From: Pseudomonas sp. MM211
GTDB taxonomy: Bacteria; Pseudomonadota; Gammaproteobacteria; Pseudomonadales; Pseudomonadaceae
NCBI RefSeq assembly: GCF_020386635.1
Contig: NZ_CP081942.1
Location: forward strand, 4,650,001-4,714,000
DNA: 64,000 bases
Direction of reading: 5' to 3'
This document shows, one piece after another, positions 1 to 64,000 of this stretch. A program made the translations under genes and the position numbers. The notes under the pieces were generated by a model, which worked only from the letters and a program-made list of their open reading frames with translations, was not told where the DNA came from and made no database searches. Numbering within the stretch: position 1 is the first letter of the stretch; each line of letters begins with the position of its first letter.

Positions 1-947
1 CCTCGCCAAAACGGCCTTCGTGGCCGATGCCGAAACCGCGGCTGATCATTTTCGAAGACCCGAACGTCTCATTGGTATCGCCTGCGGCTGCGCGCGCCTC
101 CACGTCATCGAACGAGCGGGCACGCTCCTCACCAGCAGATGCATCGACACTGAAACTGTGGTTCTCCGAGGCCTGCCAATTGAGCTTGGCATTGACGTTC
201 TTCGACAATGCGCCGGTCGATCCCGTGGAGTTCGAATCTGACTCACGATCACTGAAGCTGCCACCAAGGCGCAGCCCGAGACTATCGGTCAGCGGGCCAC
301 TGACGTTGACGCCGATCTGCGATGTATCGCCCGAGTCGCTGGGCTGCGGCCGGCTGTAGTTGGAGGTGATCGAACCACCCCACTCAGGCGAGACCTTACG
401 TGTGATGATGTTGATCACCCCACCCATCGCCTCCGAACCGTACAACGACGACATGGCGCCACGTACCACCTCGATACGCTCGATGGACTCGGGCGACAGC
501 CAGTCCAGATCCTGAGGAATGGTATCAGGGCGGTGGCCCAACAGTTGCGAGCTGCCGATGCGCTTGCCGTCGATCAGAATGAGGGTGTATCGATCCGGCA
601 TGCCACGAAAGGAAATCTTCGAACCCGCGCCGGTTGCCGAGTAACCGCCAGTGACACCAGGCAGCGTGCCGAGCACTTCGGCAATGCTGGCCATCGGCTT
701 ACGCTCGATGTCTTCGCGCGTGACCACGCTGATACTGGCCGGGGCATCACGCAGATCCACTTCCGTACCTGCGGCGGTCACCACCGTGGAACCGAGCTCC
801 ATCGCAGAATCATGGTTCTCGGCAACATGCAAAATGGATGCGTCGTCAACGAGATCATTTCCGGTAGTTTGCGCAGTCGCAGCTGGCGCACTGAACGCCA
901 GCATGATGGCCGTGGCCAGCAGGTTCGGTTTGTATTTCGGATTCATA
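1..947 (-). CDS. pirA: TonB-dependent siderophore receptor, CirA/IrgA type, pirA position (C-terminus outside window)
   Basis: Outer-membrane receptor for ferric catecholate-type siderophores, energised by TonB-ExbBD. Only about 315 N-terminal residues lie in the window; the barrel runs off the left edge. The start at 947 gives a signal peptide ending near Ala-Thr-Ala-Gln. A TonB-box-like stretch (STVVTAAG, about residue 53) and a complete plug follow, with the plug signature LYGSEAMGGVINIITRK. It lies downstream of, and in the same direction as, a PirR/PirS-like sensor pair next to gacS, the order I recall for pirRSA in P. aeruginosa. The plug wording is closer to CirA/IrgA than to PfeA, so the symbol rests on context. 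A 161-bp gap with palindromic repeats separates it from the kinase gene, so it probably has its own promoter. Substrate is not decided by the sequence. Confidence 0.8.
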
Positions 948-1065
948 GACGTCCCTTCAACCCCATACGCGTCACGCCCAAGTGGGCAGAAATCGGCGGA
1001 CGGGGATGTCGGAACTGATTACTCAGGCAGCCATTCTAGAGGCGTCCCCGCCGTCACAACGGCGC

Positions 1066-1105
1066 AAATGATAGTAAATATCATATGAGAGTAAACGTCA
1101 TTTAC
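1066..1105. promoter_or_regulatory. Palindromic and direct repeats upstream of the pirA-like receptor (candidate PirR and/or Fur operator)
   Basis: The gap between the kinase and receptor genes holds ATGATA-N5-TATCAT (1068-1084), GTAAA-N5-TTTAC (1091-1105), and the direct repeat GTAAATATCAT / GTAAACGTCAT at 1074 and 1091, 17 bp apart. The first palindrome has the symmetry of a Fur box but only a moderate base match; the second fits a response-regulator site. Assignment to either factor is inference. Confidence 0.5.
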
Positions 1106-1108
1106 ACT

Positions 1109-2464
1109 CTATACACTTTGCTCGCGAAGCTCGGCGGCCGGCAGCAGCAGGTGCATTTGCAGGCCGCTCCCAGGCGGGCTTTCGGCCCACAGGCGGCCGC
1201 CCTGCAAGGCAATGGCGCTGCGAGCGATGCTCAGGCCAAGGCCAAAACCACCATCACCAGGACGCGCGCTGTCCAGGCGCGCGAAGGGTTCAAAAATGGT
1301 TTCCAGGTAACGGACATCGATGCCTGGCCCGCTGTCGACCAGGCGCAGGTGCCAGTTATCCCCTTTCTGTTCTCCCAGCAGACGTACGCTGCCATCGGCT
1401 GGTGAGTGTCGGATGGCATTACGCAGCAGGTTCTCCAGGGCCTGGGCGAGACTGGTCAGATTGGCGGCGACCAGGCAGCTTTCATCCACCTGGAACAGTA
1501 ACTGGTCGCTCGACCAGCCCGTTTCGAAACAGGCATCCTCGACCAGCATGTCCCAGAGCTGCACCAAGCGAATCGGTTCACGGGCGAACTGCGGGCGCTC
1601 GGAATCCAGCCAGGCCAGCTCCAAAGAGTTTTCCACCAGGCGCTGCATGATGGTGATTTCACGGTCCAGCCGCTGGCGCAACACCTGCGGATCGCTCTCG
1701 CCATCAGCGGCCACCCGCAGTCGGCTCAGTGGCGTTCGCAGTTCGTGGGACAGGTCGCGCAGCAGGCGTCGCTGGTAGGCGACGGTACCCTGCAGGCGCT
1801 CGGCCATATGATCGAACGCGCGTCCCAACTCGCCCAGCTCGTCCTTGCGGGCAGCTACCGGTGGCCCGACGCGGGCGCTCAGGTCACCGGCGCTCAGGGT
1901 GGTGGCCTGTCGGCGGAGAATCACCAGTGGCGCGATGAACAGGCGGTACAGCAACGTGCCAAGCAGTATCGCGAGCGATGCCGGCAGCACCTTGCGCAGG
2001 AGAAACTCCCACAGCGGCTGGTAATAACGTGGATCCAGTCGCGGAGGCAGTTCCATCACCAAACGAGTGTGACCGTCGCTGAAGGGCACATAAAAGGTCG
2101 GTCTGCCGCCTGGCCGGCCGACCTTCTGGCCGAGAGCACGCACGAAGTCCAGGCGCAACACTTCCTCTTTAGTAAGCGCCTGTGAGGACAGCGACAGGTG
2201 ATCGTCATTCACCACCATGGCCCAGACCTCCTCACGCTCGCGCAGCTCATGAAGAAAGTCGTCCAGCCCAGGGGTTCCTCGTTCTTTCCAGGCGCTTTCG
2301 GCCTCTTGCGCAAAGTCCCTCAACGCTCGCTGGCTGGACTCGGACAAAACGGACATCGAATCGTAGACGCGCTTGTCCAGATCCACATGCAGGCTGATGA
2401 TCAGCAGGCAGAACAGCGCCAGCCCGACGACCAGTTTCCAGAACAGCGAGTGCCGGCCTGGCAT
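1109..2464 (-). CDS. pirS: Sensor histidine kinase, PirS/PfeS-like
   Basis: Inner-membrane kinase of 451 residues thought to sense a ferric siderophore and phosphorylate the adjacent regulator. The order is: N-terminal membrane segment (about 9-25), a periplasmic domain of roughly 130 residues, a second membrane segment near 160-185, a HAMP linker, a dimerisation/phospho-acceptor helix with LSHELRTPLSRLR, and an ATPase domain with the N box (LENLLRNAIRH) and glycine boxes (DSGPGI, GFGLGLSIA). It starts 1 nt after the stop of the upstream regulator gene, so the two are certainly co-transcribed. Family membership is clear; the ligand is inferred from the neighbouring receptor. Confidence 0.85.
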   Translation of the reverse strand: MPGRHSLFWKLVVGLALFCLLIISLHVDLDKRVYDSMSVLSESSQRALRDFAQEAESAWKERGTPGLDDFLHELREREEVWAMVVNDDHLSLSSQALTKEEVLRLDFVRALGQKVGRPGGRPTFYVPFSDGHTRLVMELPPRLDPRYYQPLWEFLLRKVLPASLAILLGTLLYRLFIAPLVILRRQATTLSAGDLSARVGPPVAARKDELGELGRAFDHMAERLQGTVAYQRRLLRDLSHELRTPLSRLRVAADGESDPQVLRQRLDREITIMQRLVENSLELAWLDSERPQFAREPIRLVQLWDMLVEDACFETGWSSDQLLFQVDESCLVAANLTSLAQALENLLRNAIRHSPADGSVRLLGEQKGDNWHLRLVDSGPGIDVRYLETIFEPFARLDSARPGDGGFGLGLSIARSAIALQGGRLWAESPPGSGLQMHLLLPAAELREQSV

Positions 2465-2465
2465 C

Positions 2466-3176
2466 TCAGGATTCCCGGCCGGTCAGCACGTAGCCTTTGC
2501 CCCAGACCGACTCCAGGCGCATGCCGGTATAGCCGATGTGTTTGAGTTTGCGGCGCACGTTGCTGACGTGCATGTCCAGGCTACGGTCATGCTGGGCATA
2601 ACCGCGGTGCAACACGTGCTGATAGAGGAAGGCCTTGCTGAGCACCTCTTCGGCATGTCGGGAAAAGGTTTCCAACAGACGGTACTCGGTAGGCGTCAGC
2701 AACGCCCAGTGACCGTCGTGGCAGACATCGGAGCGGTCTTCGTCATATTTCAGCGCGCCCTCCTGCAAGGGAGGCGGCTGCTCACGACGCTCGTAGGCCA
2801 CCCGGCGCAGGATCGCCTCGATACGCACGCTGAGCTCGCCCAGGCTGAATGGTTTGGGCAGGTAATCGTCAGCGCCCTTGCTGAACCCTGCGATGCGATC
2901 CTGTTCGGCGCCCAGCGCAGACATCAGGATCACCGGCACATGGCGCCGCTCACGCAGGCGCTGCAATACATCCAGGCCATTGCTGCCGGGCAGCAGAATG
3001 TCCATCAGGATCAAGTCGAAGTCCTGCTCCTGAGCCAGGCGCAGCCCTTCGCTACCATCGTGGCTGACGGTAACGGCAAAACCGCACCCCTGCAGATGAG
3101 CCTGCAGATGAGACGCGAGAGCCGGGTCATCTTCGACCGCGAGAATACGAATGGCGCTGGTGGTTGGGGACGTCAT
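2466..3176 (-). CDS. pirR: OmpR-family response regulator, PirR/PfeR-like
   Basis: DNA-binding partner of the adjacent kinase. The receiver domain has the acidic pair in AVEDD, the phospho-Asp in LILMDILLP and the Lys in LPKPF. A C-terminal winged helix follows, with LLTPTEYRLLETF and the final VWGKGYVL strand typical of OmpR/PhoB. The start at 3176 (MTSPTTS) is chosen because the longer in-frame extension to 3227 has no family character and would give an unusual leader. The gene diverges from gacS across a gap of 134 bp. The likely target is the receptor gene on the same strand. Confidence 0.85.
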   Translation of the reverse strand: MTSPTTSAIRILAVEDDPALASHLQAHLQGCGFAVTVSHDGSEGLRLAQEQDFDLILMDILLPGSNGLDVLQRLRERRHVPVILMSALGAEQDRIAGFSKGADDYLPKPFSLGELSVRIEAILRRVAYERREQPPPLQEGALKYDEDRSDVCHDGHWALLTPTEYRLLETFSRHAEEVLSKAFLYQHVLHRGYAQHDRSLDMHVSNVRRKLKHIGYTGMRLESVWGKGYVLTGRES

Positions 3177-3310
3177 GGCGAAAGCGCTCTGAAAGCAAAT
3201 GTGAACGATTCTACCTATTAGCGGCATACCCGGTAAGCAGTCGAACGCCAGGCAAGCGCCTGCGCGGCGGAGTCGCTACACTGCCTGGCATCGTGGAAAG
3301 GGGACGTCGC

Positions 3311-6070
3311 GTGTTCAAGGATATCGGCATCAAGGGCCGGGTACTGATGCTTACCCTGCTACCTACCAGCCTGCTGGCGCTGGTGCTGGGTGGCTATTTC
3401 ATCTGGATGCAACTCTCCGGGCTGCAGGCGCAACTGCTGCAGCGCGGGCACATGATCGCCGAGCAACTGGCGCCTCTGGCCGCGCCAGCACTGCTGCACA
3501 GCAACAAATCGCTGCTGCAGCGCATCGCCACCGAAGCCCTGGAACAGCCAGACGTACGCGCGGTGAGCTTCCTCACCACGCAGAGTGAGCGCTTGGCCCA
3601 CTCCGGCCCCAGCATGCTCAACGAGCGGCCCACCATCGACAGCGACACCGTGGATGTCGCCCAGCAAAGCAGCCAGGACGCGACCCGCTTTCTGCTACCG
3701 GTAATGGCCCAGCACCTGACCCTCAGCGGTGAAGAGTCCAGCCCGGGCAGCGACCCGATCGGCTGGGTGGAGCTGGAGCTGTCGCACCACAACACGCTAC
3801 TCAGCGGCTATCGCAGCCTGCTGACCAGCTTGCTGTTGGTGGTCACCGGGCTGATCATCACCGGTTTGCTGGCGCTGCGCATGAGCCGCAGCATCAACGA
3901 CCCGCTGCTGCGCATCAAGAGTGGCGTCGCCCTGCTCAAGGACGGCCACCTGGAAACCCGTCTGCCGCCACTGGGCAGCCACGAGCTGGACGAACTCGCC
4001 TCGGGCATCAACCGAATGGCCGAGTCCCTGCAAAATGCCCAGGAAGAAATGCAGCACAGCATCGATCAGGTCACCGAAGACCTGCGCCAGAACCTGGAAA
4101 CCATCGAGATCCAAAACATCGAGCTGGACTTCGCCCGCAAGGAAGCCCTGGAAGCGAGCCGCATCAAGTCGGAGTTCCTGGCCAACATGAGCCACGAGAT
4201 TCGCACACCGCTCAACGGCATTCTCGGGTTCACCAACCTGCTGCAGAAAAGCGAGCTGAGCCCGCGCCAGCAGGACTACCTGAGCACCATCGAAAAATCC
4301 GCCGACAGCCTGCTGGGCATCATCAACGAGGTGCTCGATTTCTCCAAGATCGAGGCCGGCAAACTGGTGCTGGAGAACATTCCGTTCAACCTGCGCGACG
4401 TGTTGCAGGACACTCTCACCATCCTTGCTCCCGCCGCCCATGAAAAGCAGCTGGAACTACTCTCACTGGTCTATCGCGATACGCCGGTGTCACTATCGGG
4501 TGACCCGCTGCGCCTCAAGCAGGTGCTCACCAACCTGGTGAGCAATGCGATCAAGTTCACCCGCGAAGGCAGCATCGTCATCCGCGCCATGCTCGAAGAA
4601 GAGACGGCGGATCGCGCGCAACTACGCATCAGCGTGCGCGACACCGGTATTGGCCTCGCCGAAGAAGACCTGCGCGCGCTGTTCCAGGCCTTTAGCCAGG
4701 CGGACAACTCCATCTCGCGCCAGGCAGGCGGCACCGGGCTGGGCCTGGTGATTTCCAAGCGACTGATTGAGCAGATGGGCGGCGAAATCGGGGTGGACAG
4801 TACGCCAGGCGAAGGCTCCGAGTTCTGGGTCAGCCTCAGCCTGCCCAAGGCCCGCAGCGATGCTGAAGATCAGCCCCGCGCCCTCTCGGGGCGTCGGGTT
4901 GCCGTCCTCGAAGCCCACGAACTGGCATGCCAGGCGCTGCAGCACCAGCTGGAAGATTGCGGGCTGCAGGTCAGCGTATTCAACGACCTGAACGCCTTGT
5001 GCGAGGCGGTCAGCGCAGCCAGTCGTTCGGCGCAGCCATTCAATTGCGCGGTGCTCGGCGTAACGGCCAAACATCTGCCTGCGGAACAACTCGGCAAACG
5101 CATCTGGGATATCGAGAACCTGGGTTGCAAAACCGTGGTGCTCTGCCCTACCACCGAACACGCGCAGTATCAGGACAGCGTGCCTGACTGGCACAGCCAG
5201 TTGCAGGCCAAACCTGCCTGCACGCGCAAGCTGCAACGCACGCTGACCGAGCTGATCGTTCCCAAGCAAATACGCCAGCCGGTGCGCCACAGCACCACGC
5301 GCTCGCCAGCCATTCTGTGTGTCGATGACAACGCCGCCAACCTGCTACTGGTGCAAACCCTGCTCGACGGCATGGGGGCCAAGGTCACGGTTTCCAGCAG
5401 CGGTTTTGACGCCCTGGCAATCACTCGGGAACAGGATTTCGATCTGGTATTCATGGACGTGCAGATGCCCGGCATGGATGGCCGACAGACCACCGAGGCC
5501 ATCCGCCAGTGGGAGCACGACAGCGCCCGCACGCCGATGCCCATCGTCGCGCTGACCGCCCACGCGCTGGCCAACGAGAAACGTACGTTGCTGCAGAGCG
5601 GCATGGACGATTACCTCACCAAGCCGATCAGCGAGCGACAACTGGCCCAGGTGGTACTCAAATGGACAGGCCTGCCGCTGCAGGGCAGCAATCAGGATCA
5701 CGCCCCAGCCAGCGAAGCACCACCGACAGCCGTACTGGATAACGAAGAAGGTCTGCGCCTGGCAGCCGGCAAGGCCGACCTGGCCGCCGAGATGCTGAGC
5801 ATGTTGCTGGCCGGGCTGCCAGGCGACCTGCAAGCCATTCGTCAGGCCCGCGCCGAAGGCGACCGCAACGCCTTGATCGAACGCATCCACCGCCTGCATG
5901 GCGCCACTCGCTATTGTGGCGTACCGCAACTGCGCGCCGCCTGCCAGCACAGCGAAACCCAGCTCAAGCAGGATCAGCCCATCCGCAATAGCGGGCTGGA
6001 TGAGCTCGAACAAGCCATCAATCGCCTTGAACAGCAGGCACGTACCCAAGCGACCTCCACTCGCGAATAG
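3311..6070 (+). CDS. gacS: Hybrid sensor kinase GacS/BarA
   Basis: Master sensor that phosphorylates the response regulator GacA, which drives small-RNA control of secondary metabolism, biofilm and secretion. The GTG start at 3311 gives [12 protein letters not shown], the usual GacS N-terminus, and a 919-residue product of normal length. Visible in order are: a first membrane helix (about 10-30), a periplasmic domain, a second helix near 170-190, HAMP, the HisKA box [15 protein letters not shown] (His295), the HATPase domain, a degenerate receiver, a receiver with the Asp716 motif [11 protein letters not shown], and a C-terminal Hpt domain with His863. All phospho-transfer residues are present. 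It stands at the left boundary of the accessory block. Confidence 0.95.
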
Positions 6071-6267
6071 CCCGAGCGCCTGTACGAGCGGGTGCCGCCC
6101 AGGCATCCGCTCAGGTGCATCTGCAAAGCCCTTCCCCCTGTCCTGAATGTCCGGCTCGCGCCTGCGAGCGGCCTCCCCCTGCCAGCAAACCTGCCGCCCG
6201 CCATGAGCGCATCGCCAGTACGCGACCTGGCGCGACAAAACCCTACCCATTTAGTTCAGGCCTGATA

Positions 6268-6286
6268 CATAATGAGAATCATTAAC
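6268..6286. promoter_or_regulatory. Fur box upstream of the Tad-linked two-component operon
   Basis: CATAATGAGAATCATTAAC matches the 19-bp consensus GATAATGATAATCATTATC at 16 positions by eye. It lies 91 bp before the regulator ATG and 6 bp from a candidate autoregulatory box. Iron-replete repression of the regulator by Fur is the natural inference. Confidence 0.7.
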
Positions 6287-6292
6287 ACTAAA

Positions 6293-6307
6293 ATTAAGAA
6301 TTCTTAA
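6293..6307 (+). promoter_or_regulatory. CTTAA-type direct-repeat box (candidate autoregulatory site)
   Basis: ATTAA-GAATT-CTTAA has the half-site-N5-half-site spacing of a PmrA box and resembles the boxes at 8490, 20077 and 36132. Unlike those three, it lacks the TGA...TTGC extension. It is placed 70 bp before the response-regulator start. Confidence 0.55.
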
Positions 6308-6376
6308 CTCCCCCTCTCCCTGGCTCGCTTGTTAGAAAGGCGCCTCGCGAGAAGGAGTCGGGACGAGGAACTGTTC

Positions 6377-7042
6377 ATGCGTGTGCTCGTAGTCGAAGAC
6401 GATGTGGCCGTCAGCCACTGGATCAGCAGCAAACTTCACGCATCCGGCCATAACTGCAAAATGGTCGACAATGGCGAAGGTGCATTACAGATCATCCAGA
6501 CCGAGGCCTTCGATGTGGTGGTACTCGACCGCATCCTGCCGAAGATGGATGGGATCGAAGTACTGACCCGCCTGAACGGCCGCAGCCATCCGCCGATCCT
6601 GATTCTCTCGGCCAACGACCAGACCGCGGATCGCATCGAAGGCTTGCGCGCCGGTGCCGACGATTACCTGGGTAAACCCTTCGACTTCACCGAACTGCTG
6701 CTGCGCCTCGAGCTGCTGATCCGCCGCCGGCCACAGGCGCAAGCGGGCGAAAGCGTGCACATCGAGGATCTGAGCATTGATCTGGGCCGCCGCGAAGTCT
6801 CGCGCTCGGGGCAACGCATCGACCTCACCGACAAGGAATTCAAGCTGCTTCAGGTACTGGCCGAGAACCGTGGCCAGACGGTGACGCGCAGCATGCTGCT
6901 GGAAAAGGTCTGGGGCTACCACTTCGATCCGCAGACCAACCTGATCGACGTGCACCTGTCGAAATTGCGCAACAAGATCGACAAGGATTTCACTCCGGCA
7001 TTACTGCGCACCATTCGAGCCATCGGCTATGTCCTTGGCTAG
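6377..7042 (+). CDS. OmpR/PmrA-type response regulator linked to the Tad block
   Basis: Transcription factor of 221 residues. The receiver has VEDD near the N-terminus, phospho-Asp51 (VVLDRILPKMDG) and Lys100 (LGKPFDF). The winged-helix domain contains LTDKEFKLLQVL, LEKVWGYHFDPQTN and the C-terminal RAIGYVL strand. ATG 6377 is preceded by a good ribosome-binding site; an upstream in-frame extension to 6329 is rejected. The last 14 nt overlap the kinase gene. Direct-repeat boxes of the PmrA layout before its own operon, the flp operon, the tadG operon and the heme oxygenase gene make it the likely regulator of the whole block (inference). It is not the NarL-type PprB known to control Tad in P. 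aeruginosa. Confidence 0.85.
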   Translation: MRVLVVEDDVAVSHWISSKLHASGHNCKMVDNGEGALQIIQTEAFDVVVLDRILPKMDGIEVLTRLNGRSHPPILILSANDQTADRIEGLRAGADDYLGKPFDFTELLLRLELLIRRRPQAQAGESVHIEDLSIDLGRREVSRSGQRIDLTDKEFKLLQVLAENRGQTVTRSMLLEKVWGYHFDPQTNLIDVHLSKLRNKIDKDFTPALLRTIRAIGYVLG

Positions 7043-8465
7043 AAAACATGCCATCGCCCAACTGCTCAATACCAGCAGCTTTCGGCAGGCCGCGACGGTG
7101 GCGTTCATTTGCCTGCTGATCGCCCTCGCCTCGATCATTCTCAGCAACCACCTGCTCGAGATCATCATGCGCAACCATGTGCGCGACATGATCCTCATCG
7201 ACATCCGCACCCAGCAGATGCATGGCCGCCTGAACGATGCCCAGCAAGTGGCCACAGCGCTGCGTTACCGTCATCCGCTGGAAATCCGCAAGGATCGCCA
7301 CTCCATCGTCATCGACAGCACAGGCCAGGTGCTCTACGGCGACGGCAAGCTGTTTCCCGATGACTGCCCCGCCCCGTGCAACACCAACTGGCGCCATGCA
7401 GAACGACTCGACGCTCAAGGCAACCCGAGCGAAATGCTTGGGCTGGTGGTTCAGTTGCCGGATGGCGGTCAGTATTTCAGCGCCTACGACCTGCGGCCGA
7501 TGCTCGAGCGCACACGCATCATCCCGCTGATGGCGGGCGCTGGGCTGCTGATCATTCTGCTGTCGATCCTGATCATCAGCCTCCCGTTCAGCCTCCGTAA
7601 CCTGTACCGAATCAACCGCATCCGCGATGTGCTGGCCCGCTATGCCAGCGGCGATCATGGCGTGATGGTGCCGTACGACGACCGCGGTGATGAGTTCGAC
7701 CACCTCGGTGAGGCCGTCAACCAGAGCCTGCAGCGCATCAACCGGCTGATGGACGAAGTGCAGAACATCACCAGCCATATCGCCCACGAACTGCGCACAC
7801 CACTGACTCGCCTGCAGAACCGCCTGCTCAACGCCGCCGACATGCTCGAAGGCGAACCGCGCGAAGAACTGCTGCGCGCGGTTCAGGACAGCGAGCGCAT
7901 CCAGAACCTGTTCCGCGCCGTGATGCGGGTGGCCGAGGTGGAAACCGGACGCTGCGCCCACCAGTTCAGCACGCTGTCCGCCCGCCAGTTACTCGAAGAC
8001 ATCAGCGACTATTACCTGCCCCTGGCCGAGGAGCGCGCCAGCACCCTGCTCATCGAGGATCGCGGGTTACAGCTTTACGGCGACCAAGCCCTGTTGTTCC
8101 AGGCGCTGGCCAACCTGATCGACAACGCCCTCAAGTACGCCCCCGCCGGGCAACCGATTCTGCTGAGCGCCCAGGTTCAAGGCACCTGGCTGTGCCTGAG
8201 CGTTGCCGATAGCGGCCCCGGCATCCCCAGCGCACTGAACCACAAGGCCACAGAGCGCTTCCAGCGCCTGGACACCAGCGGCGCCATTCCCGGCAACGGT
8301 CTAGGGCTGACGCTGACCAAAGCCATCGCCGAACTGCATGGTGGGGAGCTGCTGCTTGAAGACAACAACCCTGGCTTGCGTGCGGTACTGCGCCTGAAGG
8401 CCAAACCACTGGCCGTGCCTGACACCGCTGCCCAGGCAGGTGTGGCGCTGTCGGTGGCGACTTGA
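7029..8465 (+). CDS. Sensor histidine kinase linked to the Tad block
   Basis: Inner-membrane kinase of 478 residues paired with the preceding regulator (14-nt overlap). It has a first helix at about 18-40, a periplasmic region of roughly 115 residues with two close cysteines (DDCPAPCNT) that could form a disulfide or bind metal, a second helix at about 162-182, HAMP, the phospho-acceptor motif IAHELRTPLTRLQ (His253), an N box (LANLIDNALKY), DSGPGIP, and GNGLGLTL. All catalytic motifs are intact. The signal is unknown; the two periplasmic cysteines and the Fur box upstream make a metal- or redox-related cue an open possibility. Confidence 0.85.
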   Translation: MSLARKHAIAQLLNTSSFRQAATVAFICLLIALASIILSNHLLEIIMRNHVRDMILIDIRTQQMHGRLNDAQQVATALRYRHPLEIRKDRHSIVIDSTGQVLYGDGKLFPDDCPAPCNTNWRHAERLDAQGNPSEMLGLVVQLPDGGQYFSAYDLRPMLERTRIIPLMAGAGLLIILLSILIISLPFSLRNLYRINRIRDVLARYASGDHGVMVPYDDRGDEFDHLGEAVNQSLQRINRLMDEVQNITSHIAHELRTPLTRLQNRLLNAADMLEGEPREELLRAVQDSERIQNLFRAVMRVAEVETGRCAHQFSTLSARQLLEDISDYYLPLAEERASTLLIEDRGLQLYGDQALLFQALANLIDNALKYAPAGQPILLSAQVQGTWLCLSVADSGPGIPSALNHKATERFQRLDTSGAIPGNGLGLTLTKAIAELHGGELLLEDNNPGLRAVLRLKAKPLAVPDTAAQAGVALSVAT

Positions 8466-8489
8466 GCAGAGCACAGGCAAACCGGGTTC

Positions 8490-8519
8490 CTTAAGCATTC
8501 TTAATGAACCGCTGCTTGC
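8490..8519 (+). promoter_or_regulatory. Conserved box plus TTGC element upstream of the flp-tad operon
   Basis: CTTAA-GCATT-CTTAA (8490-8504) is followed by TGA and, 11 nt after the box, by TTGC (8516-8519). The same arrangement, with the same first 18 bases, recurs at 20077. TTGC is probably the -35 element of a promoter activated from the box. The box lies 86 bp upstream of the flp start. Confidence 0.7.
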
Positions 8520-8590
8520 CGGCCAATTGATAATGAATCCTAATATCGTCAAGTTTTCGATCCCTCTATCCCTGCTTCAAGGAGCTGACC

Positions 8591-8791
8591 ATGGCGAACA
8601 ATCTGAAGAAATTCCTGGCCGATGAAAGCGGTGTCACCGCCATCGAATACGGCATTCTCGCGGCCGCCATGGCTGCTGCCATCGGCGTGATCTTCGGCTC
8701 CGACGGCGTATTCGTGACCGCCCTCAAGGAGCGTTTCTCGTCGATCGCCGACCAGATCACCAATACCAACAATCCTGGCAGCAGCAAGTAA
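8591..8791 (+). CDS. flp: Flp-type type IVb pilin
   Basis: Major pilin of the Tad pilus, 66 residues. A short charged leader ends in Gly14, where the TadV-type peptidase would cut. The mature start VTAIEYGILAAAMAAAIG carries the Glu-Tyr pair at +5/+6 that marks Flp pilins and a single hydrophobic helix. The C-terminal tail is Asn/Ser-rich. A strong ribosome-binding site (AAGGAG) precedes ATG 8591. It is the first gene of the operon, 86 bp after a conserved regulatory box. Confidence 0.95.
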   Translation: MANNLKKFLADESGVTAIEYGILAAAMAAAIGVIFGSDGVFVTALKERFSSIADQITNTNNPGSSK

Positions 8792-8814
8792 GCGGGCGCA
8801 GCCTGGAGCACGGT

Positions 8815-9375
8815 GTGGACAACACATTCATCGTCATCGTCCTAATGCCCGCTCTGCTGTTCGTGATCGGCACCGACCTGCTCTACCGGCGCATCCACAA
8901 TTTGCTGATTCTGGTGCTGCTATCGCTCTGGCTGGTTTTGCCAGTCACTGCCGCTTTCGGCGTTGGCCCTTGGGGCGAAATGTCCAGCGGCGAGCTGTTC
9001 GACCAGGTGGTTTACGGCTTGCTCGGCGCGGCGCTGGTACTGGTCATCGGCTACGGGCTGTTCTGCCTGGGCCGTGTGGGTGCGGGCGACGTCAAACTGG
9101 TAGCGGCTGTCAGCCTGTGGATGTGTCAGACCGATCAGATGGCGTTTCTGATCGTCACCGCGCTCGCAGGCGGCCTGCTGGCACTCGCACTGCCCTTGCT
9201 AAACCAGATCGAGTATCACCTGGCGCTGCGCTGGCAGCGGCTGGGCATGGCCTTCCCGCGGCTCAACATTCCCGTCCCGGTAGTGCTCACCGACCAGCGA
9301 CCGCAAGGCCTTCCTTATGGAGTGGCCATTGCCATCGGTGCGTTCTACACCTTGTTTGTCCCCATCCATTCTTAA
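8815..9375 (+). CDS. tadV: Prepilin peptidase TadV/CpaA
   Basis: Aspartic membrane peptidase that removes the Flp leader. The 186-residue protein is short, as expected of the A24 family without the methylase domain. Catalytic aspartates are visible as Asp21 (GTDLLYRRIHN) and Asp92 in GAGDVK, and there are about six membrane helices. The GTG start at 8815 is used because it keeps the first helix complete; ATG 8845 is an alternative. It lies 23 nt after flp, in the same operon. Confidence 0.9.
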   Translation: MDNTFIVIVLMPALLFVIGTDLLYRRIHNLLILVLLSLWLVLPVTAAFGVGPWGEMSSGELFDQVVYGLLGAALVLVIGYGLFCLGRVGAGDVKLVAAVSLWMCQTDQMAFLIVTALAGGLLALALPLLNQIEYHLALRWQRLGMAFPRLNIPVPVVLTDQRPQGLPYGVAIAIGAFYTLFVPIHS

Positions 9376-9388
9376 AGCGGTTCACGCC

Positions 9389-10408
9389 ATGAAAACCCCA
9401 TCTGTCCTGCTTCTGGCAGGCACCCTGTTGGTTGCCGGCAGCGCCGCGCTACTGGCTCGAGTGCTGCTGGCACCGCCGCCTCCAGTGGTCGCAGCTGCAC
9501 CCATCGTCGAAGAGCCCAAGCCAACGCATCCGGCCATTCTGGTCGCCGCCCGTGACCTGCGCCCTGGCGACTTTATCGATGCCAGCGCGGTGGAGTGGCA
9601 AGCGAGCGACAGCGCCCATGACGAACGCCTGTACTACACGCGCAATCAAGCAGACCTCACCCACCTGACCGGCGCCAGCGTTCGCCGGTCGGTCGCCGCC
9701 GGTGTGCCGCTGACCAGTGCCCTGGTGGTCAAGTCCAACGAGCCTGGGTTCATCGCCACGGTGATCACCCCTGGCATGCGCGCCATCACCGTGCCCACCG
9801 ACCAGACGGCCAGTCAGTACAGCATGCTGACCTCGGGCGATCGGGTGGACGTGGTGGTCAACCTGCAGCGTGAAACCGAGCAGGACACCGGCAGCGTGCA
9901 AAGCAGTGACCTGGCAACGATGTTCGGCGCGGATCTTCCCAACCGCACGGATGAGCAGCGCCAACGCATGGTGAATCAGGTGCTCAGCATCCAGGCGCAG
10001 AATCAGGTGCCACGCCTGGCCTCCCAGACCCTGCTGCAGAACGTGCGCGTACTGTCGATCAACAACCTGGTGCGCAGCCCTCTGCAACCACGCCCGGAAG
10101 ATGAACCGAACGCCAAGAAGAATCCGGATGCCTATCCGCGCTCCGCGCCACAGACCGTCACCCTGGAAGTGCCACCCGCGTATGCCGAGCGCCTGGCGCT
10201 GGCCAGCCAGATCGGCACGCTGCAGTTAGCCCTGCGCAGCAGCCAGGAAGTCGGTGATGGGCAGGTCAGACCGGGTAACGGCCGCGTCACCACCCTGGCG
10301 CAGACCACCGGCGTCTACAGCGCTTCGGCGCCCTTCGCCAACCAGCGGCCGCTGGTGAAAACCTTCCATGGCGATACCAGCAACGTCGTGCAATTCGACT
10401 ACCAGTGA
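9389..10408 (+). CDS. cpaB: Flp pilus assembly protein CpaB/RcpC
   Basis: Periplasmic/inner-membrane Tad component, 339 residues. A signal anchor (MKTPSVLLLAGTLLVAG) is followed by a proline-rich stretch and a SAF-type domain (VAARDLRPGDFIDASAV). Next comes the RcpC core with the SGDRVDVVVN strand that family members share. It lies just after tadV and 46 nt before the secretin gene. The start at 9389 is preferred over the longer open frame from 9317, which overlaps tadV and lacks a signal peptide. Confidence 0.88.
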   Translation: MKTPSVLLLAGTLLVAGSAALLARVLLAPPPPVVAAAPIVEEPKPTHPAILVAARDLRPGDFIDASAVEWQASDSAHDERLYYTRNQADLTHLTGASVRRSVAAGVPLTSALVVKSNEPGFIATVITPGMRAITVPTDQTASQYSMLTSGDRVDVVVNLQRETEQDTGSVQSSDLATMFGADLPNRTDEQRQRMVNQVLSIQAQNQVPRLASQTLLQNVRVLSINNLVRSPLQPRPEDEPNAKKNPDAYPRSAPQTVTLEVPPAYAERLALASQIGTLQLALRSSQEVGDGQVRPGNGRVTTLAQTTGVYSASAPFANQRPLVKTFHGDTSNVVQFDYQ

Positions 10409-10454
10409 CGCGCCCGAGCGGTCAGCCCTCTTCTGCCAACAGAGAAACCGATAC

Positions 10455-12008
10455 ATGAAGTTCGCGCTCAAACACCTTGCCCTGCCGCTGGCCTGCCTGC
10501 TCGCCACCCCGGGGCTGGCGCATGCCGAATCCCAAGATGAGGCAGAGCTGCCTGTCGCCGAATCCGACAGCTACAACCCCGACCTCGACATGGCCTTCGC
10601 CCGCGACTACTACGAGCAGATGGGCCAGAGCGCGGAGGTGAAGGCACCTGTCGTGCGCCAACTGCGCAAATCGCTCAAGGCCGTCGAAGAAACCGACACC
10701 GTGCAGTTGGTGGTCAATCAGGGCCGCCTGCTGCAACTGCCACGGGAAGCCACCAACGTCATGGTGGCCAACCCGAGCGTCGCCAGCTTCCAGGTCGCCT
10801 CGCCCGGCAGCGTGTTCGTCTTTGCCAAGATTCCCGGCACCACCACCCTCTATGCGCTGGACGGCAACGACGAAGTGGTCGCCGCTGTCCAGCTTGTCGC
10901 CAAGCCGAACATCGTCGCGCTGACGCGTCTGGGCGAACAGATCGCCAATGAGATCCCCGGCGCCAAGGTCGAATTCGTGCCGTCCGGCAGCAGCCTGATC
11001 GTGCGCGGCAGTGTGCGCACACCGCAGCAGGCCAAGCAGGTCATGGACAGTGTCGAGGCCAACCTCGGTGCCCGCTCCAGCCAGGCTGGCGGTGGCGGCG
11101 GTCAAGCTCCCGCCCAGGCCGGCGCCAATGGCCAGGCGCCCGCGCCGCGCGTGATCAACCAGCTCAAGGTCGAGCTGTCGGCGCAGATCAACATCAGCGT
11201 GCGTATCGTCGAGGTCTCGCGCAGCCTGACCACGTCGCTGGGGCTGAACTGGGAATCGACCTTCACCAGCGCCCGCGGTGATTCCCTGTTCCGTACCGGC
11301 GGCAATATCTTCGATGCTGCCACCAACCGGCTGGCCGACACCGTCACCGATGCGACAGGTGCCGGTACCGGTGCGGTGCTTGGCGGTGGTCGTACCCGTG
11401 GCCGCTCCAGCGTTTCGGCGATTCTGACCGCGCTGTCCGAAGACGGTCTGGCGACCATCCTGGCCGAGCCCAACCTGACCGCCATGTCCGGTGAAACCGC
11501 CGGTTTCGCAGCCGGTGGTGAAGTGCCCATCGTCACCTTCGTCAACAACAGCGTGAACATCGACTTCAAGCAGTACGGCGTGATCATGCGCATGACCCCG
11601 ACCCTGCTGTCGCCCAACCGCATCAGCCTGCACGTGGCCCCGGAAGTCAGCGACCTGTCCGACGACGGCGCCGTGGAGCTCGACGGCTTCACCATCCCGG
11701 CCTTCAAGGTACGCCGTGCCGACACCACGGTTGAGCTGGCCAGTGGTCAGAGCTTCGCCCTGGCCGGCATGCTGCGCAGCAGCATCACCCAGCAGGTCAC
11801 CAGCGTGCCGGGCCTGAAGAGCATTCCGGTGCTCGGTCGCTTCTTCGAAACCGAGACCAGCGAACAAAGCGACAACGAACTGGTGATCATCGCCACCGCC
11901 TACGTGGTCGAGCCAACCACGCCCGGCGCCTTGCAGACGCCCGGCCGCGGCATTCGCGCCCTGGACAACATGCTGCCGACCCAGGCCGCCGCCGGCTACC
12001 TGTTCTAA
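10455..12008 (+). CDS. cpaC: Tad secretin CpaC/RcpA
   Basis: Outer-membrane secretin channel of the Flp pilus, 517 residues. It has a signal peptide with an Ala-His-Ala cleavage region, a pilus-type N-terminal domain (LQLPREATNVMVANPSVASF), a BON-like domain (about 155-195), a Gly/Ala/Pro-rich linker, and a C-terminal secretin domain with the conserved strands GEVPIVTF and VPGLKSIPVLGRFF. Start 10455 is preceded by an AGAGAAA ribosome-binding site. Confidence 0.93.
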   Translation: MKFALKHLALPLACLLATPGLAHAESQDEAELPVAESDSYNPDLDMAFARDYYEQMGQSAEVKAPVVRQLRKSLKAVEETDTVQLVVNQGRLLQLPREATNVMVANPSVASFQVASPGSVFVFAKIPGTTTLYALDGNDEVVAAVQLVAKPNIVALTRLGEQIANEIPGAKVEFVPSGSSLIVRGSVRTPQQAKQVMDSVEANLGARSSQAGGGGGQAPAQAGANGQAPAPRVINQLKVELSAQINISVRIVEVSRSLTTSLGLNWESTFTSARGDSLFRTGGNIFDAATNRLADTVTDATGAGTGAVLGGGRTRGRSSVSAILTALSEDGLATILAEPNLTAMSGETAGFAAGGEVPIVTFVNNSVNIDFKQYGVIMRMTPTLLSPNRISLHVAPEVSDLSDDGAVELDGFTIPAFKVRRADTTVELASGQSFALAGMLRSSITQQVTSVPGLKSIPVLGRFFETETSEQSDNELVIIATAYVVEPTTPGALQTPGRGIRALDNMLPTQAAAGYLF

Positions 12009-12019
12009 GGAGAATCGTC

Positions 12020-12670
12020 ATGCCCGTTCGCCCCCTGCTTTCCCTGTTGGCGCTCTCCGCCCTGCTCGTCGGCTGCGACCACCAACTCAACCAGATGCGC
12101 GAAAACCGCTTTACCCCGTTCAAGACCGCACAAGCGCCAACGGTCGCACCGTCGGCGCTGGTCGCCTCGCTAAAGGCCAGCGGCAATGGCAGCCTCACCG
12201 CCGACTCGCTGGAAAACCTCAACACCCTGCTGCGCGTGCAGGGCCGTCTGCGCCAGCAAACACTGACGCTGCAGCCCTACACGCCAAGCGGCGAACGCCT
12301 GGCCCAGCGCCTGGCCAGCGTACTGCGCGAACAGGGCGCCGTCGCCGAGCAGGTCACCGTCATGCCTTCACGCCTGGAGGCTCCCGAGGCCAAGGAATGG
12401 GATCTGCAGGTGGTCTCTGAGGCCCTGGTGGTCAAGGTACCGGACTGCTCTATCGCTGATGCCAAGGCCTGGACGGTAAAGCCCTATCAGGCGGTCGGCC
12501 CACTCGGTTGCAGCAACCGCGCCAACATCGCCGCAATGGTCTCCGAGCCGCGTGACCTGATACGCCCACAAGCACTGGACGGCGGCGATGGCAGGGCCGC
12601 GGTGAATGCCGTTGGCCGCTACCACGACGACGAAGTCCGCGAACTGCTCGACATCGACTTCCAGGACTGA
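12020..12670 (+). CDS. cpaD: Tad lipoprotein CpaD/RcpB-like
   Basis: Predicted outer-membrane lipoprotein (lipobox LLVGC, Cys20) of 216 residues, thought to help the secretin. The family-like C-terminal motif GCSNRANIAAMVSEPRDLIRP is visible across 158-178. The start has a strong TAAGGAG site, 12 nt after the secretin stop. The N-terminal half is poorly conserved, so the assignment rests on the C-terminal motif and position between secretin and tadZ. Confidence 0.8.
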   Translation: MPVRPLLSLLALSALLVGCDHQLNQMRENRFTPFKTAQAPTVAPSALVASLKASGNGSLTADSLENLNTLLRVQGRLRQQTLTLQPYTPSGERLAQRLASVLREQGAVAEQVTVMPSRLEAPEAKEWDLQVVSEALVVKVPDCSIADAKAWTVKPYQAVGPLGCSNRANIAAMVSEPRDLIRPQALDGGDGRAAVNAVGRYHDDEVRELLDIDFQD

Positions 12671-12702
12671 GCCACCAGGCCCGCCGCCAAGAGATCCGCG
12701 AC

Positions 12703-13929
12703 ATGAACGACACCACGCTTTCCTCGCACACCGATTCATCCACGCTGATGCTGTTCGCCGCCAGCGCCGAAGATGCCGGCCGTTTCGGCGAGCAGTTGCT
12801 GCGCCTTGGCCTGGATGCCGGGCTGGCCCGTGCGGGCGGCATCGCCGCCGCCATCACCTGGAGCCGCGACAACGCACCACCGCAAGTGCTGATCGTGGAT
12901 ATCGACGGCGACCCGCTACCGCTGCAGTCACTGGCTGAACTGGGTGAGCTCTGCGATCCGGCCTGCCATATCGTGGTCATCGGCAGCAAACAGGATGTCG
13001 ACCTGTACCGCACCCTGCTACACAGCGGCGTGTTCGATTACCTGATCAAGCCGGTGCCCCTCGATCTGCTGGCTGCGACCCTGGGCCGCGCCCGCGCCGG
13101 GCATGCCACTGGCCACGGCGCCCGTAGCGGTCGCACCATCGCCATCAGCGGTGCCTCCGGCGGTTGCGGTGTCAGTACGGTCGCCGCCAGCCTAGCCCAA
13201 CTGCTGTCGCAGGAACGCCATATGGCCACCGCCGTGGTGGATTTCGACCGCAGCAATGGCGATCAGAATCTGCTCCTCGGTTATGACGGCGAGGCCGGCC
13301 TGGCCGGTGCCCTGAGCAGCGGCGAGATCGACAGCCGCCTGCTGCAACGCGCCATGGGCCAGATCAACGAGCGCCTGCACCTGCTGGCGCAGACGCCGAA
13401 CCTGCGCCCCGAGCAGAACTTCAGCAGCGAGCACCTGCTACACCTGGGCGCCAACCTCTGCCACATGTTCAACCAGGTGATCTGGGATCTGCCCGCCGGC
13501 CGCCCGCATGGCAGCCTCGATGTGCTAGCGCATGCGCAGACGCGCATTCTGCTCACCGACCTGACCGTGCAGGACGCGCGCAACCTGCACCGCCTGCTGC
13601 GCGAGATCGGCGACGAGAGCGACGGCCAGCACCTGCTGCTGGTGGCCAACGCCACGCGTGGCAACCACGCCGGCATCGTCGAGCGCAGCCAGTTCGAGGA
13701 GTTCGTCGAGCGGCGCATCGACCTGCAACTGCCCTATGCCGGCCCGGCCCTGGCCAGCAGCCTGCTCACCGGCTCGCTACGCCTGGACGCAGCACCCGCG
13801 CTGCAACTGGCCCTGCAAGACCTCGCTGACCTGGCCACCGGGCATACGCCAAAGCGCGCCACGGTCGCACCGGACAACCTGCTGACGCGCCTCAAACGCG
13901 TGCTGAACCGCCAGCCTTCAGCGGCTTGA
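12703..13929 (+). CDS. tadZ: Tad localisation ATPase-like protein TadZ/CpaE
   Basis: Cytoplasmic ParA/MinD-like protein that places the Tad machine at a cell site; 408 residues. The N-terminal half is an atypical receiver-like domain (LIVDIDGDPLP, then LIKPVP). The C-terminal half is a P-loop fold with GASGGCGVST at 150-159, where Val157 stands in place of the usual lysine of the deviant Walker A motif. The rest of the fold (VVDFDRSNGDQNLLLG, VIWDLPAGR) is present. ATP hydrolysis is therefore uncertain. Confidence 0.88.
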   Translation: MNDTTLSSHTDSSTLMLFAASAEDAGRFGEQLLRLGLDAGLARAGGIAAAITWSRDNAPPQVLIVDIDGDPLPLQSLAELGELCDPACHIVVIGSKQDVDLYRTLLHSGVFDYLIKPVPLDLLAATLGRARAGHATGHGARSGRTIAISGASGGCGVSTVAASLAQLLSQERHMATAVVDFDRSNGDQNLLLGYDGEAGLAGALSSGEIDSRLLQRAMGQINERLHLLAQTPNLRPEQNFSSEHLLHLGANLCHMFNQVIWDLPAGRPHGSLDVLAHAQTRILLTDLTVQDARNLHRLLREIGDESDGQHLLLVANATRGNHAGIVERSQFEEFVERRIDLQLPYAGPALASSLLTGSLRLDAAPALQLALQDLADLATGHTPKRATVAPDNLLTRLKRVLNRQPSAA

Positions 13930-13942
13930 GAGGACTACGCGC

Positions 13943-15304
13943 ATGCTCATTCGTCACCCACAAAACAACCGCAAGCCGGTGGCCGTGCAACAGCCCACCA
14001 CGGCCGAGCCCCAGGACGTACGCGCCACCAGCGTACAACGCAGCGCCCAGGGCAAGCCCGCCGATAGCCACAGCACGCACAATCGCAAGCTGATCCGCGG
14101 CTACCTGTACGACCAGATCGACCCGCTCAAGGCCGCTGCCATGGGCCGCGACAAGTTGCGCGTGCAGATCGAGTCGATGATCCGCCGCATCTGCGACGAC
14201 AACCGCCTGCAGCTGTCGCGCCAGGAAGAGGAAGCCATCGCCGAGGAGATGCTCAACGAGATGGTCGGCATCGGGCCGATCCAGCCGTTGCTGGCCGACG
14301 ACTCAGTGAACGATATTCTGGTCAACGGTGCCGGCCAGGTATTCGTCGAACGCTTCGGCAAGCTGGAGCTGTCATCGATCACCTTCGTCGATGAAGAGCA
14401 CGTGCTCAACACCGCCCAGCGCATCGCCGCAGCGGTCGGCCGACGCATCGACGAAAGCCACCCGATGGTCGATGCGCGCCTGGCCGATGGCAGCCGGGTC
14501 AACGTCATCACCTATCCGTTGGCGATCGACGGCACCACCATCTCCATCCGTAAGTTCATGCGTCGCAACATGTCCCTGGAAATCCTCGCCGAGCGCGGCG
14601 CGATGTCCATGGAGATGGCCCTGGTGCTGCAACGCGCGATGCAGGCCAAGCTCAACATCATCGTCTCCGGCGGTACCGGCGCGGGCAAGACCACGATGCT
14701 CAACGCGCTGTCACAGAAGATCAGTGAAGACGACCGCATCATCACCATCGAAGACGCCGCCGAACTGCAACTGCAGCAGATCCACGTGGTACGCCTGGAA
14801 ACCCGTCCGGTGAGCGCCGAAGGCACCGGCAAGGTCGACCAGCGCGATCTGGTGCGCAACGCCCTGCGCATGCGCCCCGACCGCATCATCCTCGGCGAGG
14901 TGCGCGGCGGCGAGTGTTTCGACATGCTCCAGGCGATGAATACCGGGCACGACGGTTCGCTGTGTACCGTGCACTCCAACACCCCGCGCGACGCCATCAT
15001 GCGCCTGGAAAACATGGTGATGATGGCCAGCATGCAGTTGCCGCTGGAAGCCATTCGCCGGCAGATCGCCAGTGCCGTCAACCTCATCGTGCAGATCGAG
15101 CGGATGCGCGATGGCGCCCGCCGTGTGGTATCCATCACCGAAATCTGCGGGATGGAAAACGACGTGATCCAGACCCAGGAACTGTTCAGTTTCAAGACCA
15201 GCAGCGTCGACGCCAAGGGCCGCCTCACCGGCCAGTACGCCTCGAGTGGTCAACGCCCGCACTTCTACAGCGCCCATGCGCACCTGTTCGAAGGTCAGGT
15301 CTGA
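13943..15304 (+). CDS. tadA: Tad secretion ATPase TadA/CpaF
   Basis: Hexameric motor ATPase that powers Flp pilus assembly, 453 residues. It has an N-terminal domain (EEEAIAEEMLNEMVGIGPI), Walker A GGTGAGKTT at about 243-251, an Asp box (DRIITIEDAAELQL), Walker B (DRIILGEVRGGE) and a His box (TGHDGSLCTVHSN). All motifs of the CpaF branch are intact. The stop overlaps the tadB start by 1 nt. Confidence 0.95.
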   Translation: MLIRHPQNNRKPVAVQQPTTAEPQDVRATSVQRSAQGKPADSHSTHNRKLIRGYLYDQIDPLKAAAMGRDKLRVQIESMIRRICDDNRLQLSRQEEEAIAEEMLNEMVGIGPIQPLLADDSVNDILVNGAGQVFVERFGKLELSSITFVDEEHVLNTAQRIAAAVGRRIDESHPMVDARLADGSRVNVITYPLAIDGTTISIRKFMRRNMSLEILAERGAMSMEMALVLQRAMQAKLNIIVSGGTGAGKTTMLNALSQKISEDDRIITIEDAAELQLQQIHVVRLETRPVSAEGTGKVDQRDLVRNALRMRPDRIILGEVRGGECFDMLQAMNTGHDGSLCTVHSNTPRDAIMRLENMVMMASMQLPLEAIRRQIASAVNLIVQIERMRDGARRVVSITEICGMENDVIQTQELFSFKTSSVDAKGRLTGQYASSGQRPHFYSAHAHLFEGQV

Positions 15305-16293
15305 TGGACGCCGTACTCGATCTGCTAACGCTGCTGGTGTTCGCCGGGGTGATCCTCGCCGTACTGGCAGCCCGCAGCCTGTCCTCCCGTAACCTGCGCG
15401 ACAAGGCGACGGTTCAGCATCTGGAAAAGCTCAAGGGCGAGCTGGATGGGCAGGCGCGCGAGGCCAAGCCCCAGGTTTCACTCGACGGCATCCTGCGCGA
15501 AATGCAGCAAGCACCGTTCGCCGACCTGCCCGTGATCGGCCCGCGTCTCGCCCGCCTGTGGCTCGGCCTCAGCGTGCTCGGCTGGCGCGAGAGCCTGCCG
15601 ATGCGCGTGGCCCTGACTGCGTTGCTCAGCCTCATCGGTGGCGTGCTGCTGGGCCGCGAAACGCCGTTCCCGGTGCTCGCCAGCCTGCTGCTGACGCTGC
15701 TGTTCTTCAGCGTGCTGGCCACCCTGGGCTACCGCAGCGGCCTGGCTAAACACCTGAACGAACTCAAGCAGAGCCTGCCGGAAGCCATCGATGCGATTAC
15801 CCGCACCGCCCGCGCTGGCGTGCCGGTGAGCAATGCCTTCGCCCTGGTCGCCCCCAACCTGGCCGGCCCGCTGGCCCTGGAGTTCGCCCTGATCGACAAC
15901 TGGCTGCGTATCGGCGTGCCGCTGCGCCAGGCCATGCAGGACTCGGCCCAGCGCATCCCGCTCAACGAATACCGTTTCTTCGCGGTGATCCTGATCATCA
16001 ACCAAGAAGCCGGTGGCCGCCTCGGGGAAACCCTCGACCGCCTCTCGGCGACTCTGCGTGACCGCCATGAGCTGCACCTGAAGATCCAGGCAAAAACCTC
16101 GGAGGCACGCGCCTCGGCGAAAATCGTCGCCTCGCTGGTGCCGCTGGCACTCGGTTACATGTACCTGAACTCGCCGCGCGACTTTCACTTCCTGCTCGGC
16201 GACCCAACCGGTAACAGCGTGCTGTTCTACGCCTTCGGCAGTGTTGCCCTGGGCCTGACTCTCACCCACTTCATGGTTCGGAGGGTGTCATGA
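15304..16293 (+). CDS. tadB: Tad inner-membrane platform protein TadB
   Basis: GspF-like membrane platform subunit of 329 residues. The GspF/T2SSF signature ALITRTARAGVP-like stretch (AIDAITRTARAGVPVSNAFA) and AVILIINQEAGGRLGETLDRLS are visible, with membrane helices at both ends and near 100-140. The start at 15304 (MDAVLDLLTLLVF) overlaps the tadA stop by 1 nt; the much longer open frame upstream is antisense-like noise inside tadA. It acts with TadC. Confidence 0.92.
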   Translation: MDAVLDLLTLLVFAGVILAVLAARSLSSRNLRDKATVQHLEKLKGELDGQAREAKPQVSLDGILREMQQAPFADLPVIGPRLARLWLGLSVLGWRESLPMRVALTALLSLIGGVLLGRETPFPVLASLLLTLLFFSVLATLGYRSGLAKHLNELKQSLPEAIDAITRTARAGVPVSNAFALVAPNLAGPLALEFALIDNWLRIGVPLRQAMQDSAQRIPLNEYRFFAVILIINQEAGGRLGETLDRLSATLRDRHELHLKIQAKTSEARASAKIVASLVPLALGYMYLNSPRDFHFLLGDPTGNSVLFYAFGSVALGLTLTHFMVRRVS

Positions 16294-17252
16294 ACGCGCT
16301 GTTCAACGACCCGCTGGCCACCGCAGCGATGGCCATTCTGCTGGCCGGTATCGGCTTGCTGCTGATCGGTCTGCACCATCGTCGGCAACTTACGCCGCTG
16401 CGTGATCGCCTGCTCGGCACCGCACAGGCCGAACAGGCACCGCGCCAGGCCGATGACATTCTGCGCGGCCAGGGGCTGCAACTGCCGCCACGCCTGCTGG
16501 CCTTGCTGTTGCCAGTGGCACGTTTCGGCGAAAGCCTGGCCGGCACCGCCAACGACCGGCAGAAGCTGCGGCGTCTGCTGATCATGGCCGGGTTCCGCAG
16601 CCAGGAAGCACTCGGCCTGCTGATGGCGGGCAAGTATGCATTGGGTCTGCTGCTGGCGCTGGTGGTGCTGTTCGGCATCCTCGAGCCCGGCTCGCGGATG
16701 GGCCTCAACGGCCTGGCCGGCGGCTTGCTCGCCCTGTTCGCCGGCACCACCCTGCCGGAAGTCGGCCTGAAGATGCGCAGCGCACAACGCGGCGAACGCC
16801 TGGAGCGCAACCTGCCCGACGGCCTCGACCTGATGGTGATCTGCGCCGAAGCCGGTCTGCCGCTGGGCCGCGTGCTGCAAGTGGTGGCCAAGGAACTGGT
16901 GCTGTCGGCGCCGGAGCTGGCCGACGAGCTGCGCTACACCTATGCCGAACTGCAGATTCTCAGCGACCGCCCACGGGCGCTGCTGAACCTCGCCGAACGC
17001 ACCGGGGTCAGCGGTATCGAGAGCATGGTGGCGACCCTGATCCAGGCCGAGCGCTACGGCACGCCGCTGTCCCAGGCACTGCGCACGATTTCCGAGGAAA
17101 GCCGCAAAACGCTGATCCTCACCCTGGAAGAACGCGCCGGCAAACTGCCGGCCCAGCTCAGCGTGCCGTTGATGACGCTGATCCTGCCCCCCATCGTGGC
17201 GATGATGGGCGCACCCGCCATGGTGCGCGTCATCCGCCTGCTCAGCCAATGA
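16290..17252 (+). CDS. tadC: Tad inner-membrane platform protein TadC
   Basis: Second GspF-like platform protein, 320 residues, in ATGA overlap with tadB and with tadD. It has an N-terminal helix, paired helices near 110-155, the motif LPDGLDLMVICAEAGLPLGR and a C-terminal hydrophobic end (LMTLILPPIVAMMGAPAMV). Confidence 0.92.
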   Translation: MNALFNDPLATAAMAILLAGIGLLLIGLHHRRQLTPLRDRLLGTAQAEQAPRQADDILRGQGLQLPPRLLALLLPVARFGESLAGTANDRQKLRRLLIMAGFRSQEALGLLMAGKYALGLLLALVVLFGILEPGSRMGLNGLAGGLLALFAGTTLPEVGLKMRSAQRGERLERNLPDGLDLMVICAEAGLPLGRVLQVVAKELVLSAPELADELRYTYAELQILSDRPRALLNLAERTGVSGIESMVATLIQAERYGTPLSQALRTISEESRKTLILTLEERAGKLPAQLSVPLMTLILPPIVAMMGAPAMVRVIRLLSQ

Positions 17253-18115
17253 TGCGAGAACCCGTCATGCCTTCGTACCACACCGCCCTGCTGCCACTGC
17301 TGCTCACCCTGACCCTGAGCGGCTGCGCCAGCCTCACGTCGCTCTCGCAACCGGCGCTAGACAAAGAGGCCGGCGAGGCCCTGCGCCTGGCTCACACCCT
17401 GCGCGACAACCAGCGTTTCCAGGCCGCCGACGAGGTGTATGCACGCATGGATGAACGCGGTCAGCTCAAGGGCAGCTATGTGCTCGAGTACGCCAGCGTT
17501 GCCGCCAACGTGCGCCCCGCCAAAGAAGCCCTGCCGCTGTACCTGCGCGCCCGTGACGAACTCGGCGGCGATGCCAGTGCCCTGCCGGCATCGCAAAGCG
17601 TAGCGCTCTGCTCTGGCCTGGGCCGCGCCCGCCTAGCCTTGGGCCAGGCTGCGCTGGCCGAAGGCGACTTCCGCTGCGCCACCGACGCGCAGCCGAATAA
17701 CCTGCAGGCGCTCAACGGCCTCGGCGTCGCCTACAACCTGCAAAAGCGCGACGAGGACGCCCGTCAGCAATTCGAAAAGGCGCTGGCCATCGACCCCGGC
17801 TACAGCCCCGCACTGAACAACCTGGCACTGTCCTGGCTGGCCAGCGGCGACAGCAGCCGCGCCATCGGCCTGCTCAATCAGGCCCGCGGCCAGGGCGACA
17901 TTTCCCTGCAACTCAACCTGGCGCTGGCCTATGTCTTCTCCGGACATGAAGACACCGCCAAGGCCGTGCTGCTGGAAAGCCTGGAAGCGGACTATGCCGG
18001 CACCATTCTCGAGCAGTTCCGTACCGCCCGTGCCCGGGTGAATGCGGGTGCGCCCCTGGCCAGTGAACTGCTGGCTGCCAGCCAGCAACCCCTGGCCCTG
18101 AGCGAGCAGAACTAA
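17249..18115 (+). CDS. tadD: TPR lipoprotein TadD
   Basis: Predicted lipoprotein (lipobox LSGCAS) with tetratricopeptide repeats, thought to act as the pilotin/assembly factor of the Tad secretin. TPR units are visible at about 150-185 (LNGLGVAYNLQKRDEDARQ) and 185-220 (LNNLALSWLASGDSSRAIG). 288 residues. Overlaps the tadC stop by 4 nt; a second ATG at 17252 or 17267 could be the true start. Confidence 0.88.
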   Translation: MMREPVMPSYHTALLPLLLTLTLSGCASLTSLSQPALDKEAGEALRLAHTLRDNQRFQAADEVYARMDERGQLKGSYVLEYASVAANVRPAKEALPLYLRARDELGGDASALPASQSVALCSGLGRARLALGQAALAEGDFRCATDAQPNNLQALNGLGVAYNLQKRDEDARQQFEKALAIDPGYSPALNNLALSWLASGDSSRAIGLLNQARGQGDISLQLNLALAYVFSGHEDTAKAVLLESLEADYAGTILEQFRTARARVNAGAPLASELLAASQQPLALSEQN

Positions 18116-18117
18116 GC

Positions 18118-18636
18118 ATGCGCCGGGCTACCCTGCGCGCCCTGCTGCGCGACCAGCAAGGCGTCACCGCGATAGAGACCGCACTGATCCTGCCGGTGCT
18201 GCTGTTTGGTGTGATGATGCTCTTCGAACTGTCGCGCATCAGCCTGATGATCGGCGTCGGCAGCCTGTCACTGGAGCGTGCCCTGCAGGACTTTCGCCAG
18301 GAACGCGCCTTTTACACGCAAACACCAGAAGTGCTGCAGGAAGCCATCGAGCAGCGCTTGATCGATTCGTCCTACGGCTTCCTTACCGAAGACAACTTCG
18401 AGGTCGATGTACTGGCCTTCGACAACCTGCGCCGCTTCGGCGGTGGCGAAGCGGATGAAGAACAGGACGCCACTGACCGCTCGCCTCCCGTACTCAGCGT
18501 CACCGTCGACCTGACTCAGGCGTTCATGACCCCGCTGCCGGCCCTGTTCGGCCTCGGTGATGCCTTCCAGTACCAGTACCGGCAACTGCTCGGCAGCCTG
18601 ACCAGCGACCGGGAAAAGGAGGAGGACGCGCAATGA
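18118..18636 (+). CDS. tadE: Pseudopilin TadE
   Basis: Minor pseudopilin of 172 residues. The short leader ends in DQQG and is followed by VTAIETALILPVLLFGVMML, the TadE-type segment with Glu at +5 that TadV would process. The remainder is an extracytoplasmic domain. It starts 2 nt after the tadD stop and overlaps the next gene by 4 nt. Confidence 0.88.
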   Translation: MRRATLRALLRDQQGVTAIETALILPVLLFGVMMLFELSRISLMIGVGSLSLERALQDFRQERAFYTQTPEVLQEAIEQRLIDSSYGFLTEDNFEVDVLAFDNLRRFGGGEADEEQDATDRSPPVLSVTVDLTQAFMTPLPALFGLGDAFQYQYRQLLGSLTSDREKEEDAQ

Positions 18637-19214
18637 TCGCCTCACGCCGTAAGCAACGCGGCAATGCCCTGGTGGAAACCGCGTTGATCCTGCCGCTGCT
18701 GATCGGTAGCGCGGTCATCATCGCCGACCTCTACAACATCAATCAGGCCCGCGCTTACATGGAGCAGTCGGCCCATACCGTCGCCAGCACCTTGGCCATG
18801 CAGAACCGCCTGGACAAGGACAGCCTGCAGGCGCTCACCGAGCAGAGCGCAGCCCCTGGCGCGCTGGGCGAGTACGAACTGGTCATCAGCCGGGTCATGC
18901 TCGACCGCAGCATGCCCTGGAAGCCGCTGTATCGCGGCAATGTCGAAGGCATCTGCCCGGAGCTCTACACCGATGGTCACTACAACGGCGAGCTACCCGA
19001 AGAGGCTCCCGCCACAGAGGACGACGAAGCACCGCCGAACACCTCCCTGGTGGTCGTGCAACTGTGCCGCAACAGCGACAACCTGGCCCTCACCAGCGCC
19101 CTGATCGCCGAGAAGGATATCCAGACCATCTCCTTCGCGCGCATGAGCTACAACGACATCGAACTGGACGAACCTCTCAGCGAAGAAGTCGGGATCAAGG
19201 ACGAGGACAGCTGA
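18633..19214 (+). CDS. tadF: Pseudopilin TadF/TadE-like
   Basis: Second minor pseudopilin, 193 residues, with the leader RKQRG and the hydrophobic stretch NALVETALILPLLIGSAVII. It has an acidic C-terminal half with two cysteines (GICPEL, VQLCRNSD). It is the last gene of the flp-tad operon; no clear terminator follows, and 267 bp of unassigned sequence separates it from the DUF454 gene. Confidence 0.82.
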   Translation: MIASRRKQRGNALVETALILPLLIGSAVIIADLYNINQARAYMEQSAHTVASTLAMQNRLDKDSLQALTEQSAAPGALGEYELVISRVMLDRSMPWKPLYRGNVEGICPELYTDGHYNGELPEEAPATEDDEAPPNTSLVVVQLCRNSDNLALTSALIAEKDIQTISFARMSYNDIELDEPLSEEVGIKDEDS

Positions 19215-19481
19215 TCCTTAACCCGCCACATATGCGCACCCGCAGATGACGCTTCGCCCGGCCTTTCGATGGCGCATAAGCGCACTCGGATCGCTCACGG
19301 CGGCTGGAAAACGCTGCGCGGGTGTTCCAGCCTGTGCACTGCTTTCACCTGCCTGGCCTTCGCGCGCGGCGCTGAACACAGGTGCTCAAGCGCAGCGACA
19401 AAGATGAAGGCCTCTTAACTTGTCTCGCGCCGGCCAGCACCTTTTACTTGTCAGCTTGTTGCTGTGCGGATTCGACTCGAA
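19215..19481. other. Unassigned intergenic sequence after tadF
   Basis: 267 bp, GC-rich, without a supportable gene, hairpin terminator or recognisable regulatory box on either strand. A lone CTTAA at 19414 has no partner half-site. Confidence 0.4.
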
Positions 19482-19901
19482 ATGCCTACACCGTCCCTTT
19501 ACGTACCCGCCACCAGCCGGGCCAAACGGCTCTGCTACCTGGTACTGGCCTACCTGAGCCTGGGGTGCGCCATACTCGGCGCTCTCCTGCCGGGGTTGCC
19601 CACCACCGAGTTCGTCCTGCTGGCCGCCTGGGCCTCGAGCAAAAGCTCACCGCGCCTGAACCGCTGGCTGCATGAACACCGCGTATTCGGGCCCATCCTC
19701 AACAACTGGGCCAATGGTGGCGTGATCGCCCGTCGCCACAAGCTGTATGCCAGCGTCAGCATGCTGCTGTGCTTCGCCTTGCTGCTGTGGCACACCCCAC
19801 CGCTGTGGCTGCAGCTCACCGCCGGTGGCGGCATGTTCTGCGGCGCTTGCTGGATCTGGTCGCGGCCCGAATCGTTGCCAGTGGAAAGCGCGACCGTCTG
19901 A
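19482..19901 (+). CDS. DUF454 (YbaN-like) inner-membrane protein
   Basis: Small membrane protein of 139 residues with the DUF454 signature: LGCAILGALLPGLPTTEFVLLAAWASSKSSPR is recognisable across about 29-60, followed by LNRWLHEHRVFGPIL. Two to four membrane helices are predicted by eye. Function of the family is not established. It sits between the tadF gene and the tadG operon and interrupts the tad order. ATG 19482 is preferred to the in-frame GTG 19464. Confidence 0.75.
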   Translation: MPTPSLYVPATSRAKRLCYLVLAYLSLGCAILGALLPGLPTTEFVLLAAWASSKSSPRLNRWLHEHRVFGPILNNWANGGVIARRHKLYASVSMLLCFALLLWHTPPLWLQLTAGGGMFCGACWIWSRPESLPVESATV

Positions 19902-19927
19902 ATTCCATTGCCTGGATTATCCCCCCC

Positions 19928-19987
19928 GTGGGAGGGGCTTTAGCCGCGACAGCTCTACTCAACCCTCGCCGCTAAAGCGCCTCCCAC
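19928..19987. repeat. REP-type palindrome
   Basis: GTGGGAGGGGCTTTAGCCGCGA is found at the left arm and the complementary CGCCGCTAAAGCGCCTCCCAC ends the element, giving a 60-bp imperfect hairpin of the common Pseudomonas REP class. It lies just after the DUF454 gene and may also stop transcription. Confidence 0.7.
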
Positions 19988-20076
19988 AAGCGGCGTTCGA
20001 ACAGCCGTGATCGGACAGTTGCAGCACCGAGCAACGCCTGCCAAACCGCCCGCTGCTCCACGTCCCCAGCCACTCC

Positions 20077-20106
20077 CTTAAGCATTCTTAATGAAACGAT
20101 GATTGC
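20077..20106 (+). promoter_or_regulatory. Conserved box plus TTGC element upstream of the tadG-exporter operon
   Basis: CTTAA-GCATT-CTTAA (20077-20091) is identical to the box at 8490. It is followed by TGA and by TTGC at 20103, the same 11-nt offset. A TTGCTT / 17 bp / TTATCT promoter can be drawn from it. The leader to the tadG ATG would be about 140 nt. No other promoter is apparent before 36128. Confidence 0.7.
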
Positions 20107-20277
20107 TTGCGGTTGGGAATTATTCTTATCTTTCACACTCCGCGCCTGATCTCTTCCGGGCGTCCACTGAAAGGCAAGATTTCCGATGCATGCACTCCCC
20201 TTCGCCCCCCAGCTTCGCCATCCGGGAGTGTCATCGACTCATGCCGTGCAGCCAGGCAGCCACGACGGGCAACGGTC

Positions 20278-21882
20278 ATGATCAGCGCTCGCCGTCAGCG
20301 CGGCAGTATCGCGCCCTTCATGGTGCTGGCCCTCGGCGGCGCCCTGCTCGCCACCGCTTACGCGATCGATACCAGCCGCATGGTCAACAGCGCTTCGCAG
20401 GTCAAGCGCGCCACTGACCTGGCGGCCCTCGCGGTCGGCCAGGAGCGCCTGGCGAAGGGCGAAAAACCGCTGGAAGACTTCAAGAAGCTGGCCTACGGCT
20501 ACGTCATCAACAACCTCGGCCTGGACAGCACCCTCGCCGCCCAGATCGACGAAGAAACCCTTACCCTCAGCGAGCAAAAGGACGACCAAGGCCGCACCCG
20601 CTACAAGGTCGCGGTGACCTTGCAGGCCGATGCCGAAATGCTGGGCACCGAAACTCGAGACATCCACATTCACTCCACCGTCGAAGTACAGCCCAGCGCC
20701 CTCGAAGTGGCGCTGGCCCTGCCCAACACCCTTTCTGAGAATGCCGCCAATCTGGCCGTGCTGCGCCGCCTGGGTAAACACTTCGCCGAGAACCTGGTGA
20801 AGGGTCGCGATGACGCCTGGCTGGCATTGGTGCCCTACAGCCAATCGGTGAACGTCTCGCCCGACTACACCAACCCAGAGTCCCGTGCCCCCGCAGGCCC
20901 CAGCGCCAATCATGCGCAACGTTTGAACAGCTGGGCGATGGCCAGCGCTCTACGCCCGATCGAACTGACCTCGCTGTTCCGCACTGGCTACGCCGGCCTA
21001 CATGACCGCCGTATTCCGGATCGGCGCGCCAACCTGCTGTGCATGTACCGTGGCCTGAACCGGGGTGATAACTACTTCTGGGATGACGCCCCGAGCGGGC
21101 AATTCCACATCTACTACCGCCACGACCTGCCTGAGAACGGCAGTCCCGGCGCCACGCCGATCCGCTGGATCGGCCCCAACCCGATGTTCGGTCAAGCCAC
21201 CGGCATCAACGACACCCGCTGGATGGTTGCCGACAGTGGCTGCCCATCTGCCCCTCTGCTGCCACTGAGCAACGACATGGACAAGATCGAGGAACGCCTC
21301 GATCAGATGTCCACGCGCTTCAACGTCAACTACGCCATCGCCATGGGCTGGAGCGCCATGGCCCTGGCCCCGGCCTTTCGTGGCAGCAGTGGCTGGAACC
21401 TGCAGGACGAACTGCCCAAGGACTTCAAGGAAGATGGCGGCGACAGCTACAAGGCCATCGTCATGCTGGTCAACACCACCGGCCAACGCTGGTTCGACAG
21501 CGACAGCTACAACGCGGACACCGCTCAGGCCATCGATGGCGAGACCGGCACGGATGGCGAAAATCAGAGTTTACGAACACGACGCTTCGCCCGGCTGTGC
21601 GACAGCTTTCGCGAACGCAAGCTGCGCTTCTACCTGATAGCCATCGGCCAGGACGAGATAGAGAACAACGACCTGGGTGCCGAAGACAGCACGATCGACG
21701 GCGCTTCGGATTTCCGACGCCTTGCCGGGCCGGGCCTGGCCCGCTGCGCCGAACAGGCTGGCGACATCACCTACCTCAAGGGTTTCGACTTCGCCGCCGC
21801 CGAAGGCCAATTGCAAAGCCGGCTCGACGCAATTCTCGACGACATCCGCCGGCAGGGCTCCTACGTACGCCTGGTCGAGTAG
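20278..21882 (+). CDS. tadG: TadG-like pilus assembly protein
   Basis: Minor pseudopilin-like Tad protein of 534 residues with the TadG/Tad N-terminal segment: RQRGSIAPFMVLALGGALL, then YAIDTSRMVNSASQVKRATD. A long extracytoplasmic domain follows with two or more cysteines (LLCMYRG, DSGCPS, RLCDSFRE). The C-terminal region resembles the von Willebrand-like part of TadG proteins but I cannot see a complete MIDAS. ATG 20278 is chosen over the open frame from 20107 because the pseudopilin segment then lies at the N-terminus. It is split from the other tad genes and is the first gene of the giant-protein operon. Confidence 0.8.
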   Translation: MISARRQRGSIAPFMVLALGGALLATAYAIDTSRMVNSASQVKRATDLAALAVGQERLAKGEKPLEDFKKLAYGYVINNLGLDSTLAAQIDEETLTLSEQKDDQGRTRYKVAVTLQADAEMLGTETRDIHIHSTVEVQPSALEVALALPNTLSENAANLAVLRRLGKHFAENLVKGRDDAWLALVPYSQSVNVSPDYTNPESRAPAGPSANHAQRLNSWAMASALRPIELTSLFRTGYAGLHDRRIPDRRANLLCMYRGLNRGDNYFWDDAPSGQFHIYYRHDLPENGSPGATPIRWIGPNPMFGQATGINDTRWMVADSGCPSAPLLPLSNDMDKIEERLDQMSTRFNVNYAIAMGWSAMALAPAFRGSSGWNLQDELPKDFKEDGGDSYKAIVMLVNTTGQRWFDSDSYNADTAQAIDGETGTDGENQSLRTRRFARLCDSFRERKLRFYLIAIGQDEIENNDLGAEDSTIDGASDFRRLAGPGLARCAEQAGDITYLKGFDFAAAEGQLQSRLDAILDDIRRQGSYVRLVE

Positions 21883-21939
21883 CCCCTGCCTCCGCGCCGT
21901 CCCTTTTATTTTCGCTGTTCATTGTCCTGGAAGACTGCC

Positions 21940-24900
21940 ATGACCACACGCAAGCCCTCGCAACGCTATTTCCATGCCCTGGCCCTGGAGCCGCGCATCC
22001 TCCTCGATGCCGCAGCCGTCACCACTGCCGCGGAAGTAGCCGCTCAGGTCGATGCGCCGGCCACTGCCGATGCGCCGGGCGTGGAAGCAACGCCAATCCA
22101 GAGCACCATCACCATCACCGACAGCACCACCAGCTTCCCGCCGGTGGATCTGTTCAAGGACGTCAGTGTTTCCCTGGAGACAGGTGGCGGCTTCAATGAA
22201 CTGGCCGACCTGGTCATTACCATCGATCGTACCGGCAGCAACCAGGCGCTGGTGATCGATGGCAAGAGCATCGAACTGGTTGCCGGCAGTGGCACAACGC
22301 GGGCCAACGACACGGGCTACGTCTACAACGTGAGCGTTTCCGGCACGACCACAACCATTACCCTATCGCTTAACTCATTCGACCCCGAGCCACAGAACGT
22401 AAGCACCCTGATCGACACTATGTCCTACCAGGCGCTCGACAAATCCGTCGCCAGCGGCACCGTTGCTGTCACCCTGAAAAGCCTGAGCGATGACGGCGGC
22501 CAGACCACCGACCTGAGCGCGATCAAGACCACGGTCGAGATCGACAGCCGGGTCAATGTGCCGCCGGTGATTTCAGGCGACATTCTGAAAGAGGCAGAAG
22601 CCCTCAACGCCGGCGTGCTGGCTGGTTCCACCGAGGTGGCCTACTCGGCCGACGGCAAGTACGTCTACGCCGCTGGCTCGAACAGCAGCATCAGCGTGTT
22701 CGAGGTCAGCGGCACCGGCAGCCTGGTACTGAAGCAGACCCTGACAGGCATTCAGGATCTAGGTACGGTCAAGCACATGGTCGTGAGCGCTGACGACAAG
22801 TCGGTCTACACCGCATCCAACAGCGGCACACTCGTACTGTTCAACGTCAATGCCGATGGTACGTTGAGCCGTAACGCAAGCATTGCGGTTGGCGATACCG
22901 TGACCGGTAGCATCGCCATCTCCGACGATGGCAAGCAGCTGTTCGTTGGTAGCCAGTGGAACGGCCTGTATGTATTTAACCGCGATGTCGATACCGGTGC
23001 CCTGACACTGCTTAACCGCCCTGAAGGCCGTAACGGGGTGGTGACCACCTCCGGCGACTACGTCTACGTGACCTACGCAGGGGCTGGCATCGTGACGCCT
23101 CCCAGCCTGTCGGTTTACCAGCGCAGCGCCTCGGGCACCGGCGCGCTGACATTGGTCGACAGCATCAACATCAGTGCCGCTGGTACCGATTTGGTGGCCT
23201 CCGAAGACGGCCGTTACCTATACGTCGGTAACGGCAATGGCATCACTACCTACCACCTGGGTGCCGACAACAGGCTGACCCAGGCCAATGTCATCAGCAA
23301 TATCCCGGTTGGTAGCCTGTCGCTCAACACAGAGGGCAGCCGTCTCTACGCCGCAGCCACCAACGGTACCGTGCACATCTACAGCGTGGCGGACAATGGC
23401 AGCCTGACCAAACTGAGCACGGTAACCAGCACCTCCAATGGCCAGGAAATCACCGTCTCCGCCGATGGCCAATCGGTGCTGATTTCCGGCAACGGCCTGA
23501 GCCGTTTTTCCTCGATTCAGACGCTGATCCGGGGTGAGGAAATCGCCCTGGCCAACGGCCTGACACTGGGCGACGCCAACTTCGACAGACTGGCCAGCGG
23601 TTCCGGCGACTACAGCGGCGGCAAACTGCTGATCAGCCGTGAAGGCGGTGCCTCCAGCAACGACGTATTCGGCTTCGCCAACAGCAGCAGCCTGCGTCTG
23701 GAGAATGGCGACGTGCTCAAGGATGGCCAGGCCATCGCCACGTTCAGCCAGAGCGGCGGCAGCCTGACCATCACCTTCCTCGCGGGCACCAGCCGCGATG
23801 ACGCCAACGCCGTCCTGCGTCAGGTGACCTACAGCAACGATAGCTCGGCAGATGCCAACGGCAGCGTGGTGACACTGGCACTGCGCGCCAACGATGGCCA
23901 GGTGGACAGCCCGACCGTCAGCCTGGATGTACTGTTGACCAACAACACCGCACCGGAGCTCACGACCACCCCAGTCAGCAACGCCGGCTATGACACCACC
24001 GGCACGGTCACCGCCCTGTTCAAGGACACCACCATCAGCACGGGGGAAGTCGGCCAGTCGATCATCCAGCTCACTCTGAACATCGACGGGCTGAACAACG
24101 TCGCCAACGAATTCATCATCGTCGCTGGAACGCGTATCGACCTGTCGCAGTCCGGCAGTGGCAACGCTGGCGCTTACAGCTACACCTATACACGCACTGG
24201 CGACAGCGCCACGCTGGTAATCACCAGCAGTGGCATCAACGCGGCAACCGCGCAGACACTGGTTAACGGCATCGCCTACGTCAACGACACCACCCAGGCC
24301 ATCACCGGTATCCGCACGTTCACCCTGGCGAGCATTCAAGACAACGGCGGCAGCGGCGGTGGTGGCGACGACACTGGCGAGCCGGCCATCAGCGCCAGCA
24401 TCGCCCTGGCGATCAACAATGCGCCGCAATGGCAGAGCGACGTCAGCGACCCTGACCGCACCCTGTATTACGCCGACGGGACATTGAACGGCTACGCCGA
24501 TCGCGTCACCGACATCGTGTTGTCTGCAGACGGCAAGACATTGGTCATCAGCGGCAGTACAGGTGAGAACGCTGCCGGCACCAGCTACCTGCGAATCTAT
24601 TCGCGCGATACCGCAACCGGTGAGCTGACCCTGCTACAAACCTTCACCCAAGGCGCCAGCGACAACCCAGCCATCGAGGCCATCGAGGTCAACGGCCTCA
24701 ACGCGATCACCAGCATGGCCATGCACGGCAACAACCTTTACCTCGCCGGCAATACGGGCGATGCCGCTGTCTACTCCCTGGTGCGTTTCACCTACGACGC
24801 CAGCACGGGCCAATACAGCTATGCCGGCATTGCCGCCACCCAGGGTGTCAGCGCCGTAACCGGCCTGGATGCACAGATAGCCGAGATCGTGATCTCGGCG

Positions 24901-27900
24901 GATGGCAAATCGCTCTACACCATCAACGGTATTTCGACCATCGATGGCGCGACCGGCAAATCCTTACTGGCACAGTTTTCCATCGACTCGCAATCCGGCG
25001 CACTCACCTACCTTGGCGCCTATCAGGGCGGCTCAGCCGACCTGGGGATGAATGCGCCAAGCGGCATCGTCGTGTCCTCCGATGGCAAGTCGGTTTACGT
25101 GGCAAACCGCAGCAACAGCATGATCACGGTATTCATCCGCGACACTCAGACGGGCGTGCTGACCTACAGCGGTTTCATCAACAGAACCACGATTGCCGCC
25201 GATAGCGACAGTGGTGTCCAACCGAGCAACAACTACCTGGAAGAACTGCAAGACATCGTCATCTCCCCGGACGGCAAGTACGTCTATGTCGGCTCGGGAC
25301 AGCAAGCGACCCTTACGGTTTTCAGCCGTGATGCCGCAGACGGCAGCCTGACCTATGTCAGCACCCTGTCGCTCTATGCGCACGTGACCTCTCTGTCGAT
25401 CCGCGAGATAGCCATGTCGAGCGACGGCTCCGCCCTCTACGTCGGCTTCAACGGTGGGCCGCTGGCAGTGCTTAGCCGTGACAGCGTTACCGGGGCCGTG
25501 GCCTTCGTCAGTAGCCTCAATACAGGAGCACGCTCCAACCAGATTGCAGTCAGTGCTGATGGCCTGAACATCTATACCGGTCGTAGCCAGTTCACCAGCG
25601 GCGTGGTCATTCTCTCCGCCCTGCCCAACAGCACCTATGTGGCCAGCCGGCCCAGCACACCATTTAGCGATGGAATCAGTTTTTCCGACCCGGACTTCGA
25701 GGCGGCGAACAACTACCAAGGCGCCGAACTGACCATCAGCCGCAGCGGTACCGCATCGGCGAACGATCTGTTCGGTTTCCAGAAAGGCGCAGTCCTGGAG
25801 CTGGTCGACAACCAGATCATGCAAGGCTCCACGGCAATTGCCGAATTCGTCTCGGTAAACGGCACACTGACCATCCGTTTTATCGCCGATGTCGACAAGG
25901 CCACCGCCAACCAGGTGCTACAACAGGTCACCTACCACAACGACAGTGCCGAGCCACCTGCGCGAGTCGAGCTAAAACTGACCGTGGGCGACGGTGGCAA
26001 ATCCGCCGATATGACACTGGCATTGCTGCGTGCTACAGCCACTCCAGACCCCACGCTCGCAGCCAACGGCCAACAGGCTTCGCTTACCATTGGCACAGGC
26101 CCTCTTCCAGGCCCGGTCGATCTGTTCCAACAGGTAACGGTTTCCCTCGATGACGGTGGCGAGCCACTGACCGACCTGGTGATCACCGTCGATCGCAGCG
26201 GCGCCGACCAGGCCCTGGTCATCGATGGCGAGGAAATCACCCTGCAAGGTGGCAGCGGCCAGACCAGCGCCAACGGCTACCAGTACGTGGTCGAGGTCAA
26301 CAATGGCGTGACCAGTATCCGCGTCAGCATCGATTCCTCGAGCAACGCCGCCACCCCGGAAGCCACCGCCACCCTGATCGATGGCATCGCCTACAAGGTG
26401 CTGGCCGATACTGCCGCTACCGGCACAGTCACCATCACCCTGGCCAGCCTGAGTGATTCGAGCGACCAGATCGAACCGGGCATCAGCGCCAGCGTTATCG
26501 TGCGTGACCAGCGTCAGTTGCCCACCCTGGGCGCGGAAACCGGATCGCTCGACTACGCAGATCTGCTCACTCAGCTCGATGCGAATGGCAACAACCAGTT
26601 GCAGGGTATTCAGGGCATCACGGTTATCGGCGACAAGGTCTACGTCGTGCGTTCGGCAACCAACTATGTGTATGACGAAGAAACCGCGACCGGCTCGGAC
26701 GTCTTCTACAACACGATTTCCGTCTACCAGCTTGGCGCGGATGGCTCGCTGCAACTGCTCGAGAGCAAGGAAGCCAATGGGCTGACCGGTGCCGCGACGC
26801 TGCATGCCTCGAAAGACGGAAGCACTCTTTACCTGATCGGTGCCGATGGCGTGGCATTGTTCAACGCGGCCGATCTGCAGCAACTCGGCACGTTCGGGAA
26901 TGACCTCGGCCTGGTGAGCGCTGTCGTGGCCCAAGGCGACACTGTCTATGTGACGGCCAATGACAAGCTGCTGGTGTTCAGCCGCAGCGGCGCCACCCTG
27001 ACGCTGGAGCAGACGCTCGAAGATGCCGGCGCTACAGGCATACAACTCGATGGTGCCAACGCCATCAGCCTGTCGCCCGATGGCAAGACTTTGTACGTCG
27101 CCACCTCTGGTGGCGACACGCTGGTCAGCGCTTTCAGCATCGCAGCCGATGGCTCGCTAACGTTCAAGCAAGCGGTCGCCGGTTCCAACGCTGCCGAGTT
27201 CGGTTACTACGCCTCTGAACTCAATCTGTCAGCCGATGGCAAGACACTGTATGTCATCGACGGTAACTCGCTGCTGCACGTGCTCAACGTCGCAGCAGAC
27301 GGCAACCTGAGCGCTGTAGCCACTTTTGAACTGGGAGAAAGCGGCAGTATCACCGCCAAGGGTGTCATTGTTTCTCCAGACGGCAAGAGCGTGGCGGTGA
27401 TCGGTGCCCTGGGTACGAGTGGTCGCTACAACACCTACGGCATTTTCCTATACAGCCGCGCAGAAGATGGCTCTCTCACTCTCGCTCAGAAAGTTGAAGG
27501 CTTCGGCGACTATGCCAACTTCGCGGGCACCACCTTTAACGAAGTGCGCCATGCAGCGTTCAGCGCCGATGGCAAGCAGCTCTACCTCACCGGTGTATTT
27601 CAAGGCTCAGGCTGGAATGAAGGCTTACTGGTCATCGACCTGAAACCAGCCGCCGTGACCTTTACCGAGCATGGCGAACCTGTCGCCCTGCTCCCCGGTG
27701 GCACGCTGGCCGACCCACAACTGGATGCAGCGGACGACTATCAAGGCTCCAGCCTGGTGATCGAACGCAGCGGCGGCGCCGGGGACGGCGATGCCTTCAG
27801 CTTCCTGAACGATAACGGCCTGGAGCTGAAGGACGACGGCAAGATCTGGAAAGGCGCAACCGCAATTGCCGAGTTCGTGATCGGCGCCAATGGCAAGCTG

Positions 27901-30135
27901 ACCATCGCCTTCCTCGCCGGTGTCAGCCAGGCGGATGCGCAGCACGTGCTACGCCAGGTGGCCTATACGTCCAGCAGCAACCACCCGACCCGCAACGGCG
28001 GCACTGCCAGTTTCAACCTGGTGTTCAACGACGGCGACGGCAACAGCGCCAGCCTGGACGCCAACGTTGGCTTGGTAGACATCAACGATGCAGCCGTCGT
28101 GGACACCACACCGCTGAACCCAACCTTCACCACAGGTGGCGATCCGGTCGGGCTGTTCAAGGACACCCAGATCGATACCATCGAATCCGGCCAGAAGATC
28201 CATCGTGTAGAAATCACCGTCAGCGGCGTTACCGCAGGTGATGTGATAAATGTGGCGGGCAGCCAGATCGTTCTCAACTCGACTGTCGACTGGCAGGCAT
28301 ATGCCGGCGAAGGCGAGGATCGCATCGAGTACCGCGTCAGAGTCAGCAATGGTGTGGCCACGGTAACCCTCTATATGGGCCGCGAGGCAGGCCCTGCACG
28401 TGATGGCGCTGAGACGGCACAGATCATCAACAGTCTGACCTACAGCCACACCGGTAGCGAAAGCAGTGGCACCCGTACCGTGAGCCTGGGACTTGTCGAG
28501 GATGACTACAGCACCCGTAGCACCTTTACCGAGCAGACCACCGTCACCCTGGAAGGCGCACGCCCAGTCTCCAACACGCCACTTCCTGAACTCAGCGCAA
28601 CAGGCACGCAGACCCAGCTGGAAATCCGCAACAGCGGTCTGCCCGAGGCCGTCGACCTGTTCAGCGACGTCATCATACGGTCTGGCAATGACAACCAGCC
28701 GCTGACCGCGCTCTATATCACGGTCAATCGCAGCAGCGCCGATCAGGCACTGGTCATAGACGGCCATGAGATCAAGCTGCAAGCCACCGACATGGCCCAG
28801 ACCGGTGCCAATGGCTACGCCTATTCCGTGACGATCAACGCCGACGGCAGCGCCACCATCAAGATCAACCTCGACTCCAGCAACGCCAATGCACCTGCCG
28901 ACGTCGAGCGCCTGGTCGACGGCATGAGCTACAAGGTACTGGCCAATACGGTCGCCGATGGCAACGTGGTCGTCACCCTGACCGGTATCAGCGACTACGA
29001 CGATGCCAGCCTGAACATCAGCGCAAGCGTTAGCGTCAGCCATTCAGCCGAAAATAATCAGCCTCCAATCGATAGCGGAATCTCCCTGAACCTTGGCAAC
29101 CCGACGTTCGGTACAGCCTACAGCTACGCCCTTCCGGCCAATCTGTTCATCGATGCTGACGGCGATAACCTGACCTGGAGCGTCATCGGTCTGCCCGCAG
29201 GCCTGCAGTTCGACGCAGTGACACGAACTATCCAGGGCATGCCGACCGAAGCCGGTACCTTTGCGCTCACCCTGAAAGCCAGTGATGGCAATCTCGAAGC
29301 CAGCCGTCAGGTCACCATGTCGGTGACCGAGGCCAGTACCACGCCGGAAAATCCCGGTAACCCGGGCACGCCGGAACTCCCCGCTAACGGCGACCCTGTA
29401 CTGCCAACACTATTCACCATTAGCCCTCGTGAGAGCGTGCTCACCAGTACGCAGGATCTTTCCGCCAGCAACGAAAACTTCCAGATCGACAACACCGATT
29501 TCGCCCCGCAGCAAGAGGCAGCACCTGCAACATCGCGTCCGGTTGTTCTCACTCTGCTGCATGACGGTAGAACGGGTTTCAGCAATCCAGGCAGCCTTGC
29601 CGAGCAACTGGCCAACGCCGACACGGTGCTCACCGATACGGGCCGCCAGCACAGCGCAGGCAGTTTCAGCGTCGAGGGTTCGCGCCTGAGCGCAAGCGTC
29701 GATCTGAGCACAGGCGATGCCCGCAGCATCACCCTCGAACTGCCAAGCCAATTGCCCGATGGCAGCGCACCGCAGCGGGTCACCCTGGCCAACGGCCTGC
29801 CGTTGCCGAGCTGGGCATCGTTCGATGCGCGCAGCGGTGAGCTGCGCATCGATCGTGAGCGCCTACAGCGCGATGGGGTGCTGCGCCTGACCCTGATCAG
29901 CCGCGATGGCGAGGGCCGCGAACAGCGTACGCCAATGGAAATTCGTGCCGAGGGCGCATCACCGCTAAAGGCCGTTGAAGCGCTGCAGCAATCCGCTCCC
30001 GTAGCAGAGTCGCTGCCGGAGCGCATGCGCCAGGACACCTCCAGCGCCTTGCTCAGCGACGCGCTCGAGCTGCTCGACCAATTGAGCGACCTGGCTGGGG
30101 AGCCGGTCGCTGTCACCACACGCCACATCGCCTGA
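21940..30135 (+). CDS. Giant repetitive beta-propeller surface/secreted protein with N-terminal LEPR-x-LL motif
   Basis: 2731 residues. No classical signal peptide; residues 16-24 read LEPRILLDA, a motif known at the start of very large exported proteins. Three kinds of module recur. Domain A (VDLF...DQALVIDG..., about 130-150 residues) lies at about 50-200, 1371-1527 and 2221-2367, with diverged copies near 685-825 and 2054-2202. Lactonase-like propellers with repeated SADGKxxYV blades are at about 224-540, 827-1235 and 1529-1901. Module C (GDYSGGKLLISR-like) follows each propeller. A dystroglycan/He-PIG-like Ig domain lies at 2376-2466, then a Pro-rich linker and a unique 210-residue C-terminus. 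No RTX nonapeptides, LPxTG or PEP-CTERM sorting signal was seen. It is 57 nt after tadG and 23 nt before the TolC-like gene. Role (adhesion or matrix) is inference. Confidence 0.85.
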   Translation: MTTRKPSQRYFHALALEPRILLDAAAVTTAAEVAAQVDAPATADAPGVEATPIQSTITITDSTTSFPPVDLFKDVSVSLETGGGFNELADLVITIDRTGSNQALVIDGKSIELVAGSGTTRANDTGYVYNVSVSGTTTTITLSLNSFDPEPQNVSTLIDTMSYQALDKSVASGTVAVTLKSLSDDGGQTTDLSAIKTTVEIDSRVNVPPVISGDILKEAEALNAGVLAGSTEVAYSADGKYVYAAGSNSSISVFEVSGTGSLVLKQTLTGIQDLGTVKHMVVSADDKSVYTASNSGTLVLFNVNADGTLSRNASIAVGDTVTGSIAISDDGKQLFVGSQWNGLYVFNRDVDTGALTLLNRPEGRNGVVTTSGDYVYVTYAGAGIVTPPSLSVYQRSASGTGALTLVDSINISAAGTDLVASEDGRYLYVGNGNGITTYHLGADNRLTQANVISNIPVGSLSLNTEGSRLYAAATNGTVHIYSVADNGSLTKLSTVTSTSNGQEITVSADGQSVLISGNGLSRFSSIQTLIRGEEIALANGLTLGDANFDRLASGSGDYSGGKLLISREGGASSNDVFGFANSSSLRLENGDVLKDGQAIATFSQSGGSLTITFLAGTSRDDANAVLRQVTYSNDSSADANGSVVTLALRANDGQVDSPTVSLDVLLTNNTAPELTTTPVSNAGYDTTGTVTALFKDTTISTGEVGQSIIQLTLNIDGLNNVANEFIIVAGTRIDLSQSGSGNAGAYSYTYTRTGDSATLVITSSGINAATAQTLVNGIAYVNDTTQAITGIRTFTLASIQDNGGSGGGGDDTGEPAISASIALAINNAPQWQSDVSDPDRTLYYADGTLNGYADRVTDIVLSADGKTLVISGSTGENAAGTSYLRIYSRDTATGELTLLQTFTQGASDNPAIEAIEVNGLNAITSMAMHGNNLYLAGNTGDAAVYSLVRFTYDASTGQYSYAGIAATQGVSAVTGLDAQIAEIVISADGKSLYTINGISTIDGATGKSLLAQFSIDSQSGALTYLGAYQGGSADLGMNAPSGIVVSSDGKSVYVANRSNSMITVFIRDTQTGVLTYSGFINRTTIAADSDSGVQPSNNYLEELQDIVISPDGKYVYVGSGQQATLTVFSRDAADGSLTYVSTLSLYAHVTSLSIREIAMSSDGSALYVGFNGGPLAVLSRDSVTGAVAFVSSLNTGARSNQIAVSADGLNIYTGRSQFTSGVVILSALPNSTYVASRPSTPFSDGISFSDPDFEAANNYQGAELTISRSGTASANDLFGFQKGAVLELVDNQIMQGSTAIAEFVSVNGTLTIRFIADVDKATANQVLQQVTYHNDSAEPPARVELKLTVGDGGKSADMTLALLRATATPDPTLAANGQQASLTIGTGPLPGPVDLFQQVTVSLDDGGEPLTDLVITVDRSGADQALVIDGEEITLQGGSGQTSANGYQYVVEVNNGVTSIRVSIDSSSNAATPEATATLIDGIAYKVLADTAATGTVTITLASLSDSSDQIEPGISASVIVRDQRQLPTLGAETGSLDYADLLTQLDANGNNQLQGIQGITVIGDKVYVVRSATNYVYDEETATGSDVFYNTISVYQLGADGSLQLLESKEANGLTGAATLHASKDGSTLYLIGADGVALFNAADLQQLGTFGNDLGLVSAVVAQGDTVYVTANDKLLVFSRSGATLTLEQTLEDAGATGIQLDGANAISLSPDGKTLYVATSGGDTLVSAFSIAADGSLTFKQAVAGSNAAEFGYYASELNLSADGKTLYVIDGNSLLHVLNVAADGNLSAVATFELGESGSITAKGVIVSPDGKSVAVIGALGTSGRYNTYGIFLYSRAEDGSLTLAQKVEGFGDYANFAGTTFNEVRHAAFSADGKQLYLTGVFQGSGWNEGLLVIDLKPAAVTFTEHGEPVALLPGGTLADPQLDAADDYQGSSLVIERSGGAGDGDAFSFLNDNGLELKDDGKIWKGATAIAEFVIGANGKLTIAFLAGVSQADAQHVLRQVAYTSSSNHPTRNGGTASFNLVFNDGDGNSASLDANVGLVDINDAAVVDTTPLNPTFTTGGDPVGLFKDTQIDTIESGQKIHRVEITVSGVTAGDVINVAGSQIVLNSTVDWQAYAGEGEDRIEYRVRVSNGVATVTLYMGREAGPARDGAETAQIINSLTYSHTGSESSGTRTVSLGLVEDDYSTRSTFTEQTTVTLEGARPVSNTPLPELSATGTQTQLEIRNSGLPEAVDLFSDVIIRSGNDNQPLTALYITVNRSSADQALVIDGHEIKLQATDMAQTGANGYAYSVTINADGSATIKINLDSSNANAPADVERLVDGMSYKVLANTVADGNVVVTLTGISDYDDASLNISASVSVSHSAENNQPPIDSGISLNLGNPTFGTAYSYALPANLFIDADGDNLTWSVIGLPAGLQFDAVTRTIQGMPTEAGTFALTLKASDGNLEASRQVTMSVTEASTTPENPGNPGTPELPANGDPVLPTLFTISPRESVLTSTQDLSASNENFQIDNTDFAPQQEAAPATSRPVVLTLLHDGRTGFSNPGSLAEQLANADTVLTDTGRQHSAGSFSVEGSRLSASVDLSTGDARSITLELPSQLPDGSAPQRVTLANGLPLPSWASFDARSGELRIDRERLQRDGVLRLTLISRDGEGREQRTPMEIRAEGASPLKAVEALQQSAPVAESLPERMRQDTSSALLSDALELLDQLSDLAGEPVAVTTRHIA

Positions 30136-30158
30136 ACACTGCCAAGGATCATCGATCA

Positions 30159-31865
30159 ATGAACCGCAAAACCTTCGACCGTTCCACCCTGCGTCTGGCC
30201 ATTGTCTGTGCCGCGCTGGGCCTGAGTGCCTGCGCCGTCACCCCGCAAGTGCTGACACCCGAGCAGCAACTGGCCGACGCCCAGAAAGACCGCAGCGCCA
30301 TGTTTGACAATCAGGAGCCGGTGACGCGCGCCATCAGCCTGGACGAAGCCATGGCCCGCGCCGTGAAGTACAACCTGCAACAGCGCCTGGGCCTGATGCA
30401 GCGCGCCCTGGAAGACAACAGCCTGAGCGTCGCCAACCTCGGCCTGCTGCCCCAACTGGCAGCCAGCGCAGGCTGGAAGGGGCGCGATAATATCGCCGGG
30501 TCATCCAGCGAATCGGTCACCACCGGGCGGCAATCCCTGGAACCATCGACCAGCAGCGACCGCTCCAGCCGCGACGCCAACCTGCGCCTGTCGTGGAACA
30601 TGCTCGACTTCGGCGTCAGCTACTTCAGCGCCAAGGCCCAGGCCAACAAGGTGCTGGCCGCTGAAGAGGCGCGCCGCAAGGTGGTCGCCGATATCGTTCA
30701 GCAGGTACGTGACGCCTATTGGCAGGCCGCCAGCGCCGAGCGCCTGCAGCCGGAAGTGCAACGCGCGCTGAGTGACGCCCGCGGCGCCCTGGAGCAGGCC
30801 CGGCAGACCGAACGCCAGCGCCTGGTCGCGCCACTGGAATCGCTGCGCTACCAGAAAAGCCTGCTGGAAATGATCCGCCAACTGGAAGTGGTGGAAGGTG
30901 AACTGGCGGTGTCCAAGGCGCGCCTGGCCAGCCTGATGAACCTGCCGCCGGCGACGGCTTTCAGCCTGGTACTGCCAGACGACTCCAGCTACGCCCAACC
31001 GGCCCTGGCCTACAACCTGGCGGATCTTGAAGTGACCGCCATGACCGAGCGCCCGGAGATCCGCAGCGAGAGCTATCAGGCACGCAATGCCGTGCTGGAA
31101 ACCCGTGCTGCGATGCTCAAGTTGCTGCCGGGAGCCAACCTGTTCGTCGGCGCCAACTACGACAGCAACAGTTATCTGGTCAACGACAACTGGGCCGACG
31201 CCGGCATGCAGGTGAGCTGGAACCTATTCAATGTATTGGCTTACCCGGCCATCAAGAAAACCGGCGAAACCCGCCTGCAGGTTGCCGAGCTGCGCCGCCA
31301 GGCCATGCGCATGGCGGTGCTCACCCAGGTCAACGTGGCCTGGCGCGAATATGAGCGTTCGAGCCAGGTGTTCGCCCGCTCCAGCGAACTGCAACAGGTG
31401 CAACGCGGCATCCTGCGCCAGAGCGAGAACTCCTTCTCCAGCCAGGCGCAGAGCCGTCTGGAGCGCGTGCGCACGGCCACCGAAACGGTACTGGCGACCC
31501 GTACCCGTGACCGTGCCTTCGCCGAACTGCAGGTCGCTCACGGCGCTGTTTACCAGGCCGCCGGCCTCGATCCGCTGCCCGAACGCATCGCTGGCAGCAG
31601 CGTCGATGAGCTGACCCGCGCCATCGCAGGCAACTCCATGCGCCTCAACCAGGGCCAGGGCGCCGTGCCGGCCGGCATCGCCGCCGCGCAGCAGGTTCCT
31701 TACGGCACCTCCACGCCGTTGGTGACGGCTGCGGCACCGAGCGCGCCACTGGTCGCCCAGCGTGCACAGCCACCCGCCAAGACCCTGCGCCTGGATATGT
31801 GGGAAAGCCTCGGCTCGTTGCGGGGCGCCGAGCTGGTTCCGGTGGAGCAGGCCAATGCCCGCTGA
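30159..31865 (+). CDS. TolC/OprM-family outer-membrane channel lipoprotein
   Basis: Outer-membrane efflux-type channel of 568 residues. The lipobox GLSAC (Cys25) makes it an OprM-like lipoprotein. Two long alpha-hairpin repeats are recognisable: SLDEAMARAVKYNLQQRLG... in the first half and the ...LNVAWREYERS-type second half (about 380-470). The C-terminal 100 residues are an Ala/Pro/Gln-rich extension not usual for the family. It begins 23 nt after the giant gene and overlaps the next gene by 11 nt. In this cassette it is the probable exit channel. Confidence 0.87.
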   Translation: MNRKTFDRSTLRLAIVCAALGLSACAVTPQVLTPEQQLADAQKDRSAMFDNQEPVTRAISLDEAMARAVKYNLQQRLGLMQRALEDNSLSVANLGLLPQLAASAGWKGRDNIAGSSSESVTTGRQSLEPSTSSDRSSRDANLRLSWNMLDFGVSYFSAKAQANKVLAAEEARRKVVADIVQQVRDAYWQAASAERLQPEVQRALSDARGALEQARQTERQRLVAPLESLRYQKSLLEMIRQLEVVEGELAVSKARLASLMNLPPATAFSLVLPDDSSYAQPALAYNLADLEVTAMTERPEIRSESYQARNAVLETRAAMLKLLPGANLFVGANYDSNSYLVNDNWADAGMQVSWNLFNVLAYPAIKKTGETRLQVAELRRQAMRMAVLTQVNVAWREYERSSQVFARSSELQQVQRGILRQSENSFSSQAQSRLERVRTATETVLATRTRDRAFAELQVAHGAVYQAAGLDPLPERIAGSSVDELTRAIAGNSMRLNQGQGAVPAGIAAAQQVPYGTSTPLVTAAAPSAPLVAQRAQPPAKTLRLDMWESLGSLRGAELVPVEQANAR

Positions 31866-32625
31866 CCAGCCGCTTGCAACGGAGCGTTTCTGGCCCGGCG
31901 TGCTGGCGATCCTGATCGCCACGGCAGCCAACCTCGCCCATGCCGATGAGGCGAGCAACGAGCTGCGTGTGCAGCTCAGCCCGATCCGCCAGACGGTGCT
32001 GTCCAGCGAGCTCAGCGGCAAGCTCACCGAGTTGGCCGTCAAGGAAGGCGATCGCTTCAAGGAAGGTCAGCGCCTGGCCGCCTTCGATTGTTCGGTGCAG
32101 CGCGCCCAGCTCAACCGCAGTGAAGCGGTGCAGCGCGGAGCGCAGAAGAAGCTCGACGTTGCCAAGCGCCTCGATGCCCTGGAATCCATCAGCCAGGCCG
32201 AGGTCGCCCAGGCCCAGGCCGACATGGCCGTGGCCCAGGCGGAAAGCGGCGTGGGCCGCGCCATGCTGAAACGCTGCAACCTGGATGCGCCCTTTGCCGG
32301 GCGCGTCTCGCAGCGCATGGCGCAGCGCTTCCAGCACGTCGCCGAAGGCACCGAGTTACTGGCGATCTATGACGACAGTGCCTACCAACTGGAGCTGATC
32401 GCCCCCTCGGCCTGGATGTCCTGGCTCAAGCCCGGCGTCGAGTTCGAAGTGCAGCTGGACGAAACCGGCCAGCGCTATCCCGCTCAGATCGAACGCCTCG
32501 GCGCGGCCATCGACCCACTCAGCCAATCGCTCAAGGTGTTCGCGCGCATCACCGGCGACAGCGCTGGGCTGCTTCCGGGAATGAGCGGTGTCGCGCTGCT
32601 GCAACCGCCGGCAGACGGTTCATGA
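31855..32625 (+). CDS. Short HlyD/RND-type periplasmic adaptor
   Basis: Membrane-fusion protein of 256 residues with a signal peptide ending AHA. The biotinyl-lipoyl-like half motif (LSGKLTELAVKEGDRFKEGQRLAAFD) is visible across about 44-75, then a short coiled hairpin (75-140) and the second lipoyl half (LDAPFAGRVSQRM). It is shorter than usual adaptors (about 350). The start at 31855 overlaps the TolC-like gene, and the stop overlaps the next start in ATGA. It most likely docks on the TolC-like protein. Confidence 0.82.
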   Translation: MPADQPLATERFWPGVLAILIATAANLAHADEASNELRVQLSPIRQTVLSSELSGKLTELAVKEGDRFKEGQRLAAFDCSVQRAQLNRSEAVQRGAQKKLDVAKRLDALESISQAEVAQAQADMAVAQAESGVGRAMLKRCNLDAPFAGRVSQRMAQRFQHVAEGTELLAIYDDSAYQLELIAPSAWMSWLKPGVEFEVQLDETGQRYPAQIERLGAAIDPLSQSLKVFARITGDSAGLLPGMSGVALLQPPADGS

Positions 32626-33977
32626 ACGCCAGTGTCACCACCCTGCCCGACAAACGCGCCGAGCGTATGGCGCTGTTGCTGCAAATCGAGCGTCGCGCCC
32701 GCGCCCAGAGCGACGTAGCCGGCCTAGGCTTCCTGATGGTCAACGATACGCGCCAGTTACTCGACTACCAGGAGGCCTTTCTGTGGGATGCCGACAAAGC
32801 GCGTATCAGTGCCTGCTCCGGGCTCGCCCAGGTAGAGGCCAATGCCCCCCTGATGCTGTTTCTCGGCCGCCTTTGTGCGGGCTGGGATAGCCAGCCCTGG
32901 GCAGCCGAGTTGCGTGACCTAAGCGCCACCGATGCCCCCGCCGCTCTGCAGGCCGAATGGTCGGAGTACCTGGCGCCCAGCCTGTTGCGCCTGCCCCTGA
33001 AAGACCGCGACGGCCAGTTGCTCGGCAGCCTGCTGCTGAGCCGCGAACCCGCGCTGGCACGTCCGGAACGGGCGCTGCTGGAACTGCTGCAGGACGCCTG
33101 CGGGCATGCCTGGGCCAGCCTCATGCGCGGCAAGAAACGCACGCTGCTCAGCCAACTGCGCAAGCGACCACGGCGGATCGCGCTGGTCGCTTGCGCGCTG
33201 GCGCTGGTGATCGCCCTGCTACCAGTGCATCAGACGGTACTGGCACCCGCCGAAATCATGCCGCGCAACCCGGCGGTGCTGCGTGCGCCGCTGCAAGCGG
33301 TGGTCGAGCGCATTCTGGTGCAACCCAATCAGGTGGTGAAAAGCGGAGAAGCGCTGGTGCAGCTGGACAAGCGCGAGCTGGAAAGCCGCCTGGAATCGTC
33401 CCGGCAAACCTTCGCGGCTGCCGACGCCCAGTTGCGCCAGACTCGCCAGCAGGCACTGTTCGACGAACGTGCCAAGGCCGCCCTGGCCGAACTGATCACC
33501 CGTCGCGACCAGGCCCGCGCCGAACTGGCCTTCATTGAAGAGAACCTGCAGCGCAGCCTGATCCTCGCTCCCCGTGACGGCGTGGCGATCTTCGACGATC
33601 CCAGCGACTGGATCGGCCGGCCAGTCACCCTTGGCGAGCGCATCATGCAGGTCGCCGATCCCCACGACGCGCGCCTGGAAATCCAGCTACCGGTGGCAGA
33701 TGCCATCGCCCTGGAGCCGGGTGCCGAGGTGCTGCTGTTTCTCAACAGCCAACCGGGCAGCCCCCTCCCCGCTAGCCTCGAGCGCTATGGCTATCGTGCC
33801 TCACCGAGTGCGGACGGCGGCATGGCTTACCGCCTGCAAGCGGGTTTCAGCGAGGCCGACCCGCGCCTGCGCGTCGGCCTCAAGGGCACGGCCAAACTGT
33901 ATGGCGAACGTACCCTGCTGATTCACTACCTGCTGCGCCGTCCCCTTGCCGCGCTGCGCGTCCACCTGGGCTGGTAG
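32622..33977 (+). CDS. GAF-like domain fused to HlyD-type adaptor
   Basis: 451 residues with an unusual order. Residues 1-170 are cytoplasmic and resemble a GAF-type ligand domain (MVNDTRQLLDYQEAFLW..., LPLKDRDGQLLGSLLLSRE). A membrane helix follows at about 186-203 (IALVACALALVIALLPV). Then comes a HlyD adaptor with LRAPLQAVVERILVQPNQVVKSGEAL (about 222-247), a coiled hairpin and a second lipoyl half (LAPRDGVAIFDD). A cytoplasmic sensor joined to a periplasmic adaptor suggests gating of export by an internal signal; that is inference. It overlaps the previous gene by 4 nt and abuts the next one with no gap. Confidence 0.8.
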   Translation: MNASVTTLPDKRAERMALLLQIERRARAQSDVAGLGFLMVNDTRQLLDYQEAFLWDADKARISACSGLAQVEANAPLMLFLGRLCAGWDSQPWAAELRDLSATDAPAALQAEWSEYLAPSLLRLPLKDRDGQLLGSLLLSREPALARPERALLELLQDACGHAWASLMRGKKRTLLSQLRKRPRRIALVACALALVIALLPVHQTVLAPAEIMPRNPAVLRAPLQAVVERILVQPNQVVKSGEALVQLDKRELESRLESSRQTFAAADAQLRQTRQQALFDERAKAALAELITRRDQARAELAFIEENLQRSLILAPRDGVAIFDDPSDWIGRPVTLGERIMQVADPHDARLEIQLPVADAIALEPGAEVLLFLNSQPGSPLPASLERYGYRASPSADGGMAYRLQAGFSEADPRLRVGLKGTAKLYGERTLLIHYLLRRPLAALRVHLGW

Positions 33978-36128
33978 ATGAACGCACCACTCGCTCTGCC
34001 CACCCCGAATCGGGCACCACGCCTGCCCGATCTGCGCCGTACCCTGCGCCTACATCCGGGCCCTCGCTCGCGAGACGGCGCGCCAAGCTGGACACTCGAA
34101 GACGCTGCCCGCGGGCGTTTCTACCGGATCGGCTGGGCCGAAGCAGAAATCCTCGCCCGCTGGCAGATGGGCAGTGCCCAGGCAATCGCCGAAGCGGTCA
34201 GCAGGGAAACTACCCTGGCCCTGAGCAGTGAGGACGTTGACGCTTTCAGCCAGTTTCTGCGCAGCATGCAACTGGTCGAAGTCAGCGGGGACGCCGCCCT
34301 GGACGATCTGCGCAAACGCGGCGAAGCGGGCAAGAGCAGTAGCTGGAGCGCCTGGTTGCTAAGCAACTACCTGTCGATCCGCATTCCGCTGCTTCGTCCG
34401 GATCGGTTCCTGTCGCGTAGCTATCGCTATGTTGCCCCGTTGTTCAGCCGCAGCTTCGCACTCGCCACGCTCACGGCAGCGCTGCTTGGTCTGTATCTGG
34501 CGGCGCGCCAGTGGGACAGTTTCATACACACCTTCCTGCATTTCTTCAGCATTGAAGGCGCGCTGCTAGCAGCCGTAACACTGAGCCTGACCAAGGTGCT
34601 CCACGAGTTCGGGCATGCCTACACTTGCAAGCGTTATGGCTGCCGAGTGCCGACCATGGGCGTGGCCTTCCTGGTCATGTGGCCGGTGCTCTACACCGAC
34701 GCCAGCGGCGCCTGGCGGCTCACCTCACGACGCCAACGGATGGCCATCGGCGCTGCCGGCATGGGCGTGGAGCTATGCCTGGCCGCTTGGGCGACACTGG
34801 CCTGGAGCTTTCTACCGGATGGCATGCTGCGCAGCGCGGCATTCATGCTGGCCAGCACCACCTGGATACTCACCCTCGCGGTGAATCTCAATCCGCTGAT
34901 GCGCTTCGACGGCTACTTCCTGTTCTCCGACCTGCTCGACGTACCCAACCTGCAGGAGCGCGCCTTCGCCCTCGCCCGCTGGCGCATGCGCGAAACCCTG
35001 TTCGGCTTCGGCGATGCGCCTCCCGAACACTTCGCACCGGCGCTGCGGCGCGTGCTGCTGGGCTACGCATTCGCCACCTGGGTGTACCGCTTCTTCCTGT
35101 TTCTCGGCATCGCCCTGCTGGTCTATCACTTCGCCTTCAAGCTGCTCGGCGTGCTGCTGTTCATCGTCGAGATCGTGCATTTCATTCTCCGCCCGATCAT
35201 CGGCGAGCTGCGCCACTGGCACCAACGCCGCAAGGACTACCGCATGAACCGCAACACCCTGATCTGCGCCAGCGTGTTGCTGGTCGCACTGTTTCTGCTG
35301 GCCTGGCCGTGGCGCAACCGGATCGAGGCGCCAGCCCTGTTACGCGCGCAGCAACAGGCGATTCTGCTCACACCGGCGGGCGCCAGGCTGGAACGTATAG
35401 AGGTGCAGCCGGGCGAACCCGTACGTGCCGGGCAAACGCTGTTCCGCCTGCACTCGGCGCAGCTACAGCACGACCTGCAAGGCCTCGAGCGAGAAATCGA
35501 GCAACTGCGCCAGCAAAGCAGCCTGCAGGTTCGCGCCAGTGAAGGATCCGCCCGCCAGTCGATTGCCCGGGAAGAATTACAGGTGGCGCTCGAGCGGCGC
35601 CTTGCCCTGCAGGAGCGAATGGCGCAGCTGCAGGTCAAGGCACCATTCGATGGTGTGCTGGTCGATAGCGCCGCTCCGCTGGCCGAAGGCGAATGGCTGC
35701 CGGCCGGCGAATGGCTGGGCACGGTCGCCAATACAGGCAGCGAACGGGTCGAAGCCTTCGTCGGCGAGGCGGATCGCGAGCGCCTGCAGGTCGGCGCTCA
35801 GGCCTGGTTCCTGCCGGAAGACCCGGGTCGCCCGCGCCGCCTGCTGCAGGTCGAGGACATTGGCCAGACCGCAGTACGCCAGCTTACCTCTGCCCCCGAA
35901 CTGGCATCGGTCTATAAGGGAACACTGGCGGCGCAACTCGATGAGCAGCGTGTACCGATTCCCGAACAGGCGCTGTATCGTGTGCAACTGCGCCCCCTGG
36001 ACAGCCACAGCGAAGCGATGCCGATCACCCTGCGTGGCAATGCCTCAATCAGTGGTGATGCCCGCAGCCCGCTGATGCAAGCGTGGCGTCGCGTGCTGAC
36101 TATTCTGATACGCGAATCGGCGTTTTGA
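33978..36128 (+). CDS. Site-2-protease (M50) fused to HlyD-type adaptor
   Basis: Polytopic inner-membrane protein of 716 residues. Residues 1-110 look like a PqqD/winged-helix domain. The M50 core has the zinc motif HEFGH (His209-His213) and the third-ligand motif NPLMRFDGYF (Asp311), so the protease looks active. About eight helices lie between 150 and 450. After a further helix (about 428-445) comes a HlyD adaptor with GARLERIEVQPGEPVRAG and a coiled hairpin (about 490-540). Such M50-HlyD fusions occur in peptide-export clusters; the substrate here is unproved. Last gene of the operon that starts at tadG. No ABC transporter is encoded nearby. Confidence 0.82.
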   Translation: MNAPLALPTPNRAPRLPDLRRTLRLHPGPRSRDGAPSWTLEDAARGRFYRIGWAEAEILARWQMGSAQAIAEAVSRETTLALSSEDVDAFSQFLRSMQLVEVSGDAALDDLRKRGEAGKSSSWSAWLLSNYLSIRIPLLRPDRFLSRSYRYVAPLFSRSFALATLTAALLGLYLAARQWDSFIHTFLHFFSIEGALLAAVTLSLTKVLHEFGHAYTCKRYGCRVPTMGVAFLVMWPVLYTDASGAWRLTSRRQRMAIGAAGMGVELCLAAWATLAWSFLPDGMLRSAAFMLASTTWILTLAVNLNPLMRFDGYFLFSDLLDVPNLQERAFALARWRMRETLFGFGDAPPEHFAPALRRVLLGYAFATWVYRFFLFLGIALLVYHFAFKLLGVLLFIVEIVHFILRPIIGELRHWHQRRKDYRMNRNTLICASVLLVALFLLAWPWRNRIEAPALLRAQQQAILLTPAGARLERIEVQPGEPVRAGQTLFRLHSAQLQHDLQGLEREIEQLRQQSSLQVRASEGSARQSIAREELQVALERRLALQERMAQLQVKAPFDGVLVDSAAPLAEGEWLPAGEWLGTVANTGSERVEAFVGEADRERLQVGAQAWFLPEDPGRPRRLLQVEDIGQTAVRQLTSAPELASVYKGTLAAQLDEQRVPIPEQALYRVQLRPLDSHSEAMPITLRGNASISGDARSPLMQAWRRVLTILIRESAF

Positions 36129-36131
36129 ACG

Positions 36132-36161
36132 GTTAAGTGTTCTTAATGATCCGCAGATTGC
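36132..36161 (+). promoter_or_regulatory. Conserved box plus TTGC element upstream of the heme oxygenase gene
   Basis: GTTAA-GTGTT-CTTAA (36132-36146) followed by TGA and TTGC at 36158, the same spacing as at 8490 and 20077. It begins 3 nt after the M50-HlyD stop and lies 76 bp before the heme oxygenase ATG. Confidence 0.68.
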
Positions 36162-36222
36162 CCTGCACCCGGGTTCTCGCCATCATCGACCGCATTGAGA
36201 ATCTTGCACCGGAAGCCCAACG

Positions 36223-36816
36223 ATGACAGCCATCGCCCACCCCACCGCGCAACTGCCGCTGACCAAACGCCTGAAAGCCGGCACCAGCCGCGACCATGAC
36301 AGCGTCGACACACTGGTCATGCAGGCACGTCCATTCGAAAGCCTGCTGCGCTATGGCTACTTCCTGCGCCTACAGCACCGTTTCCATGGCTCCATTGATG
36401 CGCTGTACGACGATATCGAACTCAATCGCCTGCTGCCGGGCCTGAGTGAGCTGCCGCGTTTCGAAGCGGTGTGCGCGGATCTGGCCGATCTGGATCTGCT
36501 GGTGCCACCTGCCCCGCCAGCGGTGGTGCCCACCAGCACACATGCGGCTCTGGGCTGGCTGTACTGCAGTGAAGGCTCCAACCTGGGCGCCGCCTTTCTG
36601 TTCAAGGAAACCCAGCAGATCGGCCTCGATGCCGACAACGGTGCCCGCCACCTGGCAGCCCACCCGGATGGTCGCGGCCTGCACTGGCGCCAGTTCGTCG
36701 CTCTGCTCGATGGCTTGGAACTGACCGAGGATCAGCGCGAAGAAGCAGTCAGCGGTGCCGTTGCGGCGTTCGACTTCTATCGCGCCGCGCTACGCGAAAT
36801 CTTCCCTGCAGCCTGA
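36223..36816 (+). CDS. Bacterial heme oxygenase (HemO/PigA/BphO-like)
   Basis: Cytoplasmic enzyme of 197 residues that opens heme to biliverdin, iron and CO. The proximal-His region (SRDHDSVDTLV, His25) and the distal-helix motif LGWLYCSEGSNLGAAFLFKE are visible, with the usual C-terminal motif WRQFVALLDG. Length is normal. It stands alone between the exporter operon and a zinc-ribbon gene, with its own box of the Tad-linked type. No phytochrome or heme-uptake gene is adjacent, so supply of iron or of biliverdin are both possible. Confidence 0.88.
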   Translation: MTAIAHPTAQLPLTKRLKAGTSRDHDSVDTLVMQARPFESLLRYGYFLRLQHRFHGSIDALYDDIELNRLLPGLSELPRFEAVCADLADLDLLVPPAPPAVVPTSTHAALGWLYCSEGSNLGAAFLFKETQQIGLDADNGARHLAAHPDGRGLHWRQFVALLDGLELTEDQREEAVSGAVAAFDFYRAALREIFPAA

Positions 36817-36823
36817 AGATCCA

Positions 36824-36856
36824 GCGGCGAAACGTGATCAAACAACGTTTCGCCGC
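36824..36856 (+). terminator. Inverted repeat after the heme oxygenase gene
   Basis: GCGGCGAAACGT and ACGTTTCGCCGC form a perfect 12-bp stem with a 9-nt loop, 7 nt after the stop codon. It lacks a T-run, so it is a weak or bidirectional terminator candidate. Confidence 0.55.
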
Positions 36857-36909
36857 CCCGCCTTCCCCAATCGTGGCCTGCTAGAATACCCTCCTCACCC
36901 GGAGGAACC

Positions 36910-37347
36910 ATGGCCGAACACGATTTCCGCTACAACCTGCTCAACCCCGAACACACCCTGATCGAGTGCCGCGCGCTGGCTCCCGGCCGTTATCAGGTCA
37001 CCGGTAACGGCGGCTCGATCAAGAGCAACGATGCCCTGGTGGTCAGCCTCAAGGGCAGCCGTGACCTGAGCATGCGTTTGCAAGTCGACAAGGTTCGCCA
37101 CCTGATCAATCCTCCCGGCCAGTGGGTCGCGGTCGCCCACGGGCCTGCCTTTACCGAACTGTCGATCTTCAACTGGCAAGTCACCTGCGACGGTTGCGGC
37201 AAGCAACTGGACTTCGAATTCGCGGTCGATAGTGCACTGGGCAAGAAAGCCCAGACGCCCGCTGCCGATGCTCGCCTTGTGGAGCTTGGCTGGCGTAAAC
37301 AGCAGGACAAACACCTGTGCCCTGCGTGTCTGAAAAAGGAGGCCTGA
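36910..37347 (+). CDS. Hypothetical protein with C-terminal zinc-ribbon cysteines
   Basis: 145 residues, start preceded by GGAGG. I do not recognise the family. Two Cys-x2-Cys pairs (CDGC near 98-101, CPAC near 138-141) would form a zinc ribbon. The N-terminal part is beta-rich (RYQVTGNGGSIKSNDALVV). It overlaps the META lipoprotein gene by 1 nt, so the two are co-transcribed. A housekeeping role in Pseudomonas is likely from its core-gene setting, but function is unknown. Confidence 0.75.
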   Translation: MAEHDFRYNLLNPEHTLIECRALAPGRYQVTGNGGSIKSNDALVVSLKGSRDLSMRLQVDKVRHLINPPGQWVAVAHGPAFTELSIFNWQVTCDGCGKQLDFEFAVDSALGKKAQTPAADARLVELGWRKQQDKHLCPACLKKEA

Positions 37348-37748
37348 TGAAACCGCTTCTCGCCCTGGGCTTGGCTGCCGCTGCCCTGGCTGGCTGCGCC
37401 GGCAAACCGATGCAACTGGAAACCGAGCGCGTCTACCGCGTCGAATGGATTGGCGAACGTCCGCTGATCGACAACAGCCACCTGACCATCACCCTGGGTG
37501 ACGACGGTCGCGCCTACGGCAACGCCGGCTGCAACCACTGGTTCGCCAGTTACCAGCGTGACGGCAACAAGCTGACCTTCAGCGAAGCCGGCAGCACTCG
37601 TAAGATGTGCGCACCGGCACTGATGGAACAGGAAAGCCGCTTCCTGCAGAGCCTGAGCACCATCGAACGCTGGGATATCTCGCCGATCGAGCAACTGCGC
37701 CTGTGGCCGGCCAGCGGCAAACCGATCCGGCTTTGGCCTGACGAGTAA
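37347..37748 (+). CDS. META/HslJ-domain lipoprotein
   Basis: 133-residue predicted lipoprotein (lipobox LAGC, Cys17). The META-domain core is visible as AYGNAGCNHWFASYQRDG and TRKMCAPALMEQE, including the paired cysteines that often form a disulfide. META/HslJ proteins are envelope stress-linked; the specific function is unproved. Start 37347 is preferred over the upstream in-frame ATG because it gives the lipobox signal. Confidence 0.82.
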   Translation: MKPLLALGLAAAALAGCAGKPMQLETERVYRVEWIGERPLIDNSHLTITLGDDGRAYGNAGCNHWFASYQRDGNKLTFSEAGSTRKMCAPALMEQESRFLQSLSTIERWDISPIEQLRLWPASGKPIRLWPDE

Positions 37749-38083
37749 GAGCCGTGGTCAAAGTGGCGATCGGCGGGAAACCCTGATCGCCCGCAAGCGG
37801 GCTCCTACGCGGTGCGGTGTCTGGTAACTGTTGTGCACGCATACTGAACCGTAGGAGCCGTGGGGGCGCTTAGCCCTTGCCGGTTCGGCACAGACCACAA
37901 GCCGCGACCCCGCGGCGAATGCTGGCCACTCCGCAGATATTCAGAATGGCCACCACCGCATTCGCGCCGGGTCGACGCTCCTACCGGATTGGCGTTGCCC
38001 CCCCATCTCGCAAGCACATCGCTGCTGTAGGAGCTGGCTTGCCGGCGATGCGCTTTGGGGACTACTGACGCAGCTCCGCCTAT
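37749..38083. repeat. Intergenic region with three REP-like copies
   Basis: 335 bp with no gene. It holds GCCCGCAAGCGGGCTCCTAC at 37789-37808, an inverted partial copy GTAGGAGCCG at 37851 and GTAGGAGCTGGCTTGCCGG at 38027-38045. These belong to the common Pseudomonas REP family; another copy is at 56430. They lie between two convergent genes and probably end both transcripts. Confidence 0.7.
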
Positions 38084-39154
38084 TTACGGCTCACGCGGCG
38101 TGAACAGATCCAACTGCTCATGCTTGCCACGCAAATCCTGCAAACGCACACCCACGCCCAGCAAGCGTACCGGGCGATTGCCCCGCGCATGGGCGTTGCT
38201 GAGCAGGACTCGATAGCTGTCCAGATCACGGGCAGCGCCGGCCTGCTCGAGGGTGGTCTGGGTAAAGTCGTGGAACTTGACCTTGACGAAGGGCTTGCCC
38301 ACCCGATAGCTGCCATCAAGGCGGGTCATGCGCCGCTCCAGCTCCTCCAGCAGCGTCGGTAGTTGCGCCAGGCAGGCATCCAAGTCTGGCAAATCCTGAT
38401 CGTAGGTGTTTTCCACGCTCATCGACTGACGGCGGCTGTCCGTCTGCACCACACGCTCGTCGATACCATGGGCCAGGCTCCACAGGCGTTCGCCGAAACT
38501 GCCGAACTCGCGCACCAGCCGCAGCTTGTTCCACTGGCGCAAGTCACTGCAGGTGCGTATGCCCAGGCGGGTCAGCTTGTCGGCGGTCACCTTGCCTACG
38601 CCATGCAGTTTGGTGACCGGCAACTCGGCGACGAAGTCCTCGACCTGATCGGGGGTAATCACGAAGATGCCGTTGGGTTTGCGCCAGTCGCTGGCGATCT
38701 TGGCCAGGAACTTGTTCGGCGCCACCCCCGCCGACACGGTGATGTGCAGGTCGCTGGATACCCGGCGACGGATGTCCTGGGCGATACGTGTGGCGCTGCC
38801 ACCAAAGTGCTCGCAGTTGGACACGTCGAGAAAGGCCTCATCCAGGGACAGCGGCTCAATCTGATCGGTGTAGTCGCGAAAGATCGCGTGAATGTCACGG
38901 GACACAGCGCGGTAGACGTCGAAGCGTGGTTTGACGATCAGCAGATCCGGGCACAGCTTCAGCGCATGCCCCGAGGCCATGGCCGAGCGCACCCCGTAGG
39001 CACGCGCCTCATAGTTGCAGGTGGCGATCACCCCACGCCGATCCGCCGAGCCGCCCACCGCCATAGGCTTGTCGGCCAGAGACGGGTTGTCGCGCATTTC
39101 GACAGAGGCGTAGAAGGCGTCACAGTCGATATGGATGATCTTTCGCTGCGCCAT
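38084..39154 (-). CDS. dinB: DNA polymerase IV
   Basis: Y-family translesion polymerase, 356 residues, a normal length. Catalytic acids are seen in IIHIDCDAFYASVE (Asp10) and SLDEAFLDVS. The helix-hairpin-helix motif (KLHGVGKVTADKL) and little-finger domain follow, ending in the beta-clamp binding peptide QLDLF. A LexA box 66 bp upstream shows SOS control. Intact. Confidence 0.95.
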   Translation of the reverse strand: MAQRKIIHIDCDAFYASVEMRDNPSLADKPMAVGGSADRRGVIATCNYEARAYGVRSAMASGHALKLCPDLLIVKPRFDVYRAVSRDIHAIFRDYTDQIEPLSLDEAFLDVSNCEHFGGSATRIAQDIRRRVSSDLHITVSAGVAPNKFLAKIASDWRKPNGIFVITPDQVEDFVAELPVTKLHGVGKVTADKLTRLGIRTCSDLRQWNKLRLVREFGSFGERLWSLAHGIDERVVQTDSRRQSMSVENTYDQDLPDLDACLAQLPTLLEELERRMTRLDGSYRVGKPFVKVKFHDFTQTTLEQAGAARDLDSYRVLLSNAHARGNRPVRLLGVGVRLQDLRGKHEQLDLFTPREP

Positions 39155-39219
39155 AGACCTGAAAACAAGAGAGCTGGCCGACCACGAACAGGGTCGAGCA
39201 AAGGTGGATGGGAACCTTA

Positions 39220-39235
39220 CTGTATATAAGAACAG
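39220..39235. promoter_or_regulatory. LexA (SOS) box of dinB
   Basis: CTGTATATAAGAACAG fits the CTG-N10-CAG SOS operator with a near-consensus AT-rich core. It lies 66 bp upstream of the dinB start codon. Confidence 0.85.
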
Positions 39236-39396
39236 GCTTCCAGTTCGACGTTACGCATTTATGAACTACCCGCGCCCGACGCGCTGGCGCCATAAAACCG
39301 CCTGAAAGGCCCGCATGGCAGGGCCTGGGCGACTCCTGGCAGTTGCGCAGCGCCGCTAACTGATTGAACGGAAAACAGTTTTTTCCGAGATAAGCG

Positions 39397-39424
39397 TTGA
39401 CAGCATGCCTCAGATGAATAGAAT
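39397..39424 (+). promoter_or_regulatory. Promoter of first initiator tRNA
   Basis: TTGACA at 39397, a 16-bp spacer, and TAGAAT at 39419-39424, placed 6 bp before the tRNA. This -35 is consensus. Sequence between the elements differs from that of the other two copies. Confidence 0.75.
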
Positions 39425-39430
39425 GGCGAC

Positions 39431-39507
<77 letters not shown>

Positions 39508-39514
39508 GATACTC

Positions 39515-39550
39515 AAAAAGGCCACTCAATCGAGTGGCCTTTTTGTTTTT
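39515..39550 (+). terminator. Terminator after tRNA copy 1
   Basis: AAAAAGGCCACTC / GAGTGGCCTTTTT hairpin with a T-run, 7 nt after the tRNA. It is repeated after copy 2. Confidence 0.85.
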
Positions 39551-39593
39551 CCGCTCTGTCGATTTAACTTATTGATTGAAAAGCATAAATCGA

Positions 39594-39621
39594 TTGACAG
39601 AAGTCCGCTTTTGTATAGAAT
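39594..39621 (+). promoter_or_regulatory. Promoter of second initiator tRNA
   Basis: TTGACA (39594-39599), 16-bp spacer, TAGAAT (39616-39621), 6 bp before tRNA copy 2. Confidence 0.8.
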
Positions 39622-39627
39622 TGCCGG

Positions 39628-39704
<77 letters not shown>

Positions 39705-39711
39705 GATACTC

Positions 39712-39747
39712 AAAAAGGCCACTCAATCGAGTGGCCTTTTTGTTTTT
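39712..39747 (+). terminator. Terminator after tRNA copy 2
   Basis: Same hairpin and T-run as after copy 1. Confidence 0.85.
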
Positions 39748-39790
39748 CTGCTCTGCCGATTTAACTTATTGATTGAAAAGCACAAATCGA

Positions 39791-39818
39791 TTGACAGAAG
39801 TCCGCTTTTGTATAGAAT
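39791..39818 (+). promoter_or_regulatory. Promoter of third initiator tRNA
   Basis: TTGACA (39791-39796), 16-bp spacer, TAGAAT (39813-39818). Same as the promoter of copy 2. Confidence 0.8.
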
Positions 39819-39824
39819 TGCCGG

Positions 39825-39901
<77 letters not shown>

Positions 39902-39912
39902 CCTTCGAAACG

Positions 39913-39947
39913 AAAGCCCTGACAGCCTAGCTGTCGGGGCTTTTGTT
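39913..39947 (+). terminator. Terminator after tRNA copy 3
   Basis: AAAGCCCTGACAGC / GCTGTCGGGGCTTTT hairpin followed by T-rich sequence. It differs in sequence from the terminators of copies 1 and 2. Confidence 0.8.
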
Positions 39948-40143
39948 TTATGGGCGCCTGAAAAGCCCCGCCCTCCTCCTGCACAACCCTATCTGAAGCA
40001 CTATCCTCTTCTGCAGATAAATCTTTCACGGCGTCAGGCATGGACACCTTGAAGCGGCACGCCTGTACCCATACATTATTTGTCACACAAAGAAACTTGG
40101 CTTCCGCCTTTCAATCTGAGCCGCACTACCCAAGAGGTATCCG

Positions 40144-42774
40144 ATGCGCGCCAGCTCCGACGCTACTGCCCCGCCTTCTCTGCCCAAATCTCAACTCCTG
40201 CTCTGGCGCCAACGCCTGGATCGATACCGCCAGCCGCTGGGGCTGAGTGCCGCGCTGCTGCTGTTCGTGGTCGCGCTACTCGCCTGCCGGCATCTGCTCA
40301 ATGAGCTCGACCCCAGCGCTCTGCACCAATCCATCCTGGCTGTGCCGGCCGTAAACCTGTTCGGCGCCATTGGCTTGACCGTTCTGGGTTTCATCGCCCT
40401 GCTCGGTTATGAATGGTCAGCCAGCCGCTATGCAGCCGTCAGCCTGCCTGCTCGCACACTGGCTACCGGTGGCTTCTGCGCGTTCGCCATCGGCAATGCG
40501 GTCGGCCTGTCGATGCTTTCCGGTGGCTCGATTCGCTATCGTCTGTATGCCCGCCACGGCATCGGCGCTGGCGATGTGGCGCGCATGACGGTATTCGCCA
40601 GCCTGTCACTCGGCTGCGCGCTACCCCTGCTGGCAGCCCTTGCGGCCCTGGCTGATCCTGGCGCAGCGGCCGCCGCCCTGCACCTACCAACCCCGGTATT
40701 GATCGGCCTCTGCCTGGTACTTCTGGCCCTCGGCGCATCGCTGCTTCTGGCTCTGCATCGCGCTCGCCTGGCGGAAAGACCAGCCCCGGACTGCGTGACC
40801 GTGCGCCTGCACAGGCACCTGCTGCGCCTGCCCGACACACGCCTGACCCTGCTTCAGGTACTGATCACCCTTATAGATGTCAGCGCCGCTGCGGGTGTGC
40901 TGTATCTGCTGCTGCCCGAAGCGCCGCCCTTCACTACCTTTCTGCTCGTCTACCTGCTGGCTCTGGCCGCTGGCGTCCTCAGCCACGTACCCGGCGGTGT
41001 GGGCGTGTTCGAGGCGGTGCTGCTGGCGGCTTTCGCCAACGAGCTCGGCGCCGCTCCATTGGCTGCGGCGCTGCTGCTGTATCGCCTCATCTATATCGTG
41101 CTGCCGTTGCTGGTGGCGTGCCTGCTGCTGCTGGCCATGGAGCTGCGCCGCCTGGTCGATGCGCGCCAGGCGATTCGTGCCGCCAGCGGTCTTGCCGCTC
41201 CAGTCCTGGCGCTGCTGGTATTCATCTCGGGGATGGTGCTGCTGTTCTCTGGCGCGACGCCGAGCCTGGATGAACGCCTGGAGATTCTCGACTTCCTCAT
41301 CCCCCACCGGCTGATCGATGCCTCGCACTTCGGCGCCAGCTTGATCGGCCTGCTCTGCCTGCTGCTGGCCCAGGGGCTGCGGCGGCGTCTATCTGCGGCC
41401 TGGGCGATGACCCTCGGGCTGTTGATCACCGGCGCGGTGCTGTCGCTGCTCAAGGGCTTCGACTGGGAGGAAGCGTTGCTGCTGAGCATCACCGCTGGCC
41501 TGCTGGCCTTGTTCCGCCCCTACTTCTATCGCCCCAGCCGCATCATGGAACTGCCCTTCTCGCCCTGGCACCTGGCGGCCAGTGCCTGCGTGCTCGGCGC
41601 CTCCATCTGGCTGCTGTTCTTCGCCTATCAGGACGTGCCCTACGAACACCAGCTGTGGTGGCAGTTCGCGGTCAACGCTGACGCACCACGTGGCCTGCGT
41701 GCAGCGCTCGGCTGTGTGTTGCTGCTCGGCGTGGTGTTCCTCGCCTGGCTGCTGCGCGCCGCACCACCGGCCATCACTCTGCCGAGCAGCGAAGAGCTGG
41801 ATCGCGCAGCGCAGATCGTCAAGGCCTCTGGCCAAGCCGATGGCGGCTTGGCGCTGACCGGCGACAAGGCCCTGCTGGTACATACGCAAGGCGACGCCTT
41901 TCTGATGTACTCGCGCCGCGCCCGCAGCATGGTCGCCCTATTCGATCCGATCGGTACGGCGCAGCGACGTGCCGAGCTGGTCTGGCAGTTCCGCGACCTG
42001 TGCGACCGCCATCACACCCGCCCGGTGTTTTACCAGGTGCGCGCCGAGAACCTGCCGCTGTACATGGACATCGGTCTGACCGCCATCAAGCTGGGTGAAG
42101 AAGCCCGAGTCGACCTGAATCGCTTCGACCTGGAAAGCACCGGCAAGACCATGAAAGATCTGCGCTACACCTGGAACCGCGGGCAGCGCGATGGTCTGGT
42201 GCTGGAATTCTTCGAGCCGGGCCAAGCACCTCTCGACGAACTGCGCGGCATCTCGGATGCCTGGTTGAACGGCAAGCAAATGCGCGAGAAAGGCTTTTCC
42301 CTCGGCCGTTTCGACCCAGCCTACCTGCGCCACTTCCGCATCGTCGTCGCGCGAGTCGAAGGCCGCGCCGTGGCCTTCGCCAATCTGCTGGAGACCGACA
42401 GCCGCGACCTCGCCACTCTCGATCTCATGCGCGTGCTGCCGGATGCGCCAAAGCTGACCATGGAATTTCTTATGCTCGGTCTGATCCTGCATTTCAAAGC
42501 GGCCGGCTTCGCCCGCTTCAGCCTCGGTATGGTGCCGCTTTCCGGGCTGCAGCCACGTCGCGGTGCGCCGCTGGCACAGCGTCTTGGCGCTCTGGTGTTC
42601 CAGCGCGGTGAGGCGTTCTACAACTTCCAGGGCCTGCGCCGCTTCAAGGACAAGTTCCAGCCGGACTGGGAACCCCGCTACATGGCCGTACCTGCCGGGC
42701 TCGACCCGCTGGTGGCGCTGACCGATACCGCCGCGCTGATCGCCGGTGGTTTTACCGGACTGGTGAAACGTTGA
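40144..42774 (+). CDS. mprF: Aminoacyl-phosphatidylglycerol synthase/flippase MprF
   Basis: Integral membrane protein of 876 residues that transfers an amino acid from a tRNA to phosphatidylglycerol and flips the lipid, giving resistance to cationic peptides and acid. The N-terminal 500 residues hold about 14 helices with the flippase motif SMLSGGSIRYRLYARHGIG. The C-terminal synthase domain (about 550-876) shows LVHTQGDAFLMYSRRARSMVALFDPIG-type and RRFKDKFQPDWEPRYMA segments. In P. aeruginosa the homologue makes alanyl-PG; the amino acid used here cannot be read from the sequence. The ATG overlap with virJ shows an operon. Confidence 0.93.
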   Translation: MRASSDATAPPSLPKSQLLLWRQRLDRYRQPLGLSAALLLFVVALLACRHLLNELDPSALHQSILAVPAVNLFGAIGLTVLGFIALLGYEWSASRYAAVSLPARTLATGGFCAFAIGNAVGLSMLSGGSIRYRLYARHGIGAGDVARMTVFASLSLGCALPLLAALAALADPGAAAAALHLPTPVLIGLCLVLLALGASLLLALHRARLAERPAPDCVTVRLHRHLLRLPDTRLTLLQVLITLIDVSAAAGVLYLLLPEAPPFTTFLLVYLLALAAGVLSHVPGGVGVFEAVLLAAFANELGAAPLAAALLLYRLIYIVLPLLVACLLLLAMELRRLVDARQAIRAASGLAAPVLALLVFISGMVLLFSGATPSLDERLEILDFLIPHRLIDASHFGASLIGLLCLLLAQGLRRRLSAAWAMTLGLLITGAVLSLLKGFDWEEALLLSITAGLLALFRPYFYRPSRIMELPFSPWHLAASACVLGASIWLLFFAYQDVPYEHQLWWQFAVNADAPRGLRAALGCVLLLGVVFLAWLLRAAPPAITLPSSEELDRAAQIVKASGQADGGLALTGDKALLVHTQGDAFLMYSRRARSMVALFDPIGTAQRRAELVWQFRDLCDRHHTRPVFYQVRAENLPLYMDIGLTAIKLGEEARVDLNRFDLESTGKTMKDLRYTWNRGQRDGLVLEFFEPGQAPLDELRGISDAWLNGKQMREKGFSLGRFDPAYLRHFRIVVARVEGRAVAFANLLETDSRDLATLDLMRVLPDAPKLTMEFLMLGLILHFKAAGFARFSLGMVPLSGLQPRRGAPLAQRLGALVFQRGEAFYNFQGLRRFKDKFQPDWEPRYMAVPAGLDPLVALTDTAALIAGGFTGLVKR

Positions 42775-44042
42775 TGACCCGTACTGCCAAACGCCTGATA
42801 CCGATACTGATCCTCCTGCTCTTGCTGGTCGCTGGCGGCCTCTACTACTGGCTGCGGCCGCCCGCCGAAGCCAGCCTGGCACGCCAACCACTGGCCTCCG
42901 GCGGCGATCTGGTGCTCGCCACGCCGGGTGATAGGGTGCAACGTCGCGTGCTCCTGGCCCTGCCCACCGACCAGCAACTCAGCGATGCCGAGCTGTTGGA
43001 GCTCGCGCAATCCAATCACGCCATGATCGGTCAGTACCAGGCCACCCAGCAGAGCTGTGAGGCACAGGCCAAACGTCTGCAAGAAGCCACTGCACAGATG
43101 GACGGCCCAGTGAACCTGTTCGCTGGCAGCGACAACGCCGCCATGCTCGCCTGGCGCTGGCTTGCCGCCCAGACCGACGACAAGGCTCAGGCCCTGTCAG
43201 TCGGCTTCTCGCTCTCCAAGCCCGATTGCGACACACCTCCCCCGGCCAGCAGTGCCCACGGCCACTGGCTGGCCGTGTGGAACGACAACCCGGATGACGC
43301 CAGCGCCCGCTTCGTACGCCAGCAGAGCAATGCCGAAACCCTGATCGGCGACTACCAGACCGCGCCCAAGGCGTTGCTCACGGCGCAACTGCGTCGCCTG
43401 CTGCAAGGCGCCAGCGATGCCCTGCCGGTGGTCGAAGTGCCGGCAACCCTGCCCGGCGATACCGTAAGCCTGTTCTACTCCGGTGATGGCGGCTGGCGTG
43501 ACCTGGACAAAGCAGTCGCCGAACAGATGGCTGAGCGTGGCTACCCGGTGGTCGGCGTCGACACCCTGCGCTATTTCTGGCAGCGCAAGAGCCCCGAACA
43601 AGCCGCCAGCGACCTCTCTGAATTGATGCGCGAGTACCGGGAAAAATGGCACGCCAAACGCTTCGTGCTGATCGGCTACTCCTTCGGCGCTGACGTGATG
43701 CCAGCGCTCTACAACCGTCTGCCGGACAGCGACAAGAGCCAGGTCGACGCCGTTCTGCTGCTAGCCCTGGCGCGCAGCGGTGCTTTCGAAATTCGCGTTC
43801 AGGGCTGGCTCGGCAAAGACGCCAGCGAAGCGGCCACCGGGCCGGAGCTGGCCAAGCTACCGGCGGAAAAGGTGCTTTGCGTCTACGGCACAGAAGAAGC
43901 GCCCGAGAGCGGCTGCACTCAACCCGACGCCGTCGGCGAGAACCTGCAGCTGCCCGGTGGCCACCACTATGACAAGGATTACCCGGCGCTGGCCCAGCGG
44001 CTTATCACGGCAATCCAAAAACGCCAGGGCGGCACTCACTGA
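42774..44042 (+). CDS. virJ: AcvB/VirJ-family hydrolase
   Basis: 422 residues with an N-terminal signal anchor (about 8-26) and a periplasmic alpha/beta-hydrolase. The nucleophile elbow GYSFGAD near residue 300 contains the catalytic Ser, with LPGGHHYDKDYP supplying the likely His near the end. The P. aeruginosa gene after mprF encodes an alanyl-PG hydrolase of this family, and the same 1-nt coupling is seen here. ATG 42774 is used; an in-frame TTG 3 nt upstream is unlikely. Confidence 0.88.
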   Translation: MTRTAKRLIPILILLLLLVAGGLYYWLRPPAEASLARQPLASGGDLVLATPGDRVQRRVLLALPTDQQLSDAELLELAQSNHAMIGQYQATQQSCEAQAKRLQEATAQMDGPVNLFAGSDNAAMLAWRWLAAQTDDKAQALSVGFSLSKPDCDTPPPASSAHGHWLAVWNDNPDDASARFVRQQSNAETLIGDYQTAPKALLTAQLRRLLQGASDALPVVEVPATLPGDTVSLFYSGDGGWRDLDKAVAEQMAERGYPVVGVDTLRYFWQRKSPEQAASDLSELMREYREKWHAKRFVLIGYSFGADVMPALYNRLPDSDKSQVDAVLLLALARSGAFEIRVQGWLGKDASEAATGPELAKLPAEKVLCVYGTEEAPESGCTQPDAVGENLQLPGGHHYDKDYPALAQRLITAIQKRQGGTH

Positions 44043-44181
44043 CTGCGGCCAAACGAATAGCGGCACGCGCACGCAATCGACGTACGACGCTGGTGTTAGC
44101 GCAGCCATGCCGCTAGAATTGCGCACTTTTTGATCAGAGGCGCCCCAGCGCCCGCATCACCCCAGCCTGAGGTTCGCCCGC

Positions 44182-45507
44182 ATGACCACCACCGCCACGC
44201 CGAAAGTCGGCTTCGTTTCGCTCGGCTGCCCGAAAGCACTCGTCGATTCCGAGCGCATTCTCACCCAGCTGCGCATGGAAGGTTATGAAGTCGTGCCGAC
44301 CTACCAGGACGCCGACGTGGTGGTGGTCAACACCTGCGGCTTCATCGACAGCGCCAAGGCCGAGTCGCTGGAAGTGATCGGTGAAGCGATCAAGGAAAAT
44401 GGCAAGGTCATCGTCACCGGCTGCATGGGCGTAGAAGAAGGCGCGATCCGTAAAGTGCACCCCAGCGTGCTGTCGGTCACCGGCCCGCAGCAATACGAGC
44501 AGGTGGTCAACGCCGTTCATGACGTGGTGCCGCCACGCCAGGATCACAACCCATTGATCGACCTGATCCCACCGCAAGGCGTAAAACTCACCCCGCGCCA
44601 TTACGCCTACCTGAAGATTTCCGAAGGGTGTAACCACAGTTGCAGCTTCTGCATCATCCCGTCGATGCGCGGCAAGCTGGTCAGCCGCCCGGTAGGCGAC
44701 GTGCTGGGCGAGGCCGAGCGCCTGGTCAAGGCCGGCGTCAAGGAGTTGCTGGTGATCAGCCAGGACACCAGCGCCTACGGCGTCGACCTCAAGTACAAGA
44801 CCGATTTCTGGAACGGCCAGCCGGTGAAGACGCGCATGAAAGAGCTCTGCGAAGCGCTCTCCAGCATGGGCGTGTGGGTGCGCCTGCACTACGTGTACCC
44901 GTACCCCAATGTCGACGACATCATCCCGCTGATGGCCGCCGGCAAGATCCTGCCGTACCTGGACATCCCCTTCCAGCACGCCAGCCCGCGCGTACTCAAA
45001 CTGATGAAGCGCCCGGCCTTCGAAGACCGCACCCTGGCGCGCATCAAGTCGTGGCGCGAGCAGTGCCCGGATCTGACCATCCGTTCGACCTTCATCGTCG
45101 GCTTCCCCGGCGAAACCGAAGAAGACTTCCAGTACCTGCTCGACTGGCTGACCGAAGCCCAGCTCGACCGCGTCGGCTGCTTCCAGTACTCGCCGGTAGA
45201 AGGCGCGCCGGCCAACGATCTGGATGTGGATATCGTCCCGGATGACGTCAAACAGGATCGCTGGGATCGCTTCATGGCCCACCAACAGGCCATCAGCACT
45301 GCACGCCTGCAGATGAAGACCGGCCGCGAAATGGACGTGCTGATCGACGAAGTCGACGACCAAGGCGCCGTAGCCCGCTCCTGCGCCGATGCCCCGGAAA
45401 TCGACGGCAGCGTCTTCATCGAAGGCACCGACTTCCAGCCGGGCGACAAGGTGCGCGTGCGTATCGTCGACGCCGATGAATACGATATGTGGGCTGAGCG
45501 GGTTTAA
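44182..45507 (+). CDS. rimO: Ribosomal protein uS12 methylthiotransferase RimO
   Basis: Radical-SAM enzyme of 441 residues that adds a methylthio group to Asp89 of ribosomal protein S12. The N-terminal methylthiotransferase domain has its three cluster cysteines ([30 protein letters not shown]). The radical-SAM motif CNHSCSFC uses Cys150, Cys154 and Cys157. A TRAM domain is at the C-terminus. Length and motifs are normal. Confidence 0.95.
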
Positions 45508-45523
45508 CCCCTACCCTCACGAC

Positions 45524-45582
45524 AAACGCCCATTGGGTCGGGAATGACGCACAGCGTCAGCCTGGTTCAATGGGCGTTTTTG
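45524..45582 (+). terminator. Rho-independent terminator after rimO
   Basis: AAACGCCCATTG and CAATGGGCGTTTTTG enclose a smaller internal hairpin (GACGC...GCGTC), giving a branched stem ending in a T-run, 17 nt after rimO. Confidence 0.8.
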
Positions 45583-45615
45583 TATCAGGCCCTCTGGCCT
45601 TAAAGCAGGTAGACC

Positions 45616-45777
45616 ATGAATCGCCGCAAGAAGATAAAGCAGCTGTTAGAGGCCCACGCCAAAAAGGCCAATGCCAAACTGGCGCCTAAGAACAAGCCTA
45701 AATACATCTGCAAAGCCGACAGGCTGAAGCTGGCCAATGAGGCGACTGAGGCACCTGCCGTTTTGCCTGAGAGCTGA
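45616..45777 (+). CDS. DUF2986-family small basic protein
   Basis: 53 residues, ATG 45616 preceded by AGGTAGA. The sequence starts MNRRKKIKQLLEAHAKKANA and continues KLAPKNKPKYICKADR, which I recognise as the DUF2986 family of short, highly charged Gamma-proteobacterial proteins. Function unknown; nucleic-acid binding is plausible from the charge. It is too short for most automatic gene calls. It follows the rimO terminator, so it has its own promoter or reads through. Confidence 0.78.
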   Translation: MNRRKKIKQLLEAHAKKANAKLAPKNKPKYICKADRLKLANEATEAPAVLPES

Positions 45778-45866
45778 GTACTCACTGGCGCCTGTGGCTA
45801 ATACGCCATACTGCTTTTTGGCGCGGGCTAAAGTGCCTCAACCAAACGTCGGCCGCAGAGGTAGTC

Positions 45867-46454
45867 ATGTGCAAACCATGGAAGATCAGCACTGTTTATG
45901 CGCTTTGTTTTTTGCTCAGTGCCTGCATCGGTTCAACACCGCCTCAACCCTGGTTCGAGGGCGAGGCCGCATGGCCGAGTATTCACAGGTTTGAAGTGAC
46001 TACTGACGGAAAACCACAGCCCTTCGAAATCGCCACGAAAATCCACTATGTAGACACGTCCAGCACCTGGATCTACCTGTATGTGAATGACTTCAAAAGA
46101 GGCTCAGCCCCAATAAGTTATTCGGCCAAAGGTGCCTACATAGCAAAGGAAAACGGCGAACGCATCACGCCAACGCTTTATATCACCAGCCCAAATGCAG
46201 AAAACATATCGCCGGGCCTGCCGTGGGCAGGGAAAATCCCTGATATCGCCGTACGCGAAGCAGCAGTCAATCCCAACGATAGCGGCGGAGTGCATGGCGG
46301 CGTTGATGTGCGTTTCGAGACATCGCCACCAGAGGCTGGATCACGCTGGACCTTGCACTTGGGCAAAGTGACCATCGGCGATACAGACGTCGAAATCCCG
46401 GAGCGAACGATAATAGTTAGAGCCAGGCAGTGGTACACGGTGCCCGTGCAGTGA
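45867..46454 (+). CDS. Hypothetical lipoprotein
   Basis: 195 residues with a signal peptide ending in the lipobox LLSAC (Cys20). I do not recognise the family. The mature part is beta-rich with many aromatic residues (STWIYLYVND, GSRWTLHLGKVTIGD) and ends with a strand-like RARQWYTVPVQ. Base composition is lower in GC than the neighbours, which hints at recent arrival. No operon partner is apparent. Confidence 0.65.
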   Translation: MCKPWKISTVYALCFLLSACIGSTPPQPWFEGEAAWPSIHRFEVTTDGKPQPFEIATKIHYVDTSSTWIYLYVNDFKRGSAPISYSAKGAYIAKENGERITPTLYITSPNAENISPGLPWAGKIPDIAVREAAVNPNDSGGVHGGVDVRFETSPPEAGSRWTLHLGKVTIGDTDVEIPERTIIVRARQWYTVPVQ

Positions 46455-46470
46455 CTAAATAGCCCGAACA

Positions 46471-46515
46471 CGTAGGGTGGATCGGGGCGCGTAGCCAACG
46501 CGAAGCTTGTCCACC
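46471..46515. repeat. Small palindromic repeat
   Basis: GTAGGGTGGA... and ...TTGTCCACC form a hairpin with a 30-nt interior. It resembles a repeat common in Pseudomonas intergenic regions. It lies between the lipoprotein and receptor genes. Confidence 0.4.
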
Positions 46516-46664
46516 TCTCTTGTACGCGCCTCTAACTGCTTTATCAGCACAATTACCCCACCCAAGTTCCCACCCCAGGCCAGCTCGCTGTCACACTTTG
46601 TCCAACCTTTACGCCCATGGATGCATACGATTCGCGCCTGCAAACGATTCGTAAGGAATATTCC

Positions 46665-48629
46665 ATGCACGCGCCCTTCCCTCGCCGCCGTATCGGCACC
46701 CTGATTCGCCTGGCGACTTTCTGCCTGGCCACTGGCAGCACCTTCGCCTATGCCGACACCGTCGAGCTGGACGACATGGTGGTGACCGCCTCCGGTTTTG
46801 CCCAGAATCTTGAAGACGCCCCGGCGTCGGTCACCGTGATCAGCGGTGATGATCTGCGCAAGCGCTCGGTGCAGAACCTGGGTGATGCGGTGCGTGATGT
46901 GGAAGGTGTAGTGGTCAACGGCGGCGCCAACGAGACCGATATCCAGATCCGCGGCATGCCTGGCGACTACACGCTGATTCTGGTAGACGGCAAACGCCAG
47001 AGCGGGCGCGATTCGCGGGTCAATGGCAACCGTGGTTATGAGCAAAGCTTCGTGCCGCCGACGGCAGCCATCGAGCGTATCGAGGTGGTGCGCGGGCCGA
47101 TGTCATCGCTGTACGGTTCGGATGCCATCGGTGGGGTGATCAACATCATCACCCGCAAGGTATCGCCCGAGTGGGGCGGCAACATTTCCTACGATTACTC
47201 GGCGCGCCCGAATAGCGATCAGGGCAATGCCCGCAACACCCAGTTCTATCTCAATGGCCCGCTGATCAACGAAGTGCTCGGCCTGCAGGTATGGGGCAGC
47301 TACCTCGACCGCCAGGCCGATGACGACGTCGAAGCCAACGAAGGCTTCGCCAAGTCCGACAACAAGAGCCTGACCGCTCGACTGGCCCTTACGCCGACCG
47401 AGAATCATGACTTCCTGCTCGAAGCGGGCGCCTCGCGCCTGAAGAACGGCGATGGTCTCAGCGCCAACTGGTCGACCCGCGAACAGAAGAACAACCGTGA
47501 TCACTGGTCGCTGACCCACGACGGCCGCTGGGGCTGGGCGGATTCGACGCTGTCTTTCGCCGAAGAAACCACCAGCCGCGAGGGCAAGGCGACACCGGCG
47601 CAGACCGATGTGTTCGGGCGCAAGCCGGAGATCCGCAACCGCGTGCTGGACGGCAAACTGGTGATCCCCACCGACTACCACGTCACCACCACCGGCGTGC
47701 AGTGGAACGAAGCCACGCTGACCGACTGGAACCAGGCCAACCGCGGCACCTCCCGCGAGCGTGAGAACGAGGAATACTCGGTGGTGCAGAAGGCCCTGTT
47801 CGCCGAAGACGAGTGGTCGATCACCGACGACTTCGCCCTTACCACCGGCGTACGTCTGGATCATCACGAGCAGTACGGCAGCCACGTCAACCCGCGCGTC
47901 TACGGCGTCTGGCACCTGAATAACGAATGGACGCTGAAAGGCGGTGTGGCCCGCGGCTTCAAGGCGCCCGAACTGCGCGCGGTGATCGATGACTACGCCG
48001 TGGTGCGCCGCAACCGCTTCGTGCAGTTCGGTAACTCCAACCTCAAGCCCGAGAGCAGCACCAACTACGAGCTGAGCGCGATGTGGTCGAACCGTGACGA
48101 CCTGTCGGCCGGTGCCACGCTGTTCTACAACGACTTCAAGGACAAGCTGTCCACCGTCACCACCGCCGAACAGTGGCAGGGCCTGACGGTGATGGAGCGA
48201 GTCAACGTGGACAAAGCGGTGATCCGCGGTCTGGAGTTGAGCGGCAGCTGGCAGGCACTGGCCAACGTGGCGATCAAAGGTAACTTCACCTATCTGGATT
48301 CCGAGCAGAAAAGCGGCGTCGACAAGGGCCGGCCGCTGTCGCTGACTCCCAAGCGCAAGGCGAGCCTGCGTGCCGACTGGGACATCAACGAACGAACCCT
48401 GGCCTGGGCTGCCACCAACTACAGCGGCGAGGAATATGGCGCCACGCTGACCGGCCAATCGTCCCGCGCCTACACCACTGCCGACATCGGTGGCTCGTAC
48501 AAGCTGACGCAGAACCTGACGCTCAACTCGGCCATCTACAACCTGGGTAACAAACGCCTCAACGACGAGGACGACGGCACGGTCAATTATGGCCGTACCT
48601 ACTGGCTGGGCGCGTCGCTGGACTTCTGA
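46665..48629 (+). CDS. TonB-dependent receptor, CirA/IrgA type
   Basis: Outer-membrane siderophore receptor of 654 residues. It has a signal peptide (about 1-30), a TonB-box-like stretch (LDDMVVTASGF), a plug with LYGSDAIGGVINIITRK, and a 22-strand barrel ending in the aromatic GASLDF. It is paralogous to the receptor at the left edge; both share the plug end RKVSPEWGG. Start 46665 follows AAGGAATA and gives the signal peptide; the open frame from 46617 is rejected. A clear Fur box was not seen. Ligand is probably a catecholate siderophore. Confidence 0.87.
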   Translation: MHAPFPRRRIGTLIRLATFCLATGSTFAYADTVELDDMVVTASGFAQNLEDAPASVTVISGDDLRKRSVQNLGDAVRDVEGVVVNGGANETDIQIRGMPGDYTLILVDGKRQSGRDSRVNGNRGYEQSFVPPTAAIERIEVVRGPMSSLYGSDAIGGVINIITRKVSPEWGGNISYDYSARPNSDQGNARNTQFYLNGPLINEVLGLQVWGSYLDRQADDDVEANEGFAKSDNKSLTARLALTPTENHDFLLEAGASRLKNGDGLSANWSTREQKNNRDHWSLTHDGRWGWADSTLSFAEETTSREGKATPAQTDVFGRKPEIRNRVLDGKLVIPTDYHVTTTGVQWNEATLTDWNQANRGTSRERENEEYSVVQKALFAEDEWSITDDFALTTGVRLDHHEQYGSHVNPRVYGVWHLNNEWTLKGGVARGFKAPELRAVIDDYAVVRRNRFVQFGNSNLKPESSTNYELSAMWSNRDDLSAGATLFYNDFKDKLSTVTTAEQWQGLTVMERVNVDKAVIRGLELSGSWQALANVAIKGNFTYLDSEQKSGVDKGRPLSLTPKRKASLRADWDINERTLAWAATNYSGEEYGATLTGQSSRAYTTADIGGSYKLTQNLTLNSAIYNLGNKRLNDEDDGTVNYGRTYWLGASLDF

Positions 48630-48946
48630 TGCCCTGAGCGCTCCGCACCCGCTACTGCACCCGAGTCGGACGCGTAGAGTCCTGCAAGGGCATTCCCACG
48701 CGGAGCGTGAGGAACGATCAATGTGGTGGGCTAAAGCCCACCCTACTCCCCAGAAGCATGAACCGTAGGGTGGGGCTTTAGCCCACCAAAGCCATTCAAC
48801 GCCGATGGTGGCTGGCTATTTGATCGTTCCCACGCTCCGCGTGGGAACGCAACGCAACCCCGGGCGCTCCGCGCCCGTTACCGCACCTGAGTCGGACGCA
48901 GCGCGTCCTGCAAAGTCATTCCCACGCAGAGCGTGAGGAACGATCA
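48630..48946. repeat. Mosaic of palindromic elements between receptor and transporter genes
   Basis: 317 bp with no gene. It contains a truncated copy of a BIME-like element (about 48634-48720), a GTAGGGTGG hairpin pair (48724-48787) and one complete element (48821-48946) with inverted ends built on CCCACGCTCCGCGTGGG and CGTGAGGAACGATCA. The interior carries GGGCGCTCCGCGCCC. The complete element ends exactly at the stop codon of the minus-strand transporter gene. Confidence 0.75.
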
Positions 48947-50284
48947 CTAGTGACTGGCAAGCACCTCCCTCGTCCCCTCTTTCGCCTCCGGCGTGGCGCG
49001 CTTGCTCATCTCGTCGGCCTGCCTGCCCAGGTACCAGCCGAGTGCTCCCCAGACCAATGCGCAGAGCGCACCCACGATTGCCACCAGCACCGCACCCTGG
49101 CTGAGCATATCCAGGCCACTCTTCAACCAGCCACTGATCGCATCGCCGGCCCGGTAGACGACGGTGTCGATAAAGCCCTTCGCCTTGTATTTGCTCTCGG
49201 CATCCAGCGGCGCGAAGAGCATTTCCCGTCCAGGCCTGACGAAGGCGTACTCACCAATGCGTCTGACGATCATCAGCCCCGCCAGCATGGCGAACGTCGG
49301 CGCCAGGGCAAGCCCGATAAAGCCCACGCAGACCAATATCGGCACGATCGCCAACAACATGCGCACGCCCAGTTTCTGAGCGATGCGCCCGGTAATGAAC
49401 AACTGCGACAGCAAGGCGCCGGCCTGCACGATCACATCGATGATGCCGAATACCCGGATCTGCGACTCGCGGTCAGGGAAGCGCTCAGCCACCAGGCGCG
49501 CCTGCTCGAAATACAAAAAGGTCGTCACGGTCGCGAGCAGCACCACGAATCCGGCAATCGCCAGCAGATAAGGCGATTGCAGCACCCGCGTCAGGCCGCT
49601 GAATGGATTGCCCGTCAGCGGCTTGCGGGTGCTCTCCGTAGGTGCCGCGCCCGGTCTGCCGGCGCCACCCACTTCCCGCCAGCGCATCAGCGGTGCCTTG
49701 AGCGCCAGCGCGGCGCCTAGCAGCATGGCCGCCAGTAGCATCAACCCGGACTCGCCGATAACGCCGACCAGCAGCGCACTCATGGCCGGCCCGACCAGGC
49801 CGCCAACACTGGCGCCAGCCGCGATGAACGCGAACAGTCGTTTGGCCTGCCGCCCGTCGAACACATCGGCCATCAGGCTCCAGGCTACCGAGACCACGAA
49901 CAGGTTGTAGACCGAGATCCACACGTAGAACACCCTTGCCAGCCAGACGTTTTCATCACTGAGCTGAAACAGCCCGGCAAAGGCCAGCAGGTTCAGACAG
50001 AAGAACCCGTAGACCCAGTCGACGAAGTGGATACGCGGCACCCGGGAGCTGAGCCAGGCGAACGACGGCACCGCCACCAGCATGACCACGAAGGTGGCGG
50101 TGAACAGCCATTGCAGGTTCTCGATACCGGCCATGATGCCCATCGACTCGCGAATGGGCCGCAGCATGAAATAGCCGGAGAACAGGCAGAAAAACAGGGC
50201 GAACCCCGCAAGTGCGGGACTCAGTTCGTGGCGTTCGGCGTTGATGGCGACGCCGAAGCGCCGCACCAGATTTGCTGAAAACAT
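48947..50284 (-). CDS. MFS/Npt-like membrane transporter
   Basis: 445 residues with about 12 membrane helices. The N-terminal region FFCLFSGYFMLRPIRESMG resembles nucleotide (ATP:ADP antiporter-like, Npt) and MFS transporters. The substrate cannot be told. The TAG stop abuts a palindromic repeat element. It lies 22 nt after the short-chain dehydrogenase gene and on the same strand, so the two form an operon. Confidence 0.75.
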   Translation of the reverse strand: MFSANLVRRFGVAINAERHELSPALAGFALFFCLFSGYFMLRPIRESMGIMAGIENLQWLFTATFVVMLVAVPSFAWLSSRVPRIHFVDWVYGFFCLNLLAFAGLFQLSDENVWLARVFYVWISVYNLFVVSVAWSLMADVFDGRQAKRLFAFIAAGASVGGLVGPAMSALLVGVIGESGLMLLAAMLLGAALALKAPLMRWREVGGAGRPGAAPTESTRKPLTGNPFSGLTRVLQSPYLLAIAGFVVLLATVTTFLYFEQARLVAERFPDRESQIRVFGIIDVIVQAGALLSQLFITGRIAQKLGVRMLLAIVPILVCVGFIGLALAPTFAMLAGLMIVRRIGEYAFVRPGREMLFAPLDAESKYKAKGFIDTVVYRAGDAISGWLKSGLDMLSQGAVLVAIVGALCALVWGALGWYLGRQADEMSKRATPEAKEGTREVLASH

Positions 50285-50306
50285 GATCGGCGCTCCTGGC
50301 GTTGGT

Positions 50307-51356
50307 TCAGCGGTAGCTGACGCCGGTCAGTTGTTCAGCAACCTGCCACAGGCGAGCCGCTGCTTCGGCGTCCTTCGCCGCAGCTGGCACGGTAGCCAGC
50401 CCCAGCGGCCCGCGTTTCTCCTCCTCACCGATCGGCCCGTAGTAAGCGCCGGGCTGTGCGTCCGGCGCAGTGGCCGCATACAGGGTCGGTAATGCGCCTT
50501 GAGCAGCGGAGTGATAGCGCTCGCGATCCTTGGCCCATTCGCGCCCAAAATCGCTATCCAGGCCAGGCCCACGCTTGATCAGCTCGGTCACGGCAACACC
50601 CGGGTGCGCGGCGATGCTCTGGATGCCCCAACCTTGCGCCTCGCTGCGGCGTTGCAACTCGAAGGCCCACATCAGAACGGCCAGTTTGGACTGGGCATAG
50701 GATGAGTAAGGGTTGTAGGCCTGTTCGGACTGCAGGTCCGCGAAGTTGATGCTGCCGCGCCCGACCGCAATGCTGGACAGCGTAACGACACGAGGGGCGT
50801 CGCTCTTGCGCAACAGCGGTAGCACATGGCCAGTCAGGGCAAAATGCCCCAGATAGTTGGTGGCCAATTGCAGCTCGAAGCCATCTGCTGAAGTGGCTCG
50901 CTCTGGGGGCGCCATCACGGCCGCGTTGTTGATCAGCCCATCGAGGCGCGGCAAGGTTGCGTTGAGGCGTTCCCCGAGCGCCTTGACCGATGCCAGGTCG
51001 GCCAGATCGACCGCCTCAAACTGCACCTGGGCACCCCGAACTTCCTGCTTGATGCGGGCAATGGCTTCCTTGCCGCGCTCTGGGTTGCGTGCGGCAATCA
51101 CCACCTCGGCGCCAGCCGCTGCCAGAGCCTTGGCATCTTCATAGCCCATGCCGCTGGTACCGCCGGTGACGAGGAAAATACGCCCGCTCTGCGAGGGCAT
51201 GTCGGCCAGGCTCCACTCTGGTTTTGGCTGACTCTGGGCACTGGCAATGCCGGCTTCAAGCATGCAACTCAAGGCTAGGCCAATGGTCGCCAGGCCTTTG
51301 CGCCAGAGGGCGATTGGGGCGCTTATGGGATCCATCTGTAGGGTTGTGTTTGTCAT
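50307..51356 (-). CDS. Short-chain dehydrogenase/reductase with N-terminal signal-like segment
   Basis: 349 residues. The Rossmann core has LVTGGTSGMGYEDAKAL (cofactor glycines), NNAA, and the catalytic YAQSK with an upstream Ser. An extra N-terminal segment of about 50 residues contains a hydrophobic stretch and an Ala-Ser-Ala-Gln sequence resembling a Sec cleavage site (IGLALSCMLEAGIASAQ). That is odd for an NAD(P)-dependent enzyme. It is divergent from the LysR gene, which probably controls it. The start at 51356 is used; a longer frame to 51422 lacks support. Confidence 0.78.
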   Translation of the reverse strand: MTNTTLQMDPISAPIALWRKGLATIGLALSCMLEAGIASAQSQPKPEWSLADMPSQSGRIFLVTGGTSGMGYEDAKALAAAGAEVVIAARNPERGKEAIARIKQEVRGAQVQFEAVDLADLASVKALGERLNATLPRLDGLINNAAVMAPPERATSADGFELQLATNYLGHFALTGHVLPLLRKSDAPRVVTLSSIAVGRGSINFADLQSEQAYNPYSSYAQSKLAVLMWAFELQRRSEAQGWGIQSIAAHPGVAVTELIKRGPGLDSDFGREWAKDRERYHSAAQGALPTLYAATAPDAQPGAYYGPIGEEEKRGPLGLATVPAAAKDAEAAARLWQVAEQLTGVSYR

Positions 51357-51470
51357 TGTTCGATCCTCACGTTGGTAATGATCTGACGAGCCGCGACAAG
51401 GCGGTGCGTCGACGTGAGGCATTGTTCACCCTTGGATTACCGGCGATAAGCCGTATAAAAATGGACGCTA

Positions 51471-51488
51471 TGTACGCCCAATCGTACA
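51471..51488. promoter_or_regulatory. LysR-type operator palindrome
   Basis: TGTACGCCCAATCGTACA is a 6-bp perfect inverted repeat with a 6-bp interior, in the gap between the divergent SDR and LysR genes, 31 bp before the LysR start. It contains a T-N11-A pattern. Confidence 0.6.
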
Positions 51489-51518
51489 ATCCTTTTTTAT
51501 CCCCGGAGCAGCACAGCC

Positions 51519-52415
51519 ATGCGCCAGCCCAACCTCACAGATGTCGCACTGTTTGCAGCCGTCGTGGAGGCCGGCGGCTTTCGGGTAGCGGCGCAAAAGC
51601 GTGGTATGTCGGCGTCATCGATCAGCGATTGCGTCCGCCGACTGGAAAGCGACCTGGGTGTGCGCTTGCTCAACCGCACCACGCGCAGCGTAGTTCCGAC
51701 GGATGTGGGGGCTCGGCTGCTGGAGCGGCTGCGCCCTGCCCTCGACGAAATCGGCGCAGCCTTCAGCGACCTCGATGACGATGCGCTGCACCCGGTCGGT
51801 ACGCTGCGCCTCAACGTCCCGGTGCCGATTGCCCGCTTCGTGCTGCCGCAGCTGATCCCCACCTTTCTTGAACGCTATCCCGGTGTGAGCGTGGAAGTGA
51901 CGATGGACAACACCTTCATCGACGTCATCGCTGCCGGCTACGACGCGGGGGTGCGCTATGAGGAACGTGTCGCCAAGGACATGATCGCCGTGCCCATCGG
52001 ACCAAGGCGGCAACGCTTCGTGGCGGCCGCATCGCCCGCTTACCTGCAAAAATACGGCACACCGCTGCACCCCAGAGACCTGCTCAACCACCGTTTGATC
52101 GGTCATCGTTTCGAGAGCGGCAAGCTGGGCGTGTGGGAGTTCGAAAAAGACGGTGCCGTCGTGCGTGTTCCGCCGCAAGGGCCGCTGCTCTCATCGTCCC
52201 AGGATCTTGAAGTGGGCGCCGCTATCGGTGGCGTGGGCATCATGTACACCTTCGAGGAATACCTCGGGCCACTGTTCGAGCAGGGAACGCTATTGCCGGT
52301 ACTGGAAGACTGGTGGCAGGCATTCGATGGCCCCTACCTGTATTACAACGACCGCCGCCACGTGCCCTCGCCGCTCAGGGCATTTGTAGATTTTCTCAAG
52401 GCCGAAACAGTTTGA
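51519..52415 (+). CDS. LysR-family transcriptional regulator
   Basis: 298 residues: an N-terminal winged helix-turn-helix (ALFAAVVEAGGFRVAAQKRGM) and a periplasmic-binding-like effector domain (about 90-295). It is divergent from an SDR-transporter operon and is its likely regulator. The TGA stop is the first three bases of a palindromic repeat element. Confidence 0.88.
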   Translation: MRQPNLTDVALFAAVVEAGGFRVAAQKRGMSASSISDCVRRLESDLGVRLLNRTTRSVVPTDVGARLLERLRPALDEIGAAFSDLDDDALHPVGTLRLNVPVPIARFVLPQLIPTFLERYPGVSVEVTMDNTFIDVIAAGYDAGVRYEERVAKDMIAVPIGPRRQRFVAAASPAYLQKYGTPLHPRDLLNHRLIGHRFESGKLGVWEFEKDGAVVRVPPQGPLLSSSQDLEVGAAIGGVGIMYTFEEYLGPLFEQGTLLPVLEDWWQAFDGPYLYYNDRRHVPSPLRAFVDFLKAETV

Positions 52416-52530
52416 TCGTTCCCACGCTCCGCGTGGGAATTCGGCCCTGGGCGCTCCGCGCCCGCCACTGCACCTGGGTCGGACACTGAGCGTCCTGCGC
52501 AGGCGTTCCCACGCGGAGCGTGAGGAACGA
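52413..52530. repeat. Palindromic composite element (copy overlapping the LysR stop)
   Basis: 118-bp element with inverted terminal repeats on the CCCACGCTCCGCGTGGG theme, an interior GGGCGCTCCGCGCCC, and GGACACTGAGCGTCC. Its first three bases are the LysR stop codon. Confidence 0.72.
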
Positions 52531-52593
52531 CCCGAGGGTTGAGCACTTGGATTTGGTGGGCTGAAGCCCACCCTACGGGCGCACGTTTTGGAT

Positions 52594-52713
52594 TGATCGT
52601 TCCCACGCTCCGCGTGGGCGTTCAGCCCTGGGCGCTCCGCGCCTGCTATTGCATCTGGGTCGGACACTGAGCGTCCTGCGGAGGCATCCCCACGCGGAGC
52701 GTGAGGAACGATC
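52594..52713. repeat. Palindromic composite element (second copy in this gap)
   Basis: 120-bp element, the same organisation as the one at 52413, placed before the stop of the kinase gene. A GGTGGGCTGAAGCCCACC hairpin (52555-52572) stands between the two copies. The whole gap 52416-52736 has no gene. Confidence 0.72.
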
Positions 52714-52736
52714 GGAGCACTGCCGGGCGGCGCAAC

Positions 52737-54095
52737 TCAATGACCCTCCGCCGGTAGACGCACCACCGCGCACAGACCGGCGGGCGGGCGGTTTTCCAGG
52801 GTCAGTTCGCCACCGTGGGCCTGCACGCACGCGCGGGCGATGGCCAGACCGAGGCCCAGCCCCCTCGCGCTTTTCTCGGCATTGAGCTGCACGAACGGCT
52901 CGAACACCTGTTCCAGTCGCGCGGGATCGATACCCGGCCCGTGGTCGAGAATCTCCAGGCCTATCTCGCCCGCAGCCGTGCGCTCCAGGCTGATCACCGC
53001 ATCGCCGCCGTGTTGCAGGGCGTTGTCGATCAGGTTGGTGAGCGCGCGCTTGAGCGCCAGCGGTCGGCAACGACAGAAAACCTCGGGCCCCGCCTGCCAA
53101 CTGACCGGCTGACCCAGGGTGCGATAACGCCGCGCCAAGTCATCGAGCAACACGGTCAATGACAGGCGCACCGTAGGCTCCTGCACGGCATCGTCGCGGA
53201 TGAAGTCCAAGGTCTCGGCGACCATCGCACGCAGCTCGTCGAGGCTGTCGAGCAAGTCCTCGCGCAAGGGGCCGTCATCGAGCAACTCGAGCTGCAGGCG
53301 CAGCTCGGTCAAGGGCGTGTTGAGGTCATGGCTGAGCGCCGCGAGCATCCGCGTACGCCCTTCCACGTGCCGCGCCAGCCGCTCCTGCATCAGGTTGAAG
53401 GCCTGGCTCAGCTCCTGAGCCTCGCGCGGGCCGAACAGCGACAGCGGTGCGATGCGCTCACCCCGGCTGATGCGCTCGGTGGCCGCGGCCAGCGTCCTGA
53501 ACGGGCGCACCACTCGGGCCATGAAGAACAGCAGGATCAACAGAATCGGCACGATGCTCACCGGCAAGGCGTACGCCAGCAGGCGGCTCCATTCATAGGC
53601 GCCGGATGGATGCTGCAACGCATTGAGGTACTGCCCCGACGGCAGCCTGATACTGCTGCGCAGGCGCAACGGCTCCCAGCCGGCGGGGCTCAGCACATCT
53701 TCGCGAGCGGGCCCGCCGCCGATGCGTTCGAGCTGCATGTGGATCAGGTCTGCAGGAGCCTGCAGCTCATTGGCCAACTCGGCGGTCAGGCGTAACTCTT
53801 CCGGGTGCATCTCGAAGCCCGGAACATCCGCCTCGGCGGCGATCCAGAAACGCGCCTCGACGCCGCCCATCGATATCAACAGGCGCTCGCCATCGCCGTG
53901 ATTCAATTCCACGGCCGCGTGGTAAGCGGTACCCAGACGCTCCAGTACTTGGGCACGGGACAGCGGATGCACCAGCGCGCCGGTGCGCTGCAGCAGCAGG
54001 ACGGCAATAGCATGGGATGCCAGCAACGCGACGATCAGCAACACCGCCAACTGATGAACCAGCCGCTGCGGCCACAGGCGCGCCAGCAACCTCAT
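52737..54095 (-). CDS. Sensor histidine kinase (EnvZ/OmpR group)
   Basis: 452 residues, paired with the regulator gene upstream by ATGA overlap. It has a first membrane helix at about 15-35, a periplasmic domain of about 130 residues, a second helix near 165-185, HAMP, the phospho-acceptor motif LSHDLNTPLTELRL, an N box (LTNLIDNALQHG), and DHGPGI/GLGLGLAIA glycine boxes. The signal is unknown. It starts at 54095; the open frame to 54137 lies inside the regulator gene. Confidence 0.85.
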   Translation of the reverse strand: MRLLARLWPQRLVHQLAVLLIVALLASHAIAVLLLQRTGALVHPLSRAQVLERLGTAYHAAVELNHGDGERLLISMGGVEARFWIAAEADVPGFEMHPEELRLTAELANELQAPADLIHMQLERIGGGPAREDVLSPAGWEPLRLRSSIRLPSGQYLNALQHPSGAYEWSRLLAYALPVSIVPILLILLFFMARVVRPFRTLAAATERISRGERIAPLSLFGPREAQELSQAFNLMQERLARHVEGRTRMLAALSHDLNTPLTELRLQLELLDDGPLREDLLDSLDELRAMVAETLDFIRDDAVQEPTVRLSLTVLLDDLARRYRTLGQPVSWQAGPEVFCRCRPLALKRALTNLIDNALQHGGDAVISLERTAAGEIGLEILDHGPGIDPARLEQVFEPFVQLNAEKSARGLGLGLAIARACVQAHGGELTLENRPPAGLCAVVRLPAEGH

Positions 54096-54844
54096 GAGCG
54101 CGTCACCTCCGCGACCAACATGTAACCGCCGCCCCACACGGTGCGCAGCAGGTCGTCACAGCCGGCGCTGTCGGTCAGCTTGCGGCGCAGGCGGCTGACC
54201 TGGCGGTCGATGGTGCGATCGAACACATCGCTGTCCGGGCGAGCCGTCAGGTCGATCAGCCGGGCGCGATCCAGTACCTGGTTGGGGTGGTCGAGAAAAA
54301 CCTGCAGCAAGCGCCCTTCCGCCGTGCTCAGACGGGTCGCCTGCCCATTGCTGTCACTCAGGCTGCCACTGCCGCTGGAGAAGGCCAGGCCGGCGAACTG
54401 GTAATGGCGCACCAGCGGCTGCGGCGCCGATTCGACCGGCGCAGGCTCGGCGCTGACCGCGCCGCGCCGGCGCAGCACGCTGTTGATGCGTGCCACCAGC
54501 TCCCGTGGTTCGAAGGGCTTGGTCAGGTAATCATCGGCGCCCAGATCCAGCCCACGGATGCGGTCGCTGATGGTATCGCGAGCGGTCAGCAGAATCACCG
54601 GCACGCCATTGCGCCGGTGCAAACGGCTGCATAGCTCGAAGCCATCGCCGTCAGGGAGCATCACATCCAACACCACCACGTCGAACGGCTGACCGTCGAG
54701 CAACTGCCACATGCCCTCGGCGCTTTCCGCGGTACGCACATCGAACGCGTGCTTGCGCAGATAAACGGCCAGCGGCTCGCGAATCTTGCGATGGTCGTCG
54801 ACCACCAGAACGCGCGGTGCAGAGAGCGGAGCAGTCGGATTCAT
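54092..54844 (-). CDS. OmpR-family response regulator
   Basis: 250 residues. The receiver has VVDD, phospho-Asp in VVLDVMLPDGDG and LTKPF; the C-terminal winged helix ends in VWGGGYML. The start at 54844 (MNPTAP) is chosen because the further open frame to 54937 has no family character. Paired with the following kinase. The system has no target gene nearby that I could name. Confidence 0.87.
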   Translation of the reverse strand: MNPTAPLSAPRVLVVDDHRKIREPLAVYLRKHAFDVRTAESAEGMWQLLDGQPFDVVVLDVMLPDGDGFELCSRLHRRNGVPVILLTARDTISDRIRGLDLGADDYLTKPFEPRELVARINSVLRRRGAVSAEPAPVESAPQPLVRHYQFAGLAFSSGSGSLSDSNGQATRLSTAEGRLLQVFLDHPNQVLDRARLIDLTARPDSDVFDRTIDRQVSRLRRKLTDSAGCDDLLRTVWGGGYMLVAEVTRS

Positions 54845-55027
54845 GGTGGCTCGGGGCAGTCGCAGCCTGGGTGATCTGGGCTGCCTATGCAGAGGATTAT
54901 CATTTGCATGCCGATGATACGCCAGAGCCCGCTGCAACTGCAGCGGCGTCGCGTCGCAGGCAACGTATCTGCTTCATTTGATGACGCACGGTTTCGGCCA
55001 CACGCGCCTCGGCTTATGATGCCGCCC

Positions 55028-56407
55028 ATGATCAAAGACCCGTTCCAACGCCTGAACCTCGACCGCGAGGTACTCAGCGTCAGCCAGCTAAACAACCGCG
55101 CACGCCTGCTGCTCGAAGATGTCTTCGGTGGCATCTGGGTCGAGGGAGAAATTTCCAACCTCGCACGGCCGGCCTCCGGGCATATCTATTTCACCCTCAA
55201 GGACAGCCAGGCCCAGGTGCGCTGTGCGCTGTTCCGACAGAACGCTGCGCGGGTACGCCAGGCACTGCGTGACGGCCTGGCGGTCAAGGTGTGCGGCAAG
55301 GTTTCGCTGTTCGAGGGCCGTGGCGACTATCAGCTGATTCTCGACTCCGTGGAGCCGGCCGGTGACGGTGCCCTGCGCCTGGCCTTCGAGGCCTTGAAGG
55401 AGAAGCTAGGCGCCGAAGGGCTGTTCGCCGCCGAGCGCAAAAGCCCCCTGCCCGCTCACCCCCGGCGCATCGGCATCATCAGCTCGCCCACCGGCGCAGT
55501 GATCCGCGACATCATCAGCGTGTTTCGCCGCCGTGCACCGCAGGTCGAACTGAGTCTGATCCCTACCGCTGTGCAGGGCCGCGAGGCCACGGCGCAGATC
55601 GTCCGCGCCTTGAAGCTGGCGGATGCCCAGGGCTTCGATGCGCTGATCCTCGCTCGTGGCGGTGGCTCGCTGGAGGATCTCTGGTGCTTCAACGAAGAGG
55701 CCGTGGCACGTGCCGTGGATGCCTGCGTCACGCCCATCGTCAGCGCGGTCGGTCATGAAACCGATGTATCGATCAGCGATTTCGTCGCGGACGTACGCGC
55801 CCCTACGCCGTCAGCCGCGGCCGAGCTGCTGGCGCCCCATAGCGATGATCTGGTGCAGCGGGTCACGGTGCTGCAACGCCGTCTCACCCTGGCCATCAAT
55901 GGCCGCCTGGCCCGTGAACGCATGCGCCTCGAGGGCCTTACCCGGCGTATGCGACACCCCGGCGAGCGGCTGCGGCAACAGGCCCAGCGCCTCGACGATC
56001 TCGACATGCGCCTGCGCCGCGCCTATGTGCAGCAGGTCAATGGGCGCGCACACAAGCTCGCGCAGCTGCAGGCTCGCCTGGCCGGGCAGCATCCGGGGCG
56101 TCACCTCAAGCTGCTGCGCCAGCGCCTCGACAGCCTCGCCGAGCGTCTGCCAAGGGCCATGAAAGAAGGGCTCAAGGCGCGCCGCCTGCTGCTGCAGAGC
56201 CAGATGCAGACGCTGCACGTGGTCAGCCCCCTGGCAACCCTTGGGCGCGGTTACAGCATCCTGCTCGACGACCGTGGCCGGGCTATCCGCAGCGCCGCCG
56301 CCACCCAACCAGGGCAACGCCTCAAGGCGCGCCTGGGCGAAGGCGAGCTGGATGTACGCGTCGAAGACAACCACGTTGCACCGGTAACACTTTCGCTGTT
56401 GGATTGA
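55028..56407 (+). CDS. xseA: Exodeoxyribonuclease VII large subunit
   Basis: 459-residue catalytic subunit of the single-strand exonuclease. N-terminal OB-fold (VLSVSQLNNRARLLLEDVFGGIWVEGEISNL spans about 15-45, then GHIYFTLKD). The catalytic core has GIISSPTGAVIRDI and ILARGGGSLEDLW, then VGHETDVSISD. A coiled-coil region follows. The start at 55028 (MIKDPF) gives the normal length; ATGs at 55016 and 55019 are alternatives. Confidence 0.94.
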   Translation: MIKDPFQRLNLDREVLSVSQLNNRARLLLEDVFGGIWVEGEISNLARPASGHIYFTLKDSQAQVRCALFRQNAARVRQALRDGLAVKVCGKVSLFEGRGDYQLILDSVEPAGDGALRLAFEALKEKLGAEGLFAAERKSPLPAHPRRIGIISSPTGAVIRDIISVFRRRAPQVELSLIPTAVQGREATAQIVRALKLADAQGFDALILARGGGSLEDLWCFNEEAVARAVDACVTPIVSAVGHETDVSISDFVADVRAPTPSAAAELLAPHSDDLVQRVTVLQRRLTLAINGRLARERMRLEGLTRRMRHPGERLRQQAQRLDDLDMRLRRAYVQQVNGRAHKLAQLQARLAGQHPGRHLKLLRQRLDSLAERLPRAMKEGLKARRLLLQSQMQTLHVVSPLATLGRGYSILLDDRGRAIRSAAATQPGQRLKARLGEGELDVRVEDNHVAPVTLSLLD

Positions 56408-56427
56408 GAATCATGGCCACGCTCGCA

Positions 56428-56478
56428 TCGCCCGCAAGCGGGCTCCTACAGAACTCACGCCCCCATATAGGAGCCGCG
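56428..56478. repeat. REP-like repeat between xseA and the peptidase gene
   Basis: GCCCGCAAGCGGGCTCCTAC at 56430-56449 and an inverted TAGGAGCCGCGC at 56468. Same family as the copies at 37787-38049. Confidence 0.65.
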
Positions 56479-56561
56479 CTCTTCCCGACGATTAGTGGCC
56501 CGCAGAATGTCCACCGTCTCCCTGAGAGAGCCGCTCTAAAGCCTCGATAAAAGGAAAATCA

Positions 56562-57383
56562 ATGCGCTCCCTGCTGTTGCTGCTCACCCTCTGCCTCGCC
56601 CTGCCCGCTCACGCCGAAGGCTTCATCAGCCGCCTGTTGAACAAGCCGGTGCCCGGTGGCGTTGCCGTGGTCGACCTCGGCGCCTCGGCCAGTGCGCCCA
56701 GCGCTACCTACCAGGGCAAACCGGTGCTGGTGGTACACGAAGATCAGCAGCGCTGGATCGCCATCGTCGGGATACCACTGAGCGTCAAACCCGGCACCCA
56801 GCAGATCGAATCGGGCGGCCAGCGCATGAGTTTTCAGGTAGGCAGCAAGACCTACGTCGAGCAGCGCATCACCATCAAGAACCAGCAGCAGGTCAATCCC
56901 AACGCCAAGAACCTCGCGCGCATCGAGCGGGAACTGGCCGAACAGACCCGCGCCTACCAGCAGTTCAGCCCCCGGCAACCGAGCAACCTGATGTTCGACA
57001 AGCCGGTCAACGGCCCGCTGTCGAGCCCCTTCGGGCTGCGCCGCTTCTTCAATGGCGAGGAACGCAACCCGCACTCCGGGCTGGATTTCGCCGCCAATCG
57101 CGGTACGCCGATCAAGGCACCGGCGGCCGGCAAGGTAATCCTGGTGGGCGACTACTTCTTCAACGGCAAGACCGTTTTCGTCGACCACGGCCAGGGCCTG
57201 ATCAGCATGTTCTGTCACCTGTCGGAGATCGGCGTGAAGGTCGGCGACGAGCTGCCGCGCGGCGGCGTGCTTGGCAAGGTCGGTGCTACGGGCCGCGCGA
57301 CCGGGCCGCACCTGCACTGGAACGTCAGCCTCAACGACGCACGGGTCGACCCGGCGATCTTCATTGGCGCTTTCAAGCCTTAA
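56562..57383 (+). CDS. M23-family murein peptidase (LytM domain)
   Basis: 273 residues with a signal peptide (cleavage after AHA). The C-terminal LytM/peptidase M23 domain has the zinc ligands in PHSGLDF (His, Asp) and GPHLHWNV (His-x-His), plus the third-ligand region around FCHLSEIG. The N-terminal part has a DUF-like beta-domain. All metal ligands are present, so it is probably an active DD-endopeptidase or lysostaphin-like hydrolase of peptidoglycan. It starts after AAGGAAAAT. Confidence 0.88.
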   Translation: MRSLLLLLTLCLALPAHAEGFISRLLNKPVPGGVAVVDLGASASAPSATYQGKPVLVVHEDQQRWIAIVGIPLSVKPGTQQIESGGQRMSFQVGSKTYVEQRITIKNQQQVNPNAKNLARIERELAEQTRAYQQFSPRQPSNLMFDKPVNGPLSSPFGLRRFFNGEERNPHSGLDFAANRGTPIKAPAAGKVILVGDYFFNGKTVFVDHGQGLISMFCHLSEIGVKVGDELPRGGVLGKVGATGRATGPHLHWNVSLNDARVDPAIFIGAFKP

Positions 57384-57483
57384 CCCGCGCGGGGCGTTGG
57401 CGTGTAGAGTGACGACTACTCGCTGATCGCCTGCATGCAGCGCTGCAGATGGCTATCGGCGTCCTCACCGACCGGGAGCCATG

Positions 57484-58152
57484 ATGATCACCGTCCATCA
57501 CCTGAACAACTCGCGCTCGCAGCGCATCCTCTGGCTGCTCGAAGAACTGGGCGTGGAGTACCAGATCCAGCGTTACGAGCGCGACCCGAAGACCATGCTC
57601 GCCCCGCCGGAATTGCGCGCCGTGCATCCGCTGGGCAAGTCGCCGGTGATTACCGACGGTGACCTAACGGTGGCCGAGTCCGGCGCCATCATCGACTACC
57701 TTGCCAACCGCTATGGCCCGGCCCTGCTGCCGCCCGCAGACAGCCCCGAGCGCCTGCGCTGCAACTACTGGCTGCATTACGCGGAAGGCTCGGCGATGCC
57801 ACCGCTGCTGCTCAAGCTGGTGTTCGACAAGGTGGAAAGCAGCCCGATGCCCTTCTTCGTCAAACCCATCGCCCGCGGCATTGCACAGAAGGTCAAGAAG
57901 GCATTTGTGACCCCACAACTGCAGCTGCATCTGGACTATCTGGAAGGCGAGCTGGGCAAGAGCACCTGGTTCGCCGGTGAGCAATTCAGCGTTGCCGATA
58001 TTCAGATGAGCTTCCCACTGGAGGCAGCCACTTCGCGAGGCGGTCTGGATGCCAGCCGCCCTCGGCTGAAGGCCTTCCTGGAACGTATCCATGCCCGCCC
58101 CGCCTACCAGCGCGCCCTGGAAAGAGGTGGGGAATACGCCTACGCCAATTGA
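57484..58152 (+). CDS. Glutathione S-transferase
   Basis: 222 residues. The N-terminal thioredoxin fold begins MITVHHLNNSRSQRILWLL (Ser10/Arg12 region) with the cis-Pro motif LGKSPVI and ESGAI for glutathione binding. The C-terminal helical domain follows. A soluble cytosolic GST of the small bacterial type. Two start codons are adjacent (57481, 57484); the second has the better distance to the ribosome-binding site. Confidence 0.9.
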   Translation: MITVHHLNNSRSQRILWLLEELGVEYQIQRYERDPKTMLAPPELRAVHPLGKSPVITDGDLTVAESGAIIDYLANRYGPALLPPADSPERLRCNYWLHYAEGSAMPPLLLKLVFDKVESSPMPFFVKPIARGIAQKVKKAFVTPQLQLHLDYLEGELGKSTWFAGEQFSVADIQMSFPLEAATSRGGLDASRPRLKAFLERIHARPAYQRALERGGEYAYAN

Positions 58153-58271
58153 GGCGCTGACCAGGGCGGTGATTGGGCGCGCCGCCACTTCTCGCGTGTC
58201 AGCCAGTGAAATCCGTGGCTGCCACTTATCATCCGCCAGTCTACGGCATTGCAAAGAATAAGCGCGGGAAT

Positions 58272-58290
58272 GACAATGCGAGGAATTATC
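58272..58290. promoter_or_regulatory. Possible Fur box upstream of the FecI-like sigma gene
   Basis: The minus strand reads GATAATTCCTCGCATTGTC, which matches the ends of the Fur consensus (GATAAT and CATTxTC) but not its middle. It lies 21 bp before the sigma factor start. Iron-controlled sigma genes normally have such a site. Confidence 0.4.
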
Positions 58291-58310
58291 AGACTCACTC
58301 CTAGTTATTC

Positions 58311-58832
58311 ATGTCCGCCCTCGACTCACCCCAACGCACTGTCATCCACACGCTCTACAGCGACCATCACGGCTGGCTGAAGGCGTGGCTGCGCGGCCGC
58401 CTGGGCAATGCCAGCGATGCAGCGGATTTCGCCCATGACACTTTCCTGCGGGTGATCCAGCGCTGCGACCTGAGTGCCATCGACACGCCCCGCGCGTTTC
58501 TGCGTACCGTCGCCCGCGGCCTGGTGATCGACCACTGGCGCCGCGAGGAGCTGCAGCGCGCCTGGCTGGAGAGCATCGCTCACCTCTCGGACGCAGAAGC
58601 CCCCTCGCCGGAATCCCGGGAGCTGGTGCTGGAATTGCTCGAACGCATCGCACTGATGCTCGACGGTCTGAAACCTCGGGTTCGCACCGCCTTTCTGCTT
58701 GCCCAGTGCGAAGGCCTGTCGTACCGGGAAATCGCCGAACGTCTGGGCGTATCGGTTCGTTCCGTAGAGCGCTATATCGCCGACGCGCTGTATCACTGCT
58801 ACCTGCTGCGCTACGGCGACGAAGACGCATGA
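58311..58832 (+). CDS. FecI-like ECF sigma factor
   Basis: 173 residues: region 2 (DAADFAHDTFLRVIQR) and region 4 (LSYREIAERLGVSVRSVERYI) of ECF sigma factors. It is the first gene of a fecI-fecR-receptor unit and would direct RNA polymerase to the promoter of the receptor gene after FecR signalling. ATGA overlap with the fecR-like gene. Confidence 0.9.
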   Translation: MSALDSPQRTVIHTLYSDHHGWLKAWLRGRLGNASDAADFAHDTFLRVIQRCDLSAIDTPRAFLRTVARGLVIDHWRREELQRAWLESIAHLSDAEAPSPESRELVLELLERIALMLDGLKPRVRTAFLLAQCEGLSYREIAERLGVSVRSVERYIADALYHCYLLRYGDEDA

Positions 58833-59800
58833 GCAACCTCGCCAACAAGGATGCCGAAGCCCGTCGGGTCAAACAGGCGATCGGCTGGCTGATGCGCCTG
58901 CAGCAGAACGACGCCCCGGCGCTGCGTCGCCAGTGTGAGCAGTGGCGCCGCGAGGACGCCGGCCACGAACGGGCCTGGCAACGGGTCAGCGGTATGCATG
59001 CGGAAATGAGCCAGGATCTGCGCACCCTGCCCGCAGGTACCGTCGATACGCTGGAGAACTCGGCTTTGCGCCTGCGCCGCCGACAGGCGCTCAAGCTGCT
59101 GTCGCTGACGGCCGTTGCTGGCGGCAGTGCCTGGCTGGCCAAGGATCTGTCCATCGTCCAGCCACTACTGGCAGACCAGGCAACCGCCGTGGGCGAGCAT
59201 CGCCACCTGGCGCTCGGCAACGGCGACGAACTCGACCTCAATACCGATACCGCCGTGGATGTGCGCTTCGACGCCAGGCAGCGCCTGATCGTGCTGCGCC
59301 AGGGCGAGCTGTTCGTAAGCTGCACCGCCGACAGCCAGCGCCCATTGCGAGTCAGTACGCCGCAGGGATTGTTCGAGGCTAAGGCAGGGGCAGAACCAGC
59401 CACCCGCTTCGGCCTGCGCATACGTGATGGCGGCATCAGCCTGAACGTCGAGCAAGGTCAGGTCGCAGTGGCCGGCATACCCGCTTTTCAAGCCACCGGT
59501 GGCAATCATTATCAGGTCGCCGATGGCAGCGCTTCACTGTACGAACGTGACGATATGGATCCCTCCGCTTGGCGCGAAAGGCTGATTGTCACCCGCGACA
59601 TGCGCCTGGAGGATTTTCTCGACGAAGTCGGCCGTTACCGCAAGGGTCATCTCGGCTACGCCAAGGGCGTTGCCGATCTGCGCCTGTCCGGCGTGTTCCG
59701 TCTCAACGATACGGATGAGCTGTTGCGGGTCATGGCGCAGACCCTGCCCATTCGCGTGCAGTACATGACGCGCTGGTGGGTTCGAGTGGAAGCAGCCTGA
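58829..59800 (+). CDS. FecR-like anti-sigma/signal transducer
   Basis: 323 residues. An N-terminal cytoplasmic domain (DUF4880-like, WRREDAGHERAWQRV), a membrane helix near 90-110 and a periplasmic FecR domain (GELFVSCTAD, LRVSTPQGLFEA). It binds the sigma factor and relays receptor occupancy. Start 58829 is in ATGA overlap with the sigma gene; the longer frame to 58706 lies inside that gene. Confidence 0.88.
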   Translation: MSNLANKDAEARRVKQAIGWLMRLQQNDAPALRRQCEQWRREDAGHERAWQRVSGMHAEMSQDLRTLPAGTVDTLENSALRLRRRQALKLLSLTAVAGGSAWLAKDLSIVQPLLADQATAVGEHRHLALGNGDELDLNTDTAVDVRFDARQRLIVLRQGELFVSCTADSQRPLRVSTPQGLFEAKAGAEPATRFGLRIRDGGISLNVEQGQVAVAGIPAFQATGGNHYQVADGSASLYERDDMDPSAWRERLIVTRDMRLEDFLDEVGRYRKGHLGYAKGVADLRLSGVFRLNDTDELLRVMAQTLPIRVQYMTRWWVRVEAA

Positions 59801-59873
59801 CGCCAACCGCCCCCATCTGCATGCAAAGCTGAAAGCACGCCTTTATCACGCTGAAAAAAGTTTGAAAAAAACT

Positions 59874-59888
59874 GTCGGCTTTTCCGAC
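59874..59888. promoter_or_regulatory. Short stem-loop before the receptor gene
   Basis: GTCGG-CTTTT-CCGAC is a perfect 5-bp stem in the gap between the fecR-like and receptor genes. Possibly part of the ECF-sigma promoter or leader; function unproved. Confidence 0.3.
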
Positions 59889-59949
59889 AAGGTTCGGCAA
59901 GGAATCAGAACCATTCCTATTCATCGCCGTTCTGTCGACAGTGAGCCCC

Positions 59950-62454
59950 ATGCAACCACGCTTAGACGCCGCCCGCCTCACCCCACTCAATCGCGCCCTG
60001 CGCTACGCCCTGTTCGGTGCAGCCTTGGGTTTCGCTACCGCCCCTGCAAGCCTGCTGGCGGACGAGCCTGGTAGCACTTCCAGCGTTAAACGTTACTCGA
60101 TTACTGCCGGCCCGCTGGCCGATGCCCTCAACCAGTTCGCCCGCACCGCCGGGATCACCCTCGCCGCTACCCCTCAGCAAACAGCCGGCAAGAACTCCCT
60201 CGGCCTGCAAGGTGAGTACGAGGTTCACGAGGGGCTGAACCAGTTGCTGCAAGGCAGCGATATGGAAGCCCTGAACCAGGGTAACGGCAGCTTTATCCTC
60301 AGCGAACGCCTGGACGTGGGCAGCGCCATGGAGTTGGGTGCAACGGCAATCAGCAGCACCGGGCTGGGCGGCACCACCGAAGGCAGTGGTTCGTACACCA
60401 CCGGCGCGGTCAGCATCGGCAAGACGCCACAATCGCTGCGCCGCACGCCGCAGTCGGTGACGGTGCTGACCGAACAGCGCATGAAGGATCAGAACCTCAC
60501 CAACCTCAAGGAGATGCTCGAGCAGACGCCTGGCGTGGTGGTCGACTACACCGACAGTGAGCGGGTCAATTACTACTCGCGCGGCTTCTCCATCGACGCC
60601 ATCCAGTTCGATGGCGCGACCGTTGCCCAAGGGGCCGGCGGCGGCAACTTCATCCAACCGGACGCAGCCACTCTGGATCACGTAGAGGTGCTGCGTGGTG
60701 CCAGCGGCATGCTGCGCGGCTCGGGCAATCCCTCAGGAACAGCGAACCTGGTGCGCAAGCGGCCAACCCGAGAATTCCAAGGCTCCGCCAGCTACACAGC
60801 AGGCTCCTGGGATGCCAATCGCTACGTCGCAGATATCTCCGGCCCACTGGTAGAAGGCGGTGCGATTCGCGGCCGTGTGATTGCCGTGCACGACGACAAG
60901 GATTTTTTCCAGGACACGCGCATGGAGCGCAAAAATGTCGTGTACACCGTGTTGTCCGCTGATCTCAGCGACCGCACCGTGCTCACTGGCGGGCTGGAAT
61001 ATACCGAACTGGACGCTACCGGTGCCTGGGGCAACCTCCCAGCGGATCTGGACGGCTCACCCTTGCCGTTCGACCGCGATACGTTCTTCGGCGCCAACTG
61101 GGCACGCTGGGATCGTACCAACGTGAACTTCTTCGGCGAGCTGGAACATGCCTTCGCCAATGACTGGAATCTCAAACTGACCGGCAGCCGTAGTCGCTTC
61201 GCTTACAAGGATCATGGCTTCCAGCAAACCAATCTGGCTCGCCCAAGCGGCTCCACTAACCCTTATCTTTGGAACGTGTCCTATAACAGTAGCGATGGTG
61301 GTGGCCGCACCAATTACACCAATCTAGGCGCGGTACTGGATGGTAATTTCGACCTGCTAGGCCGCGAGCACCACCTGACTCTGGGTGCCGAACGTAACGT
61401 GACCGACTCCATCGGAATCGACTCGGTATGGGGTAACTATGTCGACGCCAACGGTCAAAACCTGGTGGTCGACATTCGTAACTGGAATCCCTCCAACATC
61501 AACTGGATAGCAGGGCCAACCACCGCCATTCCGCAGACTCACAGCATTACCACCCAGGAAGCGGTCTATGCCAACTGGAGCATCCCGCTGGCCGACCCGC
61601 TGACCGCCATCATCGGCGCACGCCTTAACTGGTACGACTACGACCTGCAAGACTCGAAGAGCGCCGACTACAGCATCAACCGCGAAGTTGTGCCCTATGG
61701 CGCCCTGATCTATGACCTGACCGACGCGATCAGCGCTTACGCCAGCTACACCGAGATATTCTCTCCACAGAGCAGATACGACACCTCGGGCGGCCTGCTC
61801 GACCCAATGACCGGTGAAGTCTATGAGCTGGGCCTCAAGGGCGAATTCTACGAAGGGCGGTTGAACAGTTCCATGGCGGTATTCCGCACCAATCTGGTTG
61901 GCAAAGCGCTGCAGGATGCAGCGGCTACCGACAACAACATCCGCTGTTTGCCCAACAATGCCTTGGGCGCCTGTTATCTCGCGTCAGGCAAGAGCCGCAG
62001 TGAAGGCGTCGAGCTCGAGGTTTCCGGCGAACTACTGAGTGGCTGGCAGATCGGCGCTGGTTACACCTACACCACCACCAAGTACCTCAAGGACACCGCG
62101 GCCAACCAGGGTAACGCGCTGCGCACTACTGACCCCAAGCACATGCTGCGACTCTTCACGACCTATCGTCTGCCCGACACGCTTTCGGCCTGGACGGTCG
62201 GCGGTGGCGTTCAGGCGCAGAGTGACATCTATGCCGAAGGAACATCCAATGGTCGTGCAGTACGCGCTCAGCAAGGTGGTTATGCGGTGTACAACGCAGT
62301 CGTCGGTTATCGCTTCAACGATCATTATTCAATGCAGCTGAATGCCAATAACCTTTTCGATAAGCACTACTACGAGAAGATTGGCGCCACCGGCGTGAAT
62401 TACTACTACGGCGAACCCCGCAACCTCGCCCTCACCCTGCGCGGCGAGTTCTGA
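59950..62454 (+). CDS. TonB-dependent siderophore receptor with STN signalling domain (FpvA/FiuA-like)
   Basis: 834 residues. After a signal peptide comes an STN/secretin N-terminal domain (YSITAGPLADALNQFARTAGI, about 46-115) that contacts FecR. Then the plug (TPQSVTVLTEQRMKDQNLTN, RGFSIDAIQFDGA) and the barrel, ending in TLRGEF. It follows the fecI-fecR pair, forming a standard cell-surface signalling unit; ligand unknown. ATG 59950 is used; an in-frame GTG at 59941 is also possible. Confidence 0.9.
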   Translation: MQPRLDAARLTPLNRALRYALFGAALGFATAPASLLADEPGSTSSVKRYSITAGPLADALNQFARTAGITLAATPQQTAGKNSLGLQGEYEVHEGLNQLLQGSDMEALNQGNGSFILSERLDVGSAMELGATAISSTGLGGTTEGSGSYTTGAVSIGKTPQSLRRTPQSVTVLTEQRMKDQNLTNLKEMLEQTPGVVVDYTDSERVNYYSRGFSIDAIQFDGATVAQGAGGGNFIQPDAATLDHVEVLRGASGMLRGSGNPSGTANLVRKRPTREFQGSASYTAGSWDANRYVADISGPLVEGGAIRGRVIAVHDDKDFFQDTRMERKNVVYTVLSADLSDRTVLTGGLEYTELDATGAWGNLPADLDGSPLPFDRDTFFGANWARWDRTNVNFFGELEHAFANDWNLKLTGSRSRFAYKDHGFQQTNLARPSGSTNPYLWNVSYNSSDGGGRTNYTNLGAVLDGNFDLLGREHHLTLGAERNVTDSIGIDSVWGNYVDANGQNLVVDIRNWNPSNINWIAGPTTAIPQTHSITTQEAVYANWSIPLADPLTAIIGARLNWYDYDLQDSKSADYSINREVVPYGALIYDLTDAISAYASYTEIFSPQSRYDTSGGLLDPMTGEVYELGLKGEFYEGRLNSSMAVFRTNLVGKALQDAAATDNNIRCLPNNALGACYLASGKSRSEGVELEVSGELLSGWQIGAGYTYTTTKYLKDTAANQGNALRTTDPKHMLRLFTTYRLPDTLSAWTVGGGVQAQSDIYAEGTSNGRAVRAQQGGYAVYNAVVGYRFNDHYSMQLNANNLFDKHYYEKIGATGVNYYYGEPRNLALTLRGEF

Positions 62455-62513
62455 TCGCCCTGCCACTCCCGTGCTCATGCGCGGGAGCGGCCCTTCGTGT
62501 CGTACTCACGGTG

Positions 62514-62918
62514 TCACTTGCCCGGTTTGGGCACCTTCTCCAGGCGATACAGTTCGCCGATCAGGCAATGCTCGGGAAAGCCGCTGCTGTCGCTCGATAT
62601 GATGCGATCCAGACGTGTCAGCGTCCCCACCGTGGTGCTGAAGCCCAGTGTGTTGCTGAAATTCAGGTTGCGACAGGGTCGTGAAAAGGTCACCAGATGA
62701 GCGCGCCCCGGGCCGTCATCGAGAATGATGTGGGTCTTGTCCACATACTGCCAGCCGTCGATCCGATAGCCCTGGATACTATTTACTGGCTCGCCCTGTT
62801 GATAGCCCAGGTGCGCCAGGCGCTCAGGTAACGGCAGGCTCTCGTCACGTAACGGTGACTGCGAGCAGGCCGCCAGTGCCAGACCGACGACCACCAAAGC
62901 TGTGTATCCACACTTCAT
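62514..62918 (-). CDS. DUF6491-like lipoprotein
   Basis: 134 residues, lipobox ALAAC (Cys18). The sequence RLAHLGYQQGEPVNSIQGYRIDGWQYVDKTH and SRPCRNLN, HCLIGELYRLEKV fit the DUF6491 family as I recall it; the two cysteines may form a disulfide. Function unknown. Convergent with the receptor gene. Confidence 0.65.
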   Translation of the reverse strand: MKCGYTALVVVGLALAACSQSPLRDESLPLPERLAHLGYQQGEPVNSIQGYRIDGWQYVDKTHIILDDGPGRAHLVTFSRPCRNLNFSNTLGFSTTVGTLTRLDRIISSDSSGFPEHCLIGELYRLEKVPKPGK

Positions 62919-63067
62919 CGCTCTGCTCCTCGAAGCACCTTAAATCCTAGACCTGAATGGTAACCAAAGGTGCGCACTTACCCGCCTGCAGCCCGCGTTT
63001 GTTATGGTACGCGCCCGCCGCGATCCAAGCCTCGCCGCGGGCAGTCATGAAACAAGCGAGAGACGCG

Positions 63068-64000
63068 ATGAAAGAGCACTACCAGTCCACCCTCGAGTGG
63101 CTGCAGCAATACCCCGAACTGCACACATTGATCAGCCTCTGTCTGCTGCTCATTGGCGCCTGGCTGGCCAACTGGATCGTCAAACGCATTCTGGTGCGCG
63201 GCCTTTACCGTGCCCTGCGGTCGACCACCATGGGCCAGGACAAAGCCCTGGCCGATTCCCACGTGGTACGCCGCCTGGCCAACATCGTGCCGGCGCTGAT
63301 CCTCACCAGCGGTATCAAGATCGTCCCGCACCTGCCCCCTGCCGTGATCACGGTGGTGGACAATGTCTGCAGCGCGTTCATCATCCTGACCATTGCTCTG
63401 GCCATCGGCGGCGTGCTGAACCTGGTCAACACCTTCTACCAGCGCCGCCCCAATGCGTACCTGAAGCCGATCAAGGGCTACATCCAGGTGGTGACCATCG
63501 TCATCTACGCCATCGCCACCATCCTGATGATCGCCACCCTGATCGACCGCTCGCCGCTGATACTGCTGTCGGGCCTGGGCGCCATGGCGGCGGTGCTGAT
63601 GCTGATTTTCCAGGACACCCTGCTGTCGCTGGTCGCCAGCGTGCAGATTTCCTCCAGCGACATCCTGCGCGTCGGCGACTGGATCGAGATGCCGCAACTC
63701 AGCGCAGACGGCGCCGTGATCGATATCGCCCTGCACACAGTCAAGGTGCAGAACTGGGACAAGACCATCACCACCATTCCGACCAAACGCCTAATCAGCG
63801 ACCCGTTCAAGAACTGGCGCGGCATGCAGGAGTCTGGCGGCCGGCGGATCAAACGCGCCCTGTATCTGGATCAGACCAGCGTGCGCTTTCTCAGCCCGGA
63901 AGAGATCGCTCACCTGCAACGCTTTCTGCTGCTCGGCCAGTACCTGAGCAACAAGCAGAGCGAGCTGCTGAGCTGGAACACCGAACTGGCCGAGGCCGCC
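63068..64000 (+). CDS. Mechanosensitive ion channel of the MscS family (C-terminus outside window)
   Basis: 311 residues are seen, open at the right edge. Four to five membrane helices lie in the first 170 residues (LISLCLLLIGAWLANWI, VVTIVIYAIATILMIATLI). The pore helix region (LLSGLGAMAAVLMLIFQDTLLSLVAS) and the beta-domain start (LRVGDWIEMPQL) are typical of MscS. The long N-terminal part resembles the YbdG/YnaI-like branch. It is preceded by GAGACGCG. Intact as far as seen. Confidence 0.88.
   Translation, partial: MKEHYQSTLEWLQQYPELHTLISLCLLLIGAWLANWIVKRILVRGLYRALRSTTMGQDKALADSHVVRRLANIVPALILTSGIKIVPHLPPAVITVVDNVCSAFIILTIALAIGGVLNLVNTFYQRRPNAYLKPIKGYIQVVTIVIYAIATILMIATLIDRSPLILLSGLGAMAAVLMLIFQDTLLSLVASVQISSSDILRVGDWIEMPQLSADGAVIDIALHTVKVQNWDKTITTIPTKRLISDPFKNWRGMQESGGRRIKRALYLDQTSVRFLSPEEIAHLQRFLLLGQYLSNKQSELLSWNTELAEAA

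Follow-up and report, generated by a model that had tools for sequence, protein, structure and literature searches.

Pseudomonas sp. MM211 encodes a giant, repetitive protein of the surface type side by side with four exporter-type genes, in a stretch of 64,000 nucleotides (contig NZ_CP081942.1, positions 4650001-4714000; here called the window). The pairing of this cassette with a giant is widespread and no local oddity. Judged from the genes and their domains, the four exporter genes appear, by a narrow preference on our part, to form a dedicated secretion machine for the giant that would operate without an ABC transporter. More tentatively, at slightly less than an even chance, we propose that they represent an undescribed one-step class of Gram-negative secretion, in which a PqqD-M50-HlyD protein replaces the ABC transporter, reads an LExR leader and delivers giants to a TolC-like channel, one branch being powered by a SecA derivative minus the SecY-engaging part. 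Giant surface proteins rank among the largest proteins known and, to our knowledge, many of them have no recognised exporter. The gene set is undescribed in the open-licence PMC literature as far as titles and abstract openings go; the "M50" of one candidate paper (PMC8277102) is, in one passage within its first 300,000 characters, a residue number.

Gene layout of the cassette

Five adjacent genes lie on the forward strand between positions 21940 and 36128 of the window. A reading made from the sequence alone (the sequence-only reading) had described them as one operon free of an ABC gene, and both the checked coordinates and the profile matches over this interval agree with it. The giant (21940-30135, 2731 residues), the presumed substrate, starts with an ATG at 21940 preceded by GGAAG and has lactonase-type beta-propeller repeats, which had been recognised earlier and are matched by the Lactonase profile (E 5.2e-42). 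It is followed by a TolC/OprM-like outer membrane lipoprotein (OEP; 30159-31865, 568 residues) with a Pfam OEP match of E 1.6e-22 and an LSAC lipobox picked by eye. The other members are a short periplasmic HlyD-type adaptor with a signal-peptide-like start (31855-32625, 256 residues), a protein combining a GAF-like domain, a single membrane helix (residues 186-204) and an HlyD adaptor (32622-33977, 451 residues), and a protein combining a PqqD-like N-terminal domain, an M50 membrane metalloprotease (HEFGH at 209-213, D311) and an HlyD adaptor (33978-36128, 716 residues). Three HlyD-domain proteins are encoded in the window. The exporter genes are as tightly spaced as had been noted, with an 11-base overlap between OEP and HlyD, a 4-base overlap between HlyD and GAF-HlyD and a gap of 0 before M50-HlyD. 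The PqqD, GAF and topology assignments are sequence-based.

The fusion of a GAF-like domain to HlyD had also been proposed earlier. Pfam does not match GAF in the window protein itself and does so in some relatives, namely in 5 of 46 aligned proteins (best 2.4e-6) and strongly in two proteins of a sister branch of loci, L047 and L048 (best 2.2e-14).

The M50-HlyD protein

The M50 residues H209, E210 and H213 together with the third metal ligand D311 are located in the membrane domain of the window protein. All 59 aligned proteins have HExxH and the Asp without variation; a pattern search finds these residues in 114 of 114 proteins, and a stricter pattern holds for 84 of 88. Pfam M50 matches all 59 aligned M50-HlyD proteins at E<=0.01, and in the window protein it reaches E 1e-5 and 25.5 bits, slightly below the cut-off of 27.2.

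The PqqD profile has no direct match by sequence search in window-branch M50-HlyD proteins, and the M50-HlyD N-terminal domain has four chance matches alone in the PDB (E 0.87 or worse). Domains cut out from the sister branch match PqqD in 15 of 15 cases at E<=0.1 (best 6.2e-10), three full-length sister proteins score 16.2-22.7 bits, below the Pfam cut-off of 23.4, and hhalign joins the N-terminal domains of the two branches with a probability of 87% (E 3.8e-6). By profile, the N-terminus of M50-HlyD is predicted to be PqqD-like, of the leader-binding type.

Leader and other features of the giants

As had been read from the sequence, the giant begins with an LEPR start, which the LEPR-8K model NF012209 recognises at residues 15-33 (19.5 bits, cut-off 17). 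Its N-terminal signal region (LALEPRILLDAAA, row 1 of alignment A3; 21961-22050, forward strand) is basic ahead of the motif and acidic behind it, and the consensus of the leaders is likewise a basic stretch, the motif LExRxx(F/L)D(G/A) and an acidic stretch. Among giants chosen by length and composition, 29 of the 31 with the N-terminus in view carry the leader motif; the remaining two are split genes in which the motif sits on the front piece.

A C-terminal motif is also common to giants, with counts that are partly circular, the model having been built from 18 giants later counted with it. This model does not match the C-terminus of the window giant, whose tail (ESLPERMRQ..ALELLDQL; 30007-30132, forward strand) is by eye a divergent version of the motif of its relatives. 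The C-terminal motif was discarded as a genome-wide probe: it is too short, and at E<=0.05 it hit 48 of 349 genomes, many in unrelated frames. The giant at locus L036 passes adhesin models (BapA/LapF with 202 bits, cut-off 180, and also VCBS) and has a weak T1SS-143 repeat match (17 bits, cut-off 66). The giant of a Phytobacter, located at a cassette (L115), matches Ca_tandemer and contains DUF4347.

Co-occurrence of leader motif and cassette

Co-occurrence across genomes had been suggested as a check, and it proves to be very strong. The giants' N-terminal motif LExRxxFDGA is present in 73 of 349 Pseudomonadota genomes at E<=0.005, and 72 of these 73 match the PqqD+M50 part of M50-HlyD; with the motif taken at E<=0.01 the figure is 72 of 77. 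Fisher p values are 1.7e-55 and 3.4e-50, respectively, for a co-occurrence that is not fully independent, because the profiles A2 and A3 were built partly from the window and a few sampled genomes. The M50 part of M50-HlyD is matched in 91 of the 349 genomes, counted as matches to its PqqD+M50 part. The LEPR-8K form is present in 13 of the 19 M50-positive, motif-negative genomes, and 6 of the 91 have neither leader form. Ten single-contig genomes contain 14 motif sites, of which 13 are no more than 20 kb away from an M50-HlyD-type gene.

At about 100 M50-HlyD loci from several phyla, genes for GAF-HlyD, HlyD and TolC-like proteins recur as neighbours. Where enough upstream sequence is available, GAF-HlyD is found at 91 of 93 loci (not found at 2), HlyD at 71 of 83 (not found at 12) and OEP at 56 of 74 (not found at 18). 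Genome co-occurrence and the leader-motif controls place the association beyond chance. One genome (G163) has a second leader-motif site 1.07 Mb away from the M50-HlyD gene.

Sec-type export and the SecA-like ATPase

The giant had been described as lacking a classical signal peptide, and hydropathy confirms that a Sec-type cleavable hydrophobic signal peptide is absent, the maximal Kyte-Doolittle mean over 19 residues being 1.16 within the first 78 residues. The leaders of 35 listed giants are devoid of a hydrophobic core as well (maximal mean over 17 residues 0.40-1.48). Each of the 15 sister-branch loci has a gene for a shortened SecA-like ATPase after M50-HlyD, and none of the 98 window-branch loci has one nearby. 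The ATPase of L048 resembles the SecA preprotein translocase, its alignment with SecA chain 3jv2 covering residues 18-596 of that chain (E 3.8e-127). In contrast to SecA, the sister-branch proteins end 70-84 residues past motif VI (14 of 15 measurable), the eight that were scanned have no SecA_SW match, and their gene is placed inside an exporter operon. SecA_SW is the part of SecA that normally engages SecY.

These data bear on a two-step route, in which SecA and SecYEG would bring the giant into the periplasm by means of an odd leader, M50-HlyD would trim this leader, and the adaptors and the TolC-like protein would serve the outer-membrane step only. The constant SecA-like neighbour in the sister branch and the charge pattern of the leader argue for such a route, whereas the missing hydrophobic core and the missing SecA_SW argue against it; we give it a modest chance.

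A constant motor gene was sought in the window branch by clustering neighbour frames and was rejected: eight groups appeared, each at 6 to 16 of 100 loci and none constant, among frames selected by length, a choice by which true genes may be missed. By eye, the groups comprise antisense frames, ABC ATPases, giant or repeat pieces, a LysR-type regulator and one unnamed group (14 loci). No energy source was found at window-branch loci.

The giant might also leave the cell by some other route, the cassette only cleaving, releasing or anchoring it at the surface. The central position of the protease domain and the GAF-like domain, which suggests regulation, are consistent with this, and the leader could then serve as a retention tag. 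However, a TolC-like channel and three adaptors would be needless for a protease alone, and no further recurring export gene was seen at the loci; we consider this reading rather unlikely.

ABC transporters near and far

An ABC transporter in the operons of relatives had been named as evidence that would speak against the proposal. No exporter-type ABC gene is found at 100 M50-HlyD loci, searched over 3 to 23 kb of DNA per locus (some just 3 kb). Some ABC-type frame occurs at 13 of the 100 loci with a top score of 144 bits; in a leave-one-out control, eight genuine exporter-type ABC proteins score 278-518 bits. Within these 3-23 kb the profile search rules out an overlooked nearby ABC gene. 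Searched over the whole genome of the window, ABC_membrane (PF00664) has 10 matches (9 above cut-off), none within 4650001-4714000.

The cassette could still work together with a type I ABC transporter whose gene lies at another place in the genome. Far from the cassette, the genome of the window encodes a LapB-type (LssB) ABC transporter, an LssB fragment and a PrtD. Of 37 cassette genomes tested, 21 have LssB and 16 have PrtD above cut-off, and 33 have at least one LssB match at E<=1e-100. Against an ABC transporter acting in trans stand, besides the 100 loci, four of the 37 genomes, rated 99-100% complete (G015, G031, G353, G207), in which the five cassette and giant frames are open and closely spaced, neither LssB nor PrtD is matched at E<=1e-100 and HlyB has no match above cut-off. 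We consider such a partnership quite improbable.

A role of the cassette in small-molecule or peptide efflux, with an accidental association with giants, is very unlikely indeed because of the giant/cassette co-occurrence, including the motif-M50 coupling and an adjacency seen in several phyla, even though the M50 domain and part of the N-terminal region of the window protein are akin to the daptide/epipeptide (YydH) proteases (NF041824, 169.5 bits, below the cut-off of 300).

Proposed mechanism and relation to known systems

The dedicated secretion route put forward by the sequence-only reading is upheld in its gene set, motifs, co-occurrence and loci free of ABC genes; secretion itself we infer. 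In the ABC-independent machine that we favour, the PqqD-like domain of M50-HlyD would bind the giant's N-terminal leader at the cytoplasmic face, and the M50 site would cleave it within the membrane or at its face. A mixed periplasmic tube may be built from the short HlyD and from the HlyD parts of the two fusion proteins, M50-HlyD and GAF-HlyD; it would end in the TolC-like lipoprotein, and the giant would be threaded through it to the surface. The likely motor of the sister branch is the SecA-derived ATPase without its wing/two-helix-finger part. In the window branch, with no motor found in the operon, the energy would have to come from housekeeping SecA, from the proton gradient or from folding outside the cell. 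We know of no M50 protease that conducts proteins.

Type I secretion (HlyB/HlyD/TolC and LapB/C/E type) has a TolC-like outer membrane protein, HlyD adaptors and very large repetitive substrates in common with the cassette. Unlike type I systems, the cassette has no ABC transporter and fuses an M50 membrane part to HlyD, and its giants have a conserved N-terminal leader and no RTX family among the Pfam matches (window giant and four relatives). The LEPR-XLL (LEPR-8K) and DUF4347 families, to which the window giant and the L115 giant are related, cover the substrate alone, and the family entries consulted link no transport system to them. Daptide/epipeptide M50 proteases act on leader-type substrates, and their known pathways include an ABC exporter. 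In contrast, the M50 of the cassette is fused to HlyD, has a substrate of thousands of residues and is accompanied by no ABC exporter.

If true, the proposal would tell which signal sorts a large class of giant proteins, which protease processes them and through which channel they are exported. A TolC/HlyD conduit would then be able to work with no ABC motor, and SecA would have become adapted to partnering such a conduit.

Organisation of the cassette

The complete 5.28 Mb genome, of which the window covers positions 4650001-4714000, contains one M50-HlyD gene and one match to the LEPR-8K model (NF012209). All five genes that the sequence-only reading had grouped as an export cassette were found at 21940-36128 on the forward strand, encoding a giant protein of 2731 residues, a TolC-like protein (OEP) in which a lipobox was seen by eye, and three HlyD-type proteins. 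The giant (21940-30135), the presumed substrate, exceeds the LEPR-8K cut-off and carries lactonase-type beta-propeller repeats, in agreement with its earlier description as a LEPR-motif beta-propeller protein. The three HlyD-type proteins are each of different build: one is short and periplasmic, one has a GAF-like part at its N-terminus and a single membrane helix (GAF-HlyD), and one is fused to an M50 protease (M50-HlyD). The latter is 97% identical to a Pseudomonas (multispecies) protein and 84% identical to a Phytopseudomonas dryadis protein, which makes the host a relative of Pseudomonas. Its M50 part retains HEFGH and the third ligand D311; the closest known model, the daptide protease NF041824, scores 169.5 bits, under its cut-off of 300, and nearest in PDB are MJ0392 S2P (E 1.3e-4) and RseP (E 0.0045). 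The C-terminal end of M50-HlyD proteins is conserved and IRES[AG]F-like (encoded at 36108-36125 in the window); all 59 aligned proteins share E713, and the tail is possibly a docking or contact element.

Immediately upstream of the giant lies a Tad/Flp pilus cluster (9317-18115 and 20107-21882) comprising RcpC, secretin, CpaD, T2SSE ATPase, T2SSF and TPR; 57 bases separate the end of its Tad-domain (TadG-like) gene from the giant. By eye, a gene similar to the TadG-like one precedes the giant in another sampled genome (G124, locus L031). Three tandem tRNA-Met genes, spaced by 197 bases, lie at 39431-39901.

Distribution of the gene set

A family scan of 148 genomes with the M50-HlyD protein of the window gave matches in 99, of which some concern the HlyD part only; LEPR-8K matched 8 of the 148, and all 8 had long M50-HlyD matches. 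A scan of GTDB contigs with an M50-HlyD alignment confirmed at least 551 relatives, the best 80 of which include, by record title, Pseudomonas, Pantoea, Marinomonas, Chromobacterium and Komagataeibacter, and also Nitrospira, Magnetococcales, Geobacteraceae and a Pelagibacteraceae genome. These 80 and 20 further loci were searched with profiles in six frames. Among loci with enough upstream sequence, GAF-HlyD lies on the same strand as M50-HlyD in 91 of 93, HlyD is near M50-HlyD in 71 of 83 and OEP in 56 of 74. Some Pseudomonadaceae loci (L035, L037, L038) have two extra genes of about 266 and 330 amino acids downstream of M50-HlyD; by eye the first looks like what we take to be an aspartyl/asparaginyl beta-hydroxylase, the product of which perhaps modifies the giant. 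Right behind the end of the giant gene at locus L047, a gene (3932-5521) has a Hint/intein-like start by eye (CFIKGTRVHTKDGLKPIEEI).

Terminal motifs of the giants and coupling to M50-HlyD

Giants were chosen on length and composition, without reference to any motif. Of 31 giants with the N-terminal side in view, 29 have LExRxx[FLMVIY][DSN][AGS] among the 160 residues at the start of the frame; the two others are split genes whose front piece has the motif. Among 1588 other frames it occurred in 9, of which 8 were giants or giant pieces on inspection. The region before the motif is basic (mean +4.4, positive in 26/30) and the following 40 residues are acidic (mean -5.4, negative in 30/30).

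Co-occurrence, proposed as a check by the sequence-only reading, was assessed in 349 Pseudomonadota genomes with a PqqD+M50 profile (A2, E<=1e-20; counts refer to this part, the HlyD half aside) and a leader profile (A3, E<=0.01), both built including the window and a few of the sample genomes. A2 matched 91 genomes and A3 77, and 72 of these 77 had both (Fisher p 3.4e-50). Four of the five leader-positive genomes without M50 matched at E 0.006-0.009, and the fifth, G330, is a bin that is 57% complete. With the cut at E<=0.005 the coupling is 72 of 73 (p 1.7e-55); we report both figures since this threshold was picked with the list already in view. Ten of the genomes positive for both profiles are single contigs, and 13 of their 14 motif sites are no more than 20 kb from the M50 gene. 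One genome, G163, has a 213-codon frame matching the leader motif (contig 1, 963267) that lies 1.07 Mb away from the M50-HlyD gene, with no cassette genes in the 20 kb examined around it. Of 19 M50-positive, motif-negative genomes, 13 match LEPR-8K at E<=0.05, each of them above the cut-off, and the open frames concerned span 144 to 12,812 codons; neither leader form was found in the remaining 6.

When giant tails of 260 residues were compared by single linkage, 42 of 50 grouped together, to which shared repeats may contribute. The motif [GASP][KRQ]x(0-2)[LFV]xxQ[LMVFI], derived from giants of the same set in which it was counted, occurs in the last 60 residues of 32/48 giants, in 37/1589 other frames and in 8/1601 internal giant windows (core [LFV]xxQ[LMVFI]: 44/48, 202/1589 and 135/1601). 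Fifteen other frames reached at least 8 bits, 12 of them resembling truncated giants' ends by eye. The window giant has a divergent tail, to which the motif model gave no match.

A sister branch with a SecA-like ATPase

In a tree of 114, the 15 M50-HlyD genes with a better fit to the sister-branch protein are set apart as a clade (support 1.0). In all 15 loci a SecA-like gene follows M50-HlyD on the same strand (at a gap of 0.9 kb in one); GAF-HlyD is present in 14, and an additional HlyD frame lies behind the SecA-like gene in 9. Of 14 loci fetched for this comparison, one, L175, falls in the window's branch and lacks a SecA-like gene. The SecA-like protein of L048 can be aligned with SecA chain 3jv2 over residues 18-596 of the latter (E 3.8e-127). 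Strict patterns found Walker A in 14/15 frames, the DEAD region in 10/15 and full motif VI in 11/15; the frames stop 80-84 residues past motif VI in 13 and 70 in one, and in one the pattern did not find it. None of 8 proteins scanned matched SecA_SW (the wing and scaffold domain), which is also absent from the precomputed domains of the best 120 homologues of the L163 protein. These short ATPases of about 660-700 amino acids (L047, L048, L163-L174, L176) are labelled plain SecA by the sources; of 8000 candidates scored in a homologue search, 7912 reached E<=1e-100, and these may include ordinary SecA proteins. In genomes G424, G300, G166 and G308, by coordinate arithmetic, an LEPR frame ends roughly 2-3 kb upstream of M50-HlyD on the same strand. 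Eight of nine readable LEPR-8K loci of sister-branch genomes have the form LExRxLLS[AG]D, unlike LExRxxFDGA; 6 of 15 loci were not read by pattern.

A two-step, Sec-linked variant of export ranks second among the accounts and seems to us rather improbable. SecA-like frames accompany the sister branch throughout, and were found at none of 98 window-branch loci, counting the loci only. Comparison of neighbouring frames revealed no constant additional gene at window-branch loci as a possible energy source.

The excised N-terminal domain of sister-branch M50-HlyD matched Pfam PqqD in 15/15 (best 6.2e-10); three full-length proteins, at 16.2-22.7 bits, fell below the 23.4-bit cut-off. The window-branch domain gave no direct PqqD match; its profile aligns with that of the sister branch over 79 columns (87% probability, E 3.8e-6). 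PqqD-type domains bind leader peptides of ribosomal peptides. These links make M50-HlyD a good candidate for both leader reader and leader peptidase.

ABC transporters and proposed mode of export

A whole-genome search found ABC_membrane ten times, nine of them above the cut-off, and never inside the window, in line with the earlier statement that the window holds no ABC transporter gene. The nine above it were classified: one is a type I transporter of the LssB type (965 bits), and a fragment of LssB and a PrtD are also among them; thus, a type I ABC acting in trans may serve the cassette of this strain. From the 72 genomes that have both parts, 37 rated at least 96% complete were searched for LssB and PrtD; 21 contain an LssB match above the cut-off and 16 a PrtD match above its own. 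Neither model matched four of them (G015, G031, G353, G207) at E<=1e-100, and the best HlyB scores of these four, 347-373 bits, lie far under the cut-off of 726 and near those of two MsbA-type proteins of the window genome (346 and 354 bits). In these four genomes giant, OEP, HlyD, GAF-HlyD and M50-HlyD frames are open, on one strand and within 20 kb, and the giants carry the leader motif; in G015 one antisense ABC-type frame (90 bits) adjoins the set at the edge of the stretch.

An ABC transporter in the operon of relatives had been named as evidence that would speak against a dedicated route. Some ABC-type frame was present at 13 of the 100 loci, two of them within 0.4 kb of M50-HlyD (L071, 78 bits; L099, antisense, 106 bits). 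The top score was 144 bits as compared to 278-518 bits for eight exporter-type ABC proteins run by the same method, and therefore an exporter-type ABC was seen at none of the 100 loci within the stretch examined at each.

The LEPR-8K, DUF4347, M50 and HlyD families are already known, each separately; no description of the full gene set was found in the open-licence literature, and a prior description elsewhere is possible. The ABC transporter, one of the defining features of type I secretion, was looked for and is missing from the cassette; hence we do not file the cassette under type I secretion. A dedicated ABC-independent exporter is the best-supported account, which we favour by a little; from the inner membrane outward, the cassette probably acts as a type I conduit does.
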